Below, one piece after another: positions 1 to 64,000 of a DNA stretch of 64,000 nucleotides (positions are counted from its first letter, which is position 1; each line of letters starts with the position of its first letter). Both the position numbers and the translations under genes were made by a program. The notes beneath the pieces were generated by a model. It had not been told where the DNA came from. It worked only from the letters and a program-made list of their open reading frames with translations, and ran no database searches. Where the stretch lies: NCBI RefSeq assembly GCF_030063195.1, contig NZ_JASISS010000011.1, forward strand, positions 1-64,000. The letters run 5' to 3'. This DNA is from Cryobacterium sp. PH31-AA6. GTDB taxonomy: Bacteria > Actinomycetota > Actinomycetes > Actinomycetales > Microbacteriaceae.

Positions 1-89
1 GGTGCAACGCGCGCCCGCTTCCCGAACGCGGGCCGCGAGACCCGGAGGCGCCGGCGGTGCTCTCCAGCGGCGGATGCCGGCTCGTTCCC

Positions 90-1781
90 CTAGAGCCGGT
101 ACAGTCGTGCTTCCCAGGGGCCGAGGGCAGATCCGCCGCCGGGCGTCGGGTAGTTGGCGAGGACGAGCTCTGCGCCGGTCACGTCGACGGGGAGCGGGAC
201 ATCCAGACGGGTGTCCGACGCGTTCGCGACCACGAGCAGGGTTTCGTCGCCGAGGGTTCGGGTGAACGCGTAGAGCCGCTCGTGTTCCGGGTCGAGCAGG
301 GTGAAGGAGCCGAGCGCGACGACGGGGCTCTCATGGCGGAGGGCGATCAATCGCTGGTAGAACCGGAACACGCTCCGCTCCGCGGCCCGGTCGGCCGCCA
401 CGTTGATCTCGGTGTGGTTCGGGTTCACCGGGAGCCAGGGCGTGCCGGTGGTGAAGCCGGCTTGCTCCGTCCCGTCCCACTGCATCGGCGTGCGCGCGTT
501 GTCGCGGCTCATGGTCTGGACCCCCGCGAGCACGGTCCCCGGGTCAAGGTCGAACTGGTCCACGGCCTCGCGGTAGTGGTTGAGCGATTCGAGGTCGCGG
601 TAGTCGTCGATCGAGTCGAACCGCACGTTCGTCATCCCGATCTCCTCGCCCTGGTAGACGTAGGGGGTGCCGCGGTGCAGGTGCAGCACCAGCGCCCAGA
701 GCGTCGCCGACTCGTAGCGGAACTCGGTGTCGTTTCCGAACCGGGAGACGAGCCTCGGCTGATCATGGTTGTTCAGGTAGAGGCTGTTCCAGCCGGTCTC
801 GGCCAGGCCGTCCTGCCAATGCGCGAGGTTCTTCTTCAGTGCGGGCAGGCTGCGGGGGAGCACCTCGAACTTGTTCGCGCCCTGGTCGAGCCCGACGTGC
901 TCGAACTGGAAGATCATGTCGACCTCGGCGCGGCCGGGGTCGGTGAAGAGCCGGGCATCGTCGGTGTTCACACCCGGCATCTCGCCGACCGTGAGGTGCT
1001 CGCCGTCGCGCCGGGCAAAGACGGCCTCGTGCATCTCCTGCAGGAAGTCGTGGATCTGCGGGCCCATCGGGGAGCCGCCGCCGGTCGCCGGCGCCGGGCC
1101 GTCGATCAGATCGACCTGCTTGGCGATGTAGTTGATCACGTCCATCCGGAACCCGTCGACGCCCCGGTCGAGCCACCAGTTCATCATCGAATAGACCGCT
1201 TGGCGCACCTCGGGGTTCTCCCAGTTGAGATCGGGCTGCTGCTTCGCGAACAGGTGCAGGTAGTACTCACCCGTCGCCTCGTCCAGGGTCCAGGCCGGGC
1301 CGCTGAAGGCACTGCCCCAGCCGTTGGGCGGGCCTTCGTCGCCCTGGGGCTTCCGCCACCAGTACCAGTCCCGTTTCGGGTTCGAGCGTGAGGACCGCGA
1401 CTCCCGGAACCAGGCATGCTCGTCGCTGGTGTGGTTGACCACGAGGTCCATCACGATCTTGATGCCCCGCTCGTGCGCCTCGGCAACGAGCAGATCGAAC
1501 TCCGCCAGGTCGCCGAAAACGGGCTCGATCTCCCGGTAGTCGCTGATGTCGTAGCCGTTGTCGTGCTGCGGCGACGGGTACACGGGGGAGAGCCAGAGGG
1601 CATCCACCCCCAGCTCGGCAAGATATTCCAGTCGGCCGCGGATGCCGCCGAGGTCGCCGATCCCGTCGCCGTCTGAGTCCGCGAAACTGCGCGGATAGAC
1701 CTGGTAGACCACGGCGCTGGTCCACCACGGGGCTGCGCCGGGTTCGCCGGGGAGGGCGACGGTCGGGTGGGAACTGGTCAT
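90..1781 (-). CDS. GH13 alpha-glucosidase (oligo-1,6-glucosidase type)
   Basis: 563 aa cytoplasmic glycoside hydrolase of family GH13, expected to release glucose from short alpha-glucosides such as isomaltose, maltose or sucrose-type sugars. The four GH13 regions are visible: DLVVNHTS (region I), GFRMDVI with the Asp nucleophile (region II), TVGEMPG with the Glu acid/base (region III) and NNHDQPR (region IV). Length fits oligo-1,6-glucosidases. No signal peptide is seen. The ATG at 1781 is preferred over an upstream in-frame start at 1859 because GAGAGGATC precedes it and the family motif block begins soon after. It is transcribed divergently from a ROK regulator and has a strong promoter with palindromes over it, so sugar-dependent repression is the likely control. 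Exact substrate cannot be read from sequence. Confidence 0.93.
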   Translation of the reverse strand: MTSSHPTVALPGEPGAAPWWTSAVVYQVYPRSFADSDGDGIGDLGGIRGRLEYLAELGVDALWLSPVYPSPQHDNGYDISDYREIEPVFGDLAEFDLLVAEAHERGIKIVMDLVVNHTSDEHAWFRESRSSRSNPKRDWYWWRKPQGDEGPPNGWGSAFSGPAWTLDEATGEYYLHLFAKQQPDLNWENPEVRQAVYSMMNWWLDRGVDGFRMDVINYIAKQVDLIDGPAPATGGGSPMGPQIHDFLQEMHEAVFARRDGEHLTVGEMPGVNTDDARLFTDPGRAEVDMIFQFEHVGLDQGANKFEVLPRSLPALKKNLAHWQDGLAETGWNSLYLNNHDQPRLVSRFGNDTEFRYESATLWALVLHLHRGTPYVYQGEEIGMTNVRFDSIDDYRDLESLNHYREAVDQFDLDPGTVLAGVQTMSRDNARTPMQWDGTEQAGFTTGTPWLPVNPNHTEINVAADRAAERSVFRFYQRLIALRHESPVVALGSFTLLDPEHERLYAFTRTLGDETLLVVANASDTRLDVPLPVDVTGAELVLANYPTPGGGSALGPWEARLYRL

Positions 1782-1863
1782 TTGATGGATCCTCTCATCA
1801 GGCCGGAGATGCGTCGCGGGTTCGCCGGTCGAATCCGGGGTGCGCGGCCACCTTGCCATATTC

Positions 1864-1943
1864 TTTCTATCCCGAAAGTAATCGGGCTGTCAACTCCGAT
1901 GCATCGGCCAGAATTGGCCAGGCATTCGGCTGGGAGTTAGTAT
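1864..1943. promoter_or_regulatory. Divergent promoters and operator palindromes between alpha-glucosidase and ROK regulator
   Basis: Minus strand: -35 TTGACA (1893-1888), 18-nt spacer, -10 TAGAAA (1869-1864), driving the glucosidase. Inside that spacer is CCCGA-N6-TCGGG (1871-1886), and just upstream of the -35 is the perfect 12-bp palindrome CCGATGCATCGG (1896-1907). Plus strand: a weaker TTGGCC (1914-1919), 18-nt spacer, TAGTAT (1938-1943) for the ROK gene. The palindromes are natural candidates for the ROK protein; that assignment is inference. Confidence 0.6.
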
Positions 1944-2022
1944 TTTGTGTCAATATGGAAGAAATCGCCGCGGGCGATCGCCCGACCCAGTCGTGCGCCA
2001 CACGAGGACCGAGGGAGCCGCC

Positions 2023-3195
2023 ATGCCCGCAGCGACGGCGACGGATGCGACGTCCGCCGTGAGCTCGTCCGCCGTGAGCTCGTCCTCCCACGAACTCGCC
2101 AGGGCCGTGCTCATCCACGGGCCGATCGCCCGCAGCGAGCTCGGCCGGCGGCTCGGCCTTTCGCCGGCCAGTCTCACCCGGCTCAGCAAGCCATTCCTCG
2201 ATCGCGGCCTGTTCGTCGAGGCCGCCGAGGAGCACGACGGCACGGTCGGGCGTCCGGCGAGACCGCTGGACGTGCGGGTCGGTGCCGGCCGGTTCATCGG
2301 CGTGAAGCTCACCGGCGACGACGTGTTCGGCGTGCGCACCGACCTGCGTGCCACCGAACTCGCCGCAGCGCAGCGCGCCCTGGCCGGCCATTCGCTGGAC
2401 GAGGTCGTGCGTCAGGTCACCGCGGTCGTGCTCGAGCTGGACGGCCCGGAGGGGGTGACGGCGCTGGGCGTGTGCATCGGCGGCTCCGTCGTCGGCGGAA
2501 GGGTCGTGCGGCGCGCCCCCTTCCTGGGCTGGCACGACGTGGACCTGGCCGGCGCGCTCGAGGCCAGGCTTGGGCTCCCGGTCACGATAGAGAACGACGT
2601 GGTGGCGCTCACCACGGCCGAGCAATGGTTCGGTGCCGGCCGCGGCACCCCCGACTTCGCGGTGCTCACGATCGGCGTCGGCGTTGGATACGGGCTGGTC
2701 GTGAACGATCGCGTGATCGTGACTCCGGACACCGGCCTGGGTCTGGGCGGGCACATCCCGCTCGACGCCAACGGCCCGATCTGCCCGGAGGGACACCGCG
2801 GATGCTCCCGGGCCATGCTCACGAGTTCGAGCGTCTGCGGCCAGGTCGGCATCGCTCTCGGCCGGGAGGTCGACTACGACGAGGTGCTCCGGCTCGCTGC
2901 GGAGGGGAACCCGGCGGCGGCATCCGTGGTGCTCGCGACCGGACGTGCCCTCGGCCGGATGATCGCCGTGATCGCCAACATCGCCATGCTCGACACGCTC
3001 GTGCTCGCGGGCGAGGGCATCGGACTCTGGCCACTCGTCGCCGCCGAAGCCACCGCGGCCGCCCGCCGCGACCGCGACCCGGATGCCGCGCCGCTCCGGA
3101 TCGAGGTCGACGACGCGGGGGTCTCCTCCTGGGCCCGCGGCGCGGCCGCGACGGCGATCCAGGCCTCGCTCGACCGCCTGGTCCTTCCGCAGTAG
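2023..3195 (+). CDS. ROK family transcriptional regulator
   Basis: 390 aa. The N-terminal 75 residues carry a winged-helix HTH (IARSELGRRLGLSPASLTRL) and the rest is a ROK sugar-kinase-like fold, with the ATP/sugar-binding signature around GVCIGG, the ENDVVALT segment and the zinc-type motif CPEGHRGC. ROK proteins with an HTH act as sugar-responsive repressors such as XylR or NagC. The ATG at 2023 is chosen because GGGAG lies 6 nt before it and the longer reading from 1945 adds only unconserved residues. Being divergent from the GH13 glucosidase, it most likely controls that gene and possibly itself. Zinc-site cysteines are partly kept (CxxGxxGC). The inducer is unknown. Confidence 0.9.
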   Translation: MPAATATDATSAVSSSAVSSSSHELARAVLIHGPIARSELGRRLGLSPASLTRLSKPFLDRGLFVEAAEEHDGTVGRPARPLDVRVGAGRFIGVKLTGDDVFGVRTDLRATELAAAQRALAGHSLDEVVRQVTAVVLELDGPEGVTALGVCIGGSVVGGRVVRRAPFLGWHDVDLAGALEARLGLPVTIENDVVALTTAEQWFGAGRGTPDFAVLTIGVGVGYGLVVNDRVIVTPDTGLGLGGHIPLDANGPICPEGHRGCSRAMLTSSSVCGQVGIALGREVDYDEVLRLAAEGNPAAASVVLATGRALGRMIAVIANIAMLDTLVLAGEGIGLWPLVAAEATAAARRDRDPDAAPLRIEVDDAGVSSWARGAAATAIQASLDRLVLPQ

Positions 3196-3350
3196 CGGCA
3201 CGCCGGCGAACTGGCGGCGGCCCGAGGGGGGACGAGGCTCGCCCTCCGAAAGCCCTGGCCCTGTCGTGGGCCCGAGCGGCTGGAATAGGATCGGGCATGC
3301 AGCGGGCGGCGTCTGAACCTCTGTGCATGATCTGAAACGGGAGGCCGGAA

Positions 3351-4427
3351 ATGCAGTTCGGAATCTTCACGGTCGGCGATGTGACCCGCGACCCCACGAC
3401 CGGCCGCACTCCCACTGAACACGAGCGGATCACGGCGATGGCGGCGATCGCGGTCAAGGCCGAAGAGGTCGGCCTCGACGTGTTCGCGTCGGGTGAGCAT
3501 CACAACCCGCCTTTCGTGCCGAGTTCGCCGACCACCCTGCTCGGCTACATCGCGGCGAAGACCGAGCGGATCATCCTGTCGACGTCGACGACCCTGATCA
3601 CGACCAACGACCCGGTGAAGATCGCCGAGGATTTCGCGATGCTCCAGCACCTCTCCGACGGGCGAGTCGACCTCATGCTCGGGCGCGGAAACACCGGCCC
3701 GGTCTATCCCTGGTTCGGCAAGGACCTCGGCCGGGGCATCCCGCTGGCCCTGGAGAACTACGCACTGCTCCGTCGGCTGTGGCGAGAGAACGTCGTCGAC
3801 TGGAGCGGCCAGTTCCGCACCCCGCTTCAGGGATTCACCGCCACACCCCGCCCGCTGGACGGGGTGCCGCCCTTCGTCTGGCACGGCAGCATCCGCAGCC
3901 CGGAAATCGCCGAGCAGGCCGCGTTCTACGGCGACGGTTTCTTCGCAAACAACATCTTCTGGCCCAAGGAGCACTTCCAGAAGCTGATCGGCCTCTACCG
4001 GGCCCGGTTCGAGTACTACGGCCATGGCAGCGCAGACCAGGCCATCGTCGGCCTGGGCGGCCAGGTCTTCATGCGCCCGAAGTCGCAGGACGCCATCGAC
4101 GAATTCCGCCCATACTTCGACAACGCGCCGGTCTACGGCCACGGTCCGAGCCTGGAGGACTTCACCGAGCAGACCCCGCTCACCGTGGGCAGCCCGCAGC
4201 AGATCATCGACCGGTACGCCGGCATGCGTGACTTCTTCGGCGACTACCAGCGCCAGCTGTTCCTGATGGACCATGCCGGCCTGCCGCTGAAGACCGTGCT
4301 CGAGCAGCTCGACATCCTCGGCGGCGAAGTCGTCCCGGTCCTCCGCAGGGAACTGGCGAAGAACCGCCCGGCGCATGTGCCGGATGCCCCCACCCACGCC
4401 AGCCTGAAGGCCGCCACCCGCGCCTGA
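3351..4427 (+). CDS. LLM-class flavin-dependent oxidoreductase (CE1758-like)
   Basis: 358 aa luciferase-like monooxygenase of the FMN/F420-dependent TIM-barrel superfamily. The N-terminus (MQFGIFTVGDVTRDPTTGRT), the SGEHHNPPF segment and the LMLGRGNTGPVYPWF block resemble the actinobacterial CE1758 family, whose members are annotated as FMN-dependent luciferase-like monooxygenases of unknown substrate. GGGAGG precedes the ATG by 6 nt. No clear operon partner: the ROK gene ends 155 bp upstream and the next gene downstream is convergent. A cytoplasmic oxygenase is likely; the cofactor choice (FMN against F420) is not settled by the sequence. Confidence 0.88.
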   Translation: MQFGIFTVGDVTRDPTTGRTPTEHERITAMAAIAVKAEEVGLDVFASGEHHNPPFVPSSPTTLLGYIAAKTERIILSTSTTLITTNDPVKIAEDFAMLQHLSDGRVDLMLGRGNTGPVYPWFGKDLGRGIPLALENYALLRRLWRENVVDWSGQFRTPLQGFTATPRPLDGVPPFVWHGSIRSPEIAEQAAFYGDGFFANNIFWPKEHFQKLIGLYRARFEYYGHGSADQAIVGLGGQVFMRPKSQDAIDEFRPYFDNAPVYGHGPSLEDFTEQTPLTVGSPQQIIDRYAGMRDFFGDYQRQLFLMDHAGLPLKTVLEQLDILGGEVVPVLRRELAKNRPAHVPDAPTHASLKAATRA

Positions 4428-4453
4428 CCCCGGCCCATCCCAGTCTGCCTCTT

Positions 4454-4516
4454 CGCCGAGCTGTGAGTTGTGCACGCTTTCCCGCCGGGAAAGCGTGCCG
4501 ATCTCACAGTTCGGCG
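4454..4516. repeat. 63-bp palindromic element, copy 1
   Basis: Outer arms 4454-4467 and 4503-4516 pair 13 of 14; inner arms 4472-4484 and 4486-4498 (GCACGCTTTCCCG and its complement) pair perfectly around one central base; a symmetric 4x4 mismatch separates the two stems. The left half contains GCCGAGCTGTGAGTTGTGCA, repeated almost exactly at 34631 (GCCGAACTGTGAGTTGTGCA). It lies between two convergent genes. No U-run follows, so if it terminates transcription it does so without a classical intrinsic signal. Confidence 0.85.
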
Positions 4517-4551
4517 TGACGCCGGGGCAACGTGGGAGGGGATGTGACGGG

Positions 4552-4962
4552 TCAGCCGGGTTTGACGTTCAGGAGTTGAACGAGCAGCCCCGGTCCGCAA
4601 GCGGCCGTGAATGAGGCGGGGCTGACCTGCACGGTCAGCTTCTCTCCCGCGGTGAGCGCCAGCCCGGCCTCGGAATACAGTGCGAGTTCGGTGCCGTCGT
4701 CGGTCAGGAAGGCGTAGCACGGGCCGGTTCCGCCGGTCGTCACGGTGCCTGTCCGCCAGATGGTGCCCTGTAGATCCGAGGGGTCCGTGGGGGGTTTTGC
4801 CGGAGGGGTGATCGTCGGCGGTGTCGTCGACGACAGGGACGGCTCGGGCGAGCCTGTCCCGTTCAGATCGGGTCCCCCCGCGCCGCCGGCACAGCCCGCG
4901 AGCGCGAACCCGGCGAGCAGGAGGATGGCTCCTGCCCGCCGGGTTCGCGCGACGCGTGACAT
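4552..4962 (-). CDS. Small secreted lipoprotein
   Basis: 136 aa. The N-terminus has two Arg clusters, a hydrophobic stretch and the lipobox LAGC at about residues 19-22, so the mature protein should be lipid-anchored outside the membrane. A Ser/Thr/Pro-rich linker (roughly 30-60) precedes an about 75-residue domain with two Cys (GPCYAF and AACGPG) that could form a disulfide. ATG 4962 has GGAGG 6 nt upstream. It starts 23 bp after the stop of the M6 metalloprotease on the same strand, so the two are probably co-transcribed. I do not recognise the domain; a surface accessory protein is inference from the lipobox and neighbour. Confidence 0.8.
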   Translation of the reverse strand: MSRVARTRRAGAILLLAGFALAGCAGGAGGPDLNGTGSPEPSLSSTTPPTITPPAKPPTDPSDLQGTIWRTGTVTTGGTGPCYAFLTDDGTELALYSEAGLALTAGEKLTVQVSPASFTAACGPGLLVQLLNVKPG

Positions 4963-4985
4963 GACGCGTCCTCCGTCGATGGGGC

Positions 4986-7394
4986 TCAGGTTCTCGGCTG
5001 CGTGCTCGAGATCCGAATCGTCATCGACGTGCCCTTCTGCTTCGTCACCTCGATCTTCACCCCGGCATTGGCCACCTTCACACCCTGGCCGATCGCCTCG
5101 ATCCCCTCCCAGTTTTTCGTGTCGTCGAACACGGGCTGAGCGGGCAGCCCGCGGATCGTGGAGGGCTGGCTGTTGACGTTGAGCGTGAACGAGTCCGCGT
5201 TGAGCAGGCTGAACGGGGCGTCGTACAGCTGAATCCGGTTCCGCCACGGTGCCCCGCTTGCTCTGGTGAGGGGCTGAGGATGAGCGTCCACATACAGATT
5301 GCGTCCGGCTCCCGGGTGAGCGCTGACGTTGTTGTCGGACTGCGACGTGTCCCAGTAGGAGATCATCAGTCCCTGTTGGTACGCGAAGTGCTCGACGAGG
5401 TCTGGCTTCGTGTTCGCGAACCCGAAGTTGTACGGTCCCGTCTTGAGATAGCGGTCATAGCCGACGTAGGAGCGATTTCCGGCGATGTAGTAGTTGTCGT
5501 ACTCCGACGTTTCGACACCCGTCGTGCGGATGAAACCGTTCGCCGTCCACCCCGGATCGAGCGTCTCCGCCCCATCCGAGAAGAGCACCGTCGCACCAGA
5601 GCTGATGCTGATCTCGTCGATGAAGATGCCGGAGGCCAGGCTCGGATCGTTGCCCTGCGCCGCACCGTCGGTCACGTAGCTGAAACGCAGATCGACCGTC
5701 TTTCCGGCGTAGGCCGAGAGGTCGAAACTGGCGGGCTGCCAGCCGTTGCTCTGGCCGTCGATGCCGTTGCCTTCCGCCGCATTCGCGATGGTGCCGGCCA
5801 GGGCCGTCCAGCCCGATCCGTCATTGACCTCCACATAGGCGTAGTCACACGCGTCGGGACCGCAATCCTCGATGTTCCAGTTTGCCTGGAAGGCGAGGGT
5901 CGCCGCACCGGCGGGCAGCGTCACGCGTCGGGCGAGGGTCTGGCCGAGATTGTCGCCCTGGCCGCTCCACCACTCGTACGTTCCGGCAGCCGGGCTGACC
6001 AGCGTGTTCGTGACGGTCTTCTTCGGGAGCACGACGACGGCGGCCTGCGGCTGTACCGAGTTGTACTCTTCCGGGCCGAGCTGGAGGGTCTTCTTCTCGC
6101 CGGCCTGCACCACGTCGTAGTCGAGCCAGCCGAGCTGGAGTTTCTCCCATGCGCCGATGTCACCGGGCTTCTCGCCGAGCGCCTGGCCCGCCGCGCCCAG
6201 TCGACTCTGCGACATCAGGGTCCACCACTCGTTGTTGTTGCTCGGGCCGCCCGCGGTGTCGTAGTCGTCCGGGAGTCCCAGATCGTGACCGTACTCGTGG
6301 GCGAAGACACTCAGTCCTCCGTTCTCCGGCTGGATTGTGTAGTCGCCCACCCACAGGCCGGTACCGGGGATCTCGGCGCCGCCGAGCAGGTTGCCGGCCG
6401 GGCCCGTCCGTCCGGCCTGGTTGAAGTAGGCGTACCAGCGGTGGCTCCAGATGGCGTCTTCACCCTGACTGGGGTCACCGTCGGCCTGGTCGCCGCCCGA
6501 GTGCACGATCTGGAAATGGTCGATGTAGCCGTCCGGCTCGTTGAAGACGCCGTCCTGGTCGTAGTCGTAGCGATCCCACTGGTCATAGCTGGCCAACGCC
6601 GTCTTGATCTGGGCGTCGCTCTGGCCGGCGGACTTCTGGTCGGCGACCCACTGGTTGAGCCCGTCTCGGACCAGATCCCAGGTGTTGCTGCACACGTTGG
6701 AGGCGCAGGGGAAACCGTCGGAGCGGCCGTAGCGCGCCTCGTTGAAGGGCACCTTCACCCAGTCCGAAACCTGACCGTCGACGCTGTAGCGACCGGACGA
6801 TTGGGCCTCGTAGTAGGTCTTGAGCGACTCGACGCCCGCGCCCGTGCCGAAGTACAGCTTCTGGTAAGCGGCCGGGTTGTAGTCGGCCTGCCAGACGGTG
6901 CTGTTGTCGACGGCGCGGTCCGGCTGCGGGATCGCGTTGTGCAACGGACCGTTGAAGACGGTCGGGCCCGGGATGCTGGGGGCGGTGTCCTGGTCTGGGT
7001 AGGCCGGGTCGCGCTGGTCGCCGAACTCCGTCAGGATGACGAAGATCTTGTCGGTCTTCTCGCGTCCGATCTCGACGAATTTGTCCTGCTTCGTGCCATC
7101 GCGACCCTTGCCGCTGAGCTTGACGACCGTGCTTCCCCCGCTCCGGGTCGCGGTGGCCTCGCCGTTGAGGACCTGTTGAACCGCTTCCTCGCGGAGCGCG
7201 CGGCGCTTGTCCTCGGCCGGGTTGGGCAGTTCGTCGGACTGGGGTGCCCCGACGGAGGTGTCCGCCGGGGGTGCGGCCGTGGGTGGTGACGCAGCAGCGG
7301 CCAGCGGCCCTCCCACGAGGCCGGCCGCGACGAGCGCGGCTCCGGCAATGGTTGAGACGAACGTGGACATACTTCGGCTTTGCTTATGGCTCAT
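4986..7394 (-). CDS. Secreted M6 family metalloprotease (immune inhibitor A-like)
   Basis: 802 aa. A signal peptide (positively charged start, hydrophobic core, AAAA-S cleavage region around residue 35) is followed by a propeptide-like region, an M6 catalytic domain with the zinc motif HEYGHDLGLPDDYD near residue 365, and a C-terminal half with beta-sandwich, MAM/jelly-roll-like segments (FIDEISISSG, LRFSYVTDGA) typical of InhA proteases. It should act extracellularly on proteins or peptides. The ATG at 7394 is preferred to a GTG at 7421 because AAAAGGA lies 7 nt before it and it begins directly with the signal peptide. The lipoprotein gene follows by 23 bp. Substrate and a possible partnership with the lipoprotein are not shown by the sequence. 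Confidence 0.92.
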   Translation of the reverse strand: MSHKQSRSMSTFVSTIAGAALVAAGLVGGPLAAAASPPTAAPPADTSVGAPQSDELPNPAEDKRRALREEAVQQVLNGEATATRSGGSTVVKLSGKGRDGTKQDKFVEIGREKTDKIFVILTEFGDQRDPAYPDQDTAPSIPGPTVFNGPLHNAIPQPDRAVDNSTVWQADYNPAAYQKLYFGTGAGVESLKTYYEAQSSGRYSVDGQVSDWVKVPFNEARYGRSDGFPCASNVCSNTWDLVRDGLNQWVADQKSAGQSDAQIKTALASYDQWDRYDYDQDGVFNEPDGYIDHFQIVHSGGDQADGDPSQGEDAIWSHRWYAYFNQAGRTGPAGNLLGGAEIPGTGLWVGDYTIQPENGGLSVFAHEYGHDLGLPDDYDTAGGPSNNNEWWTLMSQSRLGAAGQALGEKPGDIGAWEKLQLGWLDYDVVQAGEKKTLQLGPEEYNSVQPQAAVVVLPKKTVTNTLVSPAAGTYEWWSGQGDNLGQTLARRVTLPAGAATLAFQANWNIEDCGPDACDYAYVEVNDGSGWTALAGTIANAAEGNGIDGQSNGWQPASFDLSAYAGKTVDLRFSYVTDGAAQGNDPSLASGIFIDEISISSGATVLFSDGAETLDPGWTANGFIRTTGVETSEYDNYYIAGNRSYVGYDRYLKTGPYNFGFANTKPDLVEHFAYQQGLMISYWDTSQSDNNVSAHPGAGRNLYVDAHPQPLTRASGAPWRNRIQLYDAPFSLLNADSFTLNVNSQPSTIRGLPAQPVFDDTKNWEGIEAIGQGVKVANAGVKIEVTKQKGTSMTIRISSTQPRT

Positions 7395-7653
7395 GAACTG
7401 GTCCTTTTCGTGGAGGGACACCGTGACATCATGCCGGGAAGTTGCGCAGTGGCCCCAACCTAGCGGTCTGCTCGGCCCTCAAACGGGGGCTGAAGATAAC
7501 GTTTCGATCACGCACGCCGCTGCCGACGCTCGAGGCCGGGGCAGGCTGCCGCTCCGCCGCAGTGAGGGGCTCAGATTTGGGGAGGGCCCTCCCCGCGCGG
7601 GATACTGGACGGGCGGCGCGGAACGGATGCGTCCAGCCCCGGAAGCAGACCAG

Positions 7654-8631
7654 ATGACCAGCGCGCCCCCGCAGCCCCCGACGGATGCGCGTGCGGCGTT
7701 CTTCGCGGCCCGCCCGGCCATTCCCGGCACGGTCGATCTCACGGTGCGCATCGGTACCCTCACCCTCGCCAACCCGGTCATGCCGGCCTCCGGCTGCTTC
7801 GGCCCCGCCCTCGGCCGGCTGATCCCGGTGGAGGAGCTCGGCGCCGTCGTCACCAAGACCGTCTTCGGCACGCCCCGCGGAGGCAACGCCGCCCACCGCC
7901 TGACCGAGATCCACGCCGGGATGGTCAACAGCGTCGGCATCCCCAGCCGCGGGGCCGCGGGCTACCTCACCGATCTGCACCCGCGCTACACGGAACTCGG
8001 CGTGCCCGTCATCATCAGCGTCGGCGCCCATCGCCCCGGCGAATACGCGCCCGTGATCAGCGACCTCCACGGTGCCGGCGATGCCTACGAGCTCAACGTC
8101 TCCTGCCCGAACCTGGACCGGCTGGGCACGGATATCGGTGCCGACCCCGACGCCATCCTCACCGTCGTGCGCGCCGCCCGACGGGTCACGGACAAACCGC
8201 TGATCGTCAAGCTCCCCGTCCTGGCCTCCTCGATCGCCGAGTGCGCGCTCGCCGCCCAGGAAGCCGGCGCGGATGCGGTCTGCGTGGCCAACTCGATCCC
8301 CGCACTGCCGCTTCAGCCCTACACGCGCAGCCCGGCCCTCGGCAACATCATCGGCGGGCTTTCCGGTCCGTCGATCCGCCCGATCGTGCTCCGGCTGGTC
8401 TGGCTCGCCGCCCGCGCCGTGGAAATCCCGGTGATCGCCTGCGGCGGGATCGAGACCGCCGACGACGCCCTCGACTACTTCTCGGTCGGCGCGAGGGCCG
8501 TGCAGGTGGGCACCGCGAACTTCGGCCGACCATTCGCCATGGTCGAAATCGTGCGCGCGCTGCAGCAGCGCTGTGCAGACAACGAGGCGGTCGGCATCCG
8601 TGACCTGATCGACCTCTGGAGGGTGCAATGA
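7654..8631 (+). CDS. pyrD: Dihydroorotate dehydrogenase, class 1B catalytic subunit
   Basis: 325 aa FMN TIM-barrel enzyme of pyrimidine synthesis oxidising dihydroorotate to orotate. The active-site loop YELNVSCPN (Cys151) shows the class 1 Cys base rather than the Ser of class 2, and IACGGIETADD plus GARAVQVGT form the FMN phosphate site. The next gene encodes the PyrK electron-transfer subunit, overlapping by ATGA, which fits a type 1B NAD-linked heterotetramer. ATG 7654 with GGAAG upstream is chosen; an ATG at 7627 is possible. No other pyr genes (carAB, pyrB, pyrC, pyrF) are adjacent, unlike the usual class 1B operon. Confidence 0.9.
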   Translation: MTSAPPQPPTDARAAFFAARPAIPGTVDLTVRIGTLTLANPVMPASGCFGPALGRLIPVEELGAVVTKTVFGTPRGGNAAHRLTEIHAGMVNSVGIPSRGAAGYLTDLHPRYTELGVPVIISVGAHRPGEYAPVISDLHGAGDAYELNVSCPNLDRLGTDIGADPDAILTVVRAARRVTDKPLIVKLPVLASSIAECALAAQEAGADAVCVANSIPALPLQPYTRSPALGNIIGGLSGPSIRPIVLRLVWLAARAVEIPVIACGGIETADDALDYFSVGARAVQVGTANFGRPFAMVEIVRALQQRCADNEAVGIRDLIDLWRVQ

Positions 8632-9548
8632 CCGGCACGGCCAACACCGCCCGCGAGGCGCTTCGGCGCCAGCAGGCCTTCACCGCGGCCGATGAGGCCG
8701 CACTCGAGGGCCTCATCGCCGTGCGCCCGGCCGCGGCGGCCCCTCGGCCGGCACCGGTCTGGGACGACGCCACGGTGCTCGAGCACACAGCGGTGGGCGA
8801 TCGCTACCGCCGCCTGCTCCTGGCCACCGGCACGATCGCCCGCACGGCGCTCGCCGGGGCTTTCCTGATGATCACGGTTCCGCCCAGCGGCGGCGAACGG
8901 ATCCTGCTGCCCCGCCCGATGGCGATCCACCGACGGCACCCTGAGGCCGGGACCGTGGAGGTCATCTACGGGATCGCAGGCCGCGGCACCACCGCGCTCG
9001 CCGATGTCGGCGTGGGGGAGCGCCTCCTCGTCACCGGGCCGCTCGGCCGCGGGTTCGAGTACCCGCCGGGCGCGCGCACGGCCCTGCTGATCGGACGCGG
9101 GGTCGGCGTCTGCGCCGTCATGGGCTCGGTCGAGGATGCCGCGGCGCAGGGCATCGAGGCCACCGTCGTGCTCAGCGGGCGCAGCCTGCCCGACCTGATC
9201 GGCGTCGCCGACTGCGCCGAACTGGGGGCCGCGGTCATCGCGGTCACCGACGACGACGGTTCGAGTGGCATCCCCGCACTCGGCGAACGGCTCCGGGCCG
9301 AGTTCGGCACCCGCCCGCCGGCGGTCATCCTGGTCTGCGGCGCGGGCGTGCTCGCCCGCCTGGCAGCAGAGCTCGGCGCCGAATGGGGCGTTCCGGTGCA
9401 GGTCTCGCTCGAGGCGCACATGGCCTGCGGCCTCGGCTACTGCCACGGTTGCGCCGCGCCGGTCGCCACCGGCGCGGAGGTCGAGGGGCCGCTGGTCTGC
9501 GTCGACGGTCCCGTCTTCGACGCCGTGCTCCCCGGCTCGGCGCGCTGA
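8628..9548 (+). CDS. pyrK: Dihydroorotate dehydrogenase electron-transfer subunit
   Basis: 306 aa ferredoxin-reductase-like protein: FAD-binding beta-barrel (about 45-150), NAD-binding Rossmann part (ALLIGRGVGVCAVM region) and a C-terminal [2Fe-2S] site with C267-x4-C272-x2-C275-x15-C291 (MACGLGYCHGC ... VCVDGPVF), the arrangement of PyrK/PyrDII. It should pass electrons from PyrD FMN to NAD+. The ATG overlaps the pyrD stop as ATGA, so translation is coupled. It is longer than the usual ~260 aa, mainly through an N-terminal extension of about 40 residues. The intergenic region after it leads into the pnp leader. Confidence 0.88.
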   Translation: MTGTANTAREALRRQQAFTAADEAALEGLIAVRPAAAAPRPAPVWDDATVLEHTAVGDRYRRLLLATGTIARTALAGAFLMITVPPSGGERILLPRPMAIHRRHPEAGTVEVIYGIAGRGTTALADVGVGERLLVTGPLGRGFEYPPGARTALLIGRGVGVCAVMGSVEDAAAQGIEATVVLSGRSLPDLIGVADCAELGAAVIAVTDDDGSSGIPALGERLRAEFGTRPPAVILVCGAGVLARLAAELGAEWGVPVQVSLEAHMACGLGYCHGCAAPVATGAEVEGPLVCVDGPVFDAVLPGSAR

Positions 9549-9599
9549 GCGCACCCGGTGCCGCCCGCCGTGCCAACCGGCAATCGGGAGGCGCTCTGT

Positions 9600-9745
9600 T
9601 AGACTGGTGGAGGTCAATCTCCGGATTGGCCGAACAAACGGAGCAGGTCGGCGGAACGCTGGCCCTCGGTGGTGGTTTCCCAACGCAGGTGGCAGCATCC
9701 GCGGATGGTGAACTTCTACTGGTGGCCAGCTCGAGCACAGAGTGA
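9600..9745 (+). ncRNA. Structured 5' leader of pnp (Actino-pnp-like motif)
   Basis: The 330-bp gap before pnp begins with an extended -10 (TAGACT, 9600-9605), so the transcript should start near 9612. Downstream is a conserved-looking fold: GCTGGCC (9658-9664) pairs with GGCCAGC (9724-9730), enclosing a hairpin CATCCGCGGATG at 9696-9707 and GGTGGTGGTTTCCCAACGC. The Actino-pnp RNA motif is known from 5' UTRs of actinobacterial exoribonuclease genes and is thought to serve autoregulation. Position and stem layout fit; identity to that family was not tested. From about 9746 to the RBS at 9861 I see nothing further. Confidence 0.65.
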
Positions 9746-9878
9746 CGCGCCCACGCCGGTTGAGATATCAACCGCACGAGTCGCGCACCGGCAGTGTCGT
9801 TCTGCCTGATTCCCGCTCAGACGCCCCACTCGCGCGCCATACGGGCAAACGAGTCTAAAAAAAGGAGAGAACCCCCAT

Positions 9879-12152
9879 ATGGAGGGTCCAGAAATCACGT
9901 TCGCCGAAACCGTTATCGATAACGGCAAGTACGGAACTCGCACCATCCGCTTCGAAACCGGCCGTCTCGCGCAGCAGGCGCAGGGCTCAGCCGCCGCCTA
10001 CATCGACGAAGAGACCATGCTGCTCTCCGCGACGAGCGCGAGCAAGAACCCCAAGGAGAACTTCGACTTCTTCCCGCTGACCATCGACGTGGAAGAGCGC
10101 ATGTACGCTGCCGGCCGCATCCCGGGCAGCTTCTTCCGCCGCGAAGGTCGCCCGTCGACCGAGGCCATCCTCACCTGCCGTCTGATCGACCGGCCGCTGC
10201 GCCCGTCGTTCGTCGACGGTCTCCGCAACGAGATCCAGGTTGTCGTGACCGTGCTGGCCATCGCGCCGGACGAGTACTACGACGTGCTCGCGATCAACGC
10301 CGCGTCGATGTCGACCCAGCTCGCCGGCCTCCCGTTCTCCGGCCCGATCGGTGGCGTTCGCGTCGCTCTCATCCCCGATGAGAACGGCTCCGGCCAGTGG
10401 GTCGCGTTCCCGAAGCACTCGCAGATCGTCGACGCCGTGTTCAGCATGGTCGTCGCCGGCCGCGTTGTGACCGACGCGAACGGCGCGCAGGATGTCGCGA
10501 TCATGATGATCGAGGCCGAAGCCACCGACAACGCGTGGAACCTCATCAAGGGCGGCGCCATCAAGCCGAACGAAGAGGTCATCGCCGAGGGCATCGAAGC
10601 ATCGAAGCCGTTCATCAAGCAGCTCATCGAAGCGCAGCAGAAGGTTGCCGCCTCGGCCGCCAAGCCGACCGGCGCCTACCCGGTGTTCCCGTCCTACCAG
10701 CCGGCCACCTACGACGCCGTCGCCGCTCTCGCGTACGACCAGCTGAAGGCCGTCTACCAGATCGCGGACAAGATCGAGCGCCAGAACGCGGATGACGCGC
10801 TCAAGGCAACCGTCAAGGACGCCATCGCCGCGAAGGTCGAAGCCGGCGAGCTCGAAGCCGGCGCCAACGCGCAGGTTTCCGCCGCGTACAAGTCGGTCAC
10901 CAAGCTCGTCGTGCGCTCGCGCGTGCTCAACGAGGGCATCCGCATCGACGGCCGTGGGCTCGCGGACATCCGCCCGCTCGACGCCGAGGTTGCCATCATC
11001 CCGCGCGTGCACGGTTCGGCGATCTTCCAGCGCGGCGAGACCCAGATCCTGGGTGTCACCACGCTGAACATGCTCAAGCTCGAGCAGACGATCGACTCCC
11101 TGAGCCCGGTCACCAAGAAGCGCTACATGCACAACTACAACTTCCCGCCCTACTCGACCGGTGAAACCGGCCGCGTCGGAACGCCCAAGCGCCGCGAGAT
11201 CGGCCACGGAGCGCTCGCTGAGCGTGCCCTGGTTCCCGTGCTGCCGACGCGTGAGGAATTCCCCTACGCGATCCGTCAGGTGTCTGAGGCTCTCAGCTCC
11301 AACGGTTCGACCTCGATGGGTTCCGTCTGTGCATCCACCCTCTCGCTGCTCAACGCCGGAGTGCCGCTGCGCGCCCCGGTCGCCGGCATCGCGATGGGCC
11401 TGATCAGCGACACGGTTGACGGAAAGACCCGCTACGCGGCCCTGACCGACATCCTCGGCGCCGAAGACGCCCTCGGCGACATGGACTTCAAGGTTGCCGG
11501 CACGAGTGAATTCGTCACTGCGATCCAGCTGGACACGAAGCTCGACGGCATCCCCGCGTCGGTGCTCGCCGGCGCGCTCACCCAGGCCAAGGATGCTCGT
11601 TCGACCATCCTCGCCGTGCTGAACGCCGCCATCGATGCCCCGGACGAGATGGCCCCGACCGCGCCCCGCGTGATCAGCGTGCAGATCCCCGTCGACAAGA
11701 TCGGCGAGCTGATCGGCCCGAAGGGCAAGACGATCAACGGGATCCAGGACGAGACCGGCGCCGACATCTCCATCGAGGAGGACGGCACCGTGTACATCGG
11801 CGCCGTCGACGGACCGTCCGCTGAGGCCGCCCGTGCCATGGTCAACTCCATCGCGAACCCGACCAACCCCGAGGTCGGTGAGCAGTTCCTCGGCACCGTG
11901 GTGAAGATCGCCGCCTTCGGCGCGTTCGTCTCGCTGCTCCCGGGCAAGGACGGCCTGCTGCACATCAGCGAGGTGCGCAAGCTCGCCGGTGGCAAGCGGG
12001 TGGAGAACGTCGAAGACGTGCTCGGCGTGGGCCAGAAGGTCCTCGTGGAGATCACCAAGATTGACGACCGTGGCAAGCTTTCGCTCGCCCCGGTTCTCGA
12101 AGAGTCGGCCGACGCCGACTCGGCGGACGCATCGGTCACCACCGAGGCGTAG
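9879..12152 (+). CDS. pnp: Polyribonucleotide nucleotidyltransferase (PNPase)
   Basis: 757 aa. Two RNase PH domains separated by the alpha-helical domain, then a KH domain starting near residue 602 ([17 protein letters not shown] with GxxG) and an S1 domain from about 666 ([25 protein letters not shown] split motif). It degrades RNA 3'->5' phosphorolytically and takes part in mRNA turnover, here alongside two RNase J proteins in the same window. Start ATG 9879 follows AAAAAAAGGAGAG. A terminator follows the gene, and a structured leader precedes it. The neighbour expected downstream in many actinobacteria, the M16 peptidase, is instead 30 kb away. Confidence 0.98.
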
Positions 12153-12200
12153 TCTGGAAGTTCTACCGACAACCTCTCGCCAGGTTAGTCGGTTAGACGG

Positions 12201-12234
12201 AAAGCCCGTCCTGCTCCGGCAGGGCGGGCTTTTT
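12201..12234 (+). terminator. Intrinsic terminator of pnp
   Basis: Stem AAAGCCCGTCCTGC / GCAGGGCGGGCTTT with a TCCG loop (one G-T pair), running into TTTTT, 48 bp after the pnp stop. Confidence 0.85.
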
Positions 12235-12484
12235 CGCGTTCTCGGCACTGTTCCTTGCCTCGTCGCTCGTCGCTCGTCGCTCGTGGCTCGCGTCGCGGAA
12301 GCCGGCCCGCGGCCCGCGCCGCGCCGGCTTCTCGGCGGCGTGCCATGAGCGCCGCGCGCGCCTTTGGCGGGCTCGGAGCAAATTTGCGGGATTCCTGGGA
12401 TAATATGGCTGCGCACCCGCTCCCGTCCCCCCACGGTCGAGCGGGTGTTTCATCTGCGGGCCGCGGGGGCGGCCCCGGCCGGAA
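12235..12484. other. Gene-free stretch with heptamer repeats and a second hairpin
   Basis: No gene is seen. Three exact CGTCGCT units and one CGTGGCT unit are tandem at 12261-12288. An AT-rich patch (CAAATTTGC, GATAATATGG) lies at 12379-12408. A 9-bp stem CACCCGCTC (12414-12422) / GAGCGGGTG (12439-12447) followed by TTT could stop plus-strand readthrough before the convergent HTH gene. Confidence 0.5.
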
Positions 12485-12907
12485 TCACTCGTCCAGGAGT
12501 TCGGTGATCGAACGGAGCATCTCGGGGGAGACATCGCCGAGGGTGCGAGCCGCGAAACTGACGACGCGCTTGGCCCGGAGCTTCTTCACGAAGGCGAGCT
12601 GGGCATCCACCCGTTCCGGGATGTCGTCGTCGGAGCCGAGCAGGTAGGCGGGCGGGATGCGGAAGAACGCGGCGATGCCGGACAGCAGCGCTACGTCGGT
12701 GACCAGCGGGCCGGTGCCGGCGATCATGTAGGCCCAGCGTGCGCGGGAGAGCGAGAGACCGCGCTCGCCCAGGCCCTCCGCGATCGCCCGGTACGTGTAT
12801 GGGGTGTTGCCCTCGGCGACGACAACATCGAGCAGGAGGTTGAGCTTGCGGGCAAGCTCCTGCTGGGGGGTGAGGGCCGGGTCGGACGGCACGAGGGGGG
12901 TGATCAT
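12485..12907 (-). CDS. EspR-like / XRE helix-turn-helix protein
   Basis: 140 aa. N-terminal half has an HTH of the type in which the first helices are joined by a loop (KLNLLLDVVVAEG ... YTYRAIAEGLGERGLSLS), then ALLSGIAAFFRIPPAYLLG, a block characteristic of EspR-like and XRE regulators from actinobacteria. The C-terminal half (about 80-140) is helical and could dimerise. Its ATG overlaps the stop of the membrane-protein gene (ATGA), and it is the last gene of the cassette with the ImmA/IrrE-like peptidase. In other ImmA/XRE pairs the peptidase cleaves the repressor; whether that holds here is inference. The duplicated GACATGTC sequence before the cassette is a candidate binding site. Confidence 0.75.
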   Translation of the reverse strand: MITPLVPSDPALTPQQELARKLNLLLDVVVAEGNTPYTYRAIAEGLGERGLSLSRARWAYMIAGTGPLVTDVALLSGIAAFFRIPPAYLLGSDDDIPERVDAQLAFVKKLRAKRVVSFAARTLGDVSPEMLRSITELLDE

Positions 12908-13989
12908 GGCTTCAGCCTCTCGGGCGCGTCGGGTGCACGGGCGGCGCTAATCTCGCTCGCCGGGTCCGCGCCGGCCCGGACCGGAGTGAGGCGCCGGCGG
13001 GGCTCGTCCGCCCGCTCGGCGTGGGTGTGCCGCTCGACCGCCTCGAGGAGGGCGCGTTCGGCCGGAGTGGCGTCCTGCGGGTGGAGAAGCAGGCTGTCGC
13101 GCACCTCGACGTAGCGCCGGTAGAGACGCGCTCCCGGCTCACGTGCGAGGGCGAGGAACAGGCGAGGCGCAGCCGCTTCGAGGCTGAGCTCGGGGGAGTC
13201 CGCGATCAGCCGTTCCCAGAGCGGTGTGATGCGCAGGAGGAGTGCCCGCTCTCGCAGGCTTCGCTGCACCGACGCGACGCTGTCCACCGCGGTCGTCAGG
13301 CCCAGGCCGATGGCGAGACAGATCGGGGCCGTGATCAATGCCGCGAAATACGGCACCCTGGACCAGTTGGTGAATGCCTCGTCCTGGTGCAGGCTCGACA
13401 TTGTCGCGTTGGTCAGGCTCACCACGGAATAGACCAGAACTCCGAGGCAGCCGACGGCCACGAAGGCGAGGGAAACCCTGGTCACCCTTCGGCGCTGCCT
13501 AGGCAGGTCGGCCAGACACGCGCGTGCGACGGAAACGGAGAAATAGGCGAGAGCGATCCACGTGGTCGAGGCATACAGCGTGTAGTCCCAGCGGCTGACG
13601 AACATGTGTTGGATGCCGTCCGTGAGACGCCAGTCGCTGCCGAAGAACAGGGCAGCCTGAACGGCGATGATGACAAGGCCGACGGCGATGGTGCCCCGTT
13701 GCCTCGCACGGGTGATTCCGCCTTCGACCGTGGCATCCTGCACGAGGCTGTCGACCAGGGCCAGTGCGATGATGGCGAAAGCGTGGAAGACGAAATAGGT
13801 GATGTTCACGCCCCCGATGGCGGGATCGACGATATCGTAGATGGGCGCTGGCTGCAGGGTCATCGCGGCCGCAAAGACGACCAGGAACCAGAACAGCAGC
13901 AGTCGGCGGCCATGCAGGGCGGCCTTCAGGCAGAGGAGCGCGGCAACCCAGAGGAGACCAGCCATGCCGATCTGGATGGCGCCCAGCAT
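12904..13989 (-). CDS. Seven-helix membrane protein with cytoplasmic tail (MAB_1171c-like)
   Basis: 361 aa. About seven hydrophobic segments fill residues 1-235 (for example IGMAGLLWVAALLCL, FHAFAIIALALVDSL, GTIAVGLVIIAVQAALFFG), followed by a charged, probably cytoplasmic tail of about 125 residues rich in Arg and Glu. It resembles the actinobacterial MAB_1171c family annotated as putative transporters, whose function is unknown to me beyond that name. Start ATG overlaps the peptidase stop by one base (TGATG) and its own stop overlaps the HTH gene (ATGA), so all three are translationally coupled. Topology with a tail larger than typical loops suggests a receptor as much as a transporter. Confidence 0.75.
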   Translation of the reverse strand: MLGAIQIGMAGLLWVAALLCLKAALHGRRLLLFWFLVVFAAAMTLQPAPIYDIVDPAIGGVNITYFVFHAFAIIALALVDSLVQDATVEGGITRARQRGTIAVGLVIIAVQAALFFGSDWRLTDGIQHMFVSRWDYTLYASTTWIALAYFSVSVARACLADLPRQRRRVTRVSLAFVAVGCLGVLVYSVVSLTNATMSSLHQDEAFTNWSRVPYFAALITAPICLAIGLGLTTAVDSVASVQRSLRERALLLRITPLWERLIADSPELSLEAAAPRLFLALAREPGARLYRRYVEVRDSLLLHPQDATPAERALLEAVERHTHAERADEPRRRLTPVRAGADPASEISAARAPDAPERLKP

Positions 13990-14483
13990 CAGAGCACCCT
14001 TCCGAACCCGGTGCGCGGGCCGATGCGGGCATCGGTGCGATCGCCCAACATGACCAGGGCGAGTTCGTCGCCGATGGCCTCGGCGAGGGCCTCCTGCTCG
14101 TCGGTGAAGCTGCTCCGGGAGAGCGCGTGCACGATCGCGTCCATCGGGATCAGCGGCGCCAGCAGCGCGACACGTTCGGCCGGGAGGAGTTCCTTCTCAT
14201 GCCGGAGGATCATGTGCCCGTACTCGTGGTTGATGAACTGCTGGCGGTGCACGGCCGATTCGGTCGGCGCGTAGTGCACCCGTTCGAAGTCCTCGCCCGC
14301 GATCTCCAGCCACAGTCCGCAGACCCCGGACGTGACCATCTGGGCACTGGCGGGTCGGATCACGATGCGTTTCCGGCGCAGGCCCTCCATGTGACTGTGC
14401 AGAGTGTCGGCCGTGAGCGGCCGCGGCAGGTCGAGGTCGGCGACCAGTTGGCGGGCCCGCTCCCGGCGTTCTTCGCGCTTCAC
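13989..14483 (-). CDS. ImmA/IrrE family metallopeptidase
   Basis: 164 aa. Zinc-peptidase motif HEYGH at residues 86-90 with a downstream acidic helix containing E131 and E135 (DEQEALAEAIGDEL) for the third ligand, the layout of ImmA/IrrE (COG2856) proteins. Such peptidases cleave or inactivate XRE-type repressors in ICEBs1 (ImmA/ImmR) and Deinococcus (IrrE/DdrO). No signal peptide. Start is GTG 14483 preceded by ACGGAG. It leads a three-gene operon with a membrane protein and an EspR-like HTH protein. No integrase, phage or conjugation gene is nearby, so this is a chromosomal cassette rather than an obvious mobile one. Confidence 0.85.
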   Translation of the reverse strand: MKREERRERARQLVADLDLPRPLTADTLHSHMEGLRRKRIVIRPASAQMVTSGVCGLWLEIAGEDFERVHYAPTESAVHRQQFINHEYGHMILRHEKELLPAERVALLAPLIPMDAIVHALSRSSFTDEQEALAEAIGDELALVMLGDRTDARIGPRTGFGRVL

Positions 14484-14523
14484 GCTGGTCTCCGTTTCGT
14501 GGGTCCGCGGCGTGTTGGCAAAC

Positions 14524-14573
14524 GTTGGACATGTCTAATTCGTGCTACCGTTGGATTCGGTTGGACATGTCTA
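14524..14573. promoter_or_regulatory. Duplicated operator-like sequence before the peptidase cassette
   Basis: GTTGGACATGTCTA occurs twice in the same orientation (14524-14537 and 14560-14573), 36 bp apart, each holding the 8-bp palindrome GACATGTC. Read toward the cassette, each also supplies TAGACA, a -10-like hexamer. Two more GTTGG units lie between and beside the copies. Most likely the control site of the cassette, perhaps bound by its own HTH protein. Confidence 0.6.
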
Positions 14574-14710
14574 GGCTACCGGTTTCCGGAACCGCCCGGA
14601 CCTCTGTGTGATCTGCGCGTCACGTGTCGGGCGAAAGCGGGGGGCATGTGGACGTTCGCGTGGCGCGGTGCGGTCGGGGTGGGACCGCACCGCATGCCCT
14701 GCCCATCTAT

Positions 14711-14739
14711 TTGAGAATATTGTAAATTAGCGATATGCT
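14711..14739 (+). promoter_or_regulatory. Promoter of the ArsR gene
   Basis: TTGAGA (14711-14716), 17-nt spacer, TATGCT (14734-14739). The transcription start is then expected at about 14746, which is the GTG start codon, so the mRNA would be leaderless. The spacer is AT-rich (ATATTGTAAATTAGCGA), unusual here and plausible as an ArsR operator. Confidence 0.7.
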
Positions 14740-14745
14740 CGGGTG

Positions 14746-15087
14746 GTGTCGACCACCGGACTGCCCATGGCCCTTCTCAAGGCCGAACTGTTCAAATCGC
14801 TCGGGCATCCCCTGCGTGTGCAGGTGCTCGAGCAGCTCGTCGGCGGCGAACGCTCCGTCGGCAGCCTGGCCGAGGCGCTCGGTTCCGAACTCTCCAATCT
14901 CTCGCAGCAGCTCGGCGTGCTCCGCCGGGCCGGGGTCGTCATCACCCGGCGCGAGGGCAACACGATCTACTACGGGCTGCGCGATCCGATGGTCGCCGAA
15001 TTGCTCGCGGTCGCCAAGCGGATGCTGGTGGCCACCCTCGAAGACTCCAACGCGCTCCTGCGCACGATCGAGCAGGACATTCCCTAG
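14746..15087 (+). CDS. ArsR family transcriptional regulator (Rv0081-like)
   Basis: 113 aa (114 from the adjacent GTG at 14743). Winged-helix ArsR fold: KAELFKSLGHPLRVQVLEQL, then the recognition helix region SNLSQQLGVLRRAGVV and the beta-wing REGNTIYYGL. No Cys pair of metal-sensing ArsR proteins is visible. Size and neighbourhood match Rv0081 of M. tuberculosis, a hypoxia-linked regulator that heads the Rv0082-Rv0087 operon. Here the gene instead converges on the operon from its 3' side, its stop lying 14 bp from the hycE-like stop. Control of the hydrogenase-like operon is inference from that parallel. Confidence 0.85.
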   Translation: MSTTGLPMALLKAELFKSLGHPLRVQVLEQLVGGERSVGSLAEALGSELSNLSQQLGVLRRAGVVITRREGNTIYYGLRDPMVAELLAVAKRMLVATLEDSNALLRTIEQDIP

Positions 15088-15101
15088 CCGTCCGGGAGGC
15101 G

Positions 15102-16610
15102 CTACAGGTCGTTCCCCGCGTAGGACTGGTTGAAGCTCTTGTTCACCAGGGGAAAGTCGGGCACGATCGTCTCTGCCAGCGCCACCGGAAGGGCCGGCCA
15201 GTTGAAGTAGGACGGATCGACGATCTTCACCCGGGTGAGGCGGCCGTCGGCGCCCAGCTCGGCCCGGTGGCAGATCGTGCCGCGCCAGCCCTCGACCAGG
15301 GAAACCCCGGCGCCAGGCCCGACGGGGTCGACCGCCCGGCCGCTGCCCAGTCGGCCGTCCAGGCGGCGGATGAGATCGGTCGCCACGGCGATGGATACCG
15401 CGAGTTCCCCAGCGCGCACCCGGTAGCGGCCGAGCACGTCCCCGCCGGTGTCCGTGACGACGTGGAACGCCTCGCCGAGGTCGACGAACGGATGGTCGCG
15501 GCGGGCATCCGCGTCGATGCCGGAGGCCCTCGCCACGTAGCCGAGCGTTCCCATCGCCTCGGCCTGAGCGGTCGGGAGGGGCGCGGTGCCGGTGAAGCGA
15601 TCCCGAACGATGGCGTGGCCGAGGGTGACGGCGATGATCTCCTGCATCTCGGCCCCAACCCGGTCGAGCTCGGCGGGGTCGGGGAGCGCGAGCACGGCGG
15701 CCCCGCCGATGGTCAGGCCGCCGCGGAGGTACCGGTGCCCGGTCACGGCCTGGTTCAGGCGGAGCAGGGTCTCCCTCAGCCGCTGGGTGTGGGAGTGCAC
15801 GATGCCGAAGCCGACGTCGTTGGCGAGACCGCCGAGGTCGGACACGTGGTTGTAGATGCGTTCGAGTTCGAGCAGGAGGGCGCGCAGCATCCGGTCCTCC
15901 TCGGAGACCTGGATGCCCGCGGCCGCCTCGACGGCCATCAGCCAGGCCACGGTGTGGCCGGCGACGGTGTCGCCGGTGACCTGTTCGGCCAGCTCAACCG
16001 CGTCGCGGGGGAGTCGGCCCTCGAAGAGCCGTTCGACGCCCCGGTGCATGTACCACTGGCGCGCTTCCATCCGCACGATGGTCTCGCCCACGACGGAGAA
16101 GCGGAAGTGGCCGGGGTCGATGATCCCGGCGTGGATGGGGCCGACCGCGATCTCGTAGACGCCGGGTCCCTCGACCTCGACGAACGGGAACGACTCGGTG
16201 TCGGGCAGGAACTCGGGATCGGCCATGGCGTCCCGGCGCATCGGGTACCAGCCGCGGGGCCAGTGGCCGTGCCGCACCAGTCGGAACGGCTGCGGGTGGT
16301 CGGCCGGGCGCACCCCGAACAGGTCGCGCATGCCCCGCTCGAAGTTGCCGGCCGGGTAGGAGAGATCGGCCAGGCTCGGCACCCAGGCGTCGTCGTAGGG
16401 CACCGGCACGACCAGATCGATCCGGCGGCGCGGGTACACGGCCGCGAAGGAATACACCACGCGCAGGGCGTCACCGTCGTCGTGGCAGGTGATGATCGCG
16501 AGCCGGTTCCCCTCCGAGAGCACGGCGGCGGCCTGCTCCCGGAGGTCGTCGCGAGCGACGGGGCGCACGTCGGGTTCCTGGGTCGGCTGGGTCGACATCG
16601 ACGGGGTCAT
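15102..16610 (-). CDS. hycE: Hydrogenase large-subunit-like protein without Ni ligands (HycE/Rv0087-like)
   Basis: 502 aa. An N-terminal NuoC-like domain (about 1-160) is fused to a NuoD/hydrogenase large-subunit-like domain. True [NiFe] enzymes carry RGxCxxC and a C-terminal DPCxxC. Here the first site reads HRGVERLFEGR near residue 188 and the C-terminus ends KSFNQSYAGNDL, both without Cys, so no Ni-Fe centre can be bound in the known way. It belongs with energy-converting hydrogenase-related complexes and complex I. ATG 16610 overlaps the hycQ stop (ATGA). It is the last gene of the operon. Electron donor and acceptor are unknown. Confidence 0.88.
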   Translation of the reverse strand: MTPSMSTQPTQEPDVRPVARDDLREQAAAVLSEGNRLAIITCHDDGDALRVVYSFAAVYPRRRIDLVVPVPYDDAWVPSLADLSYPAGNFERGMRDLFGVRPADHPQPFRLVRHGHWPRGWYPMRRDAMADPEFLPDTESFPFVEVEGPGVYEIAVGPIHAGIIDPGHFRFSVVGETIVRMEARQWYMHRGVERLFEGRLPRDAVELAEQVTGDTVAGHTVAWLMAVEAAAGIQVSEEDRMLRALLLELERIYNHVSDLGGLANDVGFGIVHSHTQRLRETLLRLNQAVTGHRYLRGGLTIGGAAVLALPDPAELDRVGAEMQEIIAVTLGHAIVRDRFTGTAPLPTAQAEAMGTLGYVARASGIDADARRDHPFVDLGEAFHVVTDTGGDVLGRYRVRAGELAVSIAVATDLIRRLDGRLGSGRAVDPVGPGAGVSLVEGWRGTICHRAELGADGRLTRVKIVDPSYFNWPALPVALAETIVPDFPLVNKSFNQSYAGNDL

Positions 16611-18124
16611 TGGATTCCTCCCAGAACGGCGGCCGCGCGCGCCAGGAGCGTGCCGACCGGCTCGGCGATGAAGGCGACCACCGCGGTGGCGCCCAGGGCG
16701 AGGAAGAGGGGCAGGCGGGGGCCGTGGGACGACCGGTCCGGCGGGACGGCGTCGGGACGCTCGCCGGTCACGGCGTCGCCGGCCCCGTCCAGCCTGGTTT
16801 CGGCCGCGACGCCCGGTGCGGGAGCGGCGGCCGGGGCGCCGATGGTCATGGCGACCGTCAGCCGGGTGAGCGCGGCGAAGATGACGAGCAGCAGCACCAG
16901 CGCGATTCCGACGACGACGCCCAGGCCGGCGTCGAAACCGGCGACGATGATGCCGATTTCCGAGAAGAAGATGCTGAACGGGGGAAACCCGACCAGGGCG
17001 GCCATGGCGATCAGCCACGGAACGGCGAGGCCTGGGCGGCGAACGAGCAGGGCACGGACATCGTCGATCCGGGGGGTGCCCTCCACCTCGAGGATGCGGC
17101 CGGAGAGCACGAACAGCGTCGCCTTGGTCAGGCCGTGGCCGAGCACGTAGAGCAGTACGGCGGGCAGGGCGGCGGCGCCGATGGCGGCACCCACAGCCAT
17201 CATCCCCATGTGCTCGATGCTGGAGTAGGCCAGCATCCGTTTGAAGTCGCGTTGCCGGATCAGCAGGGCTGCGGCCACGAACAGGGAGAGCAGGCCGCCG
17301 ACGCTGAGCATCACGCGCAGGAAGTCCGGCCCGATCACGGCGTTGGTGATGGTTTGGATGCGCAGGATGGCGTAGAGGGCGACCGCGAGCAGAACCCCGC
17401 TCATCAGCCCGGAGACCGGAGCGGGCGCCTGGCTGTGCGCGTCGGGCAGCCAGCTGTGCATCGGGGCGAGCCCCGCCTTGGTGGCGAAGCCGAGCACGGC
17501 GAGTGCGCCTCCCGCCCGGATCAGGGTCGGGTCGAGCGGCAGGCCGGTGCGGCTGAGTTCGAGCCAGGACAGGGTCGGTTCCCCCGTTCCGCGTGAGGCG
17601 GCGTAGATCAGCACGATCCCGAGCAGGGCGATGGCGACGCCGACCGAGCCGAGGATGACGTATTTCCAGGCGGCCTCCAGCGACGAACGGGTGCGGTGAT
17701 GCCCGACCAGGAAGGCGGTGGTGATCGTGGTGGCCTCGACGGCGGCCCACATCAGCCCGATGTTGTCGGCCAGGACCGCGAGCGACATCGCGGCCAGGAA
17801 CACCGAGATCAGGGCGTCGTAGGAGCCGGCGTAGCGGCCGGGAACAACGGTGGCATGGCCGAGCCCGCCCCAGGTGGACACCAGTCCGACCGCGCCGACG
17901 ACGGTGAGCATGTAGGCGGACAGGGCGTCCGCTCTGAGCAGTCCGCCGCCGAGGTCGGGGACCGTCCCCGCGAGCACCGCACCGTCCAGGAGCAGGCCGG
18001 AGGCGAGCACGGCGGCGCTGGACCCGACCGGGCCGAGGCGAGCGAACTGTCGCGAGCCGCCGGCGAGGCTGAGCGCGGCCAGGACGACCGGAACGGCCAG
18101 AGGGATCCACAGGGCGAAAGACAT
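16607..18124 (-). CDS. hycQ: Membrane antiporter-like subunit (HycQ/HyfF/NuoN type)
   Basis: 505 aa polytopic protein of the Mrp/NuoLMN family with some 12-14 hydrophobic segments. The conserved lysine helix GFATKAGLAPMHSWLPDAHS and the second half motif YSSIEHMGMM are visible, so proton or ion translocation residues appear retained. Size is close to M. tuberculosis HycQ (488 aa). The start ATG overlaps the HycP stop by one base (TGATG). A hydrophilic insert of about 45 residues (GAPAAAPAPGVAAETR onward) lies before the last helix. It should sit in the membrane arm of the complex. Confidence 0.9.
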   Translation of the reverse strand: MSFALWIPLAVPVVLAALSLAGGSRQFARLGPVGSSAAVLASGLLLDGAVLAGTVPDLGGGLLRADALSAYMLTVVGAVGLVSTWGGLGHATVVPGRYAGSYDALISVFLAAMSLAVLADNIGLMWAAVEATTITTAFLVGHHRTRSSLEAAWKYVILGSVGVAIALLGIVLIYAASRGTGEPTLSWLELSRTGLPLDPTLIRAGGALAVLGFATKAGLAPMHSWLPDAHSQAPAPVSGLMSGVLLAVALYAILRIQTITNAVIGPDFLRVMLSVGGLLSLFVAAALLIRQRDFKRMLAYSSIEHMGMMAVGAAIGAAALPAVLLYVLGHGLTKATLFVLSGRILEVEGTPRIDDVRALLVRRPGLAVPWLIAMAALVGFPPFSIFFSEIGIIVAGFDAGLGVVVGIALVLLLVIFAALTRLTVAMTIGAPAAAPAPGVAAETRLDGAGDAVTGERPDAVPPDRSSHGPRLPLFLALGATAVVAFIAEPVGTLLARAAAVLGGIQ

Positions 18125-18780
18125 CAGTCGTGCAACTTTCTGAGCTGATCAATGTCGGTGTTGCCGAACTTATTGCGCATCCGGCCGGCGAAGACGTAGA
18201 GGATGACCACGACCAGCAGCACGTCGAGGGAGATGCCCAGCTCGAGAAACAGCGGAACCCCGCCGGAGGTCAGGAACGCGACGGTGGCGATGCCGTTGTC
18301 GAGCACGAGGAAGCCGATCAGCTGCGAACCTGCCTGCCGCCGGGTGACCAACAGCAGGAAGCCGATCAGCACCATGGCGAGCCCGATCCCGGCGGCGTGA
18401 GCCGAGACGCTCGAATCGTCCCGGAGCAACCGGCTGGCGACGACGTAGCTGAGGATGGTCAGCAGCGCCACGGTCAGGAGGCCGGCCGTCGGATTCAGCC
18501 GCGGCGCCTCGTCCGTGCGCGTGGTGGCGCGGGTCTCGTGGGCGAGCACCCATGGCAGGCCCATCCCTTTGACCAGCAGTACGAGGACGGAGACGATGAT
18601 GACCTCGGCCGCACCCTCCTCGACGCCGATCACGGCCACCAGGGCGGCCAGAGCGAAACCTTGTGCGCTGAGCAGCCGGATCGAGGCGAGCAGGGAGTGG
18701 CGCCAGACCATCAGCGCGCTGGTGAGCAGCAGGGCGCCGGTGCAAAGGCCGATCAGTTGGGGGTAGACGGTGTCGAACAC
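18124..18780 (-). CDS. hycP: Membrane subunit HycP/HyfE-like (NuoK type)
   Basis: 218 aa integral membrane protein with about seven hydrophobic helices, including AEVIIVSVLVLLVKGMGLPWVL with the Glu and Lys usual in HyfE/NuoK-like subunits. Size matches M. tuberculosis HycP (220 aa). Start is GTG 18780, with AGGAG overlapping the hycD stop region and 8 bp between genes; longer readings of this frame run into the hycD coding region and are not credible. Operon position between HycD and HycQ is the same as in Rv0084-Rv0086. Confidence 0.87.
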   Translation of the reverse strand: MFDTVYPQLIGLCTGALLLTSALMVWRHSLLASIRLLSAQGFALAALVAVIGVEEGAAEVIIVSVLVLLVKGMGLPWVLAHETRATTRTDEAPRLNPTAGLLTVALLTILSYVVASRLLRDDSSVSAHAAGIGLAMVLIGFLLLVTRRQAGSQLIGFLVLDNGIATVAFLTSGGVPLFLELGISLDVLLVVVILYVFAGRMRNKFGNTDIDQLRKLHD

Positions 18781-18788
18781 GGATGCTC

Positions 18789-19751
18789 CTAAGCGACCAG
18801 GTAGGAGGCGGTCACGGCGAGCAGGGCCAGGGCGAACGACCCCGCCAGCAACTCGGGCACCCGGAACAGGCGCACCTTGGCGAGGAAGACCTCGCCGACG
18901 CTGAGCAGGGCGCCGAGCACGAGCACCTTCACGGTGACGGCGGCCAGGCCGACGAGCACGCCCGCCACGGAGAAGTCGGTCAGAACGCCCCAGGGCAGGA
19001 TCAGGTTGCTGAGCAGGCCGAGCAGGGCGGCGAGCTTGAGCCAGGAGCCCAACTCGAGCCAGGCCAGGTCGCGCCCGGACGCCTCGAGAACCATGGCCTC
19101 GTGCAGCATTGTCAGTTCGAGGTGGGTGGAGGGGTTGTCGATCGGCAATCGGCTGGTTTCGGCCATGATGGCGATGGCCAGGGCGACCATCGCGAGCAGG
19201 CTCACGGGTGAGATGATCACCGCCGGGTTCTCCAGCCGGGTCTCCACGATCAGCGACAGGGTGGAGGTGCCGGCCGGGATGGACAGCGCGTAGACCGCCA
19301 GCAGCAGGGTTGGTTCGACCAGGGCGGCCACGGTCATGTGCCGGCTGGAACCCATCCCGCCGAACGCGGTTCCCGCGTCCAGGCCGACCAGGGCCAGGGC
19401 CACCACGCCGATCAGCATGATCGAGACGATGACGAAGAGGTCGCTCGGCACCAGCGGCAACGGCAGCGTGCCGACGAGGGGCAGCAGCACGCAGAGCAGC
19501 AGGCTGGAGACGAGGAGGGCGACCGGGCCGACCGTGAGCATCCAGCTGCTGTCCGCCGCACGCACCGGGTCCTTGGCAACGAGCTTGCGCACGTCGCGCC
19601 ACGGTTGCCAGAGGCCGGAACCCGCCCGCCCCTCAAGCCTGGCCCGCACCTGGCGGATCACGCCGATCAGCAGGGGAGCGAGGAACACGAAGAGCGCGAG
19701 TTGCAGCAGGGCGATCGGGATCGCCGCGAGGTTCACAGCGCCCGATATCAC
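18789..19751 (-). CDS. hycD: Membrane subunit HycD-like (NuoH type)
   Basis: 320 aa, about eight membrane helices. Typical HycD/NuoH elements: ARLEGRAGSGLWQPWRDV near residue 40 (the loop contacting the peripheral arm), AGTAFGGMGSSR, and MAETSRLPIDNPSTHLELTM with acidic residues near the quinone/ion path. It anchors the soluble arm to the membrane. Start GTG 19751 overlaps the stop of the HyfB-like gene as GTGA. Size agrees with M. tuberculosis HycD (316 aa). Confidence 0.9.
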   Translation of the reverse strand: MISGAVNLAAIPIALLQLALFVFLAPLLIGVIRQVRARLEGRAGSGLWQPWRDVRKLVAKDPVRAADSSWMLTVGPVALLVSSLLLCVLLPLVGTLPLPLVPSDLFVIVSIMLIGVVALALVGLDAGTAFGGMGSSRHMTVAALVEPTLLLAVYALSIPAGTSTLSLIVETRLENPAVIISPVSLLAMVALAIAIMAETSRLPIDNPSTHLELTMLHEAMVLEASGRDLAWLELGSWLKLAALLGLLSNLILPWGVLTDFSVAGVLVGLAAVTVKVLVLGALLSVGEVFLAKVRLFRVPELLAGSFALALLAVTASYLVA

Positions 19752-21766
19752 AGCGACACCACGATCAGCACGACGAGCAGGGCAAGGAAGGAATAGGACA
19801 GGTAACGGTGAATGCTGCCGTTCTGCGCCCGCCGGGCGCGAACGCCGAACCGTTGGGCGAGGATGAGCACGGGGCGGTAGAGCCGGGTCTCGATCACGTC
19901 GGAGACACTCTGCTCGACGTGGACGCGTTCGACCAGGTAGCGGGACTCGCCGACGTGGGTGACCTCGACGTCGCGGGTGGGGCGGAGCACGTCGTCGAAG
20001 ACCCGCACCAGGGGCTCGGCGTAGGAGGTCGCGGTGTACTGCATCCGTGGGCGCAGCCGGGAACCGCCGCCGGCCCAGGGCAGGGGCGACACTCGGGTGG
20101 GGTGGCGCCTCGCCGAGGCGAGCACGGCCATCAGCACGGGGACGAGCAGGACGGCGGCGAGGGCGAGGAGGGTGGTCGGGTCCAGCACCACGTCGATTCC
20201 GCGGGCGTCGATGCCGGCCAGTCCGATCGTGCGCACGTCCGGCCTGAACGCCGGTCCGAGTGCCGAGGCGAGTGCCTCGGCGAGCGGGCCGGGCAGCAGG
20301 CCGAGCCCGACCACGAGGATGGCGCCGATGGCGAGCGGGACGCGCATGATCACGGGGACCTCGCGGGCCTGCTTCGCCTTCACGGAGCGGGGGCGGGCGA
20401 GGAAGGCGATGCCGTAGGCCTTGACGAAGGTGAGCAGGGCCAGCCCGGCGGTGAGGGCGATCACGGCGACGGCGAGCGGCATGGCGACGGATGCCGTGAC
20501 GGAGACGACCTCCCCGCCGACCCGGGAGCCGTGCACCAGGGCCTGCAGCAGCATCCACTCGGCCACGAAACCGCCGGTGACCGGCAGGGCGGCGGCGCCG
20601 AGGGCGGCCGCTCCGAAGGCCGCGGCGGTCCACGGCATCCGGCTGCCGAGACCGCCGAGCCGGTCGAGGTTCATCTCACCGGTGGACCGGGCCACCGCAC
20701 CGGCGCCGAGGAACAGCGTGGCCTTGAACGCGGCGTGGCTGACCATCAGCAGCAGTGCGGCCAGGAGGGCGGCATCGGCGGCGCCGGTCGCGTGGTCGCC
20801 GCGCAGCAGCACCGAGGCGCCGAGGCCGAGGAAGACCAGGCCCATGTTCTCGGTGGTGGAGTAGGCGAGCAGAACCTTGAGGTTGCTGGCCACCGAGGCC
20901 TGCAGGATCCCATAGAGCGCCGACACGGCGCCGAGGGCCATGACCAGCACGCCCCACCAGGCCGGTCCGTTCGGCAGCAGCCGCACGCAGACCAGGAGGG
21001 CGCCGTAGACGCCGATGTTGACCATCGCGCCACTCATCGCGGCGGCGACATGGCCGGGGGCCTCCGGTAGCACCCGCGGAACCCAGACGTGCAGGGGGAC
21101 GAGTTCCGCCTTGCCACCGAAGCCGAGAAGGAGCAGCACGAAGGCCAGGCTCGCCTGCCAGGATGCGGGGTCGAGCGTCGCCAGCGCCGCGAAGCCGGTT
21201 CCGCCGGTGACGCCGGCCAGCACCGCGAAACCGGCCACCACGAAGAAGAAGCTCAGCTGGCTCATCGCCGAGTACCAGACCAGCGCGGATGCGACCGTGC
21301 CGCGGGTCGCGTGGTGGGCCAGCAGCAGCGCCGTCGAGCCCAGTGTCATGATCTCCCAGAACAACAGGAACGACACGACATCGGTGGCGGCCGGCACCAA
21401 CTGCATCCCGAACAGGAACACGGCCATCGACACCCAGGCGGTGCGGGACGCGGAGGCGACCCTGGCCGAGCCGATGCCGAACAGCGAGGCGAGCAGGCCG
21501 ACCACGGACACGACGAGCATGACCAGGCCGCCGAGGCGGTCGGGGGAGAGGACGAGCGGGTCCAGGGGCAGGGCGGTGGGGATGGTCAGCGAACCCCGAC
21601 CGCCGAAGAGTGCGAGCGCGCCGGTGACGACACCGGCCCCGGCGAGCAGGGCGCAGAGGATGCCGCTCACCCGCGAGCGCCACCGTGACGAGGTGAGTAG
21701 GGCAGCGGCGACGGCGGTGAGCATCAGGAGAACCTGGCCGAGCATCCCGGCCGCGACGCTGGTCAT
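19748..21766 (-). CDS. Large antiporter-like subunit (HyfB/Rv0083 type, NuoL family)
   Basis: 672 aa polytopic NuoL/M-type protein with about 15 helices. Key segments: WEIMTLGSTALLLAHH (conserved Glu), LLGFGGKAELVPLHVWVPRV (lysine helix), YSTTENMGLVFLGLG and SHAAFKATLFLGAGAV (second lysine helix), then a C-terminal extension ending in a last helix (YLSYSFLALLVVLIVVSL). These features support an ion-pumping subunit. M. tuberculosis Rv0083 is about 640 aa. ATG 21766 overlaps the NuoB-like stop (ATGA); the frame continues upstream but only as a shadow of that gene. Confidence 0.9.
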   Translation of the reverse strand: MTSVAAGMLGQVLLMLTAVAAALLTSSRWRSRVSGILCALLAGAGVVTGALALFGGRGSLTIPTALPLDPLVLSPDRLGGLVMLVVSVVGLLASLFGIGSARVASASRTAWVSMAVFLFGMQLVPAATDVVSFLLFWEIMTLGSTALLLAHHATRGTVASALVWYSAMSQLSFFFVVAGFAVLAGVTGGTGFAALATLDPASWQASLAFVLLLLGFGGKAELVPLHVWVPRVLPEAPGHVAAAMSGAMVNIGVYGALLVCVRLLPNGPAWWGVLVMALGAVSALYGILQASVASNLKVLLAYSTTENMGLVFLGLGASVLLRGDHATGAADAALLAALLLMVSHAAFKATLFLGAGAVARSTGEMNLDRLGGLGSRMPWTAAAFGAAALGAAALPVTGGFVAEWMLLQALVHGSRVGGEVVSVTASVAMPLAVAVIALTAGLALLTFVKAYGIAFLARPRSVKAKQAREVPVIMRVPLAIGAILVVGLGLLPGPLAEALASALGPAFRPDVRTIGLAGIDARGIDVVLDPTTLLALAAVLLVPVLMAVLASARRHPTRVSPLPWAGGGSRLRPRMQYTATSYAEPLVRVFDDVLRPTRDVEVTHVGESRYLVERVHVEQSVSDVIETRLYRPVLILAQRFGVRARRAQNGSIHRYLSYSFLALLVVLIVVSL

Positions 21767-22248
21767 CGGCCGGTCATCCGGCGTAGGGCCTCGACGATGA
21801 GGGCGGGGGCCGGCGGGTTGCCGGGCACGGAGAGGTCGACGTGAACGAAGTCGGACACCACTCCGGCGATCCCGTAGCCCGCCGCAAAGACGCCGCCGGT
21901 GAGGGCGCAGTCCCCGACCGCGATGACGAAGCGCGGGGTGGGGGTGGCGTCGACCGTGCGCCGGAGCGGCTCGATCATGTTCCGGGTCACCGCGCCCGTG
22001 ATCAGCAGCACATCGGCGTGCCGCGGCGAGGCCACCAGCCGGATGCCGTAACGCTCCACGTCGTAGACCGGGCCGAAGGCGCTCGCTACCTCCTGGGCGC
22101 AGTCGTTGCAACCGCCGGCGTTGACGAACCGCACCTGCACGCTGCCGCCGAAGACCTCGGCGCCTCTGAAAAGGTCGGGGGCCGGCGGGGCAGCCTCGGC
22201 GATGCGTCCGCTCTGCCTGATCAGGCGGGTCAGGCGCGTGACGCTCAC
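21763..22248 (-). CDS. NuoB/HycG-like Fe-S small subunit (Rv0082-like) with an altered cluster ligand
   Basis: 161 aa. NuoB-type proteins bind the proximal [4Fe-4S] cluster with four Cys. Here C47 and C50 (GGCNDCAQEV) and C114 (VGDCALTGG) are present, but the usual VPGCPPxP motif reads VPGNPPAP, giving Asn144 (codon AAC) in place of the fourth Cys. Either the cluster has an unusual ligand or is lost. It is the first gene of the operon. Start GTG 22248 has poor spacing to any SD and follows an 11-codon upstream ORF by one base. M. tuberculosis Rv0082 has about the same length. Confidence 0.87.
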   Translation of the reverse strand: MSVTRLTRLIRQSGRIAEAAPPAPDLFRGAEVFGGSVQVRFVNAGGCNDCAQEVASAFGPVYDVERYGIRLVASPRHADVLLITGAVTRNMIEPLRRTVDATPTPRFVIAVGDCALTGGVFAAGYGIAGVVSDFVHVDLSVPGNPPAPALIVEALRRMTGR

Positions 22249-22249
22249 C

Positions 22250-22285
22250 TCAGGCCCCGGTAATCGGGTGGATGCTGGCTGTCAT
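22250..22285 (-). CDS. Possible 11-residue leader peptide before the hydrogenase-like operon
   Basis: ATG 22285 to TGA 22250 encodes MTASIHPITGA; its stop is one base before the GTG of the NuoB-like gene (TGAGGTG), ideal for translational coupling, and GAGAAC precedes the ATG. It lies inside the predicted 145-nt 5' UTR. Such short ORFs arise by chance, so this is a candidate only. Confidence 0.25.
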   Translation of the reverse strand: MTASIHPITGA

Positions 22286-22398
22286 CGCGTTCTCGGTTCT
22301 CGCGGCCGCTGGTGCGCTGGGCGCTCGCCCTTCATTGACAGTAGCAGCGCGGACCCGGCGGGCATCAGGTCGAACGTCACGCTAAACATCATTACTTC

Positions 22399-22427
22399 TT
22401 TATATGCCTATATGATGGATTTGTCAA
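22399..22427 (-). promoter_or_regulatory. Promoter of the hydrogenase-like operon
   Basis: On the minus strand: TTGACA (22427-22422), 17-nt spacer, TATAAA (22404-22399), near-consensus and in a conspicuously AT-rich block. The spacer and -10 contain CATATAGGCATATA, an imperfect repeat that could be an operator. Start expected near 22392, leaving about 145 nt of leader. From about 22430 to 22544 the 326-bp gap holds nothing I recognise. Confidence 0.75.
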
Positions 22428-22544
22428 ATAGATGTGTCGAAATGTGGCCGCGCTCGCGAGCGCCGCGCCCAAATCGGCGGGATGCGCCCGCAGGCGCGGG
22501 CGCGCCCTGCGGATTCGGGCGCGGGCTGGGCGGGCGCGCGGTCC

Positions 22545-22574
22545 GGGGCCGGGGGCCGGGGGCCGGGGGCCGGG
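22545..22574 (+). repeat. Tandem GGGGGCC repeats with G-quadruplex potential
   Basis: Four GGGG/GGGGG runs and a final GGG, each separated by CC, on the plus strand, ending directly at the stop codon of the Lrp gene. It satisfies the G4 pattern with 2-nt loops. Confidence 0.8.
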
Positions 22575-23087
22575 CTAGGTGTCTGTGCGGTCCGCAGCGG
22601 CGTTGCGGCCGACGCCGGCGTCGCGTCCGGCACGGTCCAGCAGCGGGGTGACCCGGTAGGGGATGAGCTCGCCCATGGCGAGCGACGTCTCGGTGCGATC
22701 GACGCCTTCGCAGGCGAGAATGGTGCCGTCGATCCGGAAGAGATCGTCGGCATCCGTGCAGACCACCCGCACCAGGATGTCGGTCGGGCCGCTCATGCCG
22801 TGCGCCTGCACGATCTCCGGGATGAGGGTGAGCTCGGCGATGATCTGGGCGAGGCGTTTCTGCTGCACGTGCACCTCGATGAACGCGGTCAGCGGGTAGC
22901 CGAGGGCGACCGGGCTGATCCGGCGGTCAAAGGAGAGGAACGCCTTCGACTCCTCGAGCCTGGCCATCCGGGCCTGGACGGTGTTCCGGGAGAGCCGGAG
23001 CTGCTGGGCGAGGGCGACGAAGGTGCTGCGCGGATCGACGCACAGGGCGCGGAGCAACTGTAGGTCGACTCTGTCCAGGCTGTGCAT
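22575..23087 (-). CDS. Lrp/AsnC family transcriptional regulator (BkdR-like)
   Basis: 170 aa. N-terminal HTH (DRVDLQLLRALCVDPRSTFV, then LRLSRNTVQARMARLE) and C-terminal RAM/AsnC ligand domain (IPEIVQAHGMSGPTDILVRV). Lrp proteins beside branched-chain keto acid dehydrogenase genes respond to branched-chain amino or keto acids. It is divergent from the bkd genes, so control of them is likely. ATG 23087 is preferred over an upstream ATG at 23105 because TAATCT lies 8 nt before it, matching the leaderless promoters elsewhere in the window. The C-terminal 20 residues are charged and unconserved. Confidence 0.87.
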   Translation of the reverse strand: MHSLDRVDLQLLRALCVDPRSTFVALAQQLRLSRNTVQARMARLEESKAFLSFDRRISPVALGYPLTAFIEVHVQQKRLAQIIAELTLIPEIVQAHGMSGPTDILVRVVCTDADDLFRIDGTILACEGVDRTETSLAMGELIPYRVTPLLDRAGRDAGVGRNAAADRTDT

Positions 23088-23095
23088 AGTGCACG

Positions 23096-23101
23096 AGATT
23101 A
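23096..23101 (-). promoter_or_regulatory. -10 box of the Lrp gene
   Basis: TAATCT on the minus strand with 8 nt to ATG 23087, predicting a leaderless or nearly leaderless mRNA. No good -35. Confidence 0.4.
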
Positions 23102-23154
23102 GCACGCAGAAGGACCCCTGAATAGAGCAGAATGCCCAGTCTCTCTCGAGATGG

Positions 23155-23183
23155 TTGTGCTCCGTGCCGCGTGAACGTACGCT
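23155..23183 (+). promoter_or_regulatory. Promoter of the bkd operon
   Basis: TTGTGC (23155-23160), 17-nt spacer, TACGCT (23178-23183); start expected near 23190, about 32 nt before bkdA. Confidence 0.55.
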
Positions 23184-23221
23184 CTCAACAACTTCGGCAA
23201 CGACGCTGGGAGCGGCTCACA

Positions 23222-24331
23222 ATGTCAGACTCATTCACGGGGTACACCCCCGCCAATCTCTTACAGCTCGTGTCACCGGATGGCGCGCGGGTGGCATCGG
23301 ACACGGCCGATCCCTGGCTGGAGGATGTCTCTGCTGCGGACCTCGTCGGCCTGTACCAGGACATGGTCGTCGTGCGACGGATCGACACCGAGGCGACGGC
23401 GCTGCAGCGGCAGGGGGAGCTCGGCCTGTGGCCGCCGCTGCTCGGCCAGGAGGCCGCCCAGGTCGGCTCGGCCAGAGCCCTCCGCCCCGACGACTTCGTC
23501 TTCACCAGCTACCGCGAGAACGCCGTGGCGTGGTGCCGCGGGGTCAGCCTGACCGACATCGTGCGGGTGTGGCGCGGCAACGCGCAATCCGGCTGGGACC
23601 CGTACTCCGTTGGCATGGCGGCGCCGGCGATCATCATCGGCGCGCAGACCCTCCATGCCACCGGATGGGCCCTCGGCGCCAAGTTCGACGGCACCGACTC
23701 GGTGGCGGTGGCCTACTTCGGCGACGGTGCCACGAGTGAGGGCGACGTGAGCGAGGCTCTGGTCTTCGCCGCCAGCTTCCAGGCGCCGGTCGTCTTCTTC
23801 TGCCAGAACAACCAGTGGGCGATCTCCGAGCCGGTCGGCCTCCAGTCCCGTGCCAACCTGGTCGACCGGGCGCTCGGCTTCGGTATCCCCGGCATTCGGG
23901 TCGACGGCAACGACGTGCTCGCCGTTCTCGCGGCCACCCGGATTGCGCTGGACCGCGCCCGCACCGGCGGGGGGCCGACGTTCATCGAGGCGGTCACCTA
24001 TCGGATGGGGCCGCACACCACGGCCGACGATCCCACCCGCTATCGTCCGGCCGCCGAGCTGGAGGAATGGAAGGCCAAGGACCCGATCCTGCGGGTCGAG
24101 CGGTTGCTGGACTGGGGGGGGCTCCTCACCGCCGAGCTCGTCGCCCAGACCACGGGACTGGCGGATGCCGCGGCCGCCGAGCTGCGGGCCGGCTGCATCG
24201 GCCTGGCCGACCCGGAGCCGCTCACGGTCTTCGACCACGTCTTCGCCACCCCCAACGCCACCCTCGACCGTCAGCGGACCGAGTACGCCCACTACCTGGC
24301 AAGTTTCGAAACCACCGGAGGGAACGCGTGA
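23222..24331 (+). CDS. bkdA: Branched-chain 2-oxoacid dehydrogenase E1 alpha subunit
   Basis: 369 aa thiamine diphosphate enzyme subunit. The TPP motif GDGATSEGD is at 167-175 followed by NN at 196-197, and the phosphorylation-loop region YRMGPHTTADDPTRY is present. With E1 beta and E2 it decarboxylates 2-oxoacids from leucine, isoleucine and valine to acyl-CoA. ATG 23222 is chosen with GGGAG upstream; the longer frame from 23132 is not conserved in character. Its stop overlaps the next start by one base (TGATG). A PDH-type E1 is the alternative, but the Lrp neighbour and the leucine genes downstream favour branched-chain substrates, as for Rv2497c. Confidence 0.9.
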   Translation: MSDSFTGYTPANLLQLVSPDGARVASDTADPWLEDVSAADLVGLYQDMVVVRRIDTEATALQRQGELGLWPPLLGQEAAQVGSARALRPDDFVFTSYRENAVAWCRGVSLTDIVRVWRGNAQSGWDPYSVGMAAPAIIIGAQTLHATGWALGAKFDGTDSVAVAYFGDGATSEGDVSEALVFAASFQAPVVFFCQNNQWAISEPVGLQSRANLVDRALGFGIPGIRVDGNDVLAVLAATRIALDRARTGGGPTFIEAVTYRMGPHTTADDPTRYRPAAELEEWKAKDPILRVERLLDWGGLLTAELVAQTTGLADAAAAELRAGCIGLADPEPLTVFDHVFATPNATLDRQRTEYAHYLASFETTGGNA

Positions 24332-25428
24332 TGACCATGACCGCCATGACGAGGCCGACGGCATCCGCCCCACTCGGCCAGACGACCGGCGCCGGCGGCG
24401 ATGCCCGGGAGCCTGTGGCCGCGCCGCGCACCCCGGAGCCGCTGGAAACGACGACCACCCTGACCATGGCCAAGGCGATCAACGCCGGACTCCGTCAGGC
24501 CATGCTCGACGACCCGAAGGTGGTGCTGCTCGGCGAGGACATCGGCCTGCTCGGCGGCGTCTTCCGGGTGACCCAGGACCTGCTCGCCGAATTCGGCGCG
24601 CGCCGGGTGATCGACACGCCGCTGGCCGAGTCCGCGATCATCGGCACCGCGGTCGGCCTTGCCTACCGCGGTTACCGCCCTGTCTGCGAGATTCAGTTCG
24701 ACGGGTTCATCTTCCCCGGCTTCGACCAGATCGTCAGCCAGGTGGCCAAGCTGCACTACCGCAGCCAGGGCCGGGTGAGCATGCCGATCACCATCCGGGT
24801 GCCGTTCGGTGGCGGAATCGGCGCGGCGGAGCACCACTCGGAGTCGCCGGAGGCCTACTTCACCCACACCTCCGGGCTGCGCGTGGTCGCGGTCTCCAAC
24901 CCGCAGGACGCCTACGGCCTCATCCGCCAGGCGATCGCCTCGGATGACCCGGTGCTCTACTTCGAACCCAAGCGCCGCTACCACGTCAAGGGCGAGGTCT
25001 CGCCGGAGCTCGGCCAGCCGATGGAGCGCGCGGCGATCGTCGCCGCGGGCACCGACGTCACCCTGCTCTGTTATGGGGCGCTGGTGACCACGGCGAGGGA
25101 TGCCGCGCTCGCCGCGTCCGACGAGGGCGTCTCGGTCGAGGTCATCGACCTGCGCTCGCTCTCCCCGGTGGACTACGAGACCATCGAGGCCTCCGTGCGG
25201 AAGACCGGCCGACTCGTCATCACCCACGAGGCCGCCCGCTCAGGGGGGCTCGGCGGGGAGATCGCGGCGGTGATCACCGAACGCTGCTTCGACTACCTCG
25301 AGGCCGCGCCCGTGCGGGTCACCGGCTTCGACATCCCGTATCCGGCGGCGAAGCTGGAGAGCCACCACCTGCCCGACCTCGACCGGATCCTCGATGGCGT
25401 CGACCGCGCATTGGGGCGTCGGCGATGA
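24331..25428 (+). CDS. bkdB: Branched-chain 2-oxoacid dehydrogenase E1 beta subunit
   Basis: 365 aa. Transketolase-type pyrimidine-binding domain (GEDIGLLGGVFRVTQ with the conserved Glu, DTPLAESAIIGTAVGLAYRG) and a C-terminal transketolase domain (EVIDLRSLSPVDYETI, VITHEAARSGGLGGEI). An unconserved 45-residue N-terminal extension rich in Ala, Pro and Thr precedes the domain. GGAGGG lies upstream of ATG 24331. The stop overlaps the E2 start (ATGA), so E1 and E2 are coupled. Confidence 0.92.
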   Translation: MTMTAMTRPTASAPLGQTTGAGGDAREPVAAPRTPEPLETTTTLTMAKAINAGLRQAMLDDPKVVLLGEDIGLLGGVFRVTQDLLAEFGARRVIDTPLAESAIIGTAVGLAYRGYRPVCEIQFDGFIFPGFDQIVSQVAKLHYRSQGRVSMPITIRVPFGGGIGAAEHHSESPEAYFTHTSGLRVVAVSNPQDAYGLIRQAIASDDPVLYFEPKRRYHVKGEVSPELGQPMERAAIVAAGTDVTLLCYGALVTTARDAALAASDEGVSVEVIDLRSLSPVDYETIEASVRKTGRLVITHEAARSGGLGGEIAAVITERCFDYLEAAPVRVTGFDIPYPAAKLESHHLPDLDRILDGVDRALGRRR

Positions 25429-26810
25429 TCAAGGTGTTCCGGCTCCCCGACCTCGGCGAGGGGCTGACCGAGTCCGAGATCGTGGCCTGGCGGGTGGCGC
25501 CGGGCGACACCGTCGAGTTGAACCAGCTCATCGCCGACGTGGAGACCGCCAAGGCCGTCGTCGAACTCCCGTCGCCGTTCGCCGGCGTCGTCCACGAACT
25601 GCACCAACAGCCGGGAACGGTCGTGCATGTCGGCGAGCCGATCGTCTCATTCGAGGTGGCCGGCACCGAACCGGCCGGCACCGAACCGGCCGGCACCGAG
25701 GGTGCCGGCCGTGCGGGCGGCGCGGCGGCGAGCGACCCGCCCGGCCAGGCGAGCGCCGCGGCCCCGGCGGAGGAGCGCGAGGCCGTGCTCGTCGGCTACG
25801 GTGCCGCGCCGGAACGCCAGGGCAGGCCGCACCGGCGCGCCCGCACCGGTGCCGAGGCTGACCTGACGGAGCCGGCCACGGTTGAAGCGCTGGAGCCCGC
25901 CGCGACTGCCGCGGTTTCGGAGCCCGCCGCGACCAGGCCGCGCTCGACCCCGCCCGTTCGCGCCTTGGCCAGGGGACTCGGCATCGAACTTTCCCAGGTC
26001 ACCGGAACCGGACCCACCGGCCTGATCACCAGGGAGGACGTGCAGGCCCGGAGCGACCGGTCCGCCCCGGAGTCCGCCCCGGAATCCGTCGCGGACCCGG
26101 CAGCGGGGGAACGGGAAACCCGCAGCCCGATCCGGAGCGTGCGCAAGCACACCGCGGCGGCGATGGTGCGGAGCGCCTTCACCGCGCCGCACGTCACCGA
26201 GTTCCTCACCGTCGACGTCACGCCGACCATGGACCTGATCGAGTCGCTCAGGACGAACCGGGCGTTCCAGGGAGTGCGGATCGGCATCCTCGCCGTCGTG
26301 GCGAAGGCGCTCTGCCTGGCCGTCGCCCGTAACCCGAGCGTGAACACCCGGTGGGACGAGGCGGCCGGGGAAATCGTGCAGTACCACTACGTCAACCTCG
26401 GGATCGCGGCCGCGACGCCGCGCGGACTGCTCGTGCCCAACATTCCGGATGCCGACCGGCTCGGCCTCGCCGACCTCGCCGCGGCGCTCGCCGGGCTGAC
26501 CGAGACGGCCAGGGCCGGCACAACGGCCGCGGAGTCGCTCCGCGGCGGAACCATCTCGATCACCAACGTCGGGGTCTTCGGCATCGACGCCGGAACGCCG
26601 ATCCTCAACCCGGGCGAGGCGGCCATTCTGGCCCTCGGCGGCATCCGTCGCCAACCGTGGGAGCACCGCGGCGAGATCGCGCTGCGCCAGGTGATGACGC
26701 TCAGTCTGTCCTTCGACCACCGGCTGGTCGACGGTGAGCAGGGCGCCAGATTCCTCGTCGACGTCGGCACCATTCTGGCCGACCCGGCCATGGTCCTGAC
26801 CATGGTCTAG
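25425..26810 (+). CDS. bkdC: Dihydrolipoamide acyltransferase E2 of the BCKDH complex
   Basis: 461 aa. Lipoyl domain at 1-80 with the modified Lys43 (DVETAKAVVEL), an Ala/Pro/Glu linker with three AGTE-type repeats, a peripheral-subunit-binding domain (PVRALARGLGIELSQVTGTG, about 180-215), and the catalytic domain with His432 in DHRLVDG. It transfers the branched acyl group to CoA. No E3 gene is in the window, so lipoamide dehydrogenase must be shared. The linker DNA holds three 15-bp units (25658-25702), prone to length change. Confidence 0.92.
   Translation: MIKVFRLPDLGEGLTESEIVAWRVAPGDTVELNQLIADVETAKAVVELPSPFAGVVHELHQQPGTVVHVGEPIVSFEVAGTEPAGTEPAGTEGAGRAGGAAASDPPGQASAAAPAEEREAVLVGYGAAPERQGRPHRRARTGAEADLTEPATVEALEPAATAAVSEPAATRPRSTPPVRALARGLGIELSQVTGTGPTGLITREDVQARSDRSAPESAPESVADPAAGERETRSPIRSVRKHTAAAMVRSAFTAPHVTEFLTVDVTPTMDLIESLRTNRAFQGVRIGILAVVAKALCLAVARNPSVNTRWDEAAGEIVQYHYVNLGIAAATPRGLLVPNIPDADRLGLADLAAALAGLTETARAGTTAAESLRGGTISITNVGVFGIDAGTPILNPGEAAILALGGIRRQPWEHRGEIALRQVMTLSLSFDHRLVDGEQGARFLVDVGTILADPAMVLTMV
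25658..25702 (+). repeat. 15-bp tandem repeat in the E2 linker
   Basis: Two exact GGCCGGCACCGAACC units and a third differing at its last bases, in frame, encoding an AGTEP-type linker. Neutral linker-length variation is expected. Confidence 0.8.
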
Positions 26811-26860
26811 CCGGGCCGGGACAGGTTGACCGGCCGCCGCCTTCGGAGCACAGTGGGGGC

Positions 26861-27523
26861 ATGAGTCCAGCGCGCACCATCCTCAGCCCCGTCCAGACCG
26901 AGTCCGTGCTCGCCGGGGGTGCCTTCGTGCACCTGGACGGCACCCTGCACGGCGGCTTCAGCACCACCGACTTCGGCTCGGCGGCCCGTCTGGTCGCCGC
27001 GATCGCGGAGGCGGCGGATGCGATGAACCACCACCCGGAGGTTCGCCTCGGCTACGGCACCGTCGGCATCCGGCTGCACTCCCACGACGCCGGCGGGGTC
27101 ACCGAGCGGGACCTCGCCCTGGCCCTGCGCTGCCAGGAGCTCGCCGATGCCCAGGGCGCCGAGCGCGCCCGGCCGGCCCCGGCCCGCTACGACGTGGCGA
27201 TCGACAGCACCGACGCCGAGGTGATTCGTGCGTTCTGGCGGGTCGGGCTGGGCTACGTCGAACTCGACACGAGTGACGGCATCGAACTCGTCGACCCGCG
27301 CGGCGACGGCCCGAAGGTCTGGTTCCAGCACATGGAGATCGCCCGCACCGACCGCAACCGGATCCACCTCGACGTGTATCTGCCCACCAGTGACGCCGAG
27401 GATCGCGTGCGGGCGGTCATCGAGGCGGGCGGGGCGCTGCTCACCGACGAACACGCCCCCGACTGGTGGGTGCTGGCGGATGTCGACGGCAACGAGCTCT
27501 GCGTCTGCACCACGCCGTACTGA
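26861..27523 (+). CDS. Fused pterin-4a-carbinolamine dehydratase-like and VOC-domain protein
   Basis: 220 aa. The N-terminal half (1-105) is a PCD/DCoH-like domain with MNHHPEVRLGYGTVGIRLHSHDAGGVTERD, matching the [EH]xHHPE...V...L.TH.....T..D pattern. The C-terminal half (106-220) is a glyoxalase/VOC-like domain (AFWRVGLGYVE, RIHLDVYLP, WWVLADVDGNELCVC). Such fusions occur in actinobacteria; their reaction is not established to my knowledge. It lies 50 bp after bkdC on the same strand but with only a modest GTGGGGG before ATG 26861. Pterin recycling with an unknown oxygenase, or a regulator-like role, are both open. Confidence 0.8.
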   Translation: MSPARTILSPVQTESVLAGGAFVHLDGTLHGGFSTTDFGSAARLVAAIAEAADAMNHHPEVRLGYGTVGIRLHSHDAGGVTERDLALALRCQELADAQGAERARPAPARYDVAIDSTDAEVIRAFWRVGLGYVELDTSDGIELVDPRGDGPKVWFQHMEIARTDRNRIHLDVYLPTSDAEDRVRAVIEAGGALLTDEHAPDWWVLADVDGNELCVCTTPY

Positions 27524-27566
27524 GCCGCCACCGCACCCGCCGCACGCCGTCCCGCGGGTGCTGCGC

Positions 27567-27598
27567 CGCTGCGCGGGTGGCGCAGCCCCCGCGCAGCG
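27567..27598. terminator. Hairpin between convergent genes
   Basis: Perfect 11-bp stem CGCTGCGCGGG / CCCGCGCAGCG with a 10-nt loop between the PCD-VOC and TetR genes; no U-run. Confidence 0.5.
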
Positions 27599-27620
27599 GC
27601 GTGCCGCCCGCGCAGCGAGC

Positions 27621-28244
27621 TCAGGCGGTTCCGGGGGCGACGGGTACGCCCAGGGCGGCGAGCGCCATCTCCTCGAGCACGGGCCGCACGGTGCGCGCCG
27701 ACGAGGCCTGCATGCTGTGCGGAGTCGAGTTGAGCAGTCCGAACGTGGCCTGCGCCCTGATCCGCAACAGCTGCGCCTCAACCGCGGGGTGCACGCTGCC
27801 GAGCAGGCGCACCCACAGTTCCACATAGGCCCGCTGCAGGGCGCGCACCTCGTGGCGCTCGGTGTCGGCGAGGCTGTCCAGGTCCCGGTCCTGCACCCGG
27901 ATGACGTCGGGATTGGCCAGGGCGAAGGCCAGGTGGAAGCGCACGAGCGAGCGGAGGGCCGCCGCGGCATCCGGTTCCGTGGCGACGACCGTGCGGCCGC
28001 CCGCGACGAGGTCGGCGCTCGCCCCGACCAGAAGCGCGGCGAGCACGGCCTGCTTGCCGCTGAAGTGCCGGTAGACCGCCGGGCCGCTCACACCGGCGGC
28101 CGCGCCCAGATCCTCAATCGACACGCCGTTGAAGCCCGAACGGGCGAAGAGCCCCGCGGCGGCCTCGAGCAGCGCCAGACGCCGGTCGGCCTTCGCCCGG
28201 CTGCGCGGCGTCGACGGCCCGGTGGACGGCGCAATCGTGGCCAC
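27621..28244 (-). CDS. TetR family regulator of acyl-CoA catabolism
   Basis: 207 aa. N-terminal TetR HTH (ALLEAAAGLFARSGFNGVSI, EDLGAAAGVSGPAVYRHFSG) and a helical C-terminal ligand domain. It is divergent from the acyl-CoA carboxylase operon and resembles the TetR proteins paired with accD/accA genes in actinobacteria (SACE_7040-type, LiuR-like role), which sense acyl-CoA intermediates. The 159-bp region between the genes holds clear palindromes. Start ATG 28244 follows AAAGGAG. Ligand is inference. Confidence 0.85.
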   Translation of the reverse strand: MATIAPSTGPSTPRSRAKADRRLALLEAAAGLFARSGFNGVSIEDLGAAAGVSGPAVYRHFSGKQAVLAALLVGASADLVAGGRTVVATEPDAAAALRSLVRFHLAFALANPDVIRVQDRDLDSLADTERHEVRALQRAYVELWVRLLGSVHPAVEAQLLRIRAQATFGLLNSTPHSMQASSARTVRPVLEEMALAALGVPVAPGTA

Positions 28245-28292
28245 GGGCGGCTCCTTTCCGGCAGAGGGTCTGGACTTCTCAGTTACGAACCG

Positions 28293-28324
28293 CTAACCTG
28301 AATTTTCGGTTAGTGATCACTAAC
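28293..28324. promoter_or_regulatory. Overlapping TetR operators
   Basis: GTTAGTGATCACTAAC (28309-28324) is a perfect 16-bp palindrome; CTAACC (28293-28298) and GGTTAG (28308-28313) form a second inverted repeat sharing the same half-site. Position between tetR and accD1 makes dual repression by the TetR protein likely. Confidence 0.8.
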
Positions 28325-28403
28325 TGTATCGGATGCGTGGCGAACTGTCTCCCGGTAATAAGGCCGGGAACCAGACCAGGTGTGCACGAACGGGAAGTCG
28401 TCG

Positions 28404-30011
28404 ATGGAGACACTCGCGAGTCGGATCGACCCGACCAGTCCGGCATTCGCCGAGAACGACTCGGCCCAGCGCGCGCTCGTCGCCGATCTCCGGCAGCGCC
28501 TCGCCGTCGTGGCCCTCGGCGGCCCGGAGAAGTCCAGGCAACGCCACGTCGCCCGCGGCAAGCTCCTGCCCCGCGAACGCATCGACGCGCTCCTCGACCA
28601 GGGCAGCCCGTTCCTCGAGATCGCGCCACTGGCGGCCAACGGGCTCTATCAGGACGCCAGCCCCGGCGCGGGGATCATCGCCGGAATCGGCCTCGTGCAC
28701 GGCCGCCCGGTTCTGGTCATCTCCAATGACGCCACCGTCAAGGGCGGCACCTACTACCCGATGACGGTGAAGAAGCACCTCCGTGCCCAGGAGATCGCCC
28801 TGGAGAACCGGCTGCCGTGCGTCTACCTCGTCGACTCCGGCGGGGCGTTCCTGCCCATGCAGGACGACGTCTTTCCCGACCGCGATCACTTCGGCCGGAT
28901 CTTCTACAACCAGGCTCGGATGTCCGCGGCGAAGATCCCACAGATCGCCTCGGTGATGGGCTCGTGCACCGCCGGCGGCGCCTACGTGCCGGCGATGAGT
29001 GACGAGACGGTCATCGTGCGCGGGCAGGGCACCATCTTCCTCGGCGGGCCGCCGCTCGTGAAGGCCGCAATCGGAGAGATCGTCACCGCGGAGGAACTCG
29101 GCGGTGGTGAACTGCACTCGACGACGTCCGGCGTCACCGACCACCTCGCCGAGAACGATCGGCACGCCCTGCAGATCGTGCGCGATATCGTCGACACCCT
29201 GCCGCGGCCGCTCGCCCCGGCCTGGGAGGTGCGGCCGCCGGTCGCCCCCCTGGCCGACGAGTCGGAACTCTACGGCGCCGTCCCCGTCGACGTGCAGGGC
29301 CGCTACGACGTGCACGAGGTGATCGCCCGGATCGTCGACGGCAGCGAGTTCCACGAGTTCAAGAAGGAGTACGGCAGCACCCTGATCACCGGCTTCGCGC
29401 ACCTCCACGGCCATCCCGTCGGCATCGTGGCCAACAACGGGGTGCTGTTCTCCGAGTCGGCACAGAAGGGCGCCCACTTCATCGAACTCTGCGACCAGCG
29501 CGGCATCCCGCTGATCTTCCTGCAGAACATCTCCGGCTTCATGGTCGGCCGGGACTACGAGGCGGGCGGCATCGCCAAACACGGCGCGAAGATGGTTACC
29601 GCCGTCGCCAGCACCCGGGTGCCCAAGCTCACGGTCGTGATCGGCGGGTCGTTCGGCGCCGGCAACTACTCCATGTGCGGCCGGGCCTACTCGCCGCGGT
29701 TCCTCTGGATGTGGCCGGGAAGCCGCATCTCCGTGATGGGCGGCCCGCAGGCGGCATCCGTGCTCGCCACCGTGAAGCGCGAGCAGTTGGAGGCGGCCGG
29801 CGGGCAGTGGTCGGCCGAAGAGGAGGCCGCGTTCAAGGCCCCGATCACCGAGCAATATGACCACCAGGGCAGCCCGTACTATTCGACGGCCCGGCTCTGG
29901 GACGACGGGGTCATCGATCCGGCCGACACCCGCACCGTGCTCGGCCTCGCCCTCGGCATCGTGGCCGCCGTCCCTCTGCCGGAGACCGCCTTCGGTCTCT
30001 TCCGGATGTGA
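28404..30011 (+). CDS. accD1: Acyl-CoA (methylcrotonyl-CoA) carboxylase beta subunit
   Basis: 535 aa carboxyltransferase with the two crotonase-like halves: N-part with [20 protein letters not shown] and [17 protein letters not shown]-part with [18 protein letters not shown] and [16 protein letters not shown]. These motifs are those of MCC beta (AccD1), which carboxylates 3-methylcrotonyl-CoA in leucine breakdown. ATG 28404 follows GGGAAG. It opens the operon accD1-accA1-ACAD-MaoC-CitE, in the same order as Rv2502c-Rv2498c of M. tuberculosis. Confidence 0.93.
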
Positions 30012-30019
30012 GAGAGACC

Positions 30020-32122
30020 ATGACAACCTTCGACACCGTGCTCGTCGCCAACCGGGGCGAGATCGCCTGCCGCATCATCCGCACCCTGCAGAGGCTCGGC
30101 ATCCGCGCCGTCGCCGTCTACAGTGACGCCGACCGGGACGCCAAACATGTCGGGCTGGCGGATGTCGCGGTGCGGCTCGGGCCCGCGAAGGCCTCGCTCA
30201 GCTACCTCAACCCCGAGGCGATCCTGGGCGCCGCGCGGTCCACCGGTGCGCAGGCGATCCACCCCGGCTACGGCTTCCTCAGCGAGAACCAGGCCTTTGC
30301 CCAGGCCTGCGCCGCCGCCGGTGTCGTCTTCATCGGGCCCAGCGTGCACGCGCTCACCGTGATGGGCGACAAAATCCGCTCCAAGAACCATGTCGCCGAG
30401 TCCGGGGTGCCCGTCATCCCCGGGGTGTCCCTGCCCGGCCAAACCGACGACCAGCTCACGAAGGCCGCGCCGGACATCGGCTACCCGATGCTGATCAAAC
30501 CCTCGGCCGGCGGTGGCGGCAAGGGCATGCTGCGCGTCGATCGCCCGGAGGAACTCGCGGCCGCGCTTGTGACCGCCAGGCGAGTGGCGGCCGGGGCCTT
30601 CGGCGACGACACCCTGCTGATCGAACGTTTCGTCAGCACCCCCCGCCACATCGAGGTGCAGGTGCTCGCCGACGCCCACGGCGGCGTCATCCACCTCGGC
30701 GAACGCGAATGCTCGCTCCAGCGCCGGCACCAGAAGGTCATCGAAGAGGCGCCGTCGCCGCTCCTGGACGAGGCCACCCGCGCCCGGATCGGCGAGGCCG
30801 CCTGCTCGGCCGCCTTGAGCGTCGGGTACACCGGAGCCGGCACGGTCGAGTTCCTCGTCTCCGATGCGGCTCCCGATGAGTTCTTCTTCATGGAGATGAA
30901 CACCCGGCTCCAGGTGGAGCACCCGGTCACCGAGATGATCACCGGCATCGACCTGGTCGAATGGCAGGTGCGCGTGGCCGCGGGGGAGCCGCTCGCCCAC
31001 CGGCAGGAGGACATCGTGCTGACCGGGCACGCGATCGAGGCCCGGGTCTACGCGGAGAACCCCGAGCGCGGTTTCCTGCCGACCACGGGCACCGTGCTGG
31101 CCCTTCGAGAGGCCCACGGCGACGGCATCCGAGTGGACAGCGCCCTGATCGCCGGCCTCGTCGTGTCCGCCGACTACGACCCGATGCTGGCCAAGGTGGT
31201 CGCCTGGGCGCCCGACCGCGTCGGGGCACTCGCCCGGCTAGACCGCGCCCTCGCCGACACCCTCGTGCTCGGGCTGCGCACCAACCTGGAATACCTGCGG
31301 CTGCTCGTGCGGGACAAGGACGTGGCCGCCGGCCGCCTCGACACGGGCCTGATCGAGCGCAAGCTGCCCGGGCTCGCGTTTCGCACCATCGACGACCACG
31401 TGCTGGCCGCCGCCGCCCTCTTCCTGCACCGGGCGGCCTGGTCCGTCCCGTCCGGCGCCGACCCGGCCTGGTCGCGACCGACGGGCTGGCGGATGGGCCC
31501 GCACGTTGCCACCCGATACGTCCTGGCCACGAGCCCGACCGAGGTCGTCACCGTGGCCGTCCTGGGGGCCCCCGGCGGGGCATCCGTCTCGATCGACGGC
31601 CGGACGGCCGTACCGGCGAGCCTCGGGGTGGCGAGGAGCGGTCCGGTGAGGACCCCGGCGAGCGGCGGGGAACAATCCTTCCGCGTCGAGGTCGCGGGCG
31701 TCAGCCGGGTGTTCACCATTGCCGCAGACGGCGCCAGACTCTGGATCGGTGCCGACGGTTTCTCGGTTGACGTCGTGCAGCGCACGGGAGCGGAGACCCT
31801 CGCCGACGAGCTCGCCGGGCTGGGCCGGGTCGCGGGGGCGGCCAGCCCGGACGTGCGTTCGCCGATGCCGGGAACCGTGGTCGCCGTGCACGCGGCGAGC
31901 GGAGACCGCGTCACCGTCGGACAGGCCATCCTCTCGGTGGAGGCCATGAAGATGGAGCACCAACTCACCGCGGCCACCGCGGGAATCGTCACCGTCACCC
32001 TCAAACCCGGCGACCTGGTCAAACTCGACCAGATCGTCGCCACGGTCGCCGGCGCGCCAGACCCGGATGCGCCGGAACCCGACACCGCCACCGTCAACGC
32101 AGACAAGGGAGCACCACAATGA
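30020..32122 (+). CDS. accA1: Acyl-CoA carboxylase alpha subunit (biotin carboxylase/BCCP)
   Basis: 700 aa. Biotin carboxylase domain (VLVANRGEIACRII, ATP-grasp loop SAGGGGKGM, FMEMNTRLQVEHPVTE) to about 450, a middle linking domain, and a C-terminal biotinyl domain with the modified Lys near 644 (VEAMKMEHQ). It carboxylates biotin with ATP and bicarbonate and passes CO2 to AccD1. ATG 30020 is preferred to GTG 30008 overlapping the accD1 stop, because the VLVANRG start of the fold is closer; both are possible. The stop overlaps the next start (ATGA). Confidence 0.93.
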   Translation: MTTFDTVLVANRGEIACRIIRTLQRLGIRAVAVYSDADRDAKHVGLADVAVRLGPAKASLSYLNPEAILGAARSTGAQAIHPGYGFLSENQAFAQACAAAGVVFIGPSVHALTVMGDKIRSKNHVAESGVPVIPGVSLPGQTDDQLTKAAPDIGYPMLIKPSAGGGGKGMLRVDRPEELAAALVTARRVAAGAFGDDTLLIERFVSTPRHIEVQVLADAHGGVIHLGERECSLQRRHQKVIEEAPSPLLDEATRARIGEAACSAALSVGYTGAGTVEFLVSDAAPDEFFFMEMNTRLQVEHPVTEMITGIDLVEWQVRVAAGEPLAHRQEDIVLTGHAIEARVYAENPERGFLPTTGTVLALREAHGDGIRVDSALIAGLVVSADYDPMLAKVVAWAPDRVGALARLDRALADTLVLGLRTNLEYLRLLVRDKDVAAGRLDTGLIERKLPGLAFRTIDDHVLAAAALFLHRAAWSVPSGADPAWSRPTGWRMGPHVATRYVLATSPTEVVTVAVLGAPGGASVSIDGRTAVPASLGVARSGPVRTPASGGEQSFRVEVAGVSRVFTIAADGARLWIGADGFSVDVVQRTGAETLADELAGLGRVAGAASPDVRSPMPGTVVAVHAASGDRVTVGQAILSVEAMKMEHQLTAATAGIVTVTLKPGDLVKLDQIVATVAGAPDPDAPEPDTATVNADKGAPQ

Positions 32123-33285
32123 GCCACGAACTGACCGAGGACAACCAGAAGCTGCAGGCCATGGTGCGCGACTTCGCCGACACGGTCGTCGCTCCCGCCG
32201 CGTACGAGTACGACACCAAGCGCGCCGTGCCCTACGGGATCATCGCCGAAATGGGGGAGATGGGCCTGTTCGGCCTGCCGTTCCCCAGGGAGTACGGCGG
32301 TCAGGGCCGCGACTACTTCGCCCTCTGCCTCGCCGTCGAGCAGCTCGCGCGCGTCGACCAGAGCATCGCCGTCACCCTCGAGGCCGGCGTGGGCCTCGGC
32401 ATCATGCCGGTGTACCGCCGGGGTACCGAGGCGCAGAAGCAGGAGTGGGTGCCGCGCCTGGCCAGCGGATCCGCGCTCGCCGCGTTCGGCCTCACCGAGG
32501 CGGATGCCGGCTCCGACGCCGCGGGCACCAAGACCACCGCCGCCCTCGAGGGCGGGGACTGGGTCATCAACGGCACCAAGCAGTTCATCACCAACTCGGG
32601 CTCCGAGATCACCCGGCTGGTCACCGTCACCGCCGTCACCGGGGAGCAGACCAGACCGGACGGTTCGGTCAAGAAGGAGCTCACCGCGATCCTCGTCCCG
32701 ACGCCCACTCCCGGCTTCACCGCGCTCCCGGCCTACGACAAGGTCGGCTGGCACACCTCCGACACCCACCCGCTCGTCTTCGACAATGTTCGCGTGCCGG
32801 AGGCGAACCTCCTCGGGGAGCGGGGCCGCGGTTTCGCGAACTTCGTGCAGACCCTCGACGAGGGACGAATCGCCTTCGCCGCGCTCTGCACCGGGGCCGC
32901 GCAGGGCTGCCTCGAGGAGTCCATCCGCTACGCGAACAGCCGCAACGTCTTCGGCCGGTCGATCGGGTCGAACCAGCACATCGCGTTCAAGATCGCCCGG
33001 ATGCAGGCGCGCGTGCACACCGCCCGCCTGGCCTGGCACGACGCGGCGCTGAAGATGGTCAACGGGCAGCCCTTCAAAATGGAGGCATCCATTGCCAAGA
33101 TGGTGGGCAGCGAAGCGGCGATGGACAACGCGCGTGACGCCACCCAGATCTTCGGCGGCTACGGCTTCATGAACGAGAACCCCGTCGCCCGGCACTACCG
33201 CGACTCCAAGGTGCTCGAGCTCGGCGAGGGCACCACGGAGGTCCAACTCATGGTGATCTCGCGGGCACTGGGCTTCACCGGCTAG
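32119..33285 (+). CDS. Acyl-CoA dehydrogenase (isovaleryl-CoA type, FadE19-like)
   Basis: 388 aa flavoprotein. ACAD signatures are AFGLTEADAGSDA (FAD site) and QIFGGYGFMNENPVARHYRDSK near the C-terminus, with EGTTEVQLMVISR. It probably converts isovaleryl-CoA to 3-methylcrotonyl-CoA, the step just before the carboxylase encoded upstream, as inferred from the operon and the matching Rv2500c position. Its ATG overlaps the accA1 stop. Substrate is not proven by sequence; other short branched acyl-CoAs are possible. Confidence 0.9.
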   Translation: MSHELTEDNQKLQAMVRDFADTVVAPAAYEYDTKRAVPYGIIAEMGEMGLFGLPFPREYGGQGRDYFALCLAVEQLARVDQSIAVTLEAGVGLGIMPVYRRGTEAQKQEWVPRLASGSALAAFGLTEADAGSDAAGTKTTAALEGGDWVINGTKQFITNSGSEITRLVTVTAVTGEQTRPDGSVKKELTAILVPTPTPGFTALPAYDKVGWHTSDTHPLVFDNVRVPEANLLGERGRGFANFVQTLDEGRIAFAALCTGAAQGCLEESIRYANSRNVFGRSIGSNQHIAFKIARMQARVHTARLAWHDAALKMVNGQPFKMEASIAKMVGSEAAMDNARDATQIFGGYGFMNENPVARHYRDSKVLELGEGTTEVQLMVISRALGFTG

Positions 33286-33297
33286 GAGGGACCGAGA

Positions 33298-33783
33298 ATG
33301 ATCGACGAACGCCGCACCATCGAACAGCGCGGGCTGTACTACGAGGAGTTCGACCTCGGGGTGCGCTACCTGCACCGGCCGGGTCGCACGGTCACGGAGG
33401 CCGACAACGTGCTCTTCAGCACCCTGACCATGAACGGCCAGGCGCTGCACCTTGATGCGGCCTGGGCGGCGACCCAGCCGTTCGGACAGCGACTGGTCAA
33501 CTCCATGTTCACCCTGTCCACCCTGGTCGGCAGCTCGGTCGCCCAGCTCACCCAGGGCACGATCGTGGCGAACCTCGGTTTCGCCGAGGTGACCTTCCCG
33601 CATCCGTTGTTCCACGGTGACACGCTCTACTCGGAGACCATTGTGACCGCAAAACGGCTGTCCGCGTCACGGCCCGGCCAGGGCATCGTCACGCTCGGCC
33701 ACACCGGGCGCAACCAGTCCGGCGACGTGGTGGCGACCGCCGTGCGCACCGTGCTCGTCTGGTGCGAGGAGGAGGCGCCGTGA
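33298..33783 (+). CDS. MaoC-like hydratase (3-methylglutaconyl-CoA hydratase candidate)
   Basis: 161 aa hot-dog fold protein with the MaoC elements YEEFDLGVRYLHRPGRTVTEADNV and VANLGFAEVTFPHPLFHGDTL. The equivalent gene in M. tuberculosis, Rv2499c, acts with Rv2498c in leucine and itaconate breakdown by hydrating the unsaturated acyl-CoA. Here it should convert 3-methylglutaconyl-CoA to HMG-CoA. GGAGG precedes ATG 33298 and the gene starts 12 bp after the ACAD. Its stop overlaps the next GTG (GTGA). Confidence 0.82.
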   Translation: MIDERRTIEQRGLYYEEFDLGVRYLHRPGRTVTEADNVLFSTLTMNGQALHLDAAWAATQPFGQRLVNSMFTLSTLVGSSVAQLTQGTIVANLGFAEVTFPHPLFHGDTLYSETIVTAKRLSASRPGQGIVTLGHTGRNQSGDVVATAVRTVLVWCEEEAP

Positions 33784-34613
33784 GCTTCGACCTCGGACCG
33801 GCGCTCCTGTTCTGCCCCGCGGACCGGCCCGACCGCTACCGCAAGGCGGCCGACCGGGCCGACGCGGTGATCATCGACCTCGAAGACGCTGTCCTGCCGC
33901 ACAACCGGGCCAGGGCCAGAGGCGCGCTGATCGCGCATCCGCTCGACCCGGAACGCACCATCGTGCGGGTCAACCCTGGCGGCACGCCCGACTTCGCCCT
34001 CGACCTCGAAGCGCTGGACGAGACCGCCTACCGCACGGTGATGCTGCCCAAGACCGTCGACGCGGCACAACTGCGCCGGCTCGCCCGGTTCGAGGTGATC
34101 GCGCTCTGTGAGACCGCAGCCGGGGTGCTCGCGGCCCCCTCGATCGCGGCCGAACCCAATGCGGTCGCGCTGATGTGGGGCGCGGACGACCTCGTTGCCT
34201 CTCTCGGCGGAAGCTCGAGCCGGTTCGCAGACGGCAGCTACCGGGCCATCGCCCGGTACGCCCGCTCGGCCGTGCTGCTGGCCGCCGGGGCGCATGGGAA
34301 GGCGGCGGTGGACGGGGTATTCCTGGCCATCCCCGACCTGGCCGGCCTGGCGGCCGAGGTCGCCGACGCCGTGGCGAGCGGTTTCCGGGCCACCGCGTGC
34401 ATCCACCCCAGCCAGGTCTCGGTGATCCGGGATGCCTTCCGGCCCACCGCCGAGGAGGTCGCCGCGGCCTGGGCGATCCTGGAGGCGGCCGCCGGCGAGG
34501 ACGGCGTGTTCGCGTACCAGGGGCGGATGATCGACGCCCCGCTGCTCCGGCACGCCGAGGCCGTGCTGCGCCGCGCCGCGCCCACCGACCCGAGCGGGCT
34601 CACCACCGACTAA
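33780..34613 (+). CDS. CitE-like beta-hydroxyacyl-CoA lyase (HMG-CoA lyase candidate)
   Basis: 277 aa TIM-barrel lyase of the HpcH/CitE family: LLFCPADRPDRYRKAA, VIIDLEDAVLPHNRARAR with the Mg-binding Asp/Glu, ALCETAAGVL, LMWGADDLVASLGG and the C-terminal IHPSQV. It lacks citrate lyase partners (CitD/CitF) nearby, so citrate lyase is unlikely. Its counterpart Rv2498c cleaves 3-hydroxy-3-methylglutaryl-CoA and citramalyl-CoA; HMG-CoA to acetyl-CoA and acetoacetate would complete the leucine pathway. Start GTG 33780 overlaps the MaoC stop. It ends the operon; palindromic element copy 2 follows. Confidence 0.85.
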   Translation: MSFDLGPALLFCPADRPDRYRKAADRADAVIIDLEDAVLPHNRARARGALIAHPLDPERTIVRVNPGGTPDFALDLEALDETAYRTVMLPKTVDAAQLRRLARFEVIALCETAAGVLAAPSIAAEPNAVALMWGADDLVASLGGSSSRFADGSYRAIARYARSAVLLAAGAHGKAAVDGVFLAIPDLAGLAAEVADAVASGFRATACIHPSQVSVIRDAFRPTAEEVAAAWAILEAAAGEDGVFAYQGRMIDAPLLRHAEAVLRRAAPTDPSGLTTD

Positions 34614-34629
34614 TCCCCGGCCCTCACTC

Positions 34630-34692
34630 CGCCGAACTGTGAGTTGTGCACGGTGTTGGCCGGCGAAACGGTACACAAGTCACAGTTCGGCG
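34630..34692. repeat. 63-bp palindromic element, copy 2
   Basis: Outer arms CGCCGAACTGTGA (34630-34642) and its exact complement (34680-34692), extended outward by CACTCC ... GGAGTG; the inner part pairs with several mismatches. It shares the GTGAGTTGTGCAC left half and CACAGTTCGGCG right half with the element at 4454 and, like it, lies between convergent genes. Confidence 0.85.
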
Positions 34693-34726
34693 AAGGAGTG
34701 CGGCGGGGGAGATGGGCGGGGAGTGG

Positions 34727-35230
34727 TCAGGCGGCCCTGGATGCCAGGGTGTTCTCGATCGCCCGGACAACCTCGTCTGAGCCCGGTTCGACGGTCGAGG
34801 CGAATCGGTCAACGATTTCCCCGGTCGGGCTGACCAGGAACTTCTCGAAGTTCCACTTGATCAGCCCGGGGAGCAGGCCGGACTTGAACTGGGTGAGCTG
34901 GGCGTAGAGCGGGTGCTGGTGCTTGCCGCGCACGTCGACCTTCTCGGTCAGCGGGAACGTCACGCCGAAGTTCAGCTGGCAGAACGACTCGATCGACGCC
35001 GCGTCGCCGGGCTCCTGGCCCATGAACTGGTTGCAGGGCAGGCCGAGCACGACCAGGCCATCGTCCGCGTACTTCTGGTAGAGCGCCTCGAGGCCGGCGT
35101 ACTGCGGTGTGAACCCGCACTTCGAGGCAACGTTGACGATCAGGACCGTCTTGTCCCTGAACTGGCCGAAGGTGGTTTCGGTTCCATCGATGAGGGTGAG
35201 CGGGGTCTCGTAGAGCGCTGCGGCTGACAT
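34727..35230 (-). CDS. Glutathione peroxidase-like thiol peroxidase
   Basis: 167 aa thioredoxin-fold peroxidase. The catalytic tetrad is readable: Cys38 (NVASKCGFTPQY), Gln68 (LPCNQF), Trp126 and Asn127 (KWNFEKFLV). It has Cys instead of selenocysteine; C84 (SFCQLNF) may be the resolving residue, and actinobacterial members usually draw electrons from thioredoxin because glutathione is absent. It reduces peroxides in the cytoplasm. It is a single gene with its own leaderless promoter: TAGTCT lies 6 nt before ATG 35230. Confidence 0.92.
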   Translation of the reverse strand: MSAAALYETPLTLIDGTETTFGQFRDKTVLIVNVASKCGFTPQYAGLEALYQKYADDGLVVLGLPCNQFMGQEPGDAASIESFCQLNFGVTFPLTEKVDVRGKHQHPLYAQLTQFKSGLLPGLIKWNFEKFLVSPTGEIVDRFASTVEPGSDEVVRAIENTLASRAA

Positions 35231-35236
35231 ATTTGG

Positions 35237-35242
35237 AGACTA
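35237..35242 (-). promoter_or_regulatory. -10 box of the glutathione peroxidase gene
   Basis: TAGTCT on the minus strand, 6 nt from ATG 35230, so transcription should begin at the start codon. Confidence 0.5.
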
Positions 35243-35326
35243 TCGATTTCCGCTTCGAGAACGCTGGGCAGTTGCTGGGGGAATCCCCGCAGGCAACCGT
35301 CGGACCGCTCCGGGACCGGCGTGCGG

Positions 35327-35445
35327 TAGGCTGGAGAGTCGCCATCATCACGCCTGCCGGCACCGGCGGCCACGCGATCGTGGCAGAGCCGCCGGCGCGA
35401 GTCGGCCCAGGCACCGTTGCCAGTCGGGCCTGTAGCCCGGCCACA
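35327..35445 (+). promoter_or_regulatory. Structured 5' leader of the first RNase J gene
   Basis: The 336-bp gap before RNase J has a -10-like TAGGCT at 35327-35332, then nested stems: GCCTG (35352-35356) / CAGGC (35408-35412) closing GGCGG-CCACG-CGAT-CGTGG-CAGAG-CCGCC, followed by the hairpin CGGGC-CTGTA-GCCCG near 35425-35439. An earlier hairpin (GTTGC/GCAAC with GGGG/CCCC, 35271-35297) lies before the -10. From 35446 to 35556 I see nothing. A regulated leader is plausible, since RNase J genes are often autoregulated. Confidence 0.45.
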
Positions 35446-35566
35446 TCCGCCGGGGCGAGGCGCTTTCACCAAACTTTGCACCACCCGTTCACCAGGGCCG
35501 CACGCCGGTCCACCGACCGAGACCTGATTGCTTCGCGCGCGGTCTCACCCTGAGAAATGAGTTTCA

Positions 35567-37273
35567 TTGACCAAGCACGAGCTTGACCTGTCCACGCCCC
35601 CGGCATTGCCGAAGCGCGGCCTCCGCATCACGCCCCTCGGCGGCCTCGGCGAAATCGGCCGCAACATGACCGTCTTCGAGCACAAGGGCAAACTGCTCAT
35701 CGTGGACTGCGGCGTCCTCTTCCCCGAAGAGACCCAGCCCGGCATCAACGTTATCCTGCCCGACTTCTCCGCCATCCGCGGGCGGCTCCAGGACATCGAG
35801 GCGATCGTGCTCACCCACGGTCACGAAGACCACATCGGCGGCGTCCCGTACCTCCTGCGCGAGCGCAAGGACATCCCGATCATCGGGTCGGAGCTCACCC
35901 TCGCCTTCCTCAGCGCCAAGATGGAGGAACACCGCATCGTTCCGCGCCTGATCCAGGTCAAGGAAGGCGAGCGCCGCAAGGCCGGCGTCTTCGACCTCGA
36001 GTTCCTCGCGGTCAACCACTCCATCCCCGATGGACTCGCCATCGCGATCCGCACCGAGGCCGGCCTGGTGCTCGCCACCGGCGACTTCAAGATGGACCAG
36101 TTCCCGCTCGACAATCGCCTGACCGACCTGCCCGGCTTCGCCCGCCTCGGTGAAGAGGGCGTCGACCTGTTCATGACCGACTCGACCAACGCCGAGGTGC
36201 CCGGATTCACGACGACCGAGGAGGACATCCGTCCGGCCATTGATTCGGTCTTCCGCACCGCGCCGCGCCGGATCATCGTGTCCAGCTTCGCGAGCCACGT
36301 GCACCGCATCCAGCAGGTCATCGACGCCGCTGCGCGCCACAACCGCAAGGTCGCCTTCGTCGGCCGCTCGATGGTGCGCAACATGGCCATCGCCGAGAAG
36401 CTCGGATTCCTCAAGGTGCCCAAGGGCCTCATCGTCGACGTCAAGGCGTTCGACCGGATGAAGGACGACAAGGTCGTGCTCATCTGCACCGGCTCGCAGG
36501 GCGAACCGATGGCCGCGCTGTCGCGGATGGCCAACCGGGAACACCAGATCAAGATCGGCGAGGGCGACACCGTGCTCCTGGCCAGCTCCCTGATCCCCGG
36601 AAACGAGAACTCGATCTACCGGGTGATCAACGGCCTCACCCGCTGGGGTGCCAACGTCGTGCACAAGGGCAACGCCCGGGTCCACGTCTCCGGCCACGCA
36701 AGTGCAGGCGAGCTCGTCTACTGCTACAACCTCGTCAAGCCGAAGAACGTCATGCCGATCCACGGTGAATGGCGCCACCTCAAGGCGAACGCCGACCTGG
36801 CCGTGCGCACCGGCATCCCGGAGGAGCAGGTCCTGATCGTCGAGGACGGCGTCGTCGTCGACCTCATTGACGGCCTCGCCAGGGTCACCGGCCGCGTCGC
36901 CTGCGAGCTCATCTTCGTCGACGGCATGACCGGCAACGGTGGAGTCACCATCGGCACGGGTGCGACCCATGAGGCCCTGGCCGACCGCGTGCAGCTCGCC
37001 AACGACGGCGCCGTGACCATCCTCGGAATCCTGGACACCCGCACCGGTACGCTCACCGAACCGGTCGAGTTCATCGCACGCGGTTTCGTGCAGGACAAGG
37101 AATGGATCGCCGGAGCGACTAAGTCGATCGACGACGCCCTCCGCGCGGCCAACAAGATCAAGATCGTCGACGGCCCGCAGCTCGAAGACATCTTCACCCA
37201 GAGCGTGACCCGCTGGATGCAGCGCAAGTACCGCCGCATTCCCGTGATCACCTCGGTCGTCGTCGACGCGTAA
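35567..37273 (+). CDS. rnj: Ribonuclease J (first copy)
   Basis: 568 aa metallo-beta-lactamase/beta-CASP ribonuclease. Zinc motif THGHEDHIGG at 83-91 (H84, H86, D88, H89), later NHSIPD, GDFKMDQ, DSTNAEVPGF, CTGSQGEP and SGHAS motifs. It is a 5'->3' exo- and endoribonuclease in mRNA decay and rRNA processing. The only usable start is TTG 35567 because TGA lies three codons upstream in frame; SD is weak, and a 9-codon ORF (35557-35586) overlaps the start in another frame. It lies 64 bp before the PBP gene. A close paralogue is encoded at 49950. Confidence 0.93.
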   Translation: MTKHELDLSTPPALPKRGLRITPLGGLGEIGRNMTVFEHKGKLLIVDCGVLFPEETQPGINVILPDFSAIRGRLQDIEAIVLTHGHEDHIGGVPYLLRERKDIPIIGSELTLAFLSAKMEEHRIVPRLIQVKEGERRKAGVFDLEFLAVNHSIPDGLAIAIRTEAGLVLATGDFKMDQFPLDNRLTDLPGFARLGEEGVDLFMTDSTNAEVPGFTTTEEDIRPAIDSVFRTAPRRIIVSSFASHVHRIQQVIDAAARHNRKVAFVGRSMVRNMAIAEKLGFLKVPKGLIVDVKAFDRMKDDKVVLICTGSQGEPMAALSRMANREHQIKIGEGDTVLLASSLIPGNENSIYRVINGLTRWGANVVHKGNARVHVSGHASAGELVYCYNLVKPKNVMPIHGEWRHLKANADLAVRTGIPEEQVLIVEDGVVVDLIDGLARVTGRVACELIFVDGMTGNGGVTIGTGATHEALADRVQLANDGAVTILGILDTRTGTLTEPVEFIARGFVQDKEWIAGATKSIDDALRAANKIKIVDGPQLEDIFTQSVTRWMQRKYRRIPVITSVVVDA

Positions 37274-37337
37274 ACGGATGCCGCCGGGCCCCACCCGGCG
37301 GCCTTCGTCTCCGCCGAACCCGGAAGTGACCTCTTAC

Positions 37338-39443
37338 ATGAGTACTGAATTTCGCAGCAGGAAAAAGTCGCGCCGCGTGCGCCGTCGATCGATCGTTCTG
37401 ATCGCCGCCGGCGTCATCGTTGCGATACTGGCCACGTCCGTGGTCGCCCTCGTCGTGAGCCTGCCCGACGACCTGGAAATCGGCCGACTGTCGCAGAAGA
37501 GCAACGTCTACGCGACCAACAGCGACGGCACGCCGCACCTGCTCGCGTCCTTCTACGACCAGAACCGGGTCGAGGTCCCCGCGAATGCGATCAGCCCGTT
37601 CGTGAAGGATGCGACGACCTCAGCCGAGGACCCGGGCTTCTACGAGCACGGCGCGATCGATATCTGGGGAACCGTCGCCGGTCTTGTCTCGACGCTGGTG
37701 ACCGGTACGGCCCGCGGCGGGTCGTCGATCACCCAGCAGTATGTCAAGAACGTGCTGGTGCAGAAGTGCGAGACCCTGGCCGACCCGGACGAGCGCACCC
37801 AGTGCTACGACACCGCCACCGAGACCACCCCCGACCGCAAGCTCAAGGAAATGAGCCTCGCGATCGGCCTGGAGAAGAAGTCGTCCAAGACCGACATCCT
37901 GCGCCAGTACCTGAACATCACCGGCTTCGGCGGCTCCATCTACGGAATCGAAGCGGCGGCGAACTACTACTTCAACAGCACGGCGGCCGCGGTGACTCTT
38001 CCCCAGGCGGCGAGCCTCGTCGCGATCGTGAACAACCCGGTCAAGTTCCAGCTCGACAAGCCGGAGAGCACCAGCAACGGTGCGGCCAACGGCTACGCGG
38101 ACAACAAGGTTCGACGCGACTACATCCTCGGCGAGATGCTGAAGCACAAGAAGATCAGCAAGGCCGACCACGATGCCGCAGTCGCAGCGCCGGTCGAACC
38201 GACCATCTCAGAGCCGAGCACCGGCTGCCAGACCGCGGCCGGTGGCGCGTATTTCTGTGACCTGGTCCTGCGCACCCTCCGGGACGACCCCGCCTTTGGC
38301 GCGGATCGCGCCACCAGGCTGGCCAACTTCCGGCTTGGTGGGTTTGACGTGTACACGACCCTCGACCTCGACCTGCAGGCGGCGGCCGAGGCCACCCTGG
38401 CCGAGAACGTCCCGAAGTCCTACGACGGCTGGGACGTCGGCGGGGTCATCACCAGCGTGGGCGTCGGCACCGGTCGGGTGCTCGCGATGACCCAGAACAA
38501 GGACTACACCCAGGAATCCGCTGTCGCGGCGGAGAACCCCGATGCCACCGGGATCAACTTCAACACCGACTACTCCCAGGGTGGGTCGACCGGCTTCCAG
38601 ACCGGGTCGACCTACAAGGTCTTCACCCTGGCCGAATGGCTGAAGGAGGGCAACTCCCTCGCCGACTCGGTCAGTTCCCGGGAGCGCTCCGATTGGGGTG
38701 TCTTCGAGGACAGCTGCAATGGTCCCCAGGAATACGGCACGAGTTTCGACCCCAGCAACGACGCGTCCTATGAGAACGACTGGTACTACTCCGCCCTCGA
38801 ATCCACGATCAGCTCGATCAACACCGGATTCATCGGCATGGCGAAGAAACTGGACCTGTGCGGCATCCGCAAGACCGCCGAGGCCTTCGGAGTGCACCGG
38901 GCCGATGGAGACCCGCTCCAGCAGGGCGCGGCCTCGGTCCTGGGTACCAACGAGATCGCCCCCCTCACCATGGCGGCCGCGTACGCCGGCATCGCCAACA
39001 ACGGAACCACCTGCACGCCGGTCCTGATCGACCGGATGGTCGGCACGGACGGGACGGAGCTGCCGGTGCCGAAGTCGACGTGCACGCAGTCCGTCACGCC
39101 GGATGTCGCCGCGGGGATGAGCTATGCGATGCAGCGGGTGATGACCAGCGGCACGGGGGCGCCGTCGCGTCGAGCGACGGACCCAGAGGTGCCGATGATC
39201 GGCAAGACCGGCACCACCGACGAGAACAAGGACACCTGGATGGCCGGGGCGAGCACCAAGGTCGCCACCGTCGTCGGCGTCGTGACGGTGTCCGGCACCG
39301 GCGAAGACCAGCGCGAAACATACTTCGACGGCGGTCAGGCGGCGACCGCACGGCACCGGATGTGGCCCGCCGTGATGAGCGTCGCCAACGCCAAATACGG
39401 CGGCGACGAGTTCGCCGACCCGCCGCGGAGCATGACCCGCTGA
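37338..39443 (+). CDS. Bifunctional penicillin-binding protein (class A)
   Basis: 701 aa. A basic cytoplasmic start and one membrane helix (about 19-42) are followed by a GT51 glycosyltransferase domain (SAEDPGFYEHGAIDIWG with Glu97, GGSSITQQYVKN) and a transpeptidase domain with STYK near 424, SxN as SSINTGF and KTGTTDE near 622. It builds and cross-links peptidoglycan outside the membrane. ATG 37338 is taken for the basic/TM start; GGAAGTGA precedes it. Length is typical for class A PBPs of Micrococcales; no PASTA domain is seen. Confidence 0.93.
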   Translation: MSTEFRSRKKSRRVRRRSIVLIAAGVIVAILATSVVALVVSLPDDLEIGRLSQKSNVYATNSDGTPHLLASFYDQNRVEVPANAISPFVKDATTSAEDPGFYEHGAIDIWGTVAGLVSTLVTGTARGGSSITQQYVKNVLVQKCETLADPDERTQCYDTATETTPDRKLKEMSLAIGLEKKSSKTDILRQYLNITGFGGSIYGIEAAANYYFNSTAAAVTLPQAASLVAIVNNPVKFQLDKPESTSNGAANGYADNKVRRDYILGEMLKHKKISKADHDAAVAAPVEPTISEPSTGCQTAAGGAYFCDLVLRTLRDDPAFGADRATRLANFRLGGFDVYTTLDLDLQAAAEATLAENVPKSYDGWDVGGVITSVGVGTGRVLAMTQNKDYTQESAVAAENPDATGINFNTDYSQGGSTGFQTGSTYKVFTLAEWLKEGNSLADSVSSRERSDWGVFEDSCNGPQEYGTSFDPSNDASYENDWYYSALESTISSINTGFIGMAKKLDLCGIRKTAEAFGVHRADGDPLQQGAASVLGTNEIAPLTMAAAYAGIANNGTTCTPVLIDRMVGTDGTELPVPKSTCTQSVTPDVAAGMSYAMQRVMTSGTGAPSRRATDPEVPMIGKTGTTDENKDTWMAGASTKVATVVGVVTVSGTGEDQRETYFDGGQAATARHRMWPAVMSVANAKYGGDEFADPPRSMTR

Positions 39444-39461
39444 TCCGCTGCAGCGGCCGGT

Positions 39462-39475
39462 CGCCCCGCGGGGCG
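39462..39475. terminator. Palindrome between convergent PBP and RF3 genes
   Basis: CGCCCCGCGGGGCG is a perfect 14-bp palindrome in the 75-bp gap; it may end transcripts from both sides, though no U-run follows. Confidence 0.35.
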
Positions 39476-39518
39476 CCCCGCCGCTTGCGTGCGGCTCGGT
39501 GGGGGCTCCGTGCCGGGT

Positions 39519-41138
39519 TCAGCGCGCGGCGGCGACCTCCGGGCTGCCGGTGGCGAGGTCCTCGAGCAGGAGCTCCGGGTGGTCGCGCACGGTGTTGCGC
39601 AGCCGCCAGACCGTGCTGAACAGCGCCAGCAGGGTGCCGTCCGAGCGCATCAGCACCTCGACCTGCCGGTCGTGGCCGAGAATCTCGGCGCTCTCCCGGT
39701 CGGTGCGCCTGGCGATCTGGTAGGGCAGGGCCTCCGAACGGATGGCCGCACCGAAGTCGTGGGTCATCCGTTCCTCGACCACCTCGAACTGCATCGGCCC
39801 GACCGCGCCGAGCACCGGGGCCTGGTCGCCGCGCAGCTCGGAGCGCATCACCTGGATGACTCCCTCGTGGTCCAGCTGGTCGATCCCGCGGCGGAACTGC
39901 TTGTGCTTGCTGGTGTCGGCGGACCTGACAACCCGGAAGTGCTCGGGGGCGAACATCGGCAGCGGCGGGTATTCGACCGGGTCGCCGTCGAAGATCGAGT
40001 CACCCACCCGCAGTGCGGAGGCGTTGACCAGGCCGACGATGTCGCCGGGCCAGGCCTCGTCGGCCACCTCGCGTTCACGGCCGAACAGGTGCTGCGCGTA
40101 CTTCGTGGCGAACGGCCGCCCGCTGGCCGCATGGGTCACGACCATCCCGCGACGGAACTGGCCGGAGCAGACCCGGACGAATGCGACGTGGTCACGGTGT
40201 GAGGCGTTCATGCCCGACTGCACCTTGAAGACGAAGCCGGAGAACGCGCTGCCGACGGGCCGGTGGCCGCCGGAAGCGTCCTCCCTGGCCTCTGCGGCGG
40301 GCGCGAAGTCGACGAGCGTATCCAGGATGTGTTGCACCCCGAAGTTGAGCACCGCGGCGGCGAAGAGCACGGGGGTGGTCTCGTTGGCCAGGAACCGGGC
40401 CTCGTCGTGATCCTGGTTCTCCTCGGTGAGGAGTTCGGATTCCTCGGTCGCGGTCAGCCAGGCGTCGCCCTCGTCCGCGGCGGCGACGTCCGCGCCGACC
40501 CGTTCGAACGCGGCGGCCTTCGCGCCGCCGGCGGTGCGGGTGAACCGCACGAACTCGTGGCTGGATCGCTCGATCACGCCGCGGAAGTCCCCGGCGATCC
40601 CGACCGGCCAGGTCAGGGGAGTGGGGATCAGTCCCGTGCGCCGGCGGATCTCGTCCATCAGGTCGAGCGCCTCCGCGCCGGGGCGGTCCCACTTGTTGAT
40701 CACGGTGATCACCGGGAGGTTGCGCTGACGGCACACCTCGAAGAGCTTCATGGTCTGCACCTCGAGGCCCTTGCTCGCATCCACGAGCATGACGGCGGCG
40801 TCGACGGCGGAGAGCACCCGGAAGGTGTCCTCGGAGAAGTCGGCGTGCCCGGGGGTGTCGACGAGGTTGATCACGCTGTCGCGGTACTCGAACTGGATGG
40901 CCGCGCTGGTCACGGAGATACCACGGGCCTGCTCCATCGCCATCCAGTCGGACACCGTGCCGCGGCGTCCGGCCTTGCCGTGCGTCGCCCCGGCGGTCGT
41001 GATGGCGCGCGCGTGCAGCAACAGCGCCTCGGTGAGCGTGGACTTTCCCGCGTCGGGGTGGGAAATCACGGCGAACGTACGGCGCCGTCGAGCCTCAGAA
41101 AGTACCTCGGGCGTGGACAGGCCGGTGGGCTGCGTCAT
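39519..41138 (-). CDS. prfC: Peptide chain release factor 3
   Basis: 539 aa translational GTPase. G1 is SHPDAGKST, G3 VDTPGHADFSED, G4 NKWDRPG, then RF3-specific blocks (VNASALRVGDSIFDGDP, MRSELRGDQAPVLGAVGPMQFEVVEERM). It recycles RF1/RF2 from the ribosome after termination. ATG 41138 has GAAGGA 5 nt upstream; the longer start at 41153 adds five residues and is less likely. Single gene, divergent from the aldo/keto reductase. Confidence 0.96.
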   Translation of the reverse strand: MTQPTGLSTPEVLSEARRRRTFAVISHPDAGKSTLTEALLLHARAITTAGATHGKAGRRGTVSDWMAMEQARGISVTSAAIQFEYRDSVINLVDTPGHADFSEDTFRVLSAVDAAVMLVDASKGLEVQTMKLFEVCRQRNLPVITVINKWDRPGAEALDLMDEIRRRTGLIPTPLTWPVGIAGDFRGVIERSSHEFVRFTRTAGGAKAAAFERVGADVAAADEGDAWLTATEESELLTEENQDHDEARFLANETTPVLFAAAVLNFGVQHILDTLVDFAPAAEAREDASGGHRPVGSAFSGFVFKVQSGMNASHRDHVAFVRVCSGQFRRGMVVTHAASGRPFATKYAQHLFGREREVADEAWPGDIVGLVNASALRVGDSIFDGDPVEYPPLPMFAPEHFRVVRSADTSKHKQFRRGIDQLDHEGVIQVMRSELRGDQAPVLGAVGPMQFEVVEERMTHDFGAAIRSEALPYQIARRTDRESAEILGHDRQVEVLMRSDGTLLALFSTVWRLRNTVRDHPELLLEDLATGSPEVAAAR

Positions 41139-41287
41139 GGATCCTTCTTTCACGGGCGATTCGGGCGGGCGTTGGCGACGCCTCTGCGGCCGCCGGGTCA
41201 GAATCGTTCCCCTCCAACTCTAACTTGACCCGCGAGTAGGGCGTTTCGCGCCGGGGCCCACGGTTTGGTAACGGTTCCGGCGCGTCC

Positions 41288-41316
41288 TTTGCCGGAGTGG
41301 GAGCCGGGGATATTCT
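41288..41316 (+). promoter_or_regulatory. Promoter of the aldo/keto reductase gene
   Basis: TTTGCC (41288-41293), 17-nt spacer, TATTCT (41311-41316), with GGAGGAGAGGAG between it and ATG 41341. Confidence 0.5.
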
Positions 41317-41340
41317 CTGCAGTGGAGGAGAGGAGCGAGG

Positions 41341-42402
41341 ATGCCCCGCTCGGCCATGCACGCACACGGCACGCCGACAACGAGCACGCCGACCGTGAGT
41401 GCGCCCGGCACCGGCCCCGCCCGGCTTCAGGGTCCGCCCGCCATCTCGCTGCCCGTCGCGGTGCAGTCCCTCCCGCTTCCCCGCACCCTGCGCCGCACGA
41501 TCGCGGACACCGACCTGACGGTGCATCCCCTGGCCCTGGGCACGAGCGTGTTCGGCTGGACGGCCGACGGAGAAACGAGCGCTCGCGTGCTTGACCGGCA
41601 CCGCGACCTCGGCGGCAACTTCCTCGACACCGCCGATAGTTACACCTCCGGGCGCAGCGAGGTGATCGTCGGTTCGTGGCTGCGCTCACGCGGCGCACGC
41701 GACAGCACCGTGATCGCCACCAAAATCGGCAAGAACCGGGATAATCCCGGGCTCTCGCCGCGGAGCATCGTCGGCGCGGTTCAGGCCTCGCTCGACCGGC
41801 TCGGCACCGACTACATCGACCTGCTGCATTTCCACTACGACGACCCGACCGTGCCGCTGGAGGAGAGCCTCGGCGCCGTCGACGGGCTCATCCGCAGCGG
41901 CCTGGTGCGGTACCTCGCCGCATCCAACTTCTCCGCCGAACGGTTGATGGAGGCGCGGGTGCTAGCCGCCAACGGCCTGCCCCGGTTCGTGGCGTTGCAG
42001 ACCGAGTACAGCCTCCTCCGTCGCACGCCATTCGAGTCCTCCCTGGCCCTGGTCACCAAGGCCCAGGGAATGTCAGTGCTGCCGTACTTCGCGCTCGCGC
42101 ACGGCTTCCTCGCCGGGCGCTACCGGTCGAAGGCCGACCTGACGAAGACGACCCGCGGGGCGCGTGCCGCCAAGTACCTCACCAGGCCCGGCCTGCGGAT
42201 GCTCGCGGTCGTCGACCGCATCGCCGAGCAACATGCCGTCGCCCCGGCCACGATCGCGATCGCCTGGCTGCTCGCCCGTGGCCAGGTCGTGGCCCCGGTG
42301 GCCAGTGCCAGCCACCCCGACCAGGTGGAGGCGCTCGTGGCCGCCGCCGGCATTCGCCTCACCCGCGGCGACATGATGGACCTGGACCGGGTGTCCGCGT
42401 AG
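41341..42402 (+). CDS. Aldo/keto reductase
   Basis: 353 aa NADPH-dependent oxidoreductase of the AKR TIM-barrel family. The catalytic set is visible: Asp and Tyr in DTADSYTSGRSE, Lys in IATKIGKN, His in LLHFHYDDPTV; the nucleotide site follows near SNFSAERL and PVASASHPDQ. A 50-residue low-complexity extension (Thr, Pro, Ala) precedes the barrel; ATG 41341 is kept because of the strong purine-rich SD directly before it. Substrate is unknown. Single gene before the M16 peptidase. Confidence 0.9.
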   Translation: MPRSAMHAHGTPTTSTPTVSAPGTGPARLQGPPAISLPVAVQSLPLPRTLRRTIADTDLTVHPLALGTSVFGWTADGETSARVLDRHRDLGGNFLDTADSYTSGRSEVIVGSWLRSRGARDSTVIATKIGKNRDNPGLSPRSIVGAVQASLDRLGTDYIDLLHFHYDDPTVPLEESLGAVDGLIRSGLVRYLAASNFSAERLMEARVLAANGLPRFVALQTEYSLLRRTPFESSLALVTKAQGMSVLPYFALAHGFLAGRYRSKADLTKTTRGARAAKYLTRPGLRMLAVVDRIAEQHAVAPATIAIAWLLARGQVVAPVASASHPDQVEALVAAAGIRLTRGDMMDLDRVSA

Positions 42403-42481
42403 CGAGAACCCGGCCGGGAACGTGTTTCCGCAAGGCGGGTCGACCCCGGCCGGCCGACGCGGTGACATAGGCTGGGAAGAT

Positions 42482-43837
42482 ATGAACGGTGCCGTTGAGT
42501 TTCCCCTGGACCTGGCCGAACTCTCCTTCCGAGCGGCCGGTGAGTCCCTCGTGCGCCGCAGCGTCCTGCCCAGCGGGGTGCGCATCGTCAGCGAGCAGGT
42601 GCCGGGCAGCCGCAGCCTGACCATCGGTTACTGGGTCGCGGTCGGCTCCCGCGACGAACAGCCCGGCCACTTCGGATCGACCCATTTCCTCGAGCACCTG
42701 CTCTTCAAGGGAACCGCGAAGCGCACCGCACTCGACATCGCGATCGCGTTCGATGCGGTCGGTGGCGAGCACAATGCCATGACCGCCAAGGAATACACCT
42801 GCTATTACGCCAAGGTGCAGGATCGGGATCTGCCGATGGCGGTCGAGGTGCTCACCGATATGCTCACCTCCTCCCTGCTTGACCCGGTCGAGTTCGAGAA
42901 CGAGCGCGGCGTCATCCTCGAGGAACTCGCGATGGCGGATGACGACCCGTCCGATGTGGCCAACGAGCGGTTCTTCGAGGCAGTGATGGGCGATCATCCG
43001 CTCGGACGGCCGATCGGCGGCAGCCCCGACACGATCCGGGCCGCCACCCACGCCGCCGTGCAGGAGCACTATCGGGCCAACTACCGGCCTCAGGACCTCG
43101 TCGTCACCGTGGCGGGCGCTGTCGACCACGACGCGCTCGTCGACGGCGTCACCCGTGCGCTGATCCTGGCCGGCTGGGATCTCAGCGCCGACGCCATCCC
43201 GGTCGGGCGCCGCTCCGGCAACCCGGCAAGCATCACCCAGGGGGCGCGGGTCACCATCGTGCAGCGGCCGCTCGAGCAGGCCAACCTGTTGATGGGGTTC
43301 CCCGGCCTCCTCGCCAGCGACGACCGGCGCGTCACCATGAGCGTGCTCAACTCCATCTTCGGCGGCGGCATGTCGTCGCGCCTGTTCCAGGAGGTGCGGG
43401 AGAAGCGCGGCCTGGCCTACTCGGTCTACTCCTTCGCCCCCGGATACTCCGACGCCGGACTGTTCGGCATGTACGCCGGCTGCACGCCGGCGAAGGCCGG
43501 CCAGGTCGCCGAACTCATGCTCAGCGAGCTGCACCGACTCGCCGAGCACGGTGTCAGCGCCGACGAGATGGCCCGGGCGGCCGGACAGCTGTCGGGGGCA
43601 TCCGCCCTCGCCCTCGAGGACTCCGATACCCGGATGTCCCGGCTCGGCCGGTCCGAGATCACGCTCGGCGAATTCGTCGACCTCGACGAGGCCCTTCGCC
43701 GCCTCGCGCTGGTCACCGCGGCGGATGTGCAGGAACTGGCCGCCGAACTGGCCGCCGGTCCGCTGTCCATCGCGGCCGTCGGCGCGCTGGAGCCCGACGC
43801 CTTCGCCGCCATCCTGCCCGACCCGATCCGCTCCTGA
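42482..43837 (+). CDS. M16 family zinc peptidase (mitochondrial processing peptidase-like)
   Basis: 451 aa. Inverted zinc motif HFLEH at 68-72 with the downstream Glu in ENERGVILEEL, and the second M16 lobe with the substrate arm RLFQEVREKRGLAYSVYS. Actinobacterial members usually follow pnp and precede dapB; here dapB is 1.3 kb downstream but pnp is 30 kb upstream. ATG 42482 has GGGAAG nearby; an upstream in-frame ATG at 42422 is less likely. Substrate unknown; cytoplasmic, no signal peptide. Confidence 0.92.
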   Translation: MNGAVEFPLDLAELSFRAAGESLVRRSVLPSGVRIVSEQVPGSRSLTIGYWVAVGSRDEQPGHFGSTHFLEHLLFKGTAKRTALDIAIAFDAVGGEHNAMTAKEYTCYYAKVQDRDLPMAVEVLTDMLTSSLLDPVEFENERGVILEELAMADDDPSDVANERFFEAVMGDHPLGRPIGGSPDTIRAATHAAVQEHYRANYRPQDLVVTVAGAVDHDALVDGVTRALILAGWDLSADAIPVGRRSGNPASITQGARVTIVQRPLEQANLLMGFPGLLASDDRRVTMSVLNSIFGGGMSSRLFQEVREKRGLAYSVYSFAPGYSDAGLFGMYAGCTPAKAGQVAELMLSELHRLAEHGVSADEMARAAGQLSGASALALEDSDTRMSRLGRSEITLGEFVDLDEALRRLALVTAADVQELAAELAAGPLSIAAVGALEPDAFAAILPDPIRS

Positions 43838-43918
43838 CCCGCACGAACCGACGCCGCCCCCGGGGTCGGCACCCCGACTGGCCGCCCGTGTTGTCGCTGC
43901 GAATTGAAAGAGAAGACC

Positions 43919-44521
43919 TTGCCCCACTACATCTACCTCGTGCGCCACGGTGAACAGCAGGATGCCGAACACGGTCTGCCGGACGGCCCGCTTTCTGCCC
44001 GCGGCACGCGCCAGGCCCAGCTGATCGCCGAGCGTCTCGGCGGCGTGCCGTTCACGGCGGCGTTCCATTCCCCGCTCCAGCGGGCCGCCGAAACCGCGAA
44101 GATCATCGCCCAACGCCTGCCGGCACTGACCCCGGAGCCGACAGCGCTACTCTTCGACTGCATACCGTCCGGCATGGCGCCGGAAACCCCCGCGGCCTAC
44201 GCGCCGTTCTTCGGCGCGGTCACCGAGGCGGAGATCGAGGCGGGGAGTGCCCAGATGGAGGATGCCGTCGCCGAGTTCCTGCAGCCCCGCCGTGGTGAGC
44301 ACCACGACCTGCTGATCACCCACAACTTCGTGATCGCCTGGTTCGTGCGCGAGGTGCTCGGAGCGCCCGACTGGCGCTGGATCAGCATCAACCAGGCCAA
44401 TTGCGGCCTCACCGTGCTGCACCAGAAACCCGGCCGCCCCTGGACCATGATCACCCACAACGACACCGGGCACCTGCCGGTGGAGCTGCGCACCGGCCTG
44501 CCTGACCCGCTTCTGTTCTGA
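43919..44521 (+). CDS. Histidine phosphatase superfamily protein
   Basis: 200 aa phosphoglycerate mutase-like phosphatase: catalytic RHGE near the N-terminus (YLVRHGEQQD), SPLQRAAETAKI and ITHNFVIAWFVRE with the second His. It would hydrolyse an unknown phosphoester. TTG 43919 is preferred over TTG 43904 because AAAGAGAAG lies just before it; both give the full domain. It sits between the M16 peptidase and the convergent GNAT gene. Confidence 0.85.
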   Translation: MPHYIYLVRHGEQQDAEHGLPDGPLSARGTRQAQLIAERLGGVPFTAAFHSPLQRAAETAKIIAQRLPALTPEPTALLFDCIPSGMAPETPAAYAPFFGAVTEAEIEAGSAQMEDAVAEFLQPRRGEHHDLLITHNFVIAWFVREVLGAPDWRWISINQANCGLTVLHQKPGRPWTMITHNDTGHLPVELRTGLPDPLLF

Positions 44522-44557
44522 GGCGTGCCCGCCCGGGCGGACCGGCGGAGTACCGGG

Positions 44558-45064
44558 TCAGTCGAGGCGCTTACGGTACCAGTTCGTGGCGTTCGGGTTG
44601 TCGTTGTACGGCGCGCAGTCCTCGTAGCCGGCCCGAGAATAGAGCACCCCCGCGGCCGTCAGGCTCGCGTTCGTGTCGAGGACGACTTCGTCGGCGCCGA
44701 GGTCCAGCGCACGCCGCTCCAGCTCGGCGAGCAGAGCCCCGCCCCAGCCCCGACCGCGCACCTGCGGCTGCAACCAGAGGTGCTTGATCTCGAAGCGCGC
44801 CAGCCCCTGTGCTGAATCCTCGATCCGGCGCACACCGCCGCACCCGACGAAGGCGCGTTCGCGTTCCCCGTTCTGCTCGCTGACGAGCAGGAACACTCCG
44901 CGTGGCCGCACGAACTGGTCCGGAGTCGGAAATGTGGTGCGGTACTCACCCTGGGCTGCCGGGAAGGTCGACTCGCGGTCGCTGAAGTACTGGGTGAGCA
45001 GCACGATCGAGCCGGCATCCGTCACCGACACGTCGCTGAAGGCCAGGGCGGGAGAATCGGACAT
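44558..45064 (-). CDS. GNAT family N-acetyltransferase
   Basis: 168 aa. GNAT fold with the acetyl-CoA pyrophosphate loop QVRGRGWG (motif A, residues about 100-107), preceded by FEIKHLWLQP and followed by LDTNASLTAAGVLYSRAGYE. Substrate unknown; small amines, amino acids or protein N-termini are typical. It is divergent from dapB with only 63 bp between starts, and TAGCCT lies 6 nt before its ATG. Confidence 0.88.
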   Translation of the reverse strand: MSDSPALAFSDVSVTDAGSIVLLTQYFSDRESTFPAAQGEYRTTFPTPDQFVRPRGVFLLVSEQNGERERAFVGCGGVRRIEDSAQGLARFEIKHLWLQPQVRGRGWGGALLAELERRALDLGADEVVLDTNASLTAAGVLYSRAGYEDCAPYNDNPNATNWYRKRLD

Positions 45065-45070
45065 GAGTCA

Positions 45071-45121
45071 AGGCTACTTCGCCCCGCGGCTGCGGCAAGG
45101 CCCGGCCGCCCTTGGTAGATT
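45071..45121. promoter_or_regulatory. Back-to-back leaderless promoters of the GNAT gene and dapB
   Basis: Minus strand TAGCCT (45076-45071) is 6 nt from the GNAT ATG 45064; plus strand TAGATT (45116-45121) is 6 nt from the dapB ATG 45128. Both spacings put the transcription start on the first base of the start codon. Confidence 0.6.
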
Positions 45122-45127
45122 GGTCGC

Positions 45128-45952
45128 ATGACAACACGGGTGGCCATCGTCGGCGTAACGGGAACGATGGGCCGCCTCGTCGCCGCATTGATCGAGAAAA
45201 CCGACGGCTATGAACTCGTCGCCGGGCTGAACTCCGCCAGCAACCTGGCCGAGATGCTCGGTGCCGACGTCGTGATCGACCTCACGGTGCCCGGGGCCAG
45301 CCAGGGCGTCGTCGACTTCGCCGTCGACAACGGCCTTCGCGTGCTGGTCGGCACCTCCGGCTGGTCGCAGGACCGGATCGACGCCCTCGCCCGGCGCATC
45401 GCGGGGCGCGACGACACCGGCGTGGTCATCATCCCCAACTTCTCCATCGGCTCCGTCATCGGCACGGCACTCTCGGCCATGGTCGCCCGCTTCTTCGATT
45501 CGATCGAGATCGTCGAGGCGCACCAGGCCGCAAAGGTCGACTCTCCCTCCGGTACCGCGGTGCGCACGGCCGAGCTGATCGGTAAGGCCAGAGCGGGCCT
45601 CGGTCCGGTTTCCGCCCCGCACATTGATCAGCGCGCCCGTGGCCAGCAGGTATCCAGTGTGCCCGTGCACAGCCTCCGGCTTGAGGGGCTGCTCGCCCGT
45701 CAGGACGTCATCTTCGGCGGCACGGGGGAGACGCTGACGATCAGCCACAACACCCTCTCCGCGGCGGCCTACGAGCGTGGCATCCTGCTCGCCCTCGCCG
45801 CGGCCGTGACTGCCAACGGCGTCACGGTCGGACTCGACCAGATCGTCGACCTGGGCCTCGGCGAGCCGGCCGCCCGGGAGACACCGCCCGAACCGGGGCC
45901 GGACGACTCCGTTCCGGGCGACTCGGTTGCCGGCGCTGCAGGGACCGAATAA
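45128..45952 (+). CDS. dapB: 4-hydroxy-tetrahydrodipicolinate reductase
   Basis: 274 aa. NAD(P)-binding VAIVGVTGTMGRLV at the start and substrate motif AHQAAKVDSPSGTA at 131-144. It makes tetrahydrodipicolinate for lysine and meso-diaminopimelate. The family motif is normally HH; here catalytic His132 and Lys136 are kept but the second His is Gln133. A 25-residue acidic/Pro tail extends the C-terminus. The stop overlaps the next ATG (TAATG). dapA and dapF are also in this window but in separate units. Confidence 0.95.
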   Translation: MTTRVAIVGVTGTMGRLVAALIEKTDGYELVAGLNSASNLAEMLGADVVIDLTVPGASQGVVDFAVDNGLRVLVGTSGWSQDRIDALARRIAGRDDTGVVIIPNFSIGSVIGTALSAMVARFFDSIEIVEAHQAAKVDSPSGTAVRTAELIGKARAGLGPVSAPHIDQRARGQQVSSVPVHSLRLEGLLARQDVIFGGTGETLTISHNTLSAAAYERGILLALAAAVTANGVTVGLDQIVDLGLGEPAARETPPEPGPDDSVPGDSVAGAAGTE

Positions 45953-46413
45953 TGAAGAGCCGGTTGGCCGTCGTTCCGATGGCGTTGCTCCTCGCGTTCT
46001 ACCTGGTGCTCGTCGGCTGGCGCGCGGTGCTGTTCGTGCAAAGCGGTGACCCCGTCGGCATCGTGATCGGTGTGGCACTGATGATCCTGCCCGTGATCGG
46101 GGTGTGGGCACTCGTGCTCGAACTTCGGTTCGGCCGGCGGTCGGAACAACTGGTGCGCCGGCTCGAGCGTGAGGGAGAGCTTCCCGTCGAGGAGCTGCCG
46201 ACCCGCCCGAGCGGGCGGCCGCTACGCGACGCGGCAGACGCCGAATTCCCCCGGTTCAAGGCGGAGGTGGATGCCGCCCCGGAAGACTGGCGGGCCTGGT
46301 TCCGGCTCGGACTGGCCTACGACGCTTCCGGAGACCGCCGCCGGGCCCGCGGCGCCATCCGCACCGCAATCGCCCTCGAACGCTCCGTAGAGGCGGCCGC
46401 CCCGCCCCGGTAG
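45952..46413 (+). CDS. Small membrane protein with a TPR-like segment
   Basis: 153 aa. Two membrane helices (about 8-28 and 36-56) are followed by a cytoplasmic segment whose end (DWRAWFRLGLAYDASGDRRRARGAIRTAI) looks like one tetratricopeptide hairpin. It overlaps the dapB stop by one base, so is co-translated with dapB. This gene is a common neighbour of dapB in Microbacteriaceae-like genomes in my recollection; function unknown. Confidence 0.8.
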   Translation: MKSRLAVVPMALLLAFYLVLVGWRAVLFVQSGDPVGIVIGVALMILPVIGVWALVLELRFGRRSEQLVRRLEREGELPVEELPTRPSGRPLRDAADAEFPRFKAEVDAAPEDWRAWFRLGLAYDASGDRRRARGAIRTAIALERSVEAAAPPR

Positions 46414-46456
46414 ACGCGCCGGTGCCCGGGGAGGCCGGGGATCCGCCGACCCAGGA

Positions 46457-47347
46457 TCAGGGCTGCTCAAGCATCCACTCGACCGCCGCGGCCGCCGTCC
46501 GGTGCGAGAAGACGAATCCGTCGTCCTGGAGCAGGGTCGAGTCGACCTCCTGGTCGGCCAGCAGCAGCGCACGCGCGGCATCCTGCAGGGCCAGGGTCAG
46601 CAACGGTTCGGGTACGGGGATCCTGAATGGGCGGTGCAGCGCAGTGGCGACCGCCTTGATCACATCGGTGGAGGTGGCCGGGGTCGGGCCGACGAGATTC
46701 ACCGGTCCGGACAGGTCGGACCCAAGCAGGTGCACGATCGCGGCGGCCTCGTCGTGCAGGCTGATCCACGGCCAGTGCGCGGTGCCGCGACCGAGCGGAC
46801 CGGCCAGGCCGAAGCGGACCAACGGCAGCACTGGCCGCAGTGCTCCGCCCCTGGCAATGACCAGTCCGGTGCGGAACGTCACGACCCTGGTCTGCTCGGG
46901 GGCGAGCCCGGCCTCCGCTTCCCAGGCGGCGACGACGCCCGCCAGGAAATCGGTGCCCGGGGCCGACTCCTCGGTGAGCACTTCCCCTGGACGGTCACCG
47001 TAGATGCCGACCGCTGAGGCATTGAGGAGGACGGCGGGCGGGCGGGTGCTGCGCCGCATTGCGTCGGTCAGCGTGCGGGTGGACTGCACTCTCGATTCGA
47101 GGATCTGCCGACGGTAACCTGTGGTCCACGGCAGACGGGCGAGCGACGCACCGGACAGGTTGATCACCGCATCCACCTGCCCGAGCGCGGCCTCGTCCAG
47201 GCTGAGTGCGGCCGGGTTCCACCGGAATTCATTCGGCGTCTGCGGGGCACGGCGCACCAGGCGCGCGATCGTGTGGCCCGCCGCGCCGAGCTGGCGGCAG
47301 ACCTCGGTGCCGATCAGGCCGGAGGCCCCTGAGACCAGTACTCGCAT
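46457..47347 (-). CDS. TIGR01777 family epimerase-like oxidoreductase
   Basis: 296 aa extended short-chain dehydrogenase. N-terminal NAD-binding VSGASGLIGTEVCRQL (GxxGxxG) and the family blocks VINLSGASLA, LESRVQSTRTL and NASAVGIYGDRPGEVLTEE, with the C-terminal DUF1731-like part (RIPVPEPLLTLALQDAARALLLADQEV). Homologues are the SulA/YfcH group with unknown substrates. It is followed 14 bp downstream by the OsmC gene in reverse gene order (OsmC upstream), so the minus-strand genes from 48823 may form one unit. Confidence 0.9.
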   Translation of the reverse strand: MRVLVSGASGLIGTEVCRQLGAAGHTIARLVRRAPQTPNEFRWNPAALSLDEAALGQVDAVINLSGASLARLPWTTGYRRQILESRVQSTRTLTDAMRRSTRPPAVLLNASAVGIYGDRPGEVLTEESAPGTDFLAGVVAAWEAEAGLAPEQTRVVTFRTGLVIARGGALRPVLPLVRFGLAGPLGRGTAHWPWISLHDEAAAIVHLLGSDLSGPVNLVGPTPATSTDVIKAVATALHRPFRIPVPEPLLTLALQDAARALLLADQEVDSTLLQDDGFVFSHRTAAAAVEWMLEQP

Positions 47348-47361
47348 GACGCCGACCCTGG

Positions 47362-47787
47362 CTAGGCCAGTTCGGCTTCGATCGTGATCGGGATGCCGGC
47401 CAGCGCCTTCGAGATCGGGCAGTTGGCCTTCGCGTCGGCCGCGAAGGCCTCGAATTCCGCTTCGGTCAGGCCGGGCACGCTGGCGCTCACGAGCAGGTGG
47501 CTGCCGACGACTCCGACCCCGGCCTCGAAGGTGACAGCGGCGGTGGTCTGGATGTTCTCCGGGGTGTGCCCGGCGGCGCTGAGCCCGTTGGCGAGCGCCA
47601 TCGAGAAGCAGGCGGCGTGGGCTGCCCCGAGGAGTTCCTCCGGGTTGGTCGTGTTCGGGCTGCCGACCGAGCGGGCCTGCCAGGTCACCGGGAATTCGGC
47701 GGCGTGCGATGAATCGAGGGAGACAGTGCCCTGGCCGGACTTCAGATCGCCGGTCCAGACGGTGGTTGCTTCGCTGGTCAATGCCAT
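47362..47787 (-). CDS. OsmC family peroxiredoxin
   Basis: 141 aa. OsmC/Ohr fold with two catalytic Cys: GAAHAACFSMAL and DAKANCPISKAL, the OsmC arrangement. It reduces organic hydroperoxides with dithiols such as lipoyl proteins. ATG 47787 has a perfect GGAGGT upstream; the frame from 47823 is longer without support. It lies between the TIGR01777 gene and a DUF4395/thioredoxin pair, making a small redox neighbourhood. Confidence 0.93.
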   Translation of the reverse strand: MALTSEATTVWTGDLKSGQGTVSLDSSHAAEFPVTWQARSVGSPNTTNPEELLGAAHAACFSMALANGLSAAGHTPENIQTTAAVTFEAGVGVVGSHLLVSASVPGLTEAEFEAFAADAKANCPISKALAGIPITIEAELA

Positions 47788-47871
47788 GGTGTTACCTCCA
47801 GAGTGAACCCCCAGCCTAGCCATCCGGCCTCGGAACGGGGCGAACCAGTCTGGGAATCGGCAGGGAGGCGC

Positions 47872-48393
47872 CTATCTGGCGTCGCGGGGACCGCGCCCGA
47901 GGAGGCCCGCCCGCACGAGCAGCAGGAAGAGCTGGCAACCAAGGCAGTAGTCGAACACGGCGTTGAGGAAGGCCGCGATGAATGCGGCGGCGGCCGCAAT
48001 GCCCACGGCCGGCGCCAGGCCGGCCAGTCCCAGGACCACTCCGACGAGGGTGACCAGCAGGCCGACGCCCTGGGCGAAGGTCGGCGGGGCCGGATTCTCG
48101 AGCGCGGTCGGCGGGGCCAGCCTCGGTCGCACGAAACGCTTGAACAGAAGCCCCCACGGATGACGGCCTGCGCCGGCGAACGCACCCCAGGCGAACAGGA
48201 CGGCGAGCCCGGCCAACAGGGAGAGAGCGGCAGCGGATGCCCCGATGAGCGACAGGAACACCACGACGAGCAGCAGCACGGCCGTGATCCCGGCGCCGAA
48301 GCGCGGCCCGCGCGGGTCGAGGTCGGCGCGGCGCGGGCGGGGTGCGCCCGCGGACGCTCCGGCCCCGCCGGGATCAGTGGGGGAGGTTGGCAT
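47872..48393 (-). CDS. DUF4395 membrane protein
   Basis: 173 aa with four to five membrane helices (for example AGITAVLLLVVVFLSLIG) and the family hallmark DYCLGCQLF near residue 150, a membrane-embedded Cys pair. DUF4395 proteins commonly accompany thioredoxins, as here, and may pass reducing equivalents across the membrane. Its start lies inside the thioredoxin gene (20-bp overlap). Function is inferred from that pairing only. Confidence 0.87.
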   Translation of the reverse strand: MPTSPTDPGGAGASAGAPRPRRADLDPRGPRFGAGITAVLLLVVVFLSLIGASAAALSLLAGLAVLFAWGAFAGAGRHPWGLLFKRFVRPRLAPPTALENPAPPTFAQGVGLLVTLVGVVLGLAGLAPAVGIAAAAAFIAAFLNAVFDYCLGCQLFLLLVRAGLLGRGPRDAR

Positions 48394-48823
48394 GGAGGCT
48401 CCCTGGCAGGGTGTCGAGGTGGGCGATGATGCCGGCCCTGTGGGGCGCGCCGCCGACCCTCTCGCGCACCCGACCGGACCGGTCCAGGATGAGGGTGGTC
48501 GGGGTCTGCAGAACCTGGAAGCGGCGGGCGAGATCGGCCCGGTGGGTCAGGTCCACCTCGATGTGCACGACGCCGGGCCGGGACCGGGCAACGTTGGCGA
48601 GCATCGTGCGCGTGCCGGGGCAACGGGCGCAATGCTCGGTCGAGAACTGAACCAGGGTGGCGTCCGCCCCGAACGACACGGTGCTGGCGAGATCCGCCGG
48701 GGTGAGCGCCGGAGCCTCAACCACGGTCGTGTAGCGGTCCTGCCTCGCCCGCCAGGCCAGCCCGAGCAGGGTCGCGGCGGCCACGAGCGCCAGCACACCG
48801 CCGAGGGCGAGAAGAGGGTCCAT
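48374..48823 (-). CDS. Membrane-anchored thioredoxin-like protein
   Basis: 149 aa. One N-terminal helix (about 4-24) anchors a thioredoxin fold with CARC at 65-68 (HCARCPGTR) and the cis-Pro motif QTPTTLIL. The active site differs from the CGPC of thioredoxins. It overlaps the DUF4395 gene, and both likely form one redox relay. With the N-terminus inside or outside, the active site could face either side; topology is not settled. Confidence 0.87.
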   Translation of the reverse strand: MDPLLALGGVLALVAAATLLGLAWRARQDRYTTVVEAPALTPADLASTVSFGADATLVQFSTEHCARCPGTRTMLANVARSRPGVVHIEVDLTHRADLARRFQVLQTPTTLILDRSGRVRERVGGAPHRAGIIAHLDTLPGSLHANLPH

Positions 48824-48930
48824 GGTTCAACGGTACGGGCCTCGGGCCGCGGCAGGGGGACTATGACGACAGGTTACGGCGCACGCGGGTTGCGCCGGAG
48901 CCTGCGCGTGCGATCCGGCACGGTGACCGG

Positions 48931-48936
48931 TAGCCT
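48931..48936 (+). promoter_or_regulatory. -10 box of dapA
   Basis: TAGCCT ends 7 nt before GTG 48944, predicting a leaderless transcript. Confidence 0.5.
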
Positions 48937-48943
48937 GTGATTC

Positions 48944-49921
48944 GTGTCTACGTCCTATAACCCATTCGGCCAGGTCCTCGTCGCCCTGGTCACACCCTTC
49001 ACTGCCGACGGCGAAGTCGACTGGGCGGGAGTGGCGAAACACATCGACGATGTGATCTGCGCCGGGGCCGACGGCATCGTCGTTTCCGGCACCACCGGCG
49101 AGACGTCCACCCTGACCGACCCGGAGAAGATCCGTCTGGTCGAGGTCGGCAAGGACGTCGCGGGCGGCCGCGCGAAGATCATCACCGGCGGCGGGTCCAA
49201 CGAGACCGCCCACGCCATGCAGCTCGCCAGACAGAGCGAGAAGGCCGGCGCCGACGGCAACATGATCGTCACCCCGTACTACAACAAGCCGACCCAGTCG
49301 GGCATCCTCACCCACTTCCGGATGATCGCCGACGCCACCGACCTGCCGGTGATCCTCTACGACATCCCTGGACGCACCGGCGTGCCGATCAACTACGAGA
49401 CCATCCTGCGCGCCGCGAAACACCCCAACATCCTCGCCGTGAAGGACGCCAAGGGCGACCTGGCTCAGGTCAGCCGGGTGCTCAACCAGACCGACCTGCT
49501 CTACTTCTCGGGCGACGACCCGAACGTGCTCCCGCACCTGTCGATCGGCGCGACCGGCCTGATCGGAGTCACCGCGAACATCGCGGCAATGCCGTACCGC
49601 CAGATGGTGGATGCCGTCAACGCCGGCGACCTGAGGACGGCAACGGCCGCGCACCGGCAGCTCGAGCCGCTCGTGCGCGCGTGCATGACGCATGTGCCGG
49701 GCACCGTCGCGGTCAAGTACATCCTGCACGGCCTCGGCCGGATCAGCAGCCCGCGGGTGCGCCTGCCCCTCGTCGGCCCGGAGGACTTCGAGGCCGCGCA
49801 GATCGAGGACGAAATCGACCTGGTCAGGAACATCCCCGGCGTCGACTTCTCCAACTTCCGCCCCGACCGCAACGCCGCCGCGGGCGGCGCGCTGCCCAGG
49901 ATCGCCGGGACGACACGCTAA
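48944..49921 (+). CDS. dapA: 4-hydroxy-tetrahydrodipicolinate synthase
   Basis: 325 aa TIM-barrel aldolase condensing pyruvate with aspartate semialdehyde. Schiff-base Lys167 is in ILAVKDAKGD, Tyr139 in LYDIPGRTG, and GTTGETSTL holds the conserved Thr pair. GTG 48944 is the start. The second RNase J begins 28 bp downstream, the usual actinobacterial dapA-rnj arrangement. It supplies lysine and peptidoglycan DAP or lysine together with DapB and DapF. Confidence 0.97.
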   Translation: MSTSYNPFGQVLVALVTPFTADGEVDWAGVAKHIDDVICAGADGIVVSGTTGETSTLTDPEKIRLVEVGKDVAGGRAKIITGGGSNETAHAMQLARQSEKAGADGNMIVTPYYNKPTQSGILTHFRMIADATDLPVILYDIPGRTGVPINYETILRAAKHPNILAVKDAKGDLAQVSRVLNQTDLLYFSGDDPNVLPHLSIGATGLIGVTANIAAMPYRQMVDAVNAGDLRTATAAHRQLEPLVRACMTHVPGTVAVKYILHGLGRISSPRVRLPLVGPEDFEAAQIEDEIDLVRNIPGVDFSNFRPDRNAAAGGALPRIAGTTR

Positions 49922-49949
49922 TCACGCCACCGACCACCTAGGAGGGCAC

Positions 49950-51626
49950 ATGCCCATCGACGTATACGACCCGACTCCGCTCGAACCGGGCACGCTCAGG
50001 GTCATCCCGATCGGGGGTCTGGGCGAGATCGGCCGTAACATGACCTCCTTCGAGATCGACGGCAAGATCCTCATCGTCGACTGCGGGGTACTGTTCCCCG
50101 AGGAGCACCAGCCGGGCGTCGACCTCATCCTGCCCGACTTCAGCCCGATCAGGGACCGCCTCGACGACATCCTCGGGGTCGTGCTCACCCACGGCCACGA
50201 GGACCACATCGGCGCCGTGCCCTACCTGCTCAAGCTGCGCCAGGACATCCCGCTGATCGGGTCAGGGCTGACCCTCGCGTTCATCGAGGCCAAGCTCAAG
50301 GAACACAAGATCACGCCGTACACCCTCCAGGTCAAGGAGGGCCAGACGGAACGCCTCGGCCCGTTCAACCTCGAGTTCGTCGCCGTCAACCACTCGATTC
50401 CCGACGCCCTGGCGGTGGCGATCAAGACCGTCGCCGGCACCGTGCTGCACACCGGCGACTTCAAGATGGACCAGCTCCCGCTCGACCACCGTCTGACCGA
50501 CCTGCGCGAATTCGCCAGGCTCGGCACCGACGGCGTCGACCTCTTCCTGGTCGACTCGACGAATGCGGACGTCCCCGGCTTCACCCCGTCCGAACGGCTG
50601 ATCGGACCGGTGCTCACGGACGTCATCGCCCGCGCCCCGCGCCGGGTGATCGTCGCCAGCTTCTCCAGCCACGTGCACCGGGTGCAGCAGGTGCTCGACG
50701 CGGCCTACGCGAACGACCGACGGGTGGCGCTGCTGGGCCGGTCGATGGTGCGCAACATGACCATCGCCGCCGAGCTCGGCTACCTTCGGGTCCCGGAGGG
50801 GGTGCTGATCGATTTCAAGAAGGCCGGCAGCGTCCCCGACGACAAGATCGTCTACATGTCCACCGGATCGCAGGGCGAGCCGATGGCCGTGCTCAGCCGG
50901 ATGGTGAACATGGACCACCAGGTCGAGGTGGGACTCGGGGACACCGTGATCCTCGCCTCCAGCCTGATCCCCGGCAACGAGAACGCGGTCTACCGCATCA
51001 TCGACGGCCTGACCAAGCTCGGCGCCACCGTCGTGCACAAGGGCAACGCGAAGGTACACGTCTCCGGGCACGCCGCCGCCGGTGAGCTGACCTACTGCTA
51101 CAACATCCTCAAGCCCAGGAATGTGCTGCCCGTGCACGGCGAATACCGCCACCTGGTCGCCAACGCCAAGCTCGCGGTCGAGACCGGCGTGCCCGACGCA
51201 AACGTTTTCCTCGCCGAAGACGGCACGGTGCTCGACCTGCGCGCCGGCGTGGTGCGGAAGGTCGGCCAACTCGACCTGGGCTACGTCTACGTCGACGGGT
51301 CGACCGTCGGCGAGATCACCGAGGCCGACCTCAAGGACCGGCGCACCCTCGCTGAGGAGGGGTTCATCTCGATCATCATCGTCGTCGACGCTTCGACCGG
51401 TAAGGTCATCGTCGGCCCGGAGATCCACGCCAAAGGCTTCGCCGAGGACGACTCCGTCTTCGACGCGGTGCGACCCAAGATCGAGGCGGCACTGGCCGAG
51501 GCCGCGCAGAACGGAGTGCGCGATTCGCACGCCCTGCAGCAGATCGTGCGCCGCACGGTCGGCCGCTGGGTGAACGTCGCCTTCCGCCGCCGACCGATGA
51601 TCGTTCCCCTGGTGATCGAGGCCTAG
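49950..51626 (+). CDS. rnj: Ribonuclease J (second copy, dapA-linked)
   Basis: 558 aa, clearly homologous along its length to the RNase J at 35567 and with the same zinc motif (H81, H83, D85, H86), GDFKMDQ, DSTNADVPGF, STGSQGEP and SGHAA. Position after dapA is the conserved one in actinobacteria, so this is the ancestral copy. ATG 49950 has GGAGGG; an upstream frame opening at 49692 is a shadow of dapA. The C-terminal domain is more divergent between the copies, which may separate their RNA choice. Confidence 0.95.
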   Translation: MPIDVYDPTPLEPGTLRVIPIGGLGEIGRNMTSFEIDGKILIVDCGVLFPEEHQPGVDLILPDFSPIRDRLDDILGVVLTHGHEDHIGAVPYLLKLRQDIPLIGSGLTLAFIEAKLKEHKITPYTLQVKEGQTERLGPFNLEFVAVNHSIPDALAVAIKTVAGTVLHTGDFKMDQLPLDHRLTDLREFARLGTDGVDLFLVDSTNADVPGFTPSERLIGPVLTDVIARAPRRVIVASFSSHVHRVQQVLDAAYANDRRVALLGRSMVRNMTIAAELGYLRVPEGVLIDFKKAGSVPDDKIVYMSTGSQGEPMAVLSRMVNMDHQVEVGLGDTVILASSLIPGNENAVYRIIDGLTKLGATVVHKGNAKVHVSGHAAAGELTYCYNILKPRNVLPVHGEYRHLVANAKLAVETGVPDANVFLAEDGTVLDLRAGVVRKVGQLDLGYVYVDGSTVGEITEADLKDRRTLAEEGFISIIIVVDASTGKVIVGPEIHAKGFAEDDSVFDAVRPKIEAALAEAAQNGVRDSHALQQIVRRTVGRWVNVAFRRRPMIVPLVIEA

Positions 51627-51772
51627 GCCAACCGAACCCGGTCCCGGCCGGGGATTCGTCTGACCCGTCGCCCTCGACGGACCCCGAGCGGCTGGTCACC
51701 GAAAAGTCCGTTCCGTCAACGCCGGCTGGAATCGAGTGGGCGTGGGCTGACCCGGAAGTCGGGGGTCGGCGG

Positions 51773-51778
51773 TACCGT
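51773..51778 (+). promoter_or_regulatory. -10 box of ftsK
   Basis: TACCGT, 7 nt before ATG 51786; fits the leaderless pattern. Confidence 0.4.
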
Positions 51779-51785
51779 AGATCTC

Positions 51786-54638
51786 ATGGCTACGAGCACT
51801 AAGTCGACCGGGCGCGCCCGCACTGCACCCGCGCGCGGCACGACCGCGCGGAAGCCCGCCCAGAAGACCCAGGCCCAGAAGACCGTCAAGTTCACCTCCG
51901 GCGACCCGGGCCCGGGCCTGTTCGTCCGGTTCTGGATGGCGCTCGCCCACGTCACCGGAGGCGCCGCGCGCGCCCTCGGCCCCGAAAAGCTCTCCAAAGA
52001 CGAGCGCCGCGACGGCCTGCCGTTCTTCCTCGTGCTCCTCGCCATCGCCGGGGCGGTGGTCGAGTGGTTCCTGATCAACAGCCCGGTCGCCCAGACCCTC
52101 GACGCCTGGACGTTCGGCGGCCTGTTCGGCCGCGTCGCGTTCGCCCTGCCCGTGATCATGCTGCTCTTCGCGGGCTGGCTTTTCCGCAAACCCAGTTCGG
52201 TGCACGACAACGGGCGGATCGGCATCGGCCTGTCCCTGCTGCTCGTGTCGGTCTCCGGCCTCTGCCACATCTTCGGCGGCCAGCCCGCGCCCAGCGACGG
52301 CATGGAGGTGCTCGCGCTCTCCGGCGGCGTGATCGGCTGGATGGTCGCCGCCCCGCTGATCTACCTGACCACCGCCATCGGCGCCACGATCGTCGTCATC
52401 CTGCTCCTGACGCTCAGCCTCTTCATCATCACGAAGACCCCACCGAACCGGATTGGCGCGCGCAGCCGCGAGCTTTACGCCTGGCTCTTCGGCGCCCAGC
52501 TTCCCGACGCGGAGGAACGCGCGGCTATGAAGGAAGCGAAGCTGGAGAAGACCCTGCAGCTCGAACTCGACGGCGTCGACGAGGACGCCAACGCCCTTCC
52601 CTGGTGGCGGCGCAACACCAGCAAGCGCGAGGAAGACCCCGATTTCAGCAGCGCGCTGAGCACGGATGCCGAGGCCGCCGGCGAGGCGGAGCCGCCCGCA
52701 TCCGACCCGATGAGCATGCTGCTCGGCGGCGACGGTCGCGGCAGCTTCGACACCGCCCTCGAACCGGCGCAGCCCACGACTCCCGTCGTGAAGGACCACT
52801 ACGGCACCGAGGTGCTCGAGGACCTGCGCCGGGCCGAGGCTGCCATCACACGTTTCACCGGTGAGATCGATGTGCAAAAACGGGGTTCGGCGACCGGACT
52901 GTACGCCGACGACCCGACCGGACAGACCGAGGTGCTTCCCGGCTTCGACGAGCTCGACGCGGCAGCCCTGGCGCCGCGCCCGGAGACCGTCGCCCCTGAG
53001 CCGGCCGCCCCGTACCAGCTCCCCTCGACCACGACGCTGACCAAGGGGCCGCCCGCGAAGGCCCGCTCGGCCGCTAACGACGAGATCGTCAAGTCGATCA
53101 CGGAGGTGCTTCGCCAGTTCCAGGTCGACGCGAAGGTCACCGGCTTCTCCCGCGGCCCGACCGTCACCCAGTACGAGATTGAACTCGGCCCCGGCGTCAA
53201 GGTGGAACGGGTCACCGCGCTGAGCAAGAACCTCTCCTACGCCGTGGCCTCGAACGAGGTGCGCATCCTCTCGCCCATCCCCGGCAAGAGCGCCATCGGC
53301 ATCGAGATTCCCAACACCGACCGGGAGATCGTCACCCTCGGCGATGTGCTCCGCTCCGGGACCGCCACCAACAGCACCCATCCGATGACCATCGGTGTCG
53401 GCAAGGACGTCGGCGGCGGGTTCGTCATCGCCAACCTCGCGAAGATGCCCCACCTTCTCGTGGCCGGTTCCACCGGGTCGGGCAAGTCGAGCTTCGTGAA
53501 CTCGATGATCACCAGCCTGCTCATGCGTGCCAAGCCCAGCGATGTGCGGATGGTGCTGATCGACCCGAAGCGGGTCGAGCTCGCCGCATACGCCGGCGTT
53601 CCGCACCTGATCACGCCCATCATCACCAGCCCGAAGAAGGCCGCCGAGGCCCTGCAGTGGGTCGTCAAAGAGATGGACATGCGCTACGACGACCTGGCCA
53701 GCTTCGGCTTCCGCCACATCGACGATTTCAACAAGGCCGTCGTGGGCAACGAGATCGTGCTGCCCGCCGGGAGCGCCCGCACCCTCAAGCCGTACCCCTA
53801 CCTGCTCGTCGTCGTCGACGAGCTCGCCGACCTGATGATGGTCGCCCCGCGCGACGTCGAGGACTCGATCGTGCGCATCACCCAGCTCGCGCGCGCCTCC
53901 GGCATCCACCTGGTCCTGGCCACCCAGCGACCCAGCGTCGACGTCGTCACCGGCCTGATCAAGGCGAACGTGCCCTCCCGCCTCGCCTTCGCCGTGACCA
54001 GCGTCACCGACTCCCGGGTCATCCTCGACCAGCCGGGCGCGGACAAGCTGATCGGCCAGGGCGACGCCCTGTTCCTGCCGATGGGAGCGTCCAAGGCCAT
54101 CCGTGTGCAGGGAGCCTGGGTCAACGAGGCCGAGATTGAACGCGTCGTCAAGCATGTCACCCAGCAGGCCAGACCCGACTACCGGCCCGATGTGGCAATG
54201 GTCGCCCCGCGCAAGGAGATCGACTCCGACATCGGCGACGACCTCGAGGTTCTGCTCGCCGCGGCGGAGCTCGTCGTCTCGACCCAGTTCGGCTCGACCT
54301 CGATGCTGCAGCGAAAACTGCGGGTCGGTTTCGCGAAGGCCGGCCGCTTGATGGACCTGCTCGAGTCTCGGGAGATCGTCGGCCCGTCTGAGGGATCGAA
54401 GGCCCGGGACGTGCTCGTCACGGTCGAACAGCTACCCAGCGTGCTCGCGCTGCTGCGCGGGTCGGACGAGCAGCACCACGCGGCCACCGCGAACGCGCAG
54501 GCGGCCGCCGCGCACCAGGCGGATAGCGCACCCGACTCCCGATACGCCAACGACCCGGTCGCGAAAATGTCGGAGGGGTACCCTGAGGAAGAGGCCGCCC
54601 CCGATGAGGATGCCTGGCAACTGACCGACAGGGAATGA
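51786..54638 (+). CDS. ftsK: DNA translocase FtsK
   Basis: 950 aa. A basic start, four membrane helices (about 75-220), a linker of low complexity, the motor with Walker [10 protein letters not shown] near 561 and Walker [14 protein letters not shown], and a C-terminal gamma winged helix ([20 protein letters not shown]) that reads KOPS sites. It pumps DNA at the septum and activates XerCD at dif. The following pgsA gene starts 3 bp after its stop. Acidic tail after the gamma domain is longer than in E. coli. Confidence 0.97.
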
Positions 54639-54641
54639 CCG

Positions 54642-55241
54642 ATGGACACACCACTCACGCCCGTCGCGCGGCCCAGCAACTGGAATCTGCCCAACCTGAT
54701 CACCATCGTGCGGATCCTGCTGGCGCCGCTCTTCGTCTGGCTGCTCCTGGCCGATGCCGGCCAGGACGGCGCCCTCCGCTGGGCCGCCGCCGTGCTGTTC
54801 ATCCTCGCGATCGCCACCGACGGGATCGACGGCGCAATCGCCCGTCGCAACAACCAGGTCACCGATCTCGGCAAACTGCTCGACCCGATCGCGGACAAGG
54901 TGCTCACCGGTGGGGCCCTCGTCTCGCTGTCGATCCTCGGCGAGCTGTGGTGGTGGGTGACCATCGTCATCCTGGTCCGCGAAATCGGCATCACGGTCTT
55001 TCGGTTCCTGATGCTGCGGGACCGGGTCATCCCGGCGTCCCGGGGCGGCAAGCTCAAGACGGTGCTGCAGTCAGTGGCGATCTCCCTGGCGCTCGTGCCG
55101 CTGTGGTTGCTGCTGGGCGACTGGATCTTCTGGCTGAACTGGACCGTCATGGCCGCCGCGCTGGTCGCCACCGTGGTCACCGGGGTCGGCTACCTCCTCG
55201 CCGCGCGTCGCGAGAACCGCGGCCCCCGAGCCGCCGGGTGA
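54642..55241 (+). CDS. pgsA: CDP-diacylglycerol-glycerol-3-phosphate 3-phosphatidyltransferase
   Basis: 199 aa, four to five membrane helices, CDP-alcohol phosphotransferase motif DGxxARxxxxxxxxGxxxDxxxD read from DGIDGAIARR to LDPIADK. It makes phosphatidylglycerol phosphate. The start ATG lies 3 bp after ftsK, and the stop overlaps cinA (GTGA), so the three genes are coupled. The usual actinobacterial pgsA-cinA-clgR order is kept. Confidence 0.93.
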   Translation: MDTPLTPVARPSNWNLPNLITIVRILLAPLFVWLLLADAGQDGALRWAAAVLFILAIATDGIDGAIARRNNQVTDLGKLLDPIADKVLTGGALVSLSILGELWWWVTIVILVREIGITVFRFLMLRDRVIPASRGGKLKTVLQSVAISLALVPLWLLLGDWIFWLNWTVMAAALVATVVTGVGYLLAARRENRGPRAAG

Positions 55242-55750
55242 CGATCGCCGACGCGCCGGAGGGCACGGCAGCCCTGGTGGCCGCCCTGACCCGGGCGGGC
55301 CTCACGATCGCCGTCGCCGAGTCCCTCACCGGCGGCCTGCTCACGGCCGAACTGATCCGGATCCCCGGGGCCTCGCTCTGCGTCGCCGGGGGAGTCGTGG
55401 CCTACCAGACCGAACTCAAGCACACCCTGCTCGGCGTCGACCTCGCGCTGCTGGCCGAACACGGCCCCGTGCATCCTGAGGTGGCCGTGCAGATGGCCCG
55501 CGGGGTGCGCGACCGGCTCGCCGTGGACGGCCGACCGGCCGATCTGGGCGTGGCGACGACCGGCGTCGCCGGCCCCGACCCGCAGGGCGGGCAGGCCCCA
55601 GGTACCGTCTTCCTCGGACTGTCCCGAGGTGCCGAAGCGTGGGCGATTCCCCTGCGGCTCACCGGGGATCGCGCGGCGATCCGCGCCCAAACCGTGGCCA
55701 GGGCGGTCGAAGCTGTGCAGACCCTGATAGCCGGGGCGACTGCGGAATAG
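55238..55750 (+). CDS. cinA: CinA C-terminal domain protein (NMN amidohydrolase)
   Basis: 170 aa. Only the CinA C-terminal (PncC) domain: IAVAESLTGGLLTAELIRIPGAS, GVVAYQTELKHTLLGV, ATTGVAGPDPQGGQAPGTVFLGL. PncC hydrolyses nicotinamide mononucleotide amide. The N-terminal MoCF domain of full CinA is absent, as in many actinobacteria. GTG 55238 overlaps the pgsA stop. No recA-coupled role is shown here. Confidence 0.92.
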   Translation: MTIADAPEGTAALVAALTRAGLTIAVAESLTGGLLTAELIRIPGASLCVAGGVVAYQTELKHTLLGVDLALLAEHGPVHPEVAVQMARGVRDRLAVDGRPADLGVATTGVAGPDPQGGQAPGTVFLGLSRGAEAWAIPLRLTGDRAAIRAQTVARAVEAVQTLIAGATAE

Positions 55751-55917
55751 TTCCCGCGACACGGCGGTTACAGAGTACAGATTCACAAGAAAAGCCCAGT
55801 AGTCGTGGGTAGTCTCGGGGTGTCGGATGAATGTAGTACTGTAAACAATCCCCACCCCAGACAGCAGATGACCGAAGTTCACAAGCAGTACTTAAAGGGT
55901 ACGAGAAGGAGGTTCCG

Positions 55918-56226
55918 ATGATTCTTGTAAGACAGGAAATCGGCGATGTGCTCAGGGACTTCCGCCTGCAGAAGGGGCGCACCCTGCGACAGGTTGCGAG
56001 TAAGGCCAGCGTGGCTCTCGGCTACCTCAGCGAGGTTGAGCGCGGTCAGAAGGAAGCGTCCTCCGAAATTCTGGCCTCCGTCGCAGATGCGCTGGACACC
56101 CCGATTTCGGTCATCATGCGCGAGGTGGGCGACCGTCTCGCGGTCATCGAAGGCATCGACCGGTTCCCGGACACCGTTCCGGACGAACTCGTGGCGAACT
56201 TCGACACCGGGCTGATGGTGCGCTGA
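55918..56226 (+). CDS. clgR: Transcriptional regulator ClgR (XRE family)
   Basis: 102 aa HTH protein: GDVLRDFRLQKGRTLRQVAS and GYLSEVERGQKEASSEILAS form a Cro/C1-type HTH as in ClgR, which activates clp protease and recA-linked stress genes in actinobacteria. It has its own 167-bp upstream region with AAGGAGG 5 nt before ATG 55918; CGCGACACGGCGG at 55755 is a possible self-binding site. Its C-terminus (DTGLMVR) is short. Neighbours are as in Streptomyces and Corynebacterium. Confidence 0.93.
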   Translation: MILVRQEIGDVLRDFRLQKGRTLRQVASKASVALGYLSEVERGQKEASSEILASVADALDTPISVIMREVGDRLAVIEGIDRFPDTVPDELVANFDTGLMVR

Positions 56227-56308
56227 CGATTCCGTCCGCGTCAGCCTCCCGAGTGATTCCGCTTCCCGCAGTGATCCCGCGTTCCGCAGCGATCCCCGTG
56301 GCTCCGGC

Positions 56309-56530
56309 ATGCGCCTGAGTGAGTTTCGCCAGGCTCTGAAAGATGAGTTCGGCGACGGCTACGGTCGCGTGCTCACCCGGGATCTCATCCTCACCGCCTT
56401 CGGGCGCACCGCCGACCAGGCCCTGGCCGGCGGTGCTCCGGCGCGCGAGGTGTGGCTGGCGCTCTGCGCCGAAACGGATGTCCCGAAGAGCCGTTGGTAC
56501 GGCGCCGGACTCCCCGCCGCACGAACGTAG
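56309..56530 (+). CDS. DUF3046 protein
   Basis: 73 aa. The family starts with MRLSEFRQALKDEFGD and has RDLILTAFGRTADQAL and SRWYGAG. DUF3046 proteins are small actinobacterial proteins of unknown function found beside recA. A weak SD precedes ATG 56309. Placement between clgR and recA supports it. Confidence 0.9.
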   Translation: MRLSEFRQALKDEFGDGYGRVLTRDLILTAFGRTADQALAGGAPAREVWLALCAETDVPKSRWYGAGLPAART

Positions 56531-56593
56531 CCCCTCCCTCGGGGCCCGCCCTGGTCGAGTTTCGACGACACGCCCGAACTGGGCGCTAAAAGC

Positions 56594-56622
56594 TCGAATA
56601 CGTGTTCGGCTCTTGATAGGCT
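56594..56622 (+). promoter_or_regulatory. recA promoter overlapped by a LexA (SOS) box
   Basis: TCGAAT (56594-56599), 17-nt spacer, TAGGCT (56617-56622). The sequence CGAATACGTGTTCGG (56595-56609) matches the Gram-positive LexA consensus CGAACRNRYGTTCYG at 13 of 15 positions and covers the -35, so LexA should block RNA polymerase. The transcript leader to recA is about 190 nt; I see no clear structure in it. Confidence 0.75.
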
Positions 56623-56817
56623 CCTCAACAGCAGACGTTGATGACGCATTCTCCACGTTCGCCGCCGCTTCCGGCCAGTGTCGGGGGTGCGGCGTACAGT
56701 CGGTTTTCGTTAGAGACAGACAGCGAAATGCCTTGTCGAGAACGGCACCCGGGGTCTTCCCGGCGGTCGCGGTCGACAGCCTATAGGCGCCGAAACGCAC
56801 GACCGAAGGAGTCCACC

Positions 56818-57945
56818 ATGGCATCAGCAGCAGACCGCGAAAAGGCGCTCGACAACGCCCTCGCCCAGATTGATCGCCAGTTCGGCAAGGGCTCGGTCAT
56901 GCGTCTGGGCAGCGACGAACGCGCCCCGGTCGAGACCATTTCCACCGGCTCCATCGCCCTGGACGTCGCGCTGGGCATTGGCGGGCTCCCGCGCGGTCGC
57001 ATCGTCGAGATCTACGGCCCGGAATCCTCCGGAAAGACCACGCTCACCCTGCACGCCATCGCCAACGCGCAGAAGGGCGGCGGAATCGCCGCCTTCATCG
57101 ACGCGGAGCACGCCCTCGACCCCGAATACGCCAGGAAGCTCGGCGTCGATATCGACGCCCTCCTCGTCTCCCAGCCCGACACCGGCGAGCAGGCACTCGA
57201 GATCGCCGACATGCTCGTGCGCAGTGGCTCGATCGACCTCATCGTGATCGACTCCGTCGCCGCTCTGGTGCCCCGCGCCGAGATCGAGGGCGAGATGGGT
57301 GATTCCCACGTCGGACTCCAGGCCCGACTGATGTCCCAGGCGCTGCGCAAGCTCACCGGTGGCCTCAGCCAGACCAACACCACCATGATCTTCATCAACC
57401 AGCTGCGCGAAAAGATCGGCGTGTTCTTCGGCAGCCCGGAAACCACCGCCGGTGGAAAGGCGCTCAAGTTCTACGCGTCGGTCCGCCTGGACATCCGGCG
57501 CATCGAGACTCTGAAGGACGGCACCGAAGCCGTGGGTAACCGCACCAGGGTCAAGGTCGTCAAGAACAAGATGGCGCCGCCGTTCAAGCAGGCCGAGTTC
57601 GACATCATCTACGGCATCGGAATCTCACGTGAGGGCAGCCTGATCGACTTTGGCGTCGACCAGGGCATCGTGAAGAAGTCCGGGGCCTGGTATACCTACG
57701 ACGGCGACCAGCTCGGTCAGGGCAAGGAGAACTCCCGTAACTTCCTGCTCAAGAACCCCGATATGGCCAATGAAATCGAGAAGAAGATCCTCTTCAAGCT
57801 CGGGGTCGGCCCGGAGGGTGCTGCGGCGAAGAAGGCCCAGATCGCGGCCGACGCTGCTGCCGCGGCCACCGCGGCCGCCGCGGCCAAGGAGGCCGGCCTC
57901 GACGTTAAGGTTCCCGTGAAGCTCGCCGCCCGCAAGGGAGCGTAG
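56818..57945 (+). CDS. recA: Recombinase RecA
   Basis: 375 aa. Walker A GPESSGKT at 67-74, Walker [12 protein letters not shown]1/L2 DNA loops ([33 protein letters not shown]) and a C-terminal Ala/Lys-rich tail. It forms filaments for recombination and LexA cleavage. ATG 56818 has GAAGGAG upstream; frames extending to 56638 run through the leader. A LexA box lies about 210 bp upstream and recX follows by 5 bp. Confidence 0.98.
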
Positions 57946-57950
57946 CCGGA

Positions 57951-58724
57951 ATGGTGCACTTCGAGCCGGCCGACGAGGTCACACCGATCAGCGCGGCCAG
58001 GGCCAGGAGCAAGGAACGCGCCGCGGCACGGTCGGGGTCCATCGACGAATCGGCCGGCTCGAACGCATCCGATGTTGCCGACGGGTCACTCGCCCCGGTG
58101 ACCTACCTCCGGAGGGCTGTTCCTGCCGGGGACCCCGATTCCGTGGTCGAACTGTCGGAGGCCGCGTCCTGGTCAGCTGACGTTGAAGCCGAAGCCGAAG
58201 CCGACGTTGAAGCCGAAGCCGAAGCCGCGGTCGAACGGGAGCACGCGGAACAGGTTCTGCTGCAACGCCTTCGCGCACGCTCCCTGTCCGCGACGGAGTC
58301 CCGCACCGTGCTCATCGGCACCGAGATCGCCGAACACGAGATCGACGAGGTCATCGAACGCTTCTCCGAACTCGGCTACATCGACGAGGGCCGGCTGGCC
58401 GACCAGATCCTGCACAGTCACCACGAGCGCAAGGGGCTGGGTCGCTCCGGTGTGCAGGCCGAGATGCGTCGACGCGGCCTCGACCAGGACCTGATCCTCG
58501 AGAAGCTCGAAGAGCTTCCCGACGACGAGGCGGAACGGGCGATTGAGCTGGCCTGCAAGCGGGTGCAGCAACTGGGGCGCCTCGACGACCAGACCATCGA
58601 CCGTCGCCTCACCGGGTTCCTGATGCGCAAGGGCTACGCCTCGTCCGCGGTTCGCCTGGCCGTGAAAGCGGCGCTGGCCTCCCGGTCGGGCTCCGGCGGG
58701 GCCTCCAAGGTACGGTTTCGGTAG
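57951..58724 (+). CDS. recX: Regulatory protein RecX
   Basis: 257 aa. The C-terminal 150 residues form the RecX helical repeats (LLQRLRARSLSATESRTVL, ELGYIDEGRLADQILHSHH, GVQAEMRRRGLDQDLI). RecX caps RecA filaments. The N-terminal 100 residues are low-complexity and acidic, and contain a 24-bp in-frame tandem duplication encoding DVEAEAEA twice (58179-58226). The protein is longer than typical RecX (150-200 aa) because of that extension. It starts 5 bp after recA. Confidence 0.92.
   Translation: MVHFEPADEVTPISAARARSKERAAARSGSIDESAGSNASDVADGSLAPVTYLRRAVPAGDPDSVVELSEAASWSADVEAEAEADVEAEAEAAVEREHAEQVLLQRLRARSLSATESRTVLIGTEIAEHEIDEVIERFSELGYIDEGRLADQILHSHHERKGLGRSGVQAEMRRRGLDQDLILEKLEELPDDEAERAIELACKRVQQLGRLDDQTIDRRLTGFLMRKGYASSAVRLAVKAALASRSGSGGASKVRFR
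58179..58226 (+). repeat. 24-bp tandem duplication within recX
   Basis: Two identical 24-bp units begin GACGTTGAAGCCGAAGCCG; in-frame, adding DVEAEAEA. Inner GAAGCC triplet-pairs also repeat. Confidence 0.9.
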
Positions 58725-58765
58725 CACCCCGTTTCGCCGGTCCCGCGTTGCCAACCGTCCTCTCC

Positions 58766-58795
58766 GTCCCGGTGCTGCCCAGGCAGTGCCGGGAC
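58766..58795 (+). terminator. Hairpin after recX
   Basis: GTCCCGG ... CCGGGAC (7 bp) with inner CTGCC / GGCAG; no U-run, so only a possible terminator before miaB. Confidence 0.45.
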
Positions 58796-58839
58796 GTCCA
58801 ATCCAGCATTCAGGGTTGCACGCGTAAACTGAGGCCACT

Positions 58840-60543
58840 ATGACCCGCAGCACCCCCGCATCCGATTCTTCCGGCTCCCTGACTCTGAGCCGAGCCGCAG
58901 CCACCGACGACGACCCGATGACCCGCACCCGCACGCTGATCGCGCCGTCGACGGCGGCCAGGGACGCGGCCGGCCGTGCCCGCACCTACGAGGTGCGCAC
59001 CTTCGGCTGTCAGATGAACGTGCACGATTCGGAACGGCTGAGTGGTTCGCTCGAGGCGGCCGGCTACGTGCCCGCGGAGGGCGACGAGGCCGACATCGTC
59101 GTGCTGAACACCTGCGCCGTGCGTGAGAACGCCGATAACAAGCTTTACGGCAACCTCGGCCAGCTCGCCTCGGTGAAGCGTCGCCACGAGGGCATGCAGA
59201 TTGCCGTGGGCGGCTGCCTCGCCCAGAAGGACAAGGATGTGATCCTGGCCAAGGCGCCCTGGGTCGACGTCGTGTTCGGCACGCACAACATGGGATCACT
59301 GCCCAGTCTGCTCGAACGGTCTCGCCACAATGGCGAGGCCCAGCTCGAGATCCTCGAGGCGTTGGAGACGTTCCCGTCGACCCTGCCGACCAAGCGCGAC
59401 TCCAGCTACAGCGGCTGGGTGTCCATCTCGGTCGGCTGCAACAACACCTGCACCTTCTGCATCGTCCCGGCCCTGCGCGGCAAGGAGAAGGATCGTCGCC
59501 CCGGCGAGATCCTCGCTGAGATCCAGTCACTCGTTGACGACGGCGCCATCGAGGTCACCCTGCTCGGTCAGAACGTCAACTCCTACGGGGTCGAGTTCGG
59601 CGACCGTCTCGCGTTCGGCAAGCTGCTTCGCGCCGCCGGACGGATCAAGGGGCTGGAACGCATCCGGTTCACCAGCCCGCACCCCGCCGCATTCACCGAT
59701 GATGTCATCGACGCCATGGCCGAGACTCCCGCCGTCATGCCGCAACTGCACATGCCCCTGCAGTCCGGCTCCGACCGCATCCTCAAATCCATGCGGCGCT
59801 CCTACCGTTCGGCGAAGTTCCTCGGAATCCTCGATCGGGTGCGCGCCCAGATGCCACACGCGGCGATCAGCACTGACATCATCGTCGGCTTCCCCGGCGA
59901 GACCGAGGAGGACTTCCAGGAGACCCTCCGCGTGGTCGAACAGGCCAGGTTCGCGACCGCCTTCACCTTCCAGTACTCGATCCGGCCGGGCACCCCCGCG
60001 GCGACCATGGCCGACCAGGTGCCCAAGGAGGTCGTTCAGGACCGCTACGAGCGTCTTGCCGCGCTCCAGGAACGCATCTCCTGGGAGGAGAACCAGTCCG
60101 TGATCGGCCGCGAGGTCGAGCTGCTCGTCGCCAACGGTGAGGGGCGCAAGGACGCGCACACCCACCGGCTGAGCGGGCGCGCCCCCGACAGCCGGCTGGT
60201 GCACTTCGACGTTCCGGCGGGTTCGGAACTGCCGCGGCCCGGCGACGTCGTCACCGTGACGGTGACGCAGGCCGCGCCCTTCCACCTGATCGCCGACTCG
60301 GCCGACGGCACCCCGCTGCGGATCCGACGTACCAGCGCCGGTGACGCGTGGGACCGTGCCGAGGCGGAGGCCTGTGGCGTGCCCAGCCACGGCGGCGCGT
60401 CCGCCTCGGGCGGCGCGGTCTCCCTCGGAATGCCGACACTGGGCCTGCCGTCGAGCCGCGCCCAGCCGACAGGATCGACCGGGTCGGCGCGCAGCGAGGT
60501 CTCGACGACCCCGATCTACGACGTCACCGACGGGGAGCGCTAA
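58840..60543 (+). CDS. miaB: tRNA-2-methylthio-N6-dimethylallyladenosine synthase
   Basis: 567 aa. N-terminal cluster Cys57, Cys92 and Cys126 ([20 protein letters not shown]) for the auxiliary [4Fe-4S], radical SAM motif C200-x3-C204-x2-C207 (GCNNTCTFC), and a TRAM domain about 430-490. It methylthiolates A37 of tRNAs. The 50-residue N-terminal extension and an 80-residue tail beyond TRAM are unconserved. miaA, making its substrate base, follows 4 bp downstream. Confidence 0.96.
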
Positions 60544-60547
60544 CCGG

Positions 60548-61519
60548 GTGCACGACCACGGTAGGGCGACCGGTGCCGACCCGGGACTCGTCGTCGTCGT
60601 CGGTCCGACCGGGACCGGCAAGTCCGACCTGTCCCTCGACCTGGCCGAACGCCTCGCCGCAGGCGGGACGCCCGCGGAGATCGTCAACGCGGATGCGATG
60701 CAGCTGTACCGCGGGATGGACATCGGCACCGCCAAGCTGACCGTGGCCGAGCGCCGCGGCATCCCGCACCATCTGCTCGACGTGCTGGCCGTGACCGACG
60801 AGGCCACCGTGGCCCGCTACCAGATCGAGGCCAGGGCGGCGATCACCGAGATCAGCTCGCGCGGAGCCGTGCCCATCCTCGTCGGCGGCTCCGGGCTGTA
60901 CGTGTCCTCCGTCGTCTTCGACTTCCAGTTCCCGGGCACCGACCCCGTGCTCCGGGCGCGGCTGGAGGCCGAACTGACCGAGCTGGGGCCCGGCGTGCTC
61001 TACACCCGGTTGAAGGTCGTCGACCCGGAGGCCGCCGTCCGGATCGGCGCGAGCAACGGCCGTCGGCTCGTGCGCGCGCTCGAGGTGGTCGAGTTGACCG
61101 GGGCACCGCACGCCGCCGCCCTGCCCGGGGCACCGGTCTACTGGCGGCCGAGCATCACGCTCGGCCTGCGCTCGCCCCGGGAGGAGCTCACGGCACGCCT
61201 CGACGCCCGCGTCACCGGAATGTGGGCCGCCGGGCTGACCGACGAGGTCGAGGCGCTGATTCCCGCGGGCATCGAGACCGGCGTGACCGCCAGCCGTGCC
61301 ATCGGCTACGCGCAGGCCCTCGGCGAGCTGCGTGGAACCCTGACCCGCGCCGAGGCGATCGAGCAGACCCAGCAGTTCACCCGGCGGTATGCCAGGCGGC
61401 AGGTGAGCTGGTTCAAGCGCTCCCCGCACACGCACTGGATCGACTCGGCCGCCGCCGACCGAGTGCAGCAGGCGCTCGATCGGATCGACGGTGGAGTGCC
61501 GGCCGTTCCGCCCTCCTAA
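60548..61519 (+). CDS. miaA: tRNA dimethylallyltransferase
   Basis: 323 aa. P-loop GPTGTGKS at 19-26, [17 protein letters not shown], and the family blocks [13 protein letters not shown] and [18 protein letters not shown]. It adds a dimethylallyl group to A37 of tRNAs reading U-starting codons, the substrate for MiaB. GTG 60548 is used; longer frames run inside miaB. dapF starts 9 bp after its stop. Confidence 0.96.
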
Positions 61520-61528
61520 ACTGGAGCG

Positions 61529-62410
61529 ATGGGACTGGATCTGAATTTCACCAAAGGCCACGGCACGGGCAACGATTTCGTGCTTTTCGCCGACCCTGAC
61601 GGCCTGATCAACCTCACGCCCGACCAGATCAGCGCCGTCTGCGACCGCCGGTTCGGCATCGGCGGCGACGGCATCATCCGGGCGGTGCGCTCGCGCAGCC
61701 TCGACGCCGGTGCGGCCGCGCTGGTCGAAGACGACCAGGCCGAGTGGTTCATGGACTACTGGAACGCCGACGGCACCGTCTCGGAAATGTGCGGCAACGG
61801 CATCCGGGTCTACACCCGGTTCCTGATCGAACAGGGCCTGGCCACGCTCGGCGGCGGGGAGACCCTGAACATCGGCACCCGTGGGGGAGTGCGCGACGTG
61901 CAGCGCAGCGGAACCGGCTACCAGGTCGATCTCGGCCGGTGGAAGCTCGACGGCGGCGAACCGCTCGTGCGGGCGAAGAACCTCGCCGTCGCCCGGCCGG
62001 GCCTCGGCATCAACGTGGGCAACCCGCACGTCGTCGTCGCCCTCGCCGACGACGCCGAGCTCGAGCACGCCGACCTCAGCTTCGTGCCTCAACTCGACCC
62101 GGAACCCGCCGCCGGTGCGAACATCGAATTCGTCGTGCCGAATGACCCGCTTGTCGTCGACGGCGTCGGCCGGATCCGGATGCGCGTGCACGAGCGCGGC
62201 AGTGGCGAGACCCTGTCCTGCGGCACCGGCGCCGCCGCGGCCGCCCTTGCGACCCGGCACTGGGCCGGAGCCGGAGCGCCCAACCAGTGGCGAGTCGAGG
62301 TCAGAGGTGGCGTGGTCGGCGTGCGCATGTTCCCGACCGAGGACGGCGAGCACGTGTCACTGTCCGGCCCGGCCGAACTGGTCTTCGACGGGGTCTTCCG
62401 CCTGGCCTGA
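61529..62410 (+). CDS. dapF: Diaminopimelate epimerase
   Basis: 293 aa. Active-site Cys88 (MCGNGIR) and Cys231 (LSCGTGA), GTGNDF at the start and GNPHVVV. It epimerises LL- to meso-diaminopimelate for cell wall or lysine synthesis, downstream of DapA and DapB. TAAACT lies 6 nt before the ATG (the TAA being the miaA stop), though GGAG nearby could also serve as SD. Confidence 0.97.
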
Positions 62411-62415
62411 GCCCG

Positions 62416-63027
62416 TCAGGCGTGGCGTTTGACCCGCAACACCCGAAAGCCCTTGCTGATCGCGTGCCGGCTCGTCGCGAAGTCGTCGGGCAGGTCTCCG
62501 TCGAGCCAGCGCTGCAGCGAATCGGAGCCGAGGTTGCGCTGCACGACCAACCAGGCATCCGAATCCGGCTCGAGGCGCGGCAGCCAGGTGTGCAGGAGGT
62601 TGTGCAGTTCGACCTTGCCCACCCGGATCGGCGGGTTCGACCAAATCGTGCGAAAACTGACGTGGGCAGGCACCTGATCCGGCAGTACCGCCGTGACGTT
62701 GGTCAGGCCGAGCTTGTCCGCGTTCAACCGCACGAGGTCAAGAGCACGCTCGTTCACGTCGACCGCCCAGATCGTGGCGCGGGGGGAATTGATGGCCAGG
62801 TGCAGGCTGATCGGCCCCCAGCCGCAACCGAGGTCGAGGAAGTCGCCGCCGGGTGGCGGTGTCGGGGCATGCCCGAGCAGCACCTGGGTGCCGGTGTCAA
62901 TGTGGTCGGGGCTGAAGACCGAATTTGCGGTTGTCAGCTGCCGGTCCTCGCCGCCCAGCGAAACAGTGATCTGCCTGAGTTTCAGGGTGCTGTCAGGTGC
63001 CGGGGTGAAGTAGTGGTCTGAGGCCAT
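62416..63027 (-). CDS. Class I SAM-dependent methyltransferase (RsmC-like)
   Basis: 203 aa. SAM-binding FLDLGCGWGPISLHLA and catalytic NPPIRVGK, the NPPx motif of RsmC/RsmD small-domain N2-guanine methyltransferases; VFSPDHIDTGTQVLLGH is also typical. Target is probably rRNA. ATG 63027 is preferred to 63090 because TAGGTT lies 7 nt upstream. Convergent with dapF and divergent from hflX. Confidence 0.88.
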   Translation of the reverse strand: MASDHYFTPAPDSTLKLRQITVSLGGEDRQLTTANSVFSPDHIDTGTQVLLGHAPTPPPGGDFLDLGCGWGPISLHLAINSPRATIWAVDVNERALDLVRLNADKLGLTNVTAVLPDQVPAHVSFRTIWSNPPIRVGKVELHNLLHTWLPRLEPDSDAWLVVQRNLGSDSLQRWLDGDLPDDFATSRHAISKGFRVLRVKRHA

Positions 63028-63034
63028 AGTAGGG

Positions 63035-63062
63035 AACCTATCGTGCTTCGAGGAACTAAGGT
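63035..63062. promoter_or_regulatory. Divergent leaderless promoters of the methyltransferase and hflX
   Basis: Minus strand TAGGTT (63040-63035) is 7 nt from the methyltransferase ATG 63027; plus strand TAAGGT (63057-63062) is 7 nt from hflX ATG 63070. The two starts are only 42 bp apart. Confidence 0.6.
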
Positions 63063-63069
63063 TAAAGCG

Positions 63070-64000
63070 ATGATTGAGCCAACCGAGCACGACGACGATG
63101 ACGATGTGGTAGCACGCGTCCTGGCCAGCGCCGAGAGTAAAGCCGCTGGCTATTCGCTATTCCGGAGCGGCTCCGCGCAGGCGCTGCAGGCGGACTCCTC
63201 CGCATCGGATTCCGGCGAGGGCCACGACGGCGTGCAGCAGGACCGCGAGGACCGCAATGCGCTCCGCCGGGTACCGAGCCTCTCCACCGAACTCGAAGAC
63301 GTCACCGAGGTCGAGTATCGGCAGCTGCGGCTCGAAAACGTCGTCCTGATTGGCCTCTACACCCAGGGGACCGTCGCCGACGCCGAGAACTCGATGCGCG
63401 AGCTCGCCGCCCTCGCCGAAACGGCGGGCGCGACGGTGCTCGACGGGCTGATGCAGCGCCGGGCCAAACCCGACGCCAGCACCTATCTCGGCAAGGGCAA
63501 GGCCGAGGAACTCGCCGGGATCGTCAAGGCGATGGGCGCCGACACCGTGATCGCCGACACCGAACTCGCCCCCAGCCAGCGACGCGCGCTCGAAGACGTC
63601 GTCAAGGTCAAGGTCATCGACCGCACGGCCGTCATCCTCGACATCTTCAGCCAGCACGCGAAGAGCCGGGAGGGCAAGGCGCAGGTCGAACTCGCCCAGC
63701 TTGAATACCTCCTGCCGCGCCTGCGCGGTTGGGGCGACTCGATGTCCCGCCAGGCCGGTGGGCAGGTCGGCGGCGCCGGCGCCGGCATGGGCTCCCGCGG
63801 GCCAGGTGAAACGAAGATCGAACTGGATCGTCGCCGCATCCACACCCGGATGTCCCGGCTCCGCAAGCAGATCCTCGAGATGAAGCCGGCACGCGAGGCC
63901 AAGCGCGCCAACCGTAAACGCAACTCCGTGCCGTCCGTCGCCATCGTCGGCTACACGAACGCCGGCAAGTCCAGCCTGCTCAACCGGATCACCCGTGCCG
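63070..64000 (+). CDS. hflX: GTPase HflX (3' end cut by the window)
   Basis: At least 310 aa, open at the right edge. The N-terminal HflX domain (VVLIGLYTQG, YLGKGKAEELAGIV, DTVIADTELAPSQRRALED), the linker GPGETKIELDRRRI and the G1 motif GYTNAGKSS near 294 are present; G2-G4 lie beyond the window. HflX splits stalled ribosomes under stress. An acidic start (EHDDDDDV) of about 80 residues precedes the domain. Start ATG 63070 is supported by the leaderless -10 box. Confidence 0.93.
   Translation, partial: MIEPTEHDDDDDVVARVLASAESKAAGYSLFRSGSAQALQADSSASDSGEGHDGVQQDREDRNALRRVPSLSTELEDVTEVEYRQLRLENVVLIGLYTQGTVADAENSMRELAALAETAGATVLDGLMQRRAKPDASTYLGKGKAEELAGIVKAMGADTVIADTELAPSQRRALEDVVKVKVIDRTAVILDIFSQHAKSREGKAQVELAQLEYLLPRLRGWGDSMSRQAGGQVGGAGAGMGSRGPGETKIELDRRRIHTRMSRLRKQILEMKPAREAKRANRKRNSVPSVAIVGYTNAGKSSLLNRITRA

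What the first reader, a model, noticed from the sequence alone, without database searches (positions are those of the whole stretch)
15102..22248. Hydrogenase-4-like membrane complex with no nickel-iron site
All membrane subunits (NuoL/M-, NuoN-, NuoH-, NuoK-type) look intact and keep conserved Glu/Lys helices, but the large subunit lacks both Cys pairs that bind Ni-Fe (HRGVERLFEGR and a C-terminus ending KSFNQSYAGNDL). No formate dehydrogenase, ferredoxin subunit (HycB/HycF type) or hyp maturation gene is in the window. The complex matches the energy-converting hydrogenase-related group and M. tuberculosis Rv0082-Rv0087. What reaction drives the pump is unknown.
Basis: partly seen in the sequence, partly recalled or inferred. 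Interest (0 to 1): 0.75.

Follow-up and report, generated by a model that had tools for sequence, protein, structure and literature searches.

The report
Hydrogenase-like ion pump losing redox centres
A six-part bacterial membrane machine related to respiratory complex I has lost its nickel-iron site and part of its only iron-sulphur site, while its ion channels stay intact, which suggests it may move ions without the electron transfer that drives its relatives.

Summary
Window 15102-22248 (minus strand) encodes six contiguous subunits (NuoB-, HyfB-, HyfC/NuoH-, HyfE-, HyfF-, NuoCD-like). The four Ni-Fe cysteine positions hold Thr212, Thr215, Ser496 and Gly499. It is an energy-converting hydrogenase-related (Ehr) complex, a printed family of unknown function, in a Cryobacterium-like actinobacterium.

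Of 127 loci with a small subunit, 35 depart from four Cys. Within the window's type, loss arose at least twice: in Microbacteriaceae (Cys to Ser/Asn; in two genomes three of four gone) and in a clade of mostly small-genome, CPR-like bacteria (three or four gone). Shared origin is rejected. Ion-path residues and purifying selection persist.

Best reading: an ion-translocating complex that no longer needs electron transfer (inferred, 0.5). Against it: the window keeps three Cys and 92 of 127 keep four. A sister Ehr type has fluoride riboswitches upstream of 8 of 9 testable operons. Most of its members lost the same ligands, but 7 of those 9 carry an added ferredoxin-like motif, so that type is not cofactor-free. 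New variant of a known kind.

The parts
21763..22248 (-). S: small (NuoB/HycG-like) subunit, 161 aa, GTG start
   Evidence: Pfam PF01058, 92.4 bits; best PDB sequence match HycG 7z0s_G; AlphaFold2 mean pLDDT 93.8
22099..22110 (-). Fe-S ligands Cys47 and Cys50 (CNDC), kept
21907..21909 (-). Fe-S ligand Cys114 (GDC), kept
21817..21819 (-). Asn144 (AAC) in PGNPP, where HycG, MbhJ and most relatives have the fourth Fe-S ligand Cys (PGCPP)
   Evidence: alignment with 7z0s_G and 6cfw_J; 92 of 127 loci with a small subunit keep all four Cys
19748..21766 (-). B: HyfB/NuoL-M-like antiporter subunit, 672 aa; Glu138, Lys219, His344, Lys348, Glu403 present
   Evidence: PF00361, 146.6 bits; residue conservation
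18789..19751 (-). C: HyfC/HycD/NuoH-like subunit, 320 aa, GTG start; Glu198, Arg201, Asp205, Glu212 present
   Evidence: PF00146, 115 bits
18124..18780 (-). E: HyfE-like membrane subunit, 218 aa, GTG start
   Evidence: NCBIfam NF008556, E 3e-19, below its cut-off; no Pfam match
16607..18124 (-). F: HyfF/NuoM-N-like antiporter subunit, 505 aa; Glu130, Lys216, His330, Lys334 present
   Evidence: PF00361, 188.5 bits
15102..16610 (-). G: fused NuoC-NuoD/HycE-like large subunit, 502 aa
   Evidence: PF00329, PF00346 and PF00374; Foldseek best match 7z0s_E, E 8.9e-33
15966..15977 (-). T212-G-D-T215 in place of the N-terminal Ni-Fe CxxC
   Evidence: alignment with HycE; among type-1 relatives G213 130/130 and D214 128/130
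15102..15140 (-). KSFNQSYAGNDL-stop; Ser496 and Gly499 in place of the C-terminal Ni-Fe CxxC; the protein ends where the motif ends
   Evidence: alignment with HycE; among type-1 relatives S496 124/127, Y497 127/127, G499 125/127, D501 128/128
14743..15087 (+). ArsR-family regulator, convergent with the operon, no Cys
   Evidence: PF01022 and PF12840; an ArsR-like gene lies near 63 of 147 loci

Best explanation
An Ehr complex that no longer works as a redox enzyme. Shown by sequence: the Ni-Fe ligands are replaced by a conserved, oxygen-rich set of residues (S/T-G-D-T/S and S-x-x-G-N-D), the only [4Fe-4S] cluster has lost a ligand, and the proton-path residues of the three ion-path subunits examined (B, C and F) are intact. 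Inferred: the S-G module now acts as a ligand-binding or gating head on the NuoH-like subunit. It couples conformational change to ion movement through the two antiporter-like subunits, so the complex runs on an existing ion gradient, either as a proton/cation (or anion) exchanger or by driving a non-redox reaction, as the DabA/DabB inorganic-carbon pump is thought to do. Substrate and ion are not identified.
For: (1) Fe-S ligands depart from CCCC in 35 of 127 loci that hold a small subunit, 30 of 119 after thinning at 90% large-subunit identity. (2) Within the window's type at least two independent losses: a Microbacteriaceae clade (99/98 support) with Cys4 to Ser/Asn, its G483 and G475 members down to one Cys; and a separate clade of mostly small-genome bacteria with three or four of four gone. 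Holding the lost rows of that tree together is rejected, p-AU 5e-59; the group was named after the tree was seen. (3) Four genomes share Asn (WIN, L128, L129, L130), so it is not a sequencing error. (4) In all 26 lost type-1 rows B keeps E138, K219, H344, K348, E403; F keeps E130, K216, H330, K334; C keeps E198, R201, D205, E212. (5) dN/dS 0.02-0.21 for the complex's genes over eight pairs, 0.10-0.17 for the one-Cys pair L137/L138. (6) No CxxCxxC motif in 25 of 26 lost type-1 small-subunit frames, and no Fer4 match in P0001, L081, L137, L184, L187, L189. (7) No HypD, NuoF or second hydrogenase or complex I large subunit in the genome.
Against: The window's own small subunit keeps three of four Cys; a three-Cys [3Fe-4S] or [4Fe-4S] cluster cannot be excluded, and Ser in the Cryobacterium relatives could be a ligand. 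92 of 127 loci keep all four, so in most of the family a cluster is under selection. The sister type that lost the same ligands has a CxxCxxC ferredoxin-like motif in 7 of 9 lost members, so it may have moved its redox centre rather than dropped it. L190, a long-branch type-1 outlier, has such a motif too. F Glu389 is changed in 2 of 26 lost type-1 rows. No ligand or energy input was identified; the pocket parts of the large-subunit model have pLDDT under 50. dS is near or above 1 for L137/L138.
Confidence: 0.5

Rival explanations
1. Still a redox enzyme: the three remaining cysteines hold a [3Fe-4S] or unusual [4Fe-4S] cluster that passes electrons between a soluble carrier and an unknown substrate at the former Ni site, coupled to ion pumping (the FDH-Ehr type of model).
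For: Cys47, 50 and 114 are kept in the window and in all 11 CCCN/CCCS Microbacteriaceae rows. Most relatives keep four Cys. PMC6349859 (passages seen) proposes redox-coupled FDH-Ehr complexes in other bacteria. The window genome has one FdhF/YdeP-family protein, on another contig.
Against: Two Microbacteriaceae genomes of the same clade (L137, L138) have one Cys left with operon and ion path kept; no electron-carrier subunit seen in the operon; independent loss in a second clade.
Confidence: 0.3
2. A quinone-reactive, complex I-like oxidoreductase with quinone bound at the former Ni site.
For: Same fold as NuoCD and NuoH-like coupling subunit.
Against: No NuoF in the genome and no NADH module in the operon; the only cluster feeding such a site lacks a ligand. 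Whether complex I's quinone-binding residues are kept was not tested.
Confidence: 0.12
3. A functional [NiFe] hydrogenase with unusual ligands.
For: Closest solved relatives are formate hydrogenlyase subunits.
Against: All four Ni-Fe Cys positions are substituted and no HypD is found in the genome.
Confidence: 0.01
4. A decaying operon (pseudogenes) in which ligands drift freely.
For: Loss of catalytic ligands at two sites.
Against: All six frames open; dN/dS 0.08-0.21 for the six subunits in the three window pairs; ion-path residues kept in 26 of 26 lost type-1 rows; 8 of the 10 same-genus genomes shown have the large-subunit gene.
Confidence: 0.02

Closest known systems
[quoted passage not shown]
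   Same: Complex I/group 4 hydrogenase architecture without the Ni-Fe cysteines; described so in PMC6349859, PMC7304191 and PMC10284858 (passages seen). Marreiros et al. 2013 is the source they cite; not read here.
   Different: The window and its Microbacteriaceae kin also lost one to three of the four Fe-S ligands of the small subunit, which the passages seen do not mention.
Rv0081-Rv0087-type complexes of mycobacteria (compared through Mycobacterium loci L044, L045, L048-L050 and L142)
   Same: Gene order S-B-C-E-F-G and an ArsR-family neighbour
   Different: Those loci keep CCCC; ArsR lies upstream and codirectional in four of five named loci and in L142, at the other end and convergent in the window.
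E. coli formate hydrogenlyase / hydrogenase 4 (HycE, HycG; Hyf)
   Same: Best PDB matches: 7z0s_E and 7z0s_G
   Different: Ni-Fe ligands and one Fe-S ligand absent; no HycB/HycF-like subunit; NCBIfam hydrogenase-4 matches below their cut-offs.
Fluoride-riboswitch-linked Ehr ('type 2' here: L139-L141, L166, L170, L172, L173, L175, L180-L182)
   Same: Ehr architecture without Ni-Fe Cys; 9 of 11 depart from CCCC in the small subunit
   Different: Gene order C-E-F-G-S-B, RF01734 control, frequent N-terminal ferredoxin motif. The window and its genome have no RF01734 match.
Mrp antiporters and DabA/DabB (recalled; DabA seen beside relative L091)
   Same: PF00361 ion-path subunits working without redox chemistry (established knowledge)
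   Different: No Ehr-type NuoB/NuoCD head.

Membership tests
Ehr complexes | NuoCD/HycE-like large subunit without both Ni-Fe CxxC pairs | tested here: met
   (T212, T215, S496, G499)
Ehr complexes | NuoB-, NuoH-, HyfE- and antiporter-like subunits in one operon | tested here: met
   (HyfE-like only by a sub-cut-off NCBIfam match)
Ehr complexes | Complete [4Fe-4S] ligand set in the small subunit, as in most relatives sampled | tested here: not met
   Asn144 instead of Cys. Not stated as defining in the passages seen; 35 of 127 sampled loci also fail it.
Group 4 [NiFe] hydrogenase (Hyc/Hyf) | Four Ni-Fe cysteines | tested here: not met
Group 4 [NiFe] hydrogenase (Hyc/Hyf) | Hyp maturation genes | tested here: not met
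   HypD absent from the 3.68 Mb genome; other hyp genes not searched
Group 4 [NiFe] hydrogenase (Hyc/Hyf) | H2 activity, bound Ni | not testable with these tools
   needs biochemistry
Respiratory complex I | NADH module (NuoF) | tested here: not met
   PF01512 absent from the genome
Respiratory complex I | Quinone-binding residues of NuoD | not tested
   No residue-level comparison with NuoD was made; the model's pocket loops are below pLDDT 50
Fluoride-riboswitch-linked Ehr (type 2) | RF01734 riboswitch upstream of the operon | tested here: not met
   0 matches in the window and in the genome

The most novel reading that the evidence does not exclude
A branch of the complex I superfamily has become a redox-free ion machine. 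Ehr complexes shed first the Ni-Fe site and then, separately in at least two lineages, the last iron-sulphur cluster, keeping only the ion-pumping arm and a repurposed oxygen-lined pocket. The window catches the second loss in progress, and ion or anion stress (as the fluoride-riboswitch control of a sister type hints) is what these complexes serve.
Probability: 0.4. Interest if true: 0.85.

Novelty: new variant of a known kind. Interest (0 to 1): 0.6.

Why it matters
Ehr complexes are reported from many bacteria, including comammox Nitrospira and Candidate Phyla Radiation bacteria, with no known reaction (PMC10284858, PMC7304191; passages seen). If some work with no redox centre, electron transfer is not what they exist for, the search for their substrate moves from electron donors to ions and small ligands, and coupling in the complex I family could be studied in a version stripped of electron chemistry. 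The stepwise Cys series in Microbacteriaceae makes this directly testable.

Tried and rejected
Conserved redox partner gene: clustering of neighbouring frames over 147 loci gave one widespread neighbour, an ArsR-like regulator (63 loci). The other recurrent clusters whose representatives gave Pfam matches (kinase ATPase, ABC transporter, short-chain dehydrogenase, SulP, MFS, MutS-like) were each in 19 loci or fewer; not every cluster was scanned. A SulP anion transporter lies near 9 loci and DabA/DabB beside L091, but DabA in only that one of 147 by BLAST, so an inorganic-carbon role was not adopted.

Type 2 as cofactor-free: this was my first reading. It was rejected when Pfam and motif scans showed a ferredoxin-like motif in 7 of its 9 ligand-lost small subunits.

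Fluoride role for the window itself: no RF01734 in the window or genome.

Structure: both models fold as expected, but pocket loops 158-166 and 499-502 of the large subunit have pLDDT under 50, so no ligand site was modelled.

Rows dropped: L041 (same contig as L138). The 112-row tree left out one near-identical lost row (L129) and thinned 91 CCCC rows to 78 at 80% identity. 20 of the 147 loci had no small subunit found; many of these are cut by contig ends, but they were not sorted one by one. L068 (PCCC) may be a shifted Cys and L180/L181 (CCPS) are ambiguous; all three are counted as lost. G handles and named loci may be the same genome in places; thinning at 90% leaves 119 of 127.
Full report
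Anatomy. The window lies in a 3.68 Mb genome whose GTDB genus also holds genomes (G373, G434, G485) with nearly the same large subunit as Cryobacterium glaciale and C. levicorallinum (L033, L034), so I read it as Cryobacterium or near it. Six genes on the minus strand form one block, several with overlapping start and stop codons. Order: small subunit S (NuoB/HycG-like), B (HyfB-like), C (HyfC/NuoH-like), E (HyfE-like), F (HyfF-like), G (fused NuoC-NuoD/HycE-like). Family assignments. All NCBIfam matches of the six fall below their curated cut-offs. A convergent ArsR-family gene lies at 14743-15087 on the plus strand.

Ni-Fe site. Aligned with E. coli HycE (7z0s_E) the two CxxC pairs become T212-G-D-T215 and S496-Y-A-G499. 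Among the 131 type-1 large subunits sampled, the replacement is itself conserved: Ser/Thr at 212 in 119 of 130, Gly213 in 130 of 130, Asp214 in 128 of 130, Thr/Ser at 215 in 124 of 130, Ser496 in 124 of 127, Tyr497 in 127 of 127, Gly499 in 125 of 127, Asp501 in 128 of 128 (denominators are rows with a residue there). Five other relatives in the same set (L091, L171, L183, L195, L196) keep Cys at all four positions. So the pocket is re-made, not decayed.

Fe-S site. The small subunit should hold the only cluster of the complex. The window has CNDC, GDC and then PGNPP: Asn144 stands where HycG and MbhJ have Cys. After thinning at 90% large-subunit identity it is 30 of 119. The loci were gathered by similarity to the window, so these are not frequencies in nature.

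Independent losses. On a 112-row tree of the large subunit alone, the least number of changes between CCCC and not-CCCC is 6 (quick tree). On a 54-row careful tree of the window's type, the Microbacteriaceae rows form one clade (99/98) next to CCCC relatives, and the TCDD-like rows form another (97/99) that also holds two actinobacterial genomes (L174, L178). Forcing all 21 lost rows together costs 174 log units, p-AU 5e-59, with the caveat that I named the group after seeing the tree. In the Microbacteriaceae clade the fourth ligand is gone in every row with a small subunit (Ser or Asn), and in G483 and G475 (L137, L138) the first and third are gone too. In the other clade L187 and L189 have no Cys in the analysed small-subunit stretch at all.

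Not decay. In the 26 lost type-1 rows the membrane arm keeps its path: B E138, K219, H344, K348, E403; F E130, K216, H330, K334; C E198, R201, D205, E212, each 26 of 26. Exceptions among further residues: F E389 24 of 26 and C K292 25 of 26, the other being Arg. Pairwise dN/dS (eight pairs, Nei-Gojobori) is 0.02-0.21 for the six subunits; the window pairs give 0.08-0.21 and the one-Cys pair 0.10-0.17, with dS near or above 1 in that last pair.

No obvious replacement centre in the window's type. Of 26 lost type-1 small-subunit frames 25 have no CxxCxxC; the exception is L190. P0001, L081, L137, L184, L187 and L189 match only PF01058 at E up to 0.001. The window genome has no HypD, no NuoF and only this locus for PF00374 and PF00346. 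It has three molybdopterin oxidoreductases on other contigs: NarG, a NasC-like protein and an FdhF/YdeP-family protein. A carrier encoded elsewhere cannot be excluded, but without the proximal cluster it would have no known path to the large subunit (inference).

A sister type under fluoride control. Eleven rows (97% SH-aLRT, quick tree) form a second Ehr type: motif VEGxAS or similar, gene order C-E-F-G-S-B. Rfam found 15 fluoride riboswitches in six of ten loci scanned. A model built from them found strong matches in nine type-2 loci and none above 20 bits in the other 138 sources (six of the nine match by construction, while L173, L181 and L182 are new). In 8 of the 9 loci with upstream sequence one lies 31-357 bp before the aligned start of the first subunit, on its strand; in L175 it is 1.8 kb away, and L166 and L172 are cut off. 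In four of the eight (L140, L141, L170, L180) that match also passes Rfam's own cut-off. I did not check for short genes in the gaps. Enolase, CrcB and Usp genes lie beside L139 and L141, and a MutS-like gene beside L140. A 2010 paper already noted this RNA before 'formate hydrogen lyase' genes (PMC2864571, passages seen). Two paper searches for fluoride riboswitch with formate hydrogenlyase or hydrogenase each returned one paper, PMC12595759, seen only in the listing, and a wider one returned the same paper. Results against a simple story: 7 of the 9 ligand-lost type-2 small subunits carry a CxxCxxC motif upstream of the NuoB-like part, with Fer4 matches over cut-off in L139, L140, L141 and L170. 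Type 2 is therefore not redox-free, and it does not show what the window's complex does. The window and its genome have no RF01734 match.

How it most likely works. Shown: architecture, lost ligands, conserved new pocket, conserved ion path, purifying selection. Inferred: the head no longer transfers electrons but binds a ligand or ion and, through the NuoH-like subunit, gates two antiporter-like channels, so the complex is driven by or controls an ion gradient. I put 0.5 on this for the window's complex, because it still has three Cys and most relatives have four. The main rival is a redox enzyme with a three-Cys cluster (0.3).

Structures. AlphaFold2 models: small subunit mean pLDDT 93.8, best Foldseek match 7z0s_G; large subunit 88.7, best match 7z0s_E, TM-score 0.89 by query length. 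The pocket loops are too uncertain to model a ligand.

Literature. Ehr complexes without Ni-Fe cysteines are in print (PMC6349859, PMC7304191, PMC10284858; passages seen). I saw no mention of small-subunit ligand loss in those passages or in the listings, which is a limited search of open papers. Mycobacterial Rv0081-Rv0083 regulation by DevR, MprA and Rv0081 is stated in PMC5484546 (passages seen).

Noticed in passing
L139, L140, L141, L170, L173, L180, L181, L182 (upstream of first operon gene): Fluoride riboswitches directly before Ehr-type operons of a second kind; enolase, CrcB and Usp genes beside L139 and L141, a MutS-like gene beside L140. These may be the 'formate hydrogen lyase' genes of the 2010 crcB-motif paper.
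   Followed up: partly
L171, L183 (large subunit): Ehr-like complexes with Cys at all four Ni-Fe positions but an unusual first motif (ACAGC / ACAAC); possible intermediates between Ehr and hydrogenases.
   Followed up: no
L091:2-3700 and 13675-15510: A planctomycete Ehr-like operon that keeps the Ni-Fe Cys pairs is flanked by DabA plus an antiporter subunit, and by a SulP transporter.
   Followed up: partly
L089, L095, L098, L101, L104, L106: SulP-family transporter gene shortly upstream of the Ehr operon on the same strand.
   Followed up: partly
L187, L188, L189 small subunit: Small-genome bacteria with none of the four Fe-S cysteines; Asp or Glu stand at two or three of the four positions in L187, two in L188 and L189.
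   Followed up: partly
window 9916-10008 (-): ARAGORN calls a tRNA-Ser (GCT) antisense inside the ORF at 9879-12152, whose translation looks like polynucleotide phosphorylase (recalled, not searched); probably a false call.
   Followed up: no
window 22575-23105 (-) and 23132-26810 (+): AsnC/Lrp-family regulator divergent from what looks like a 2-oxoacid dehydrogenase gene set (recalled, not searched).
   Followed up: no
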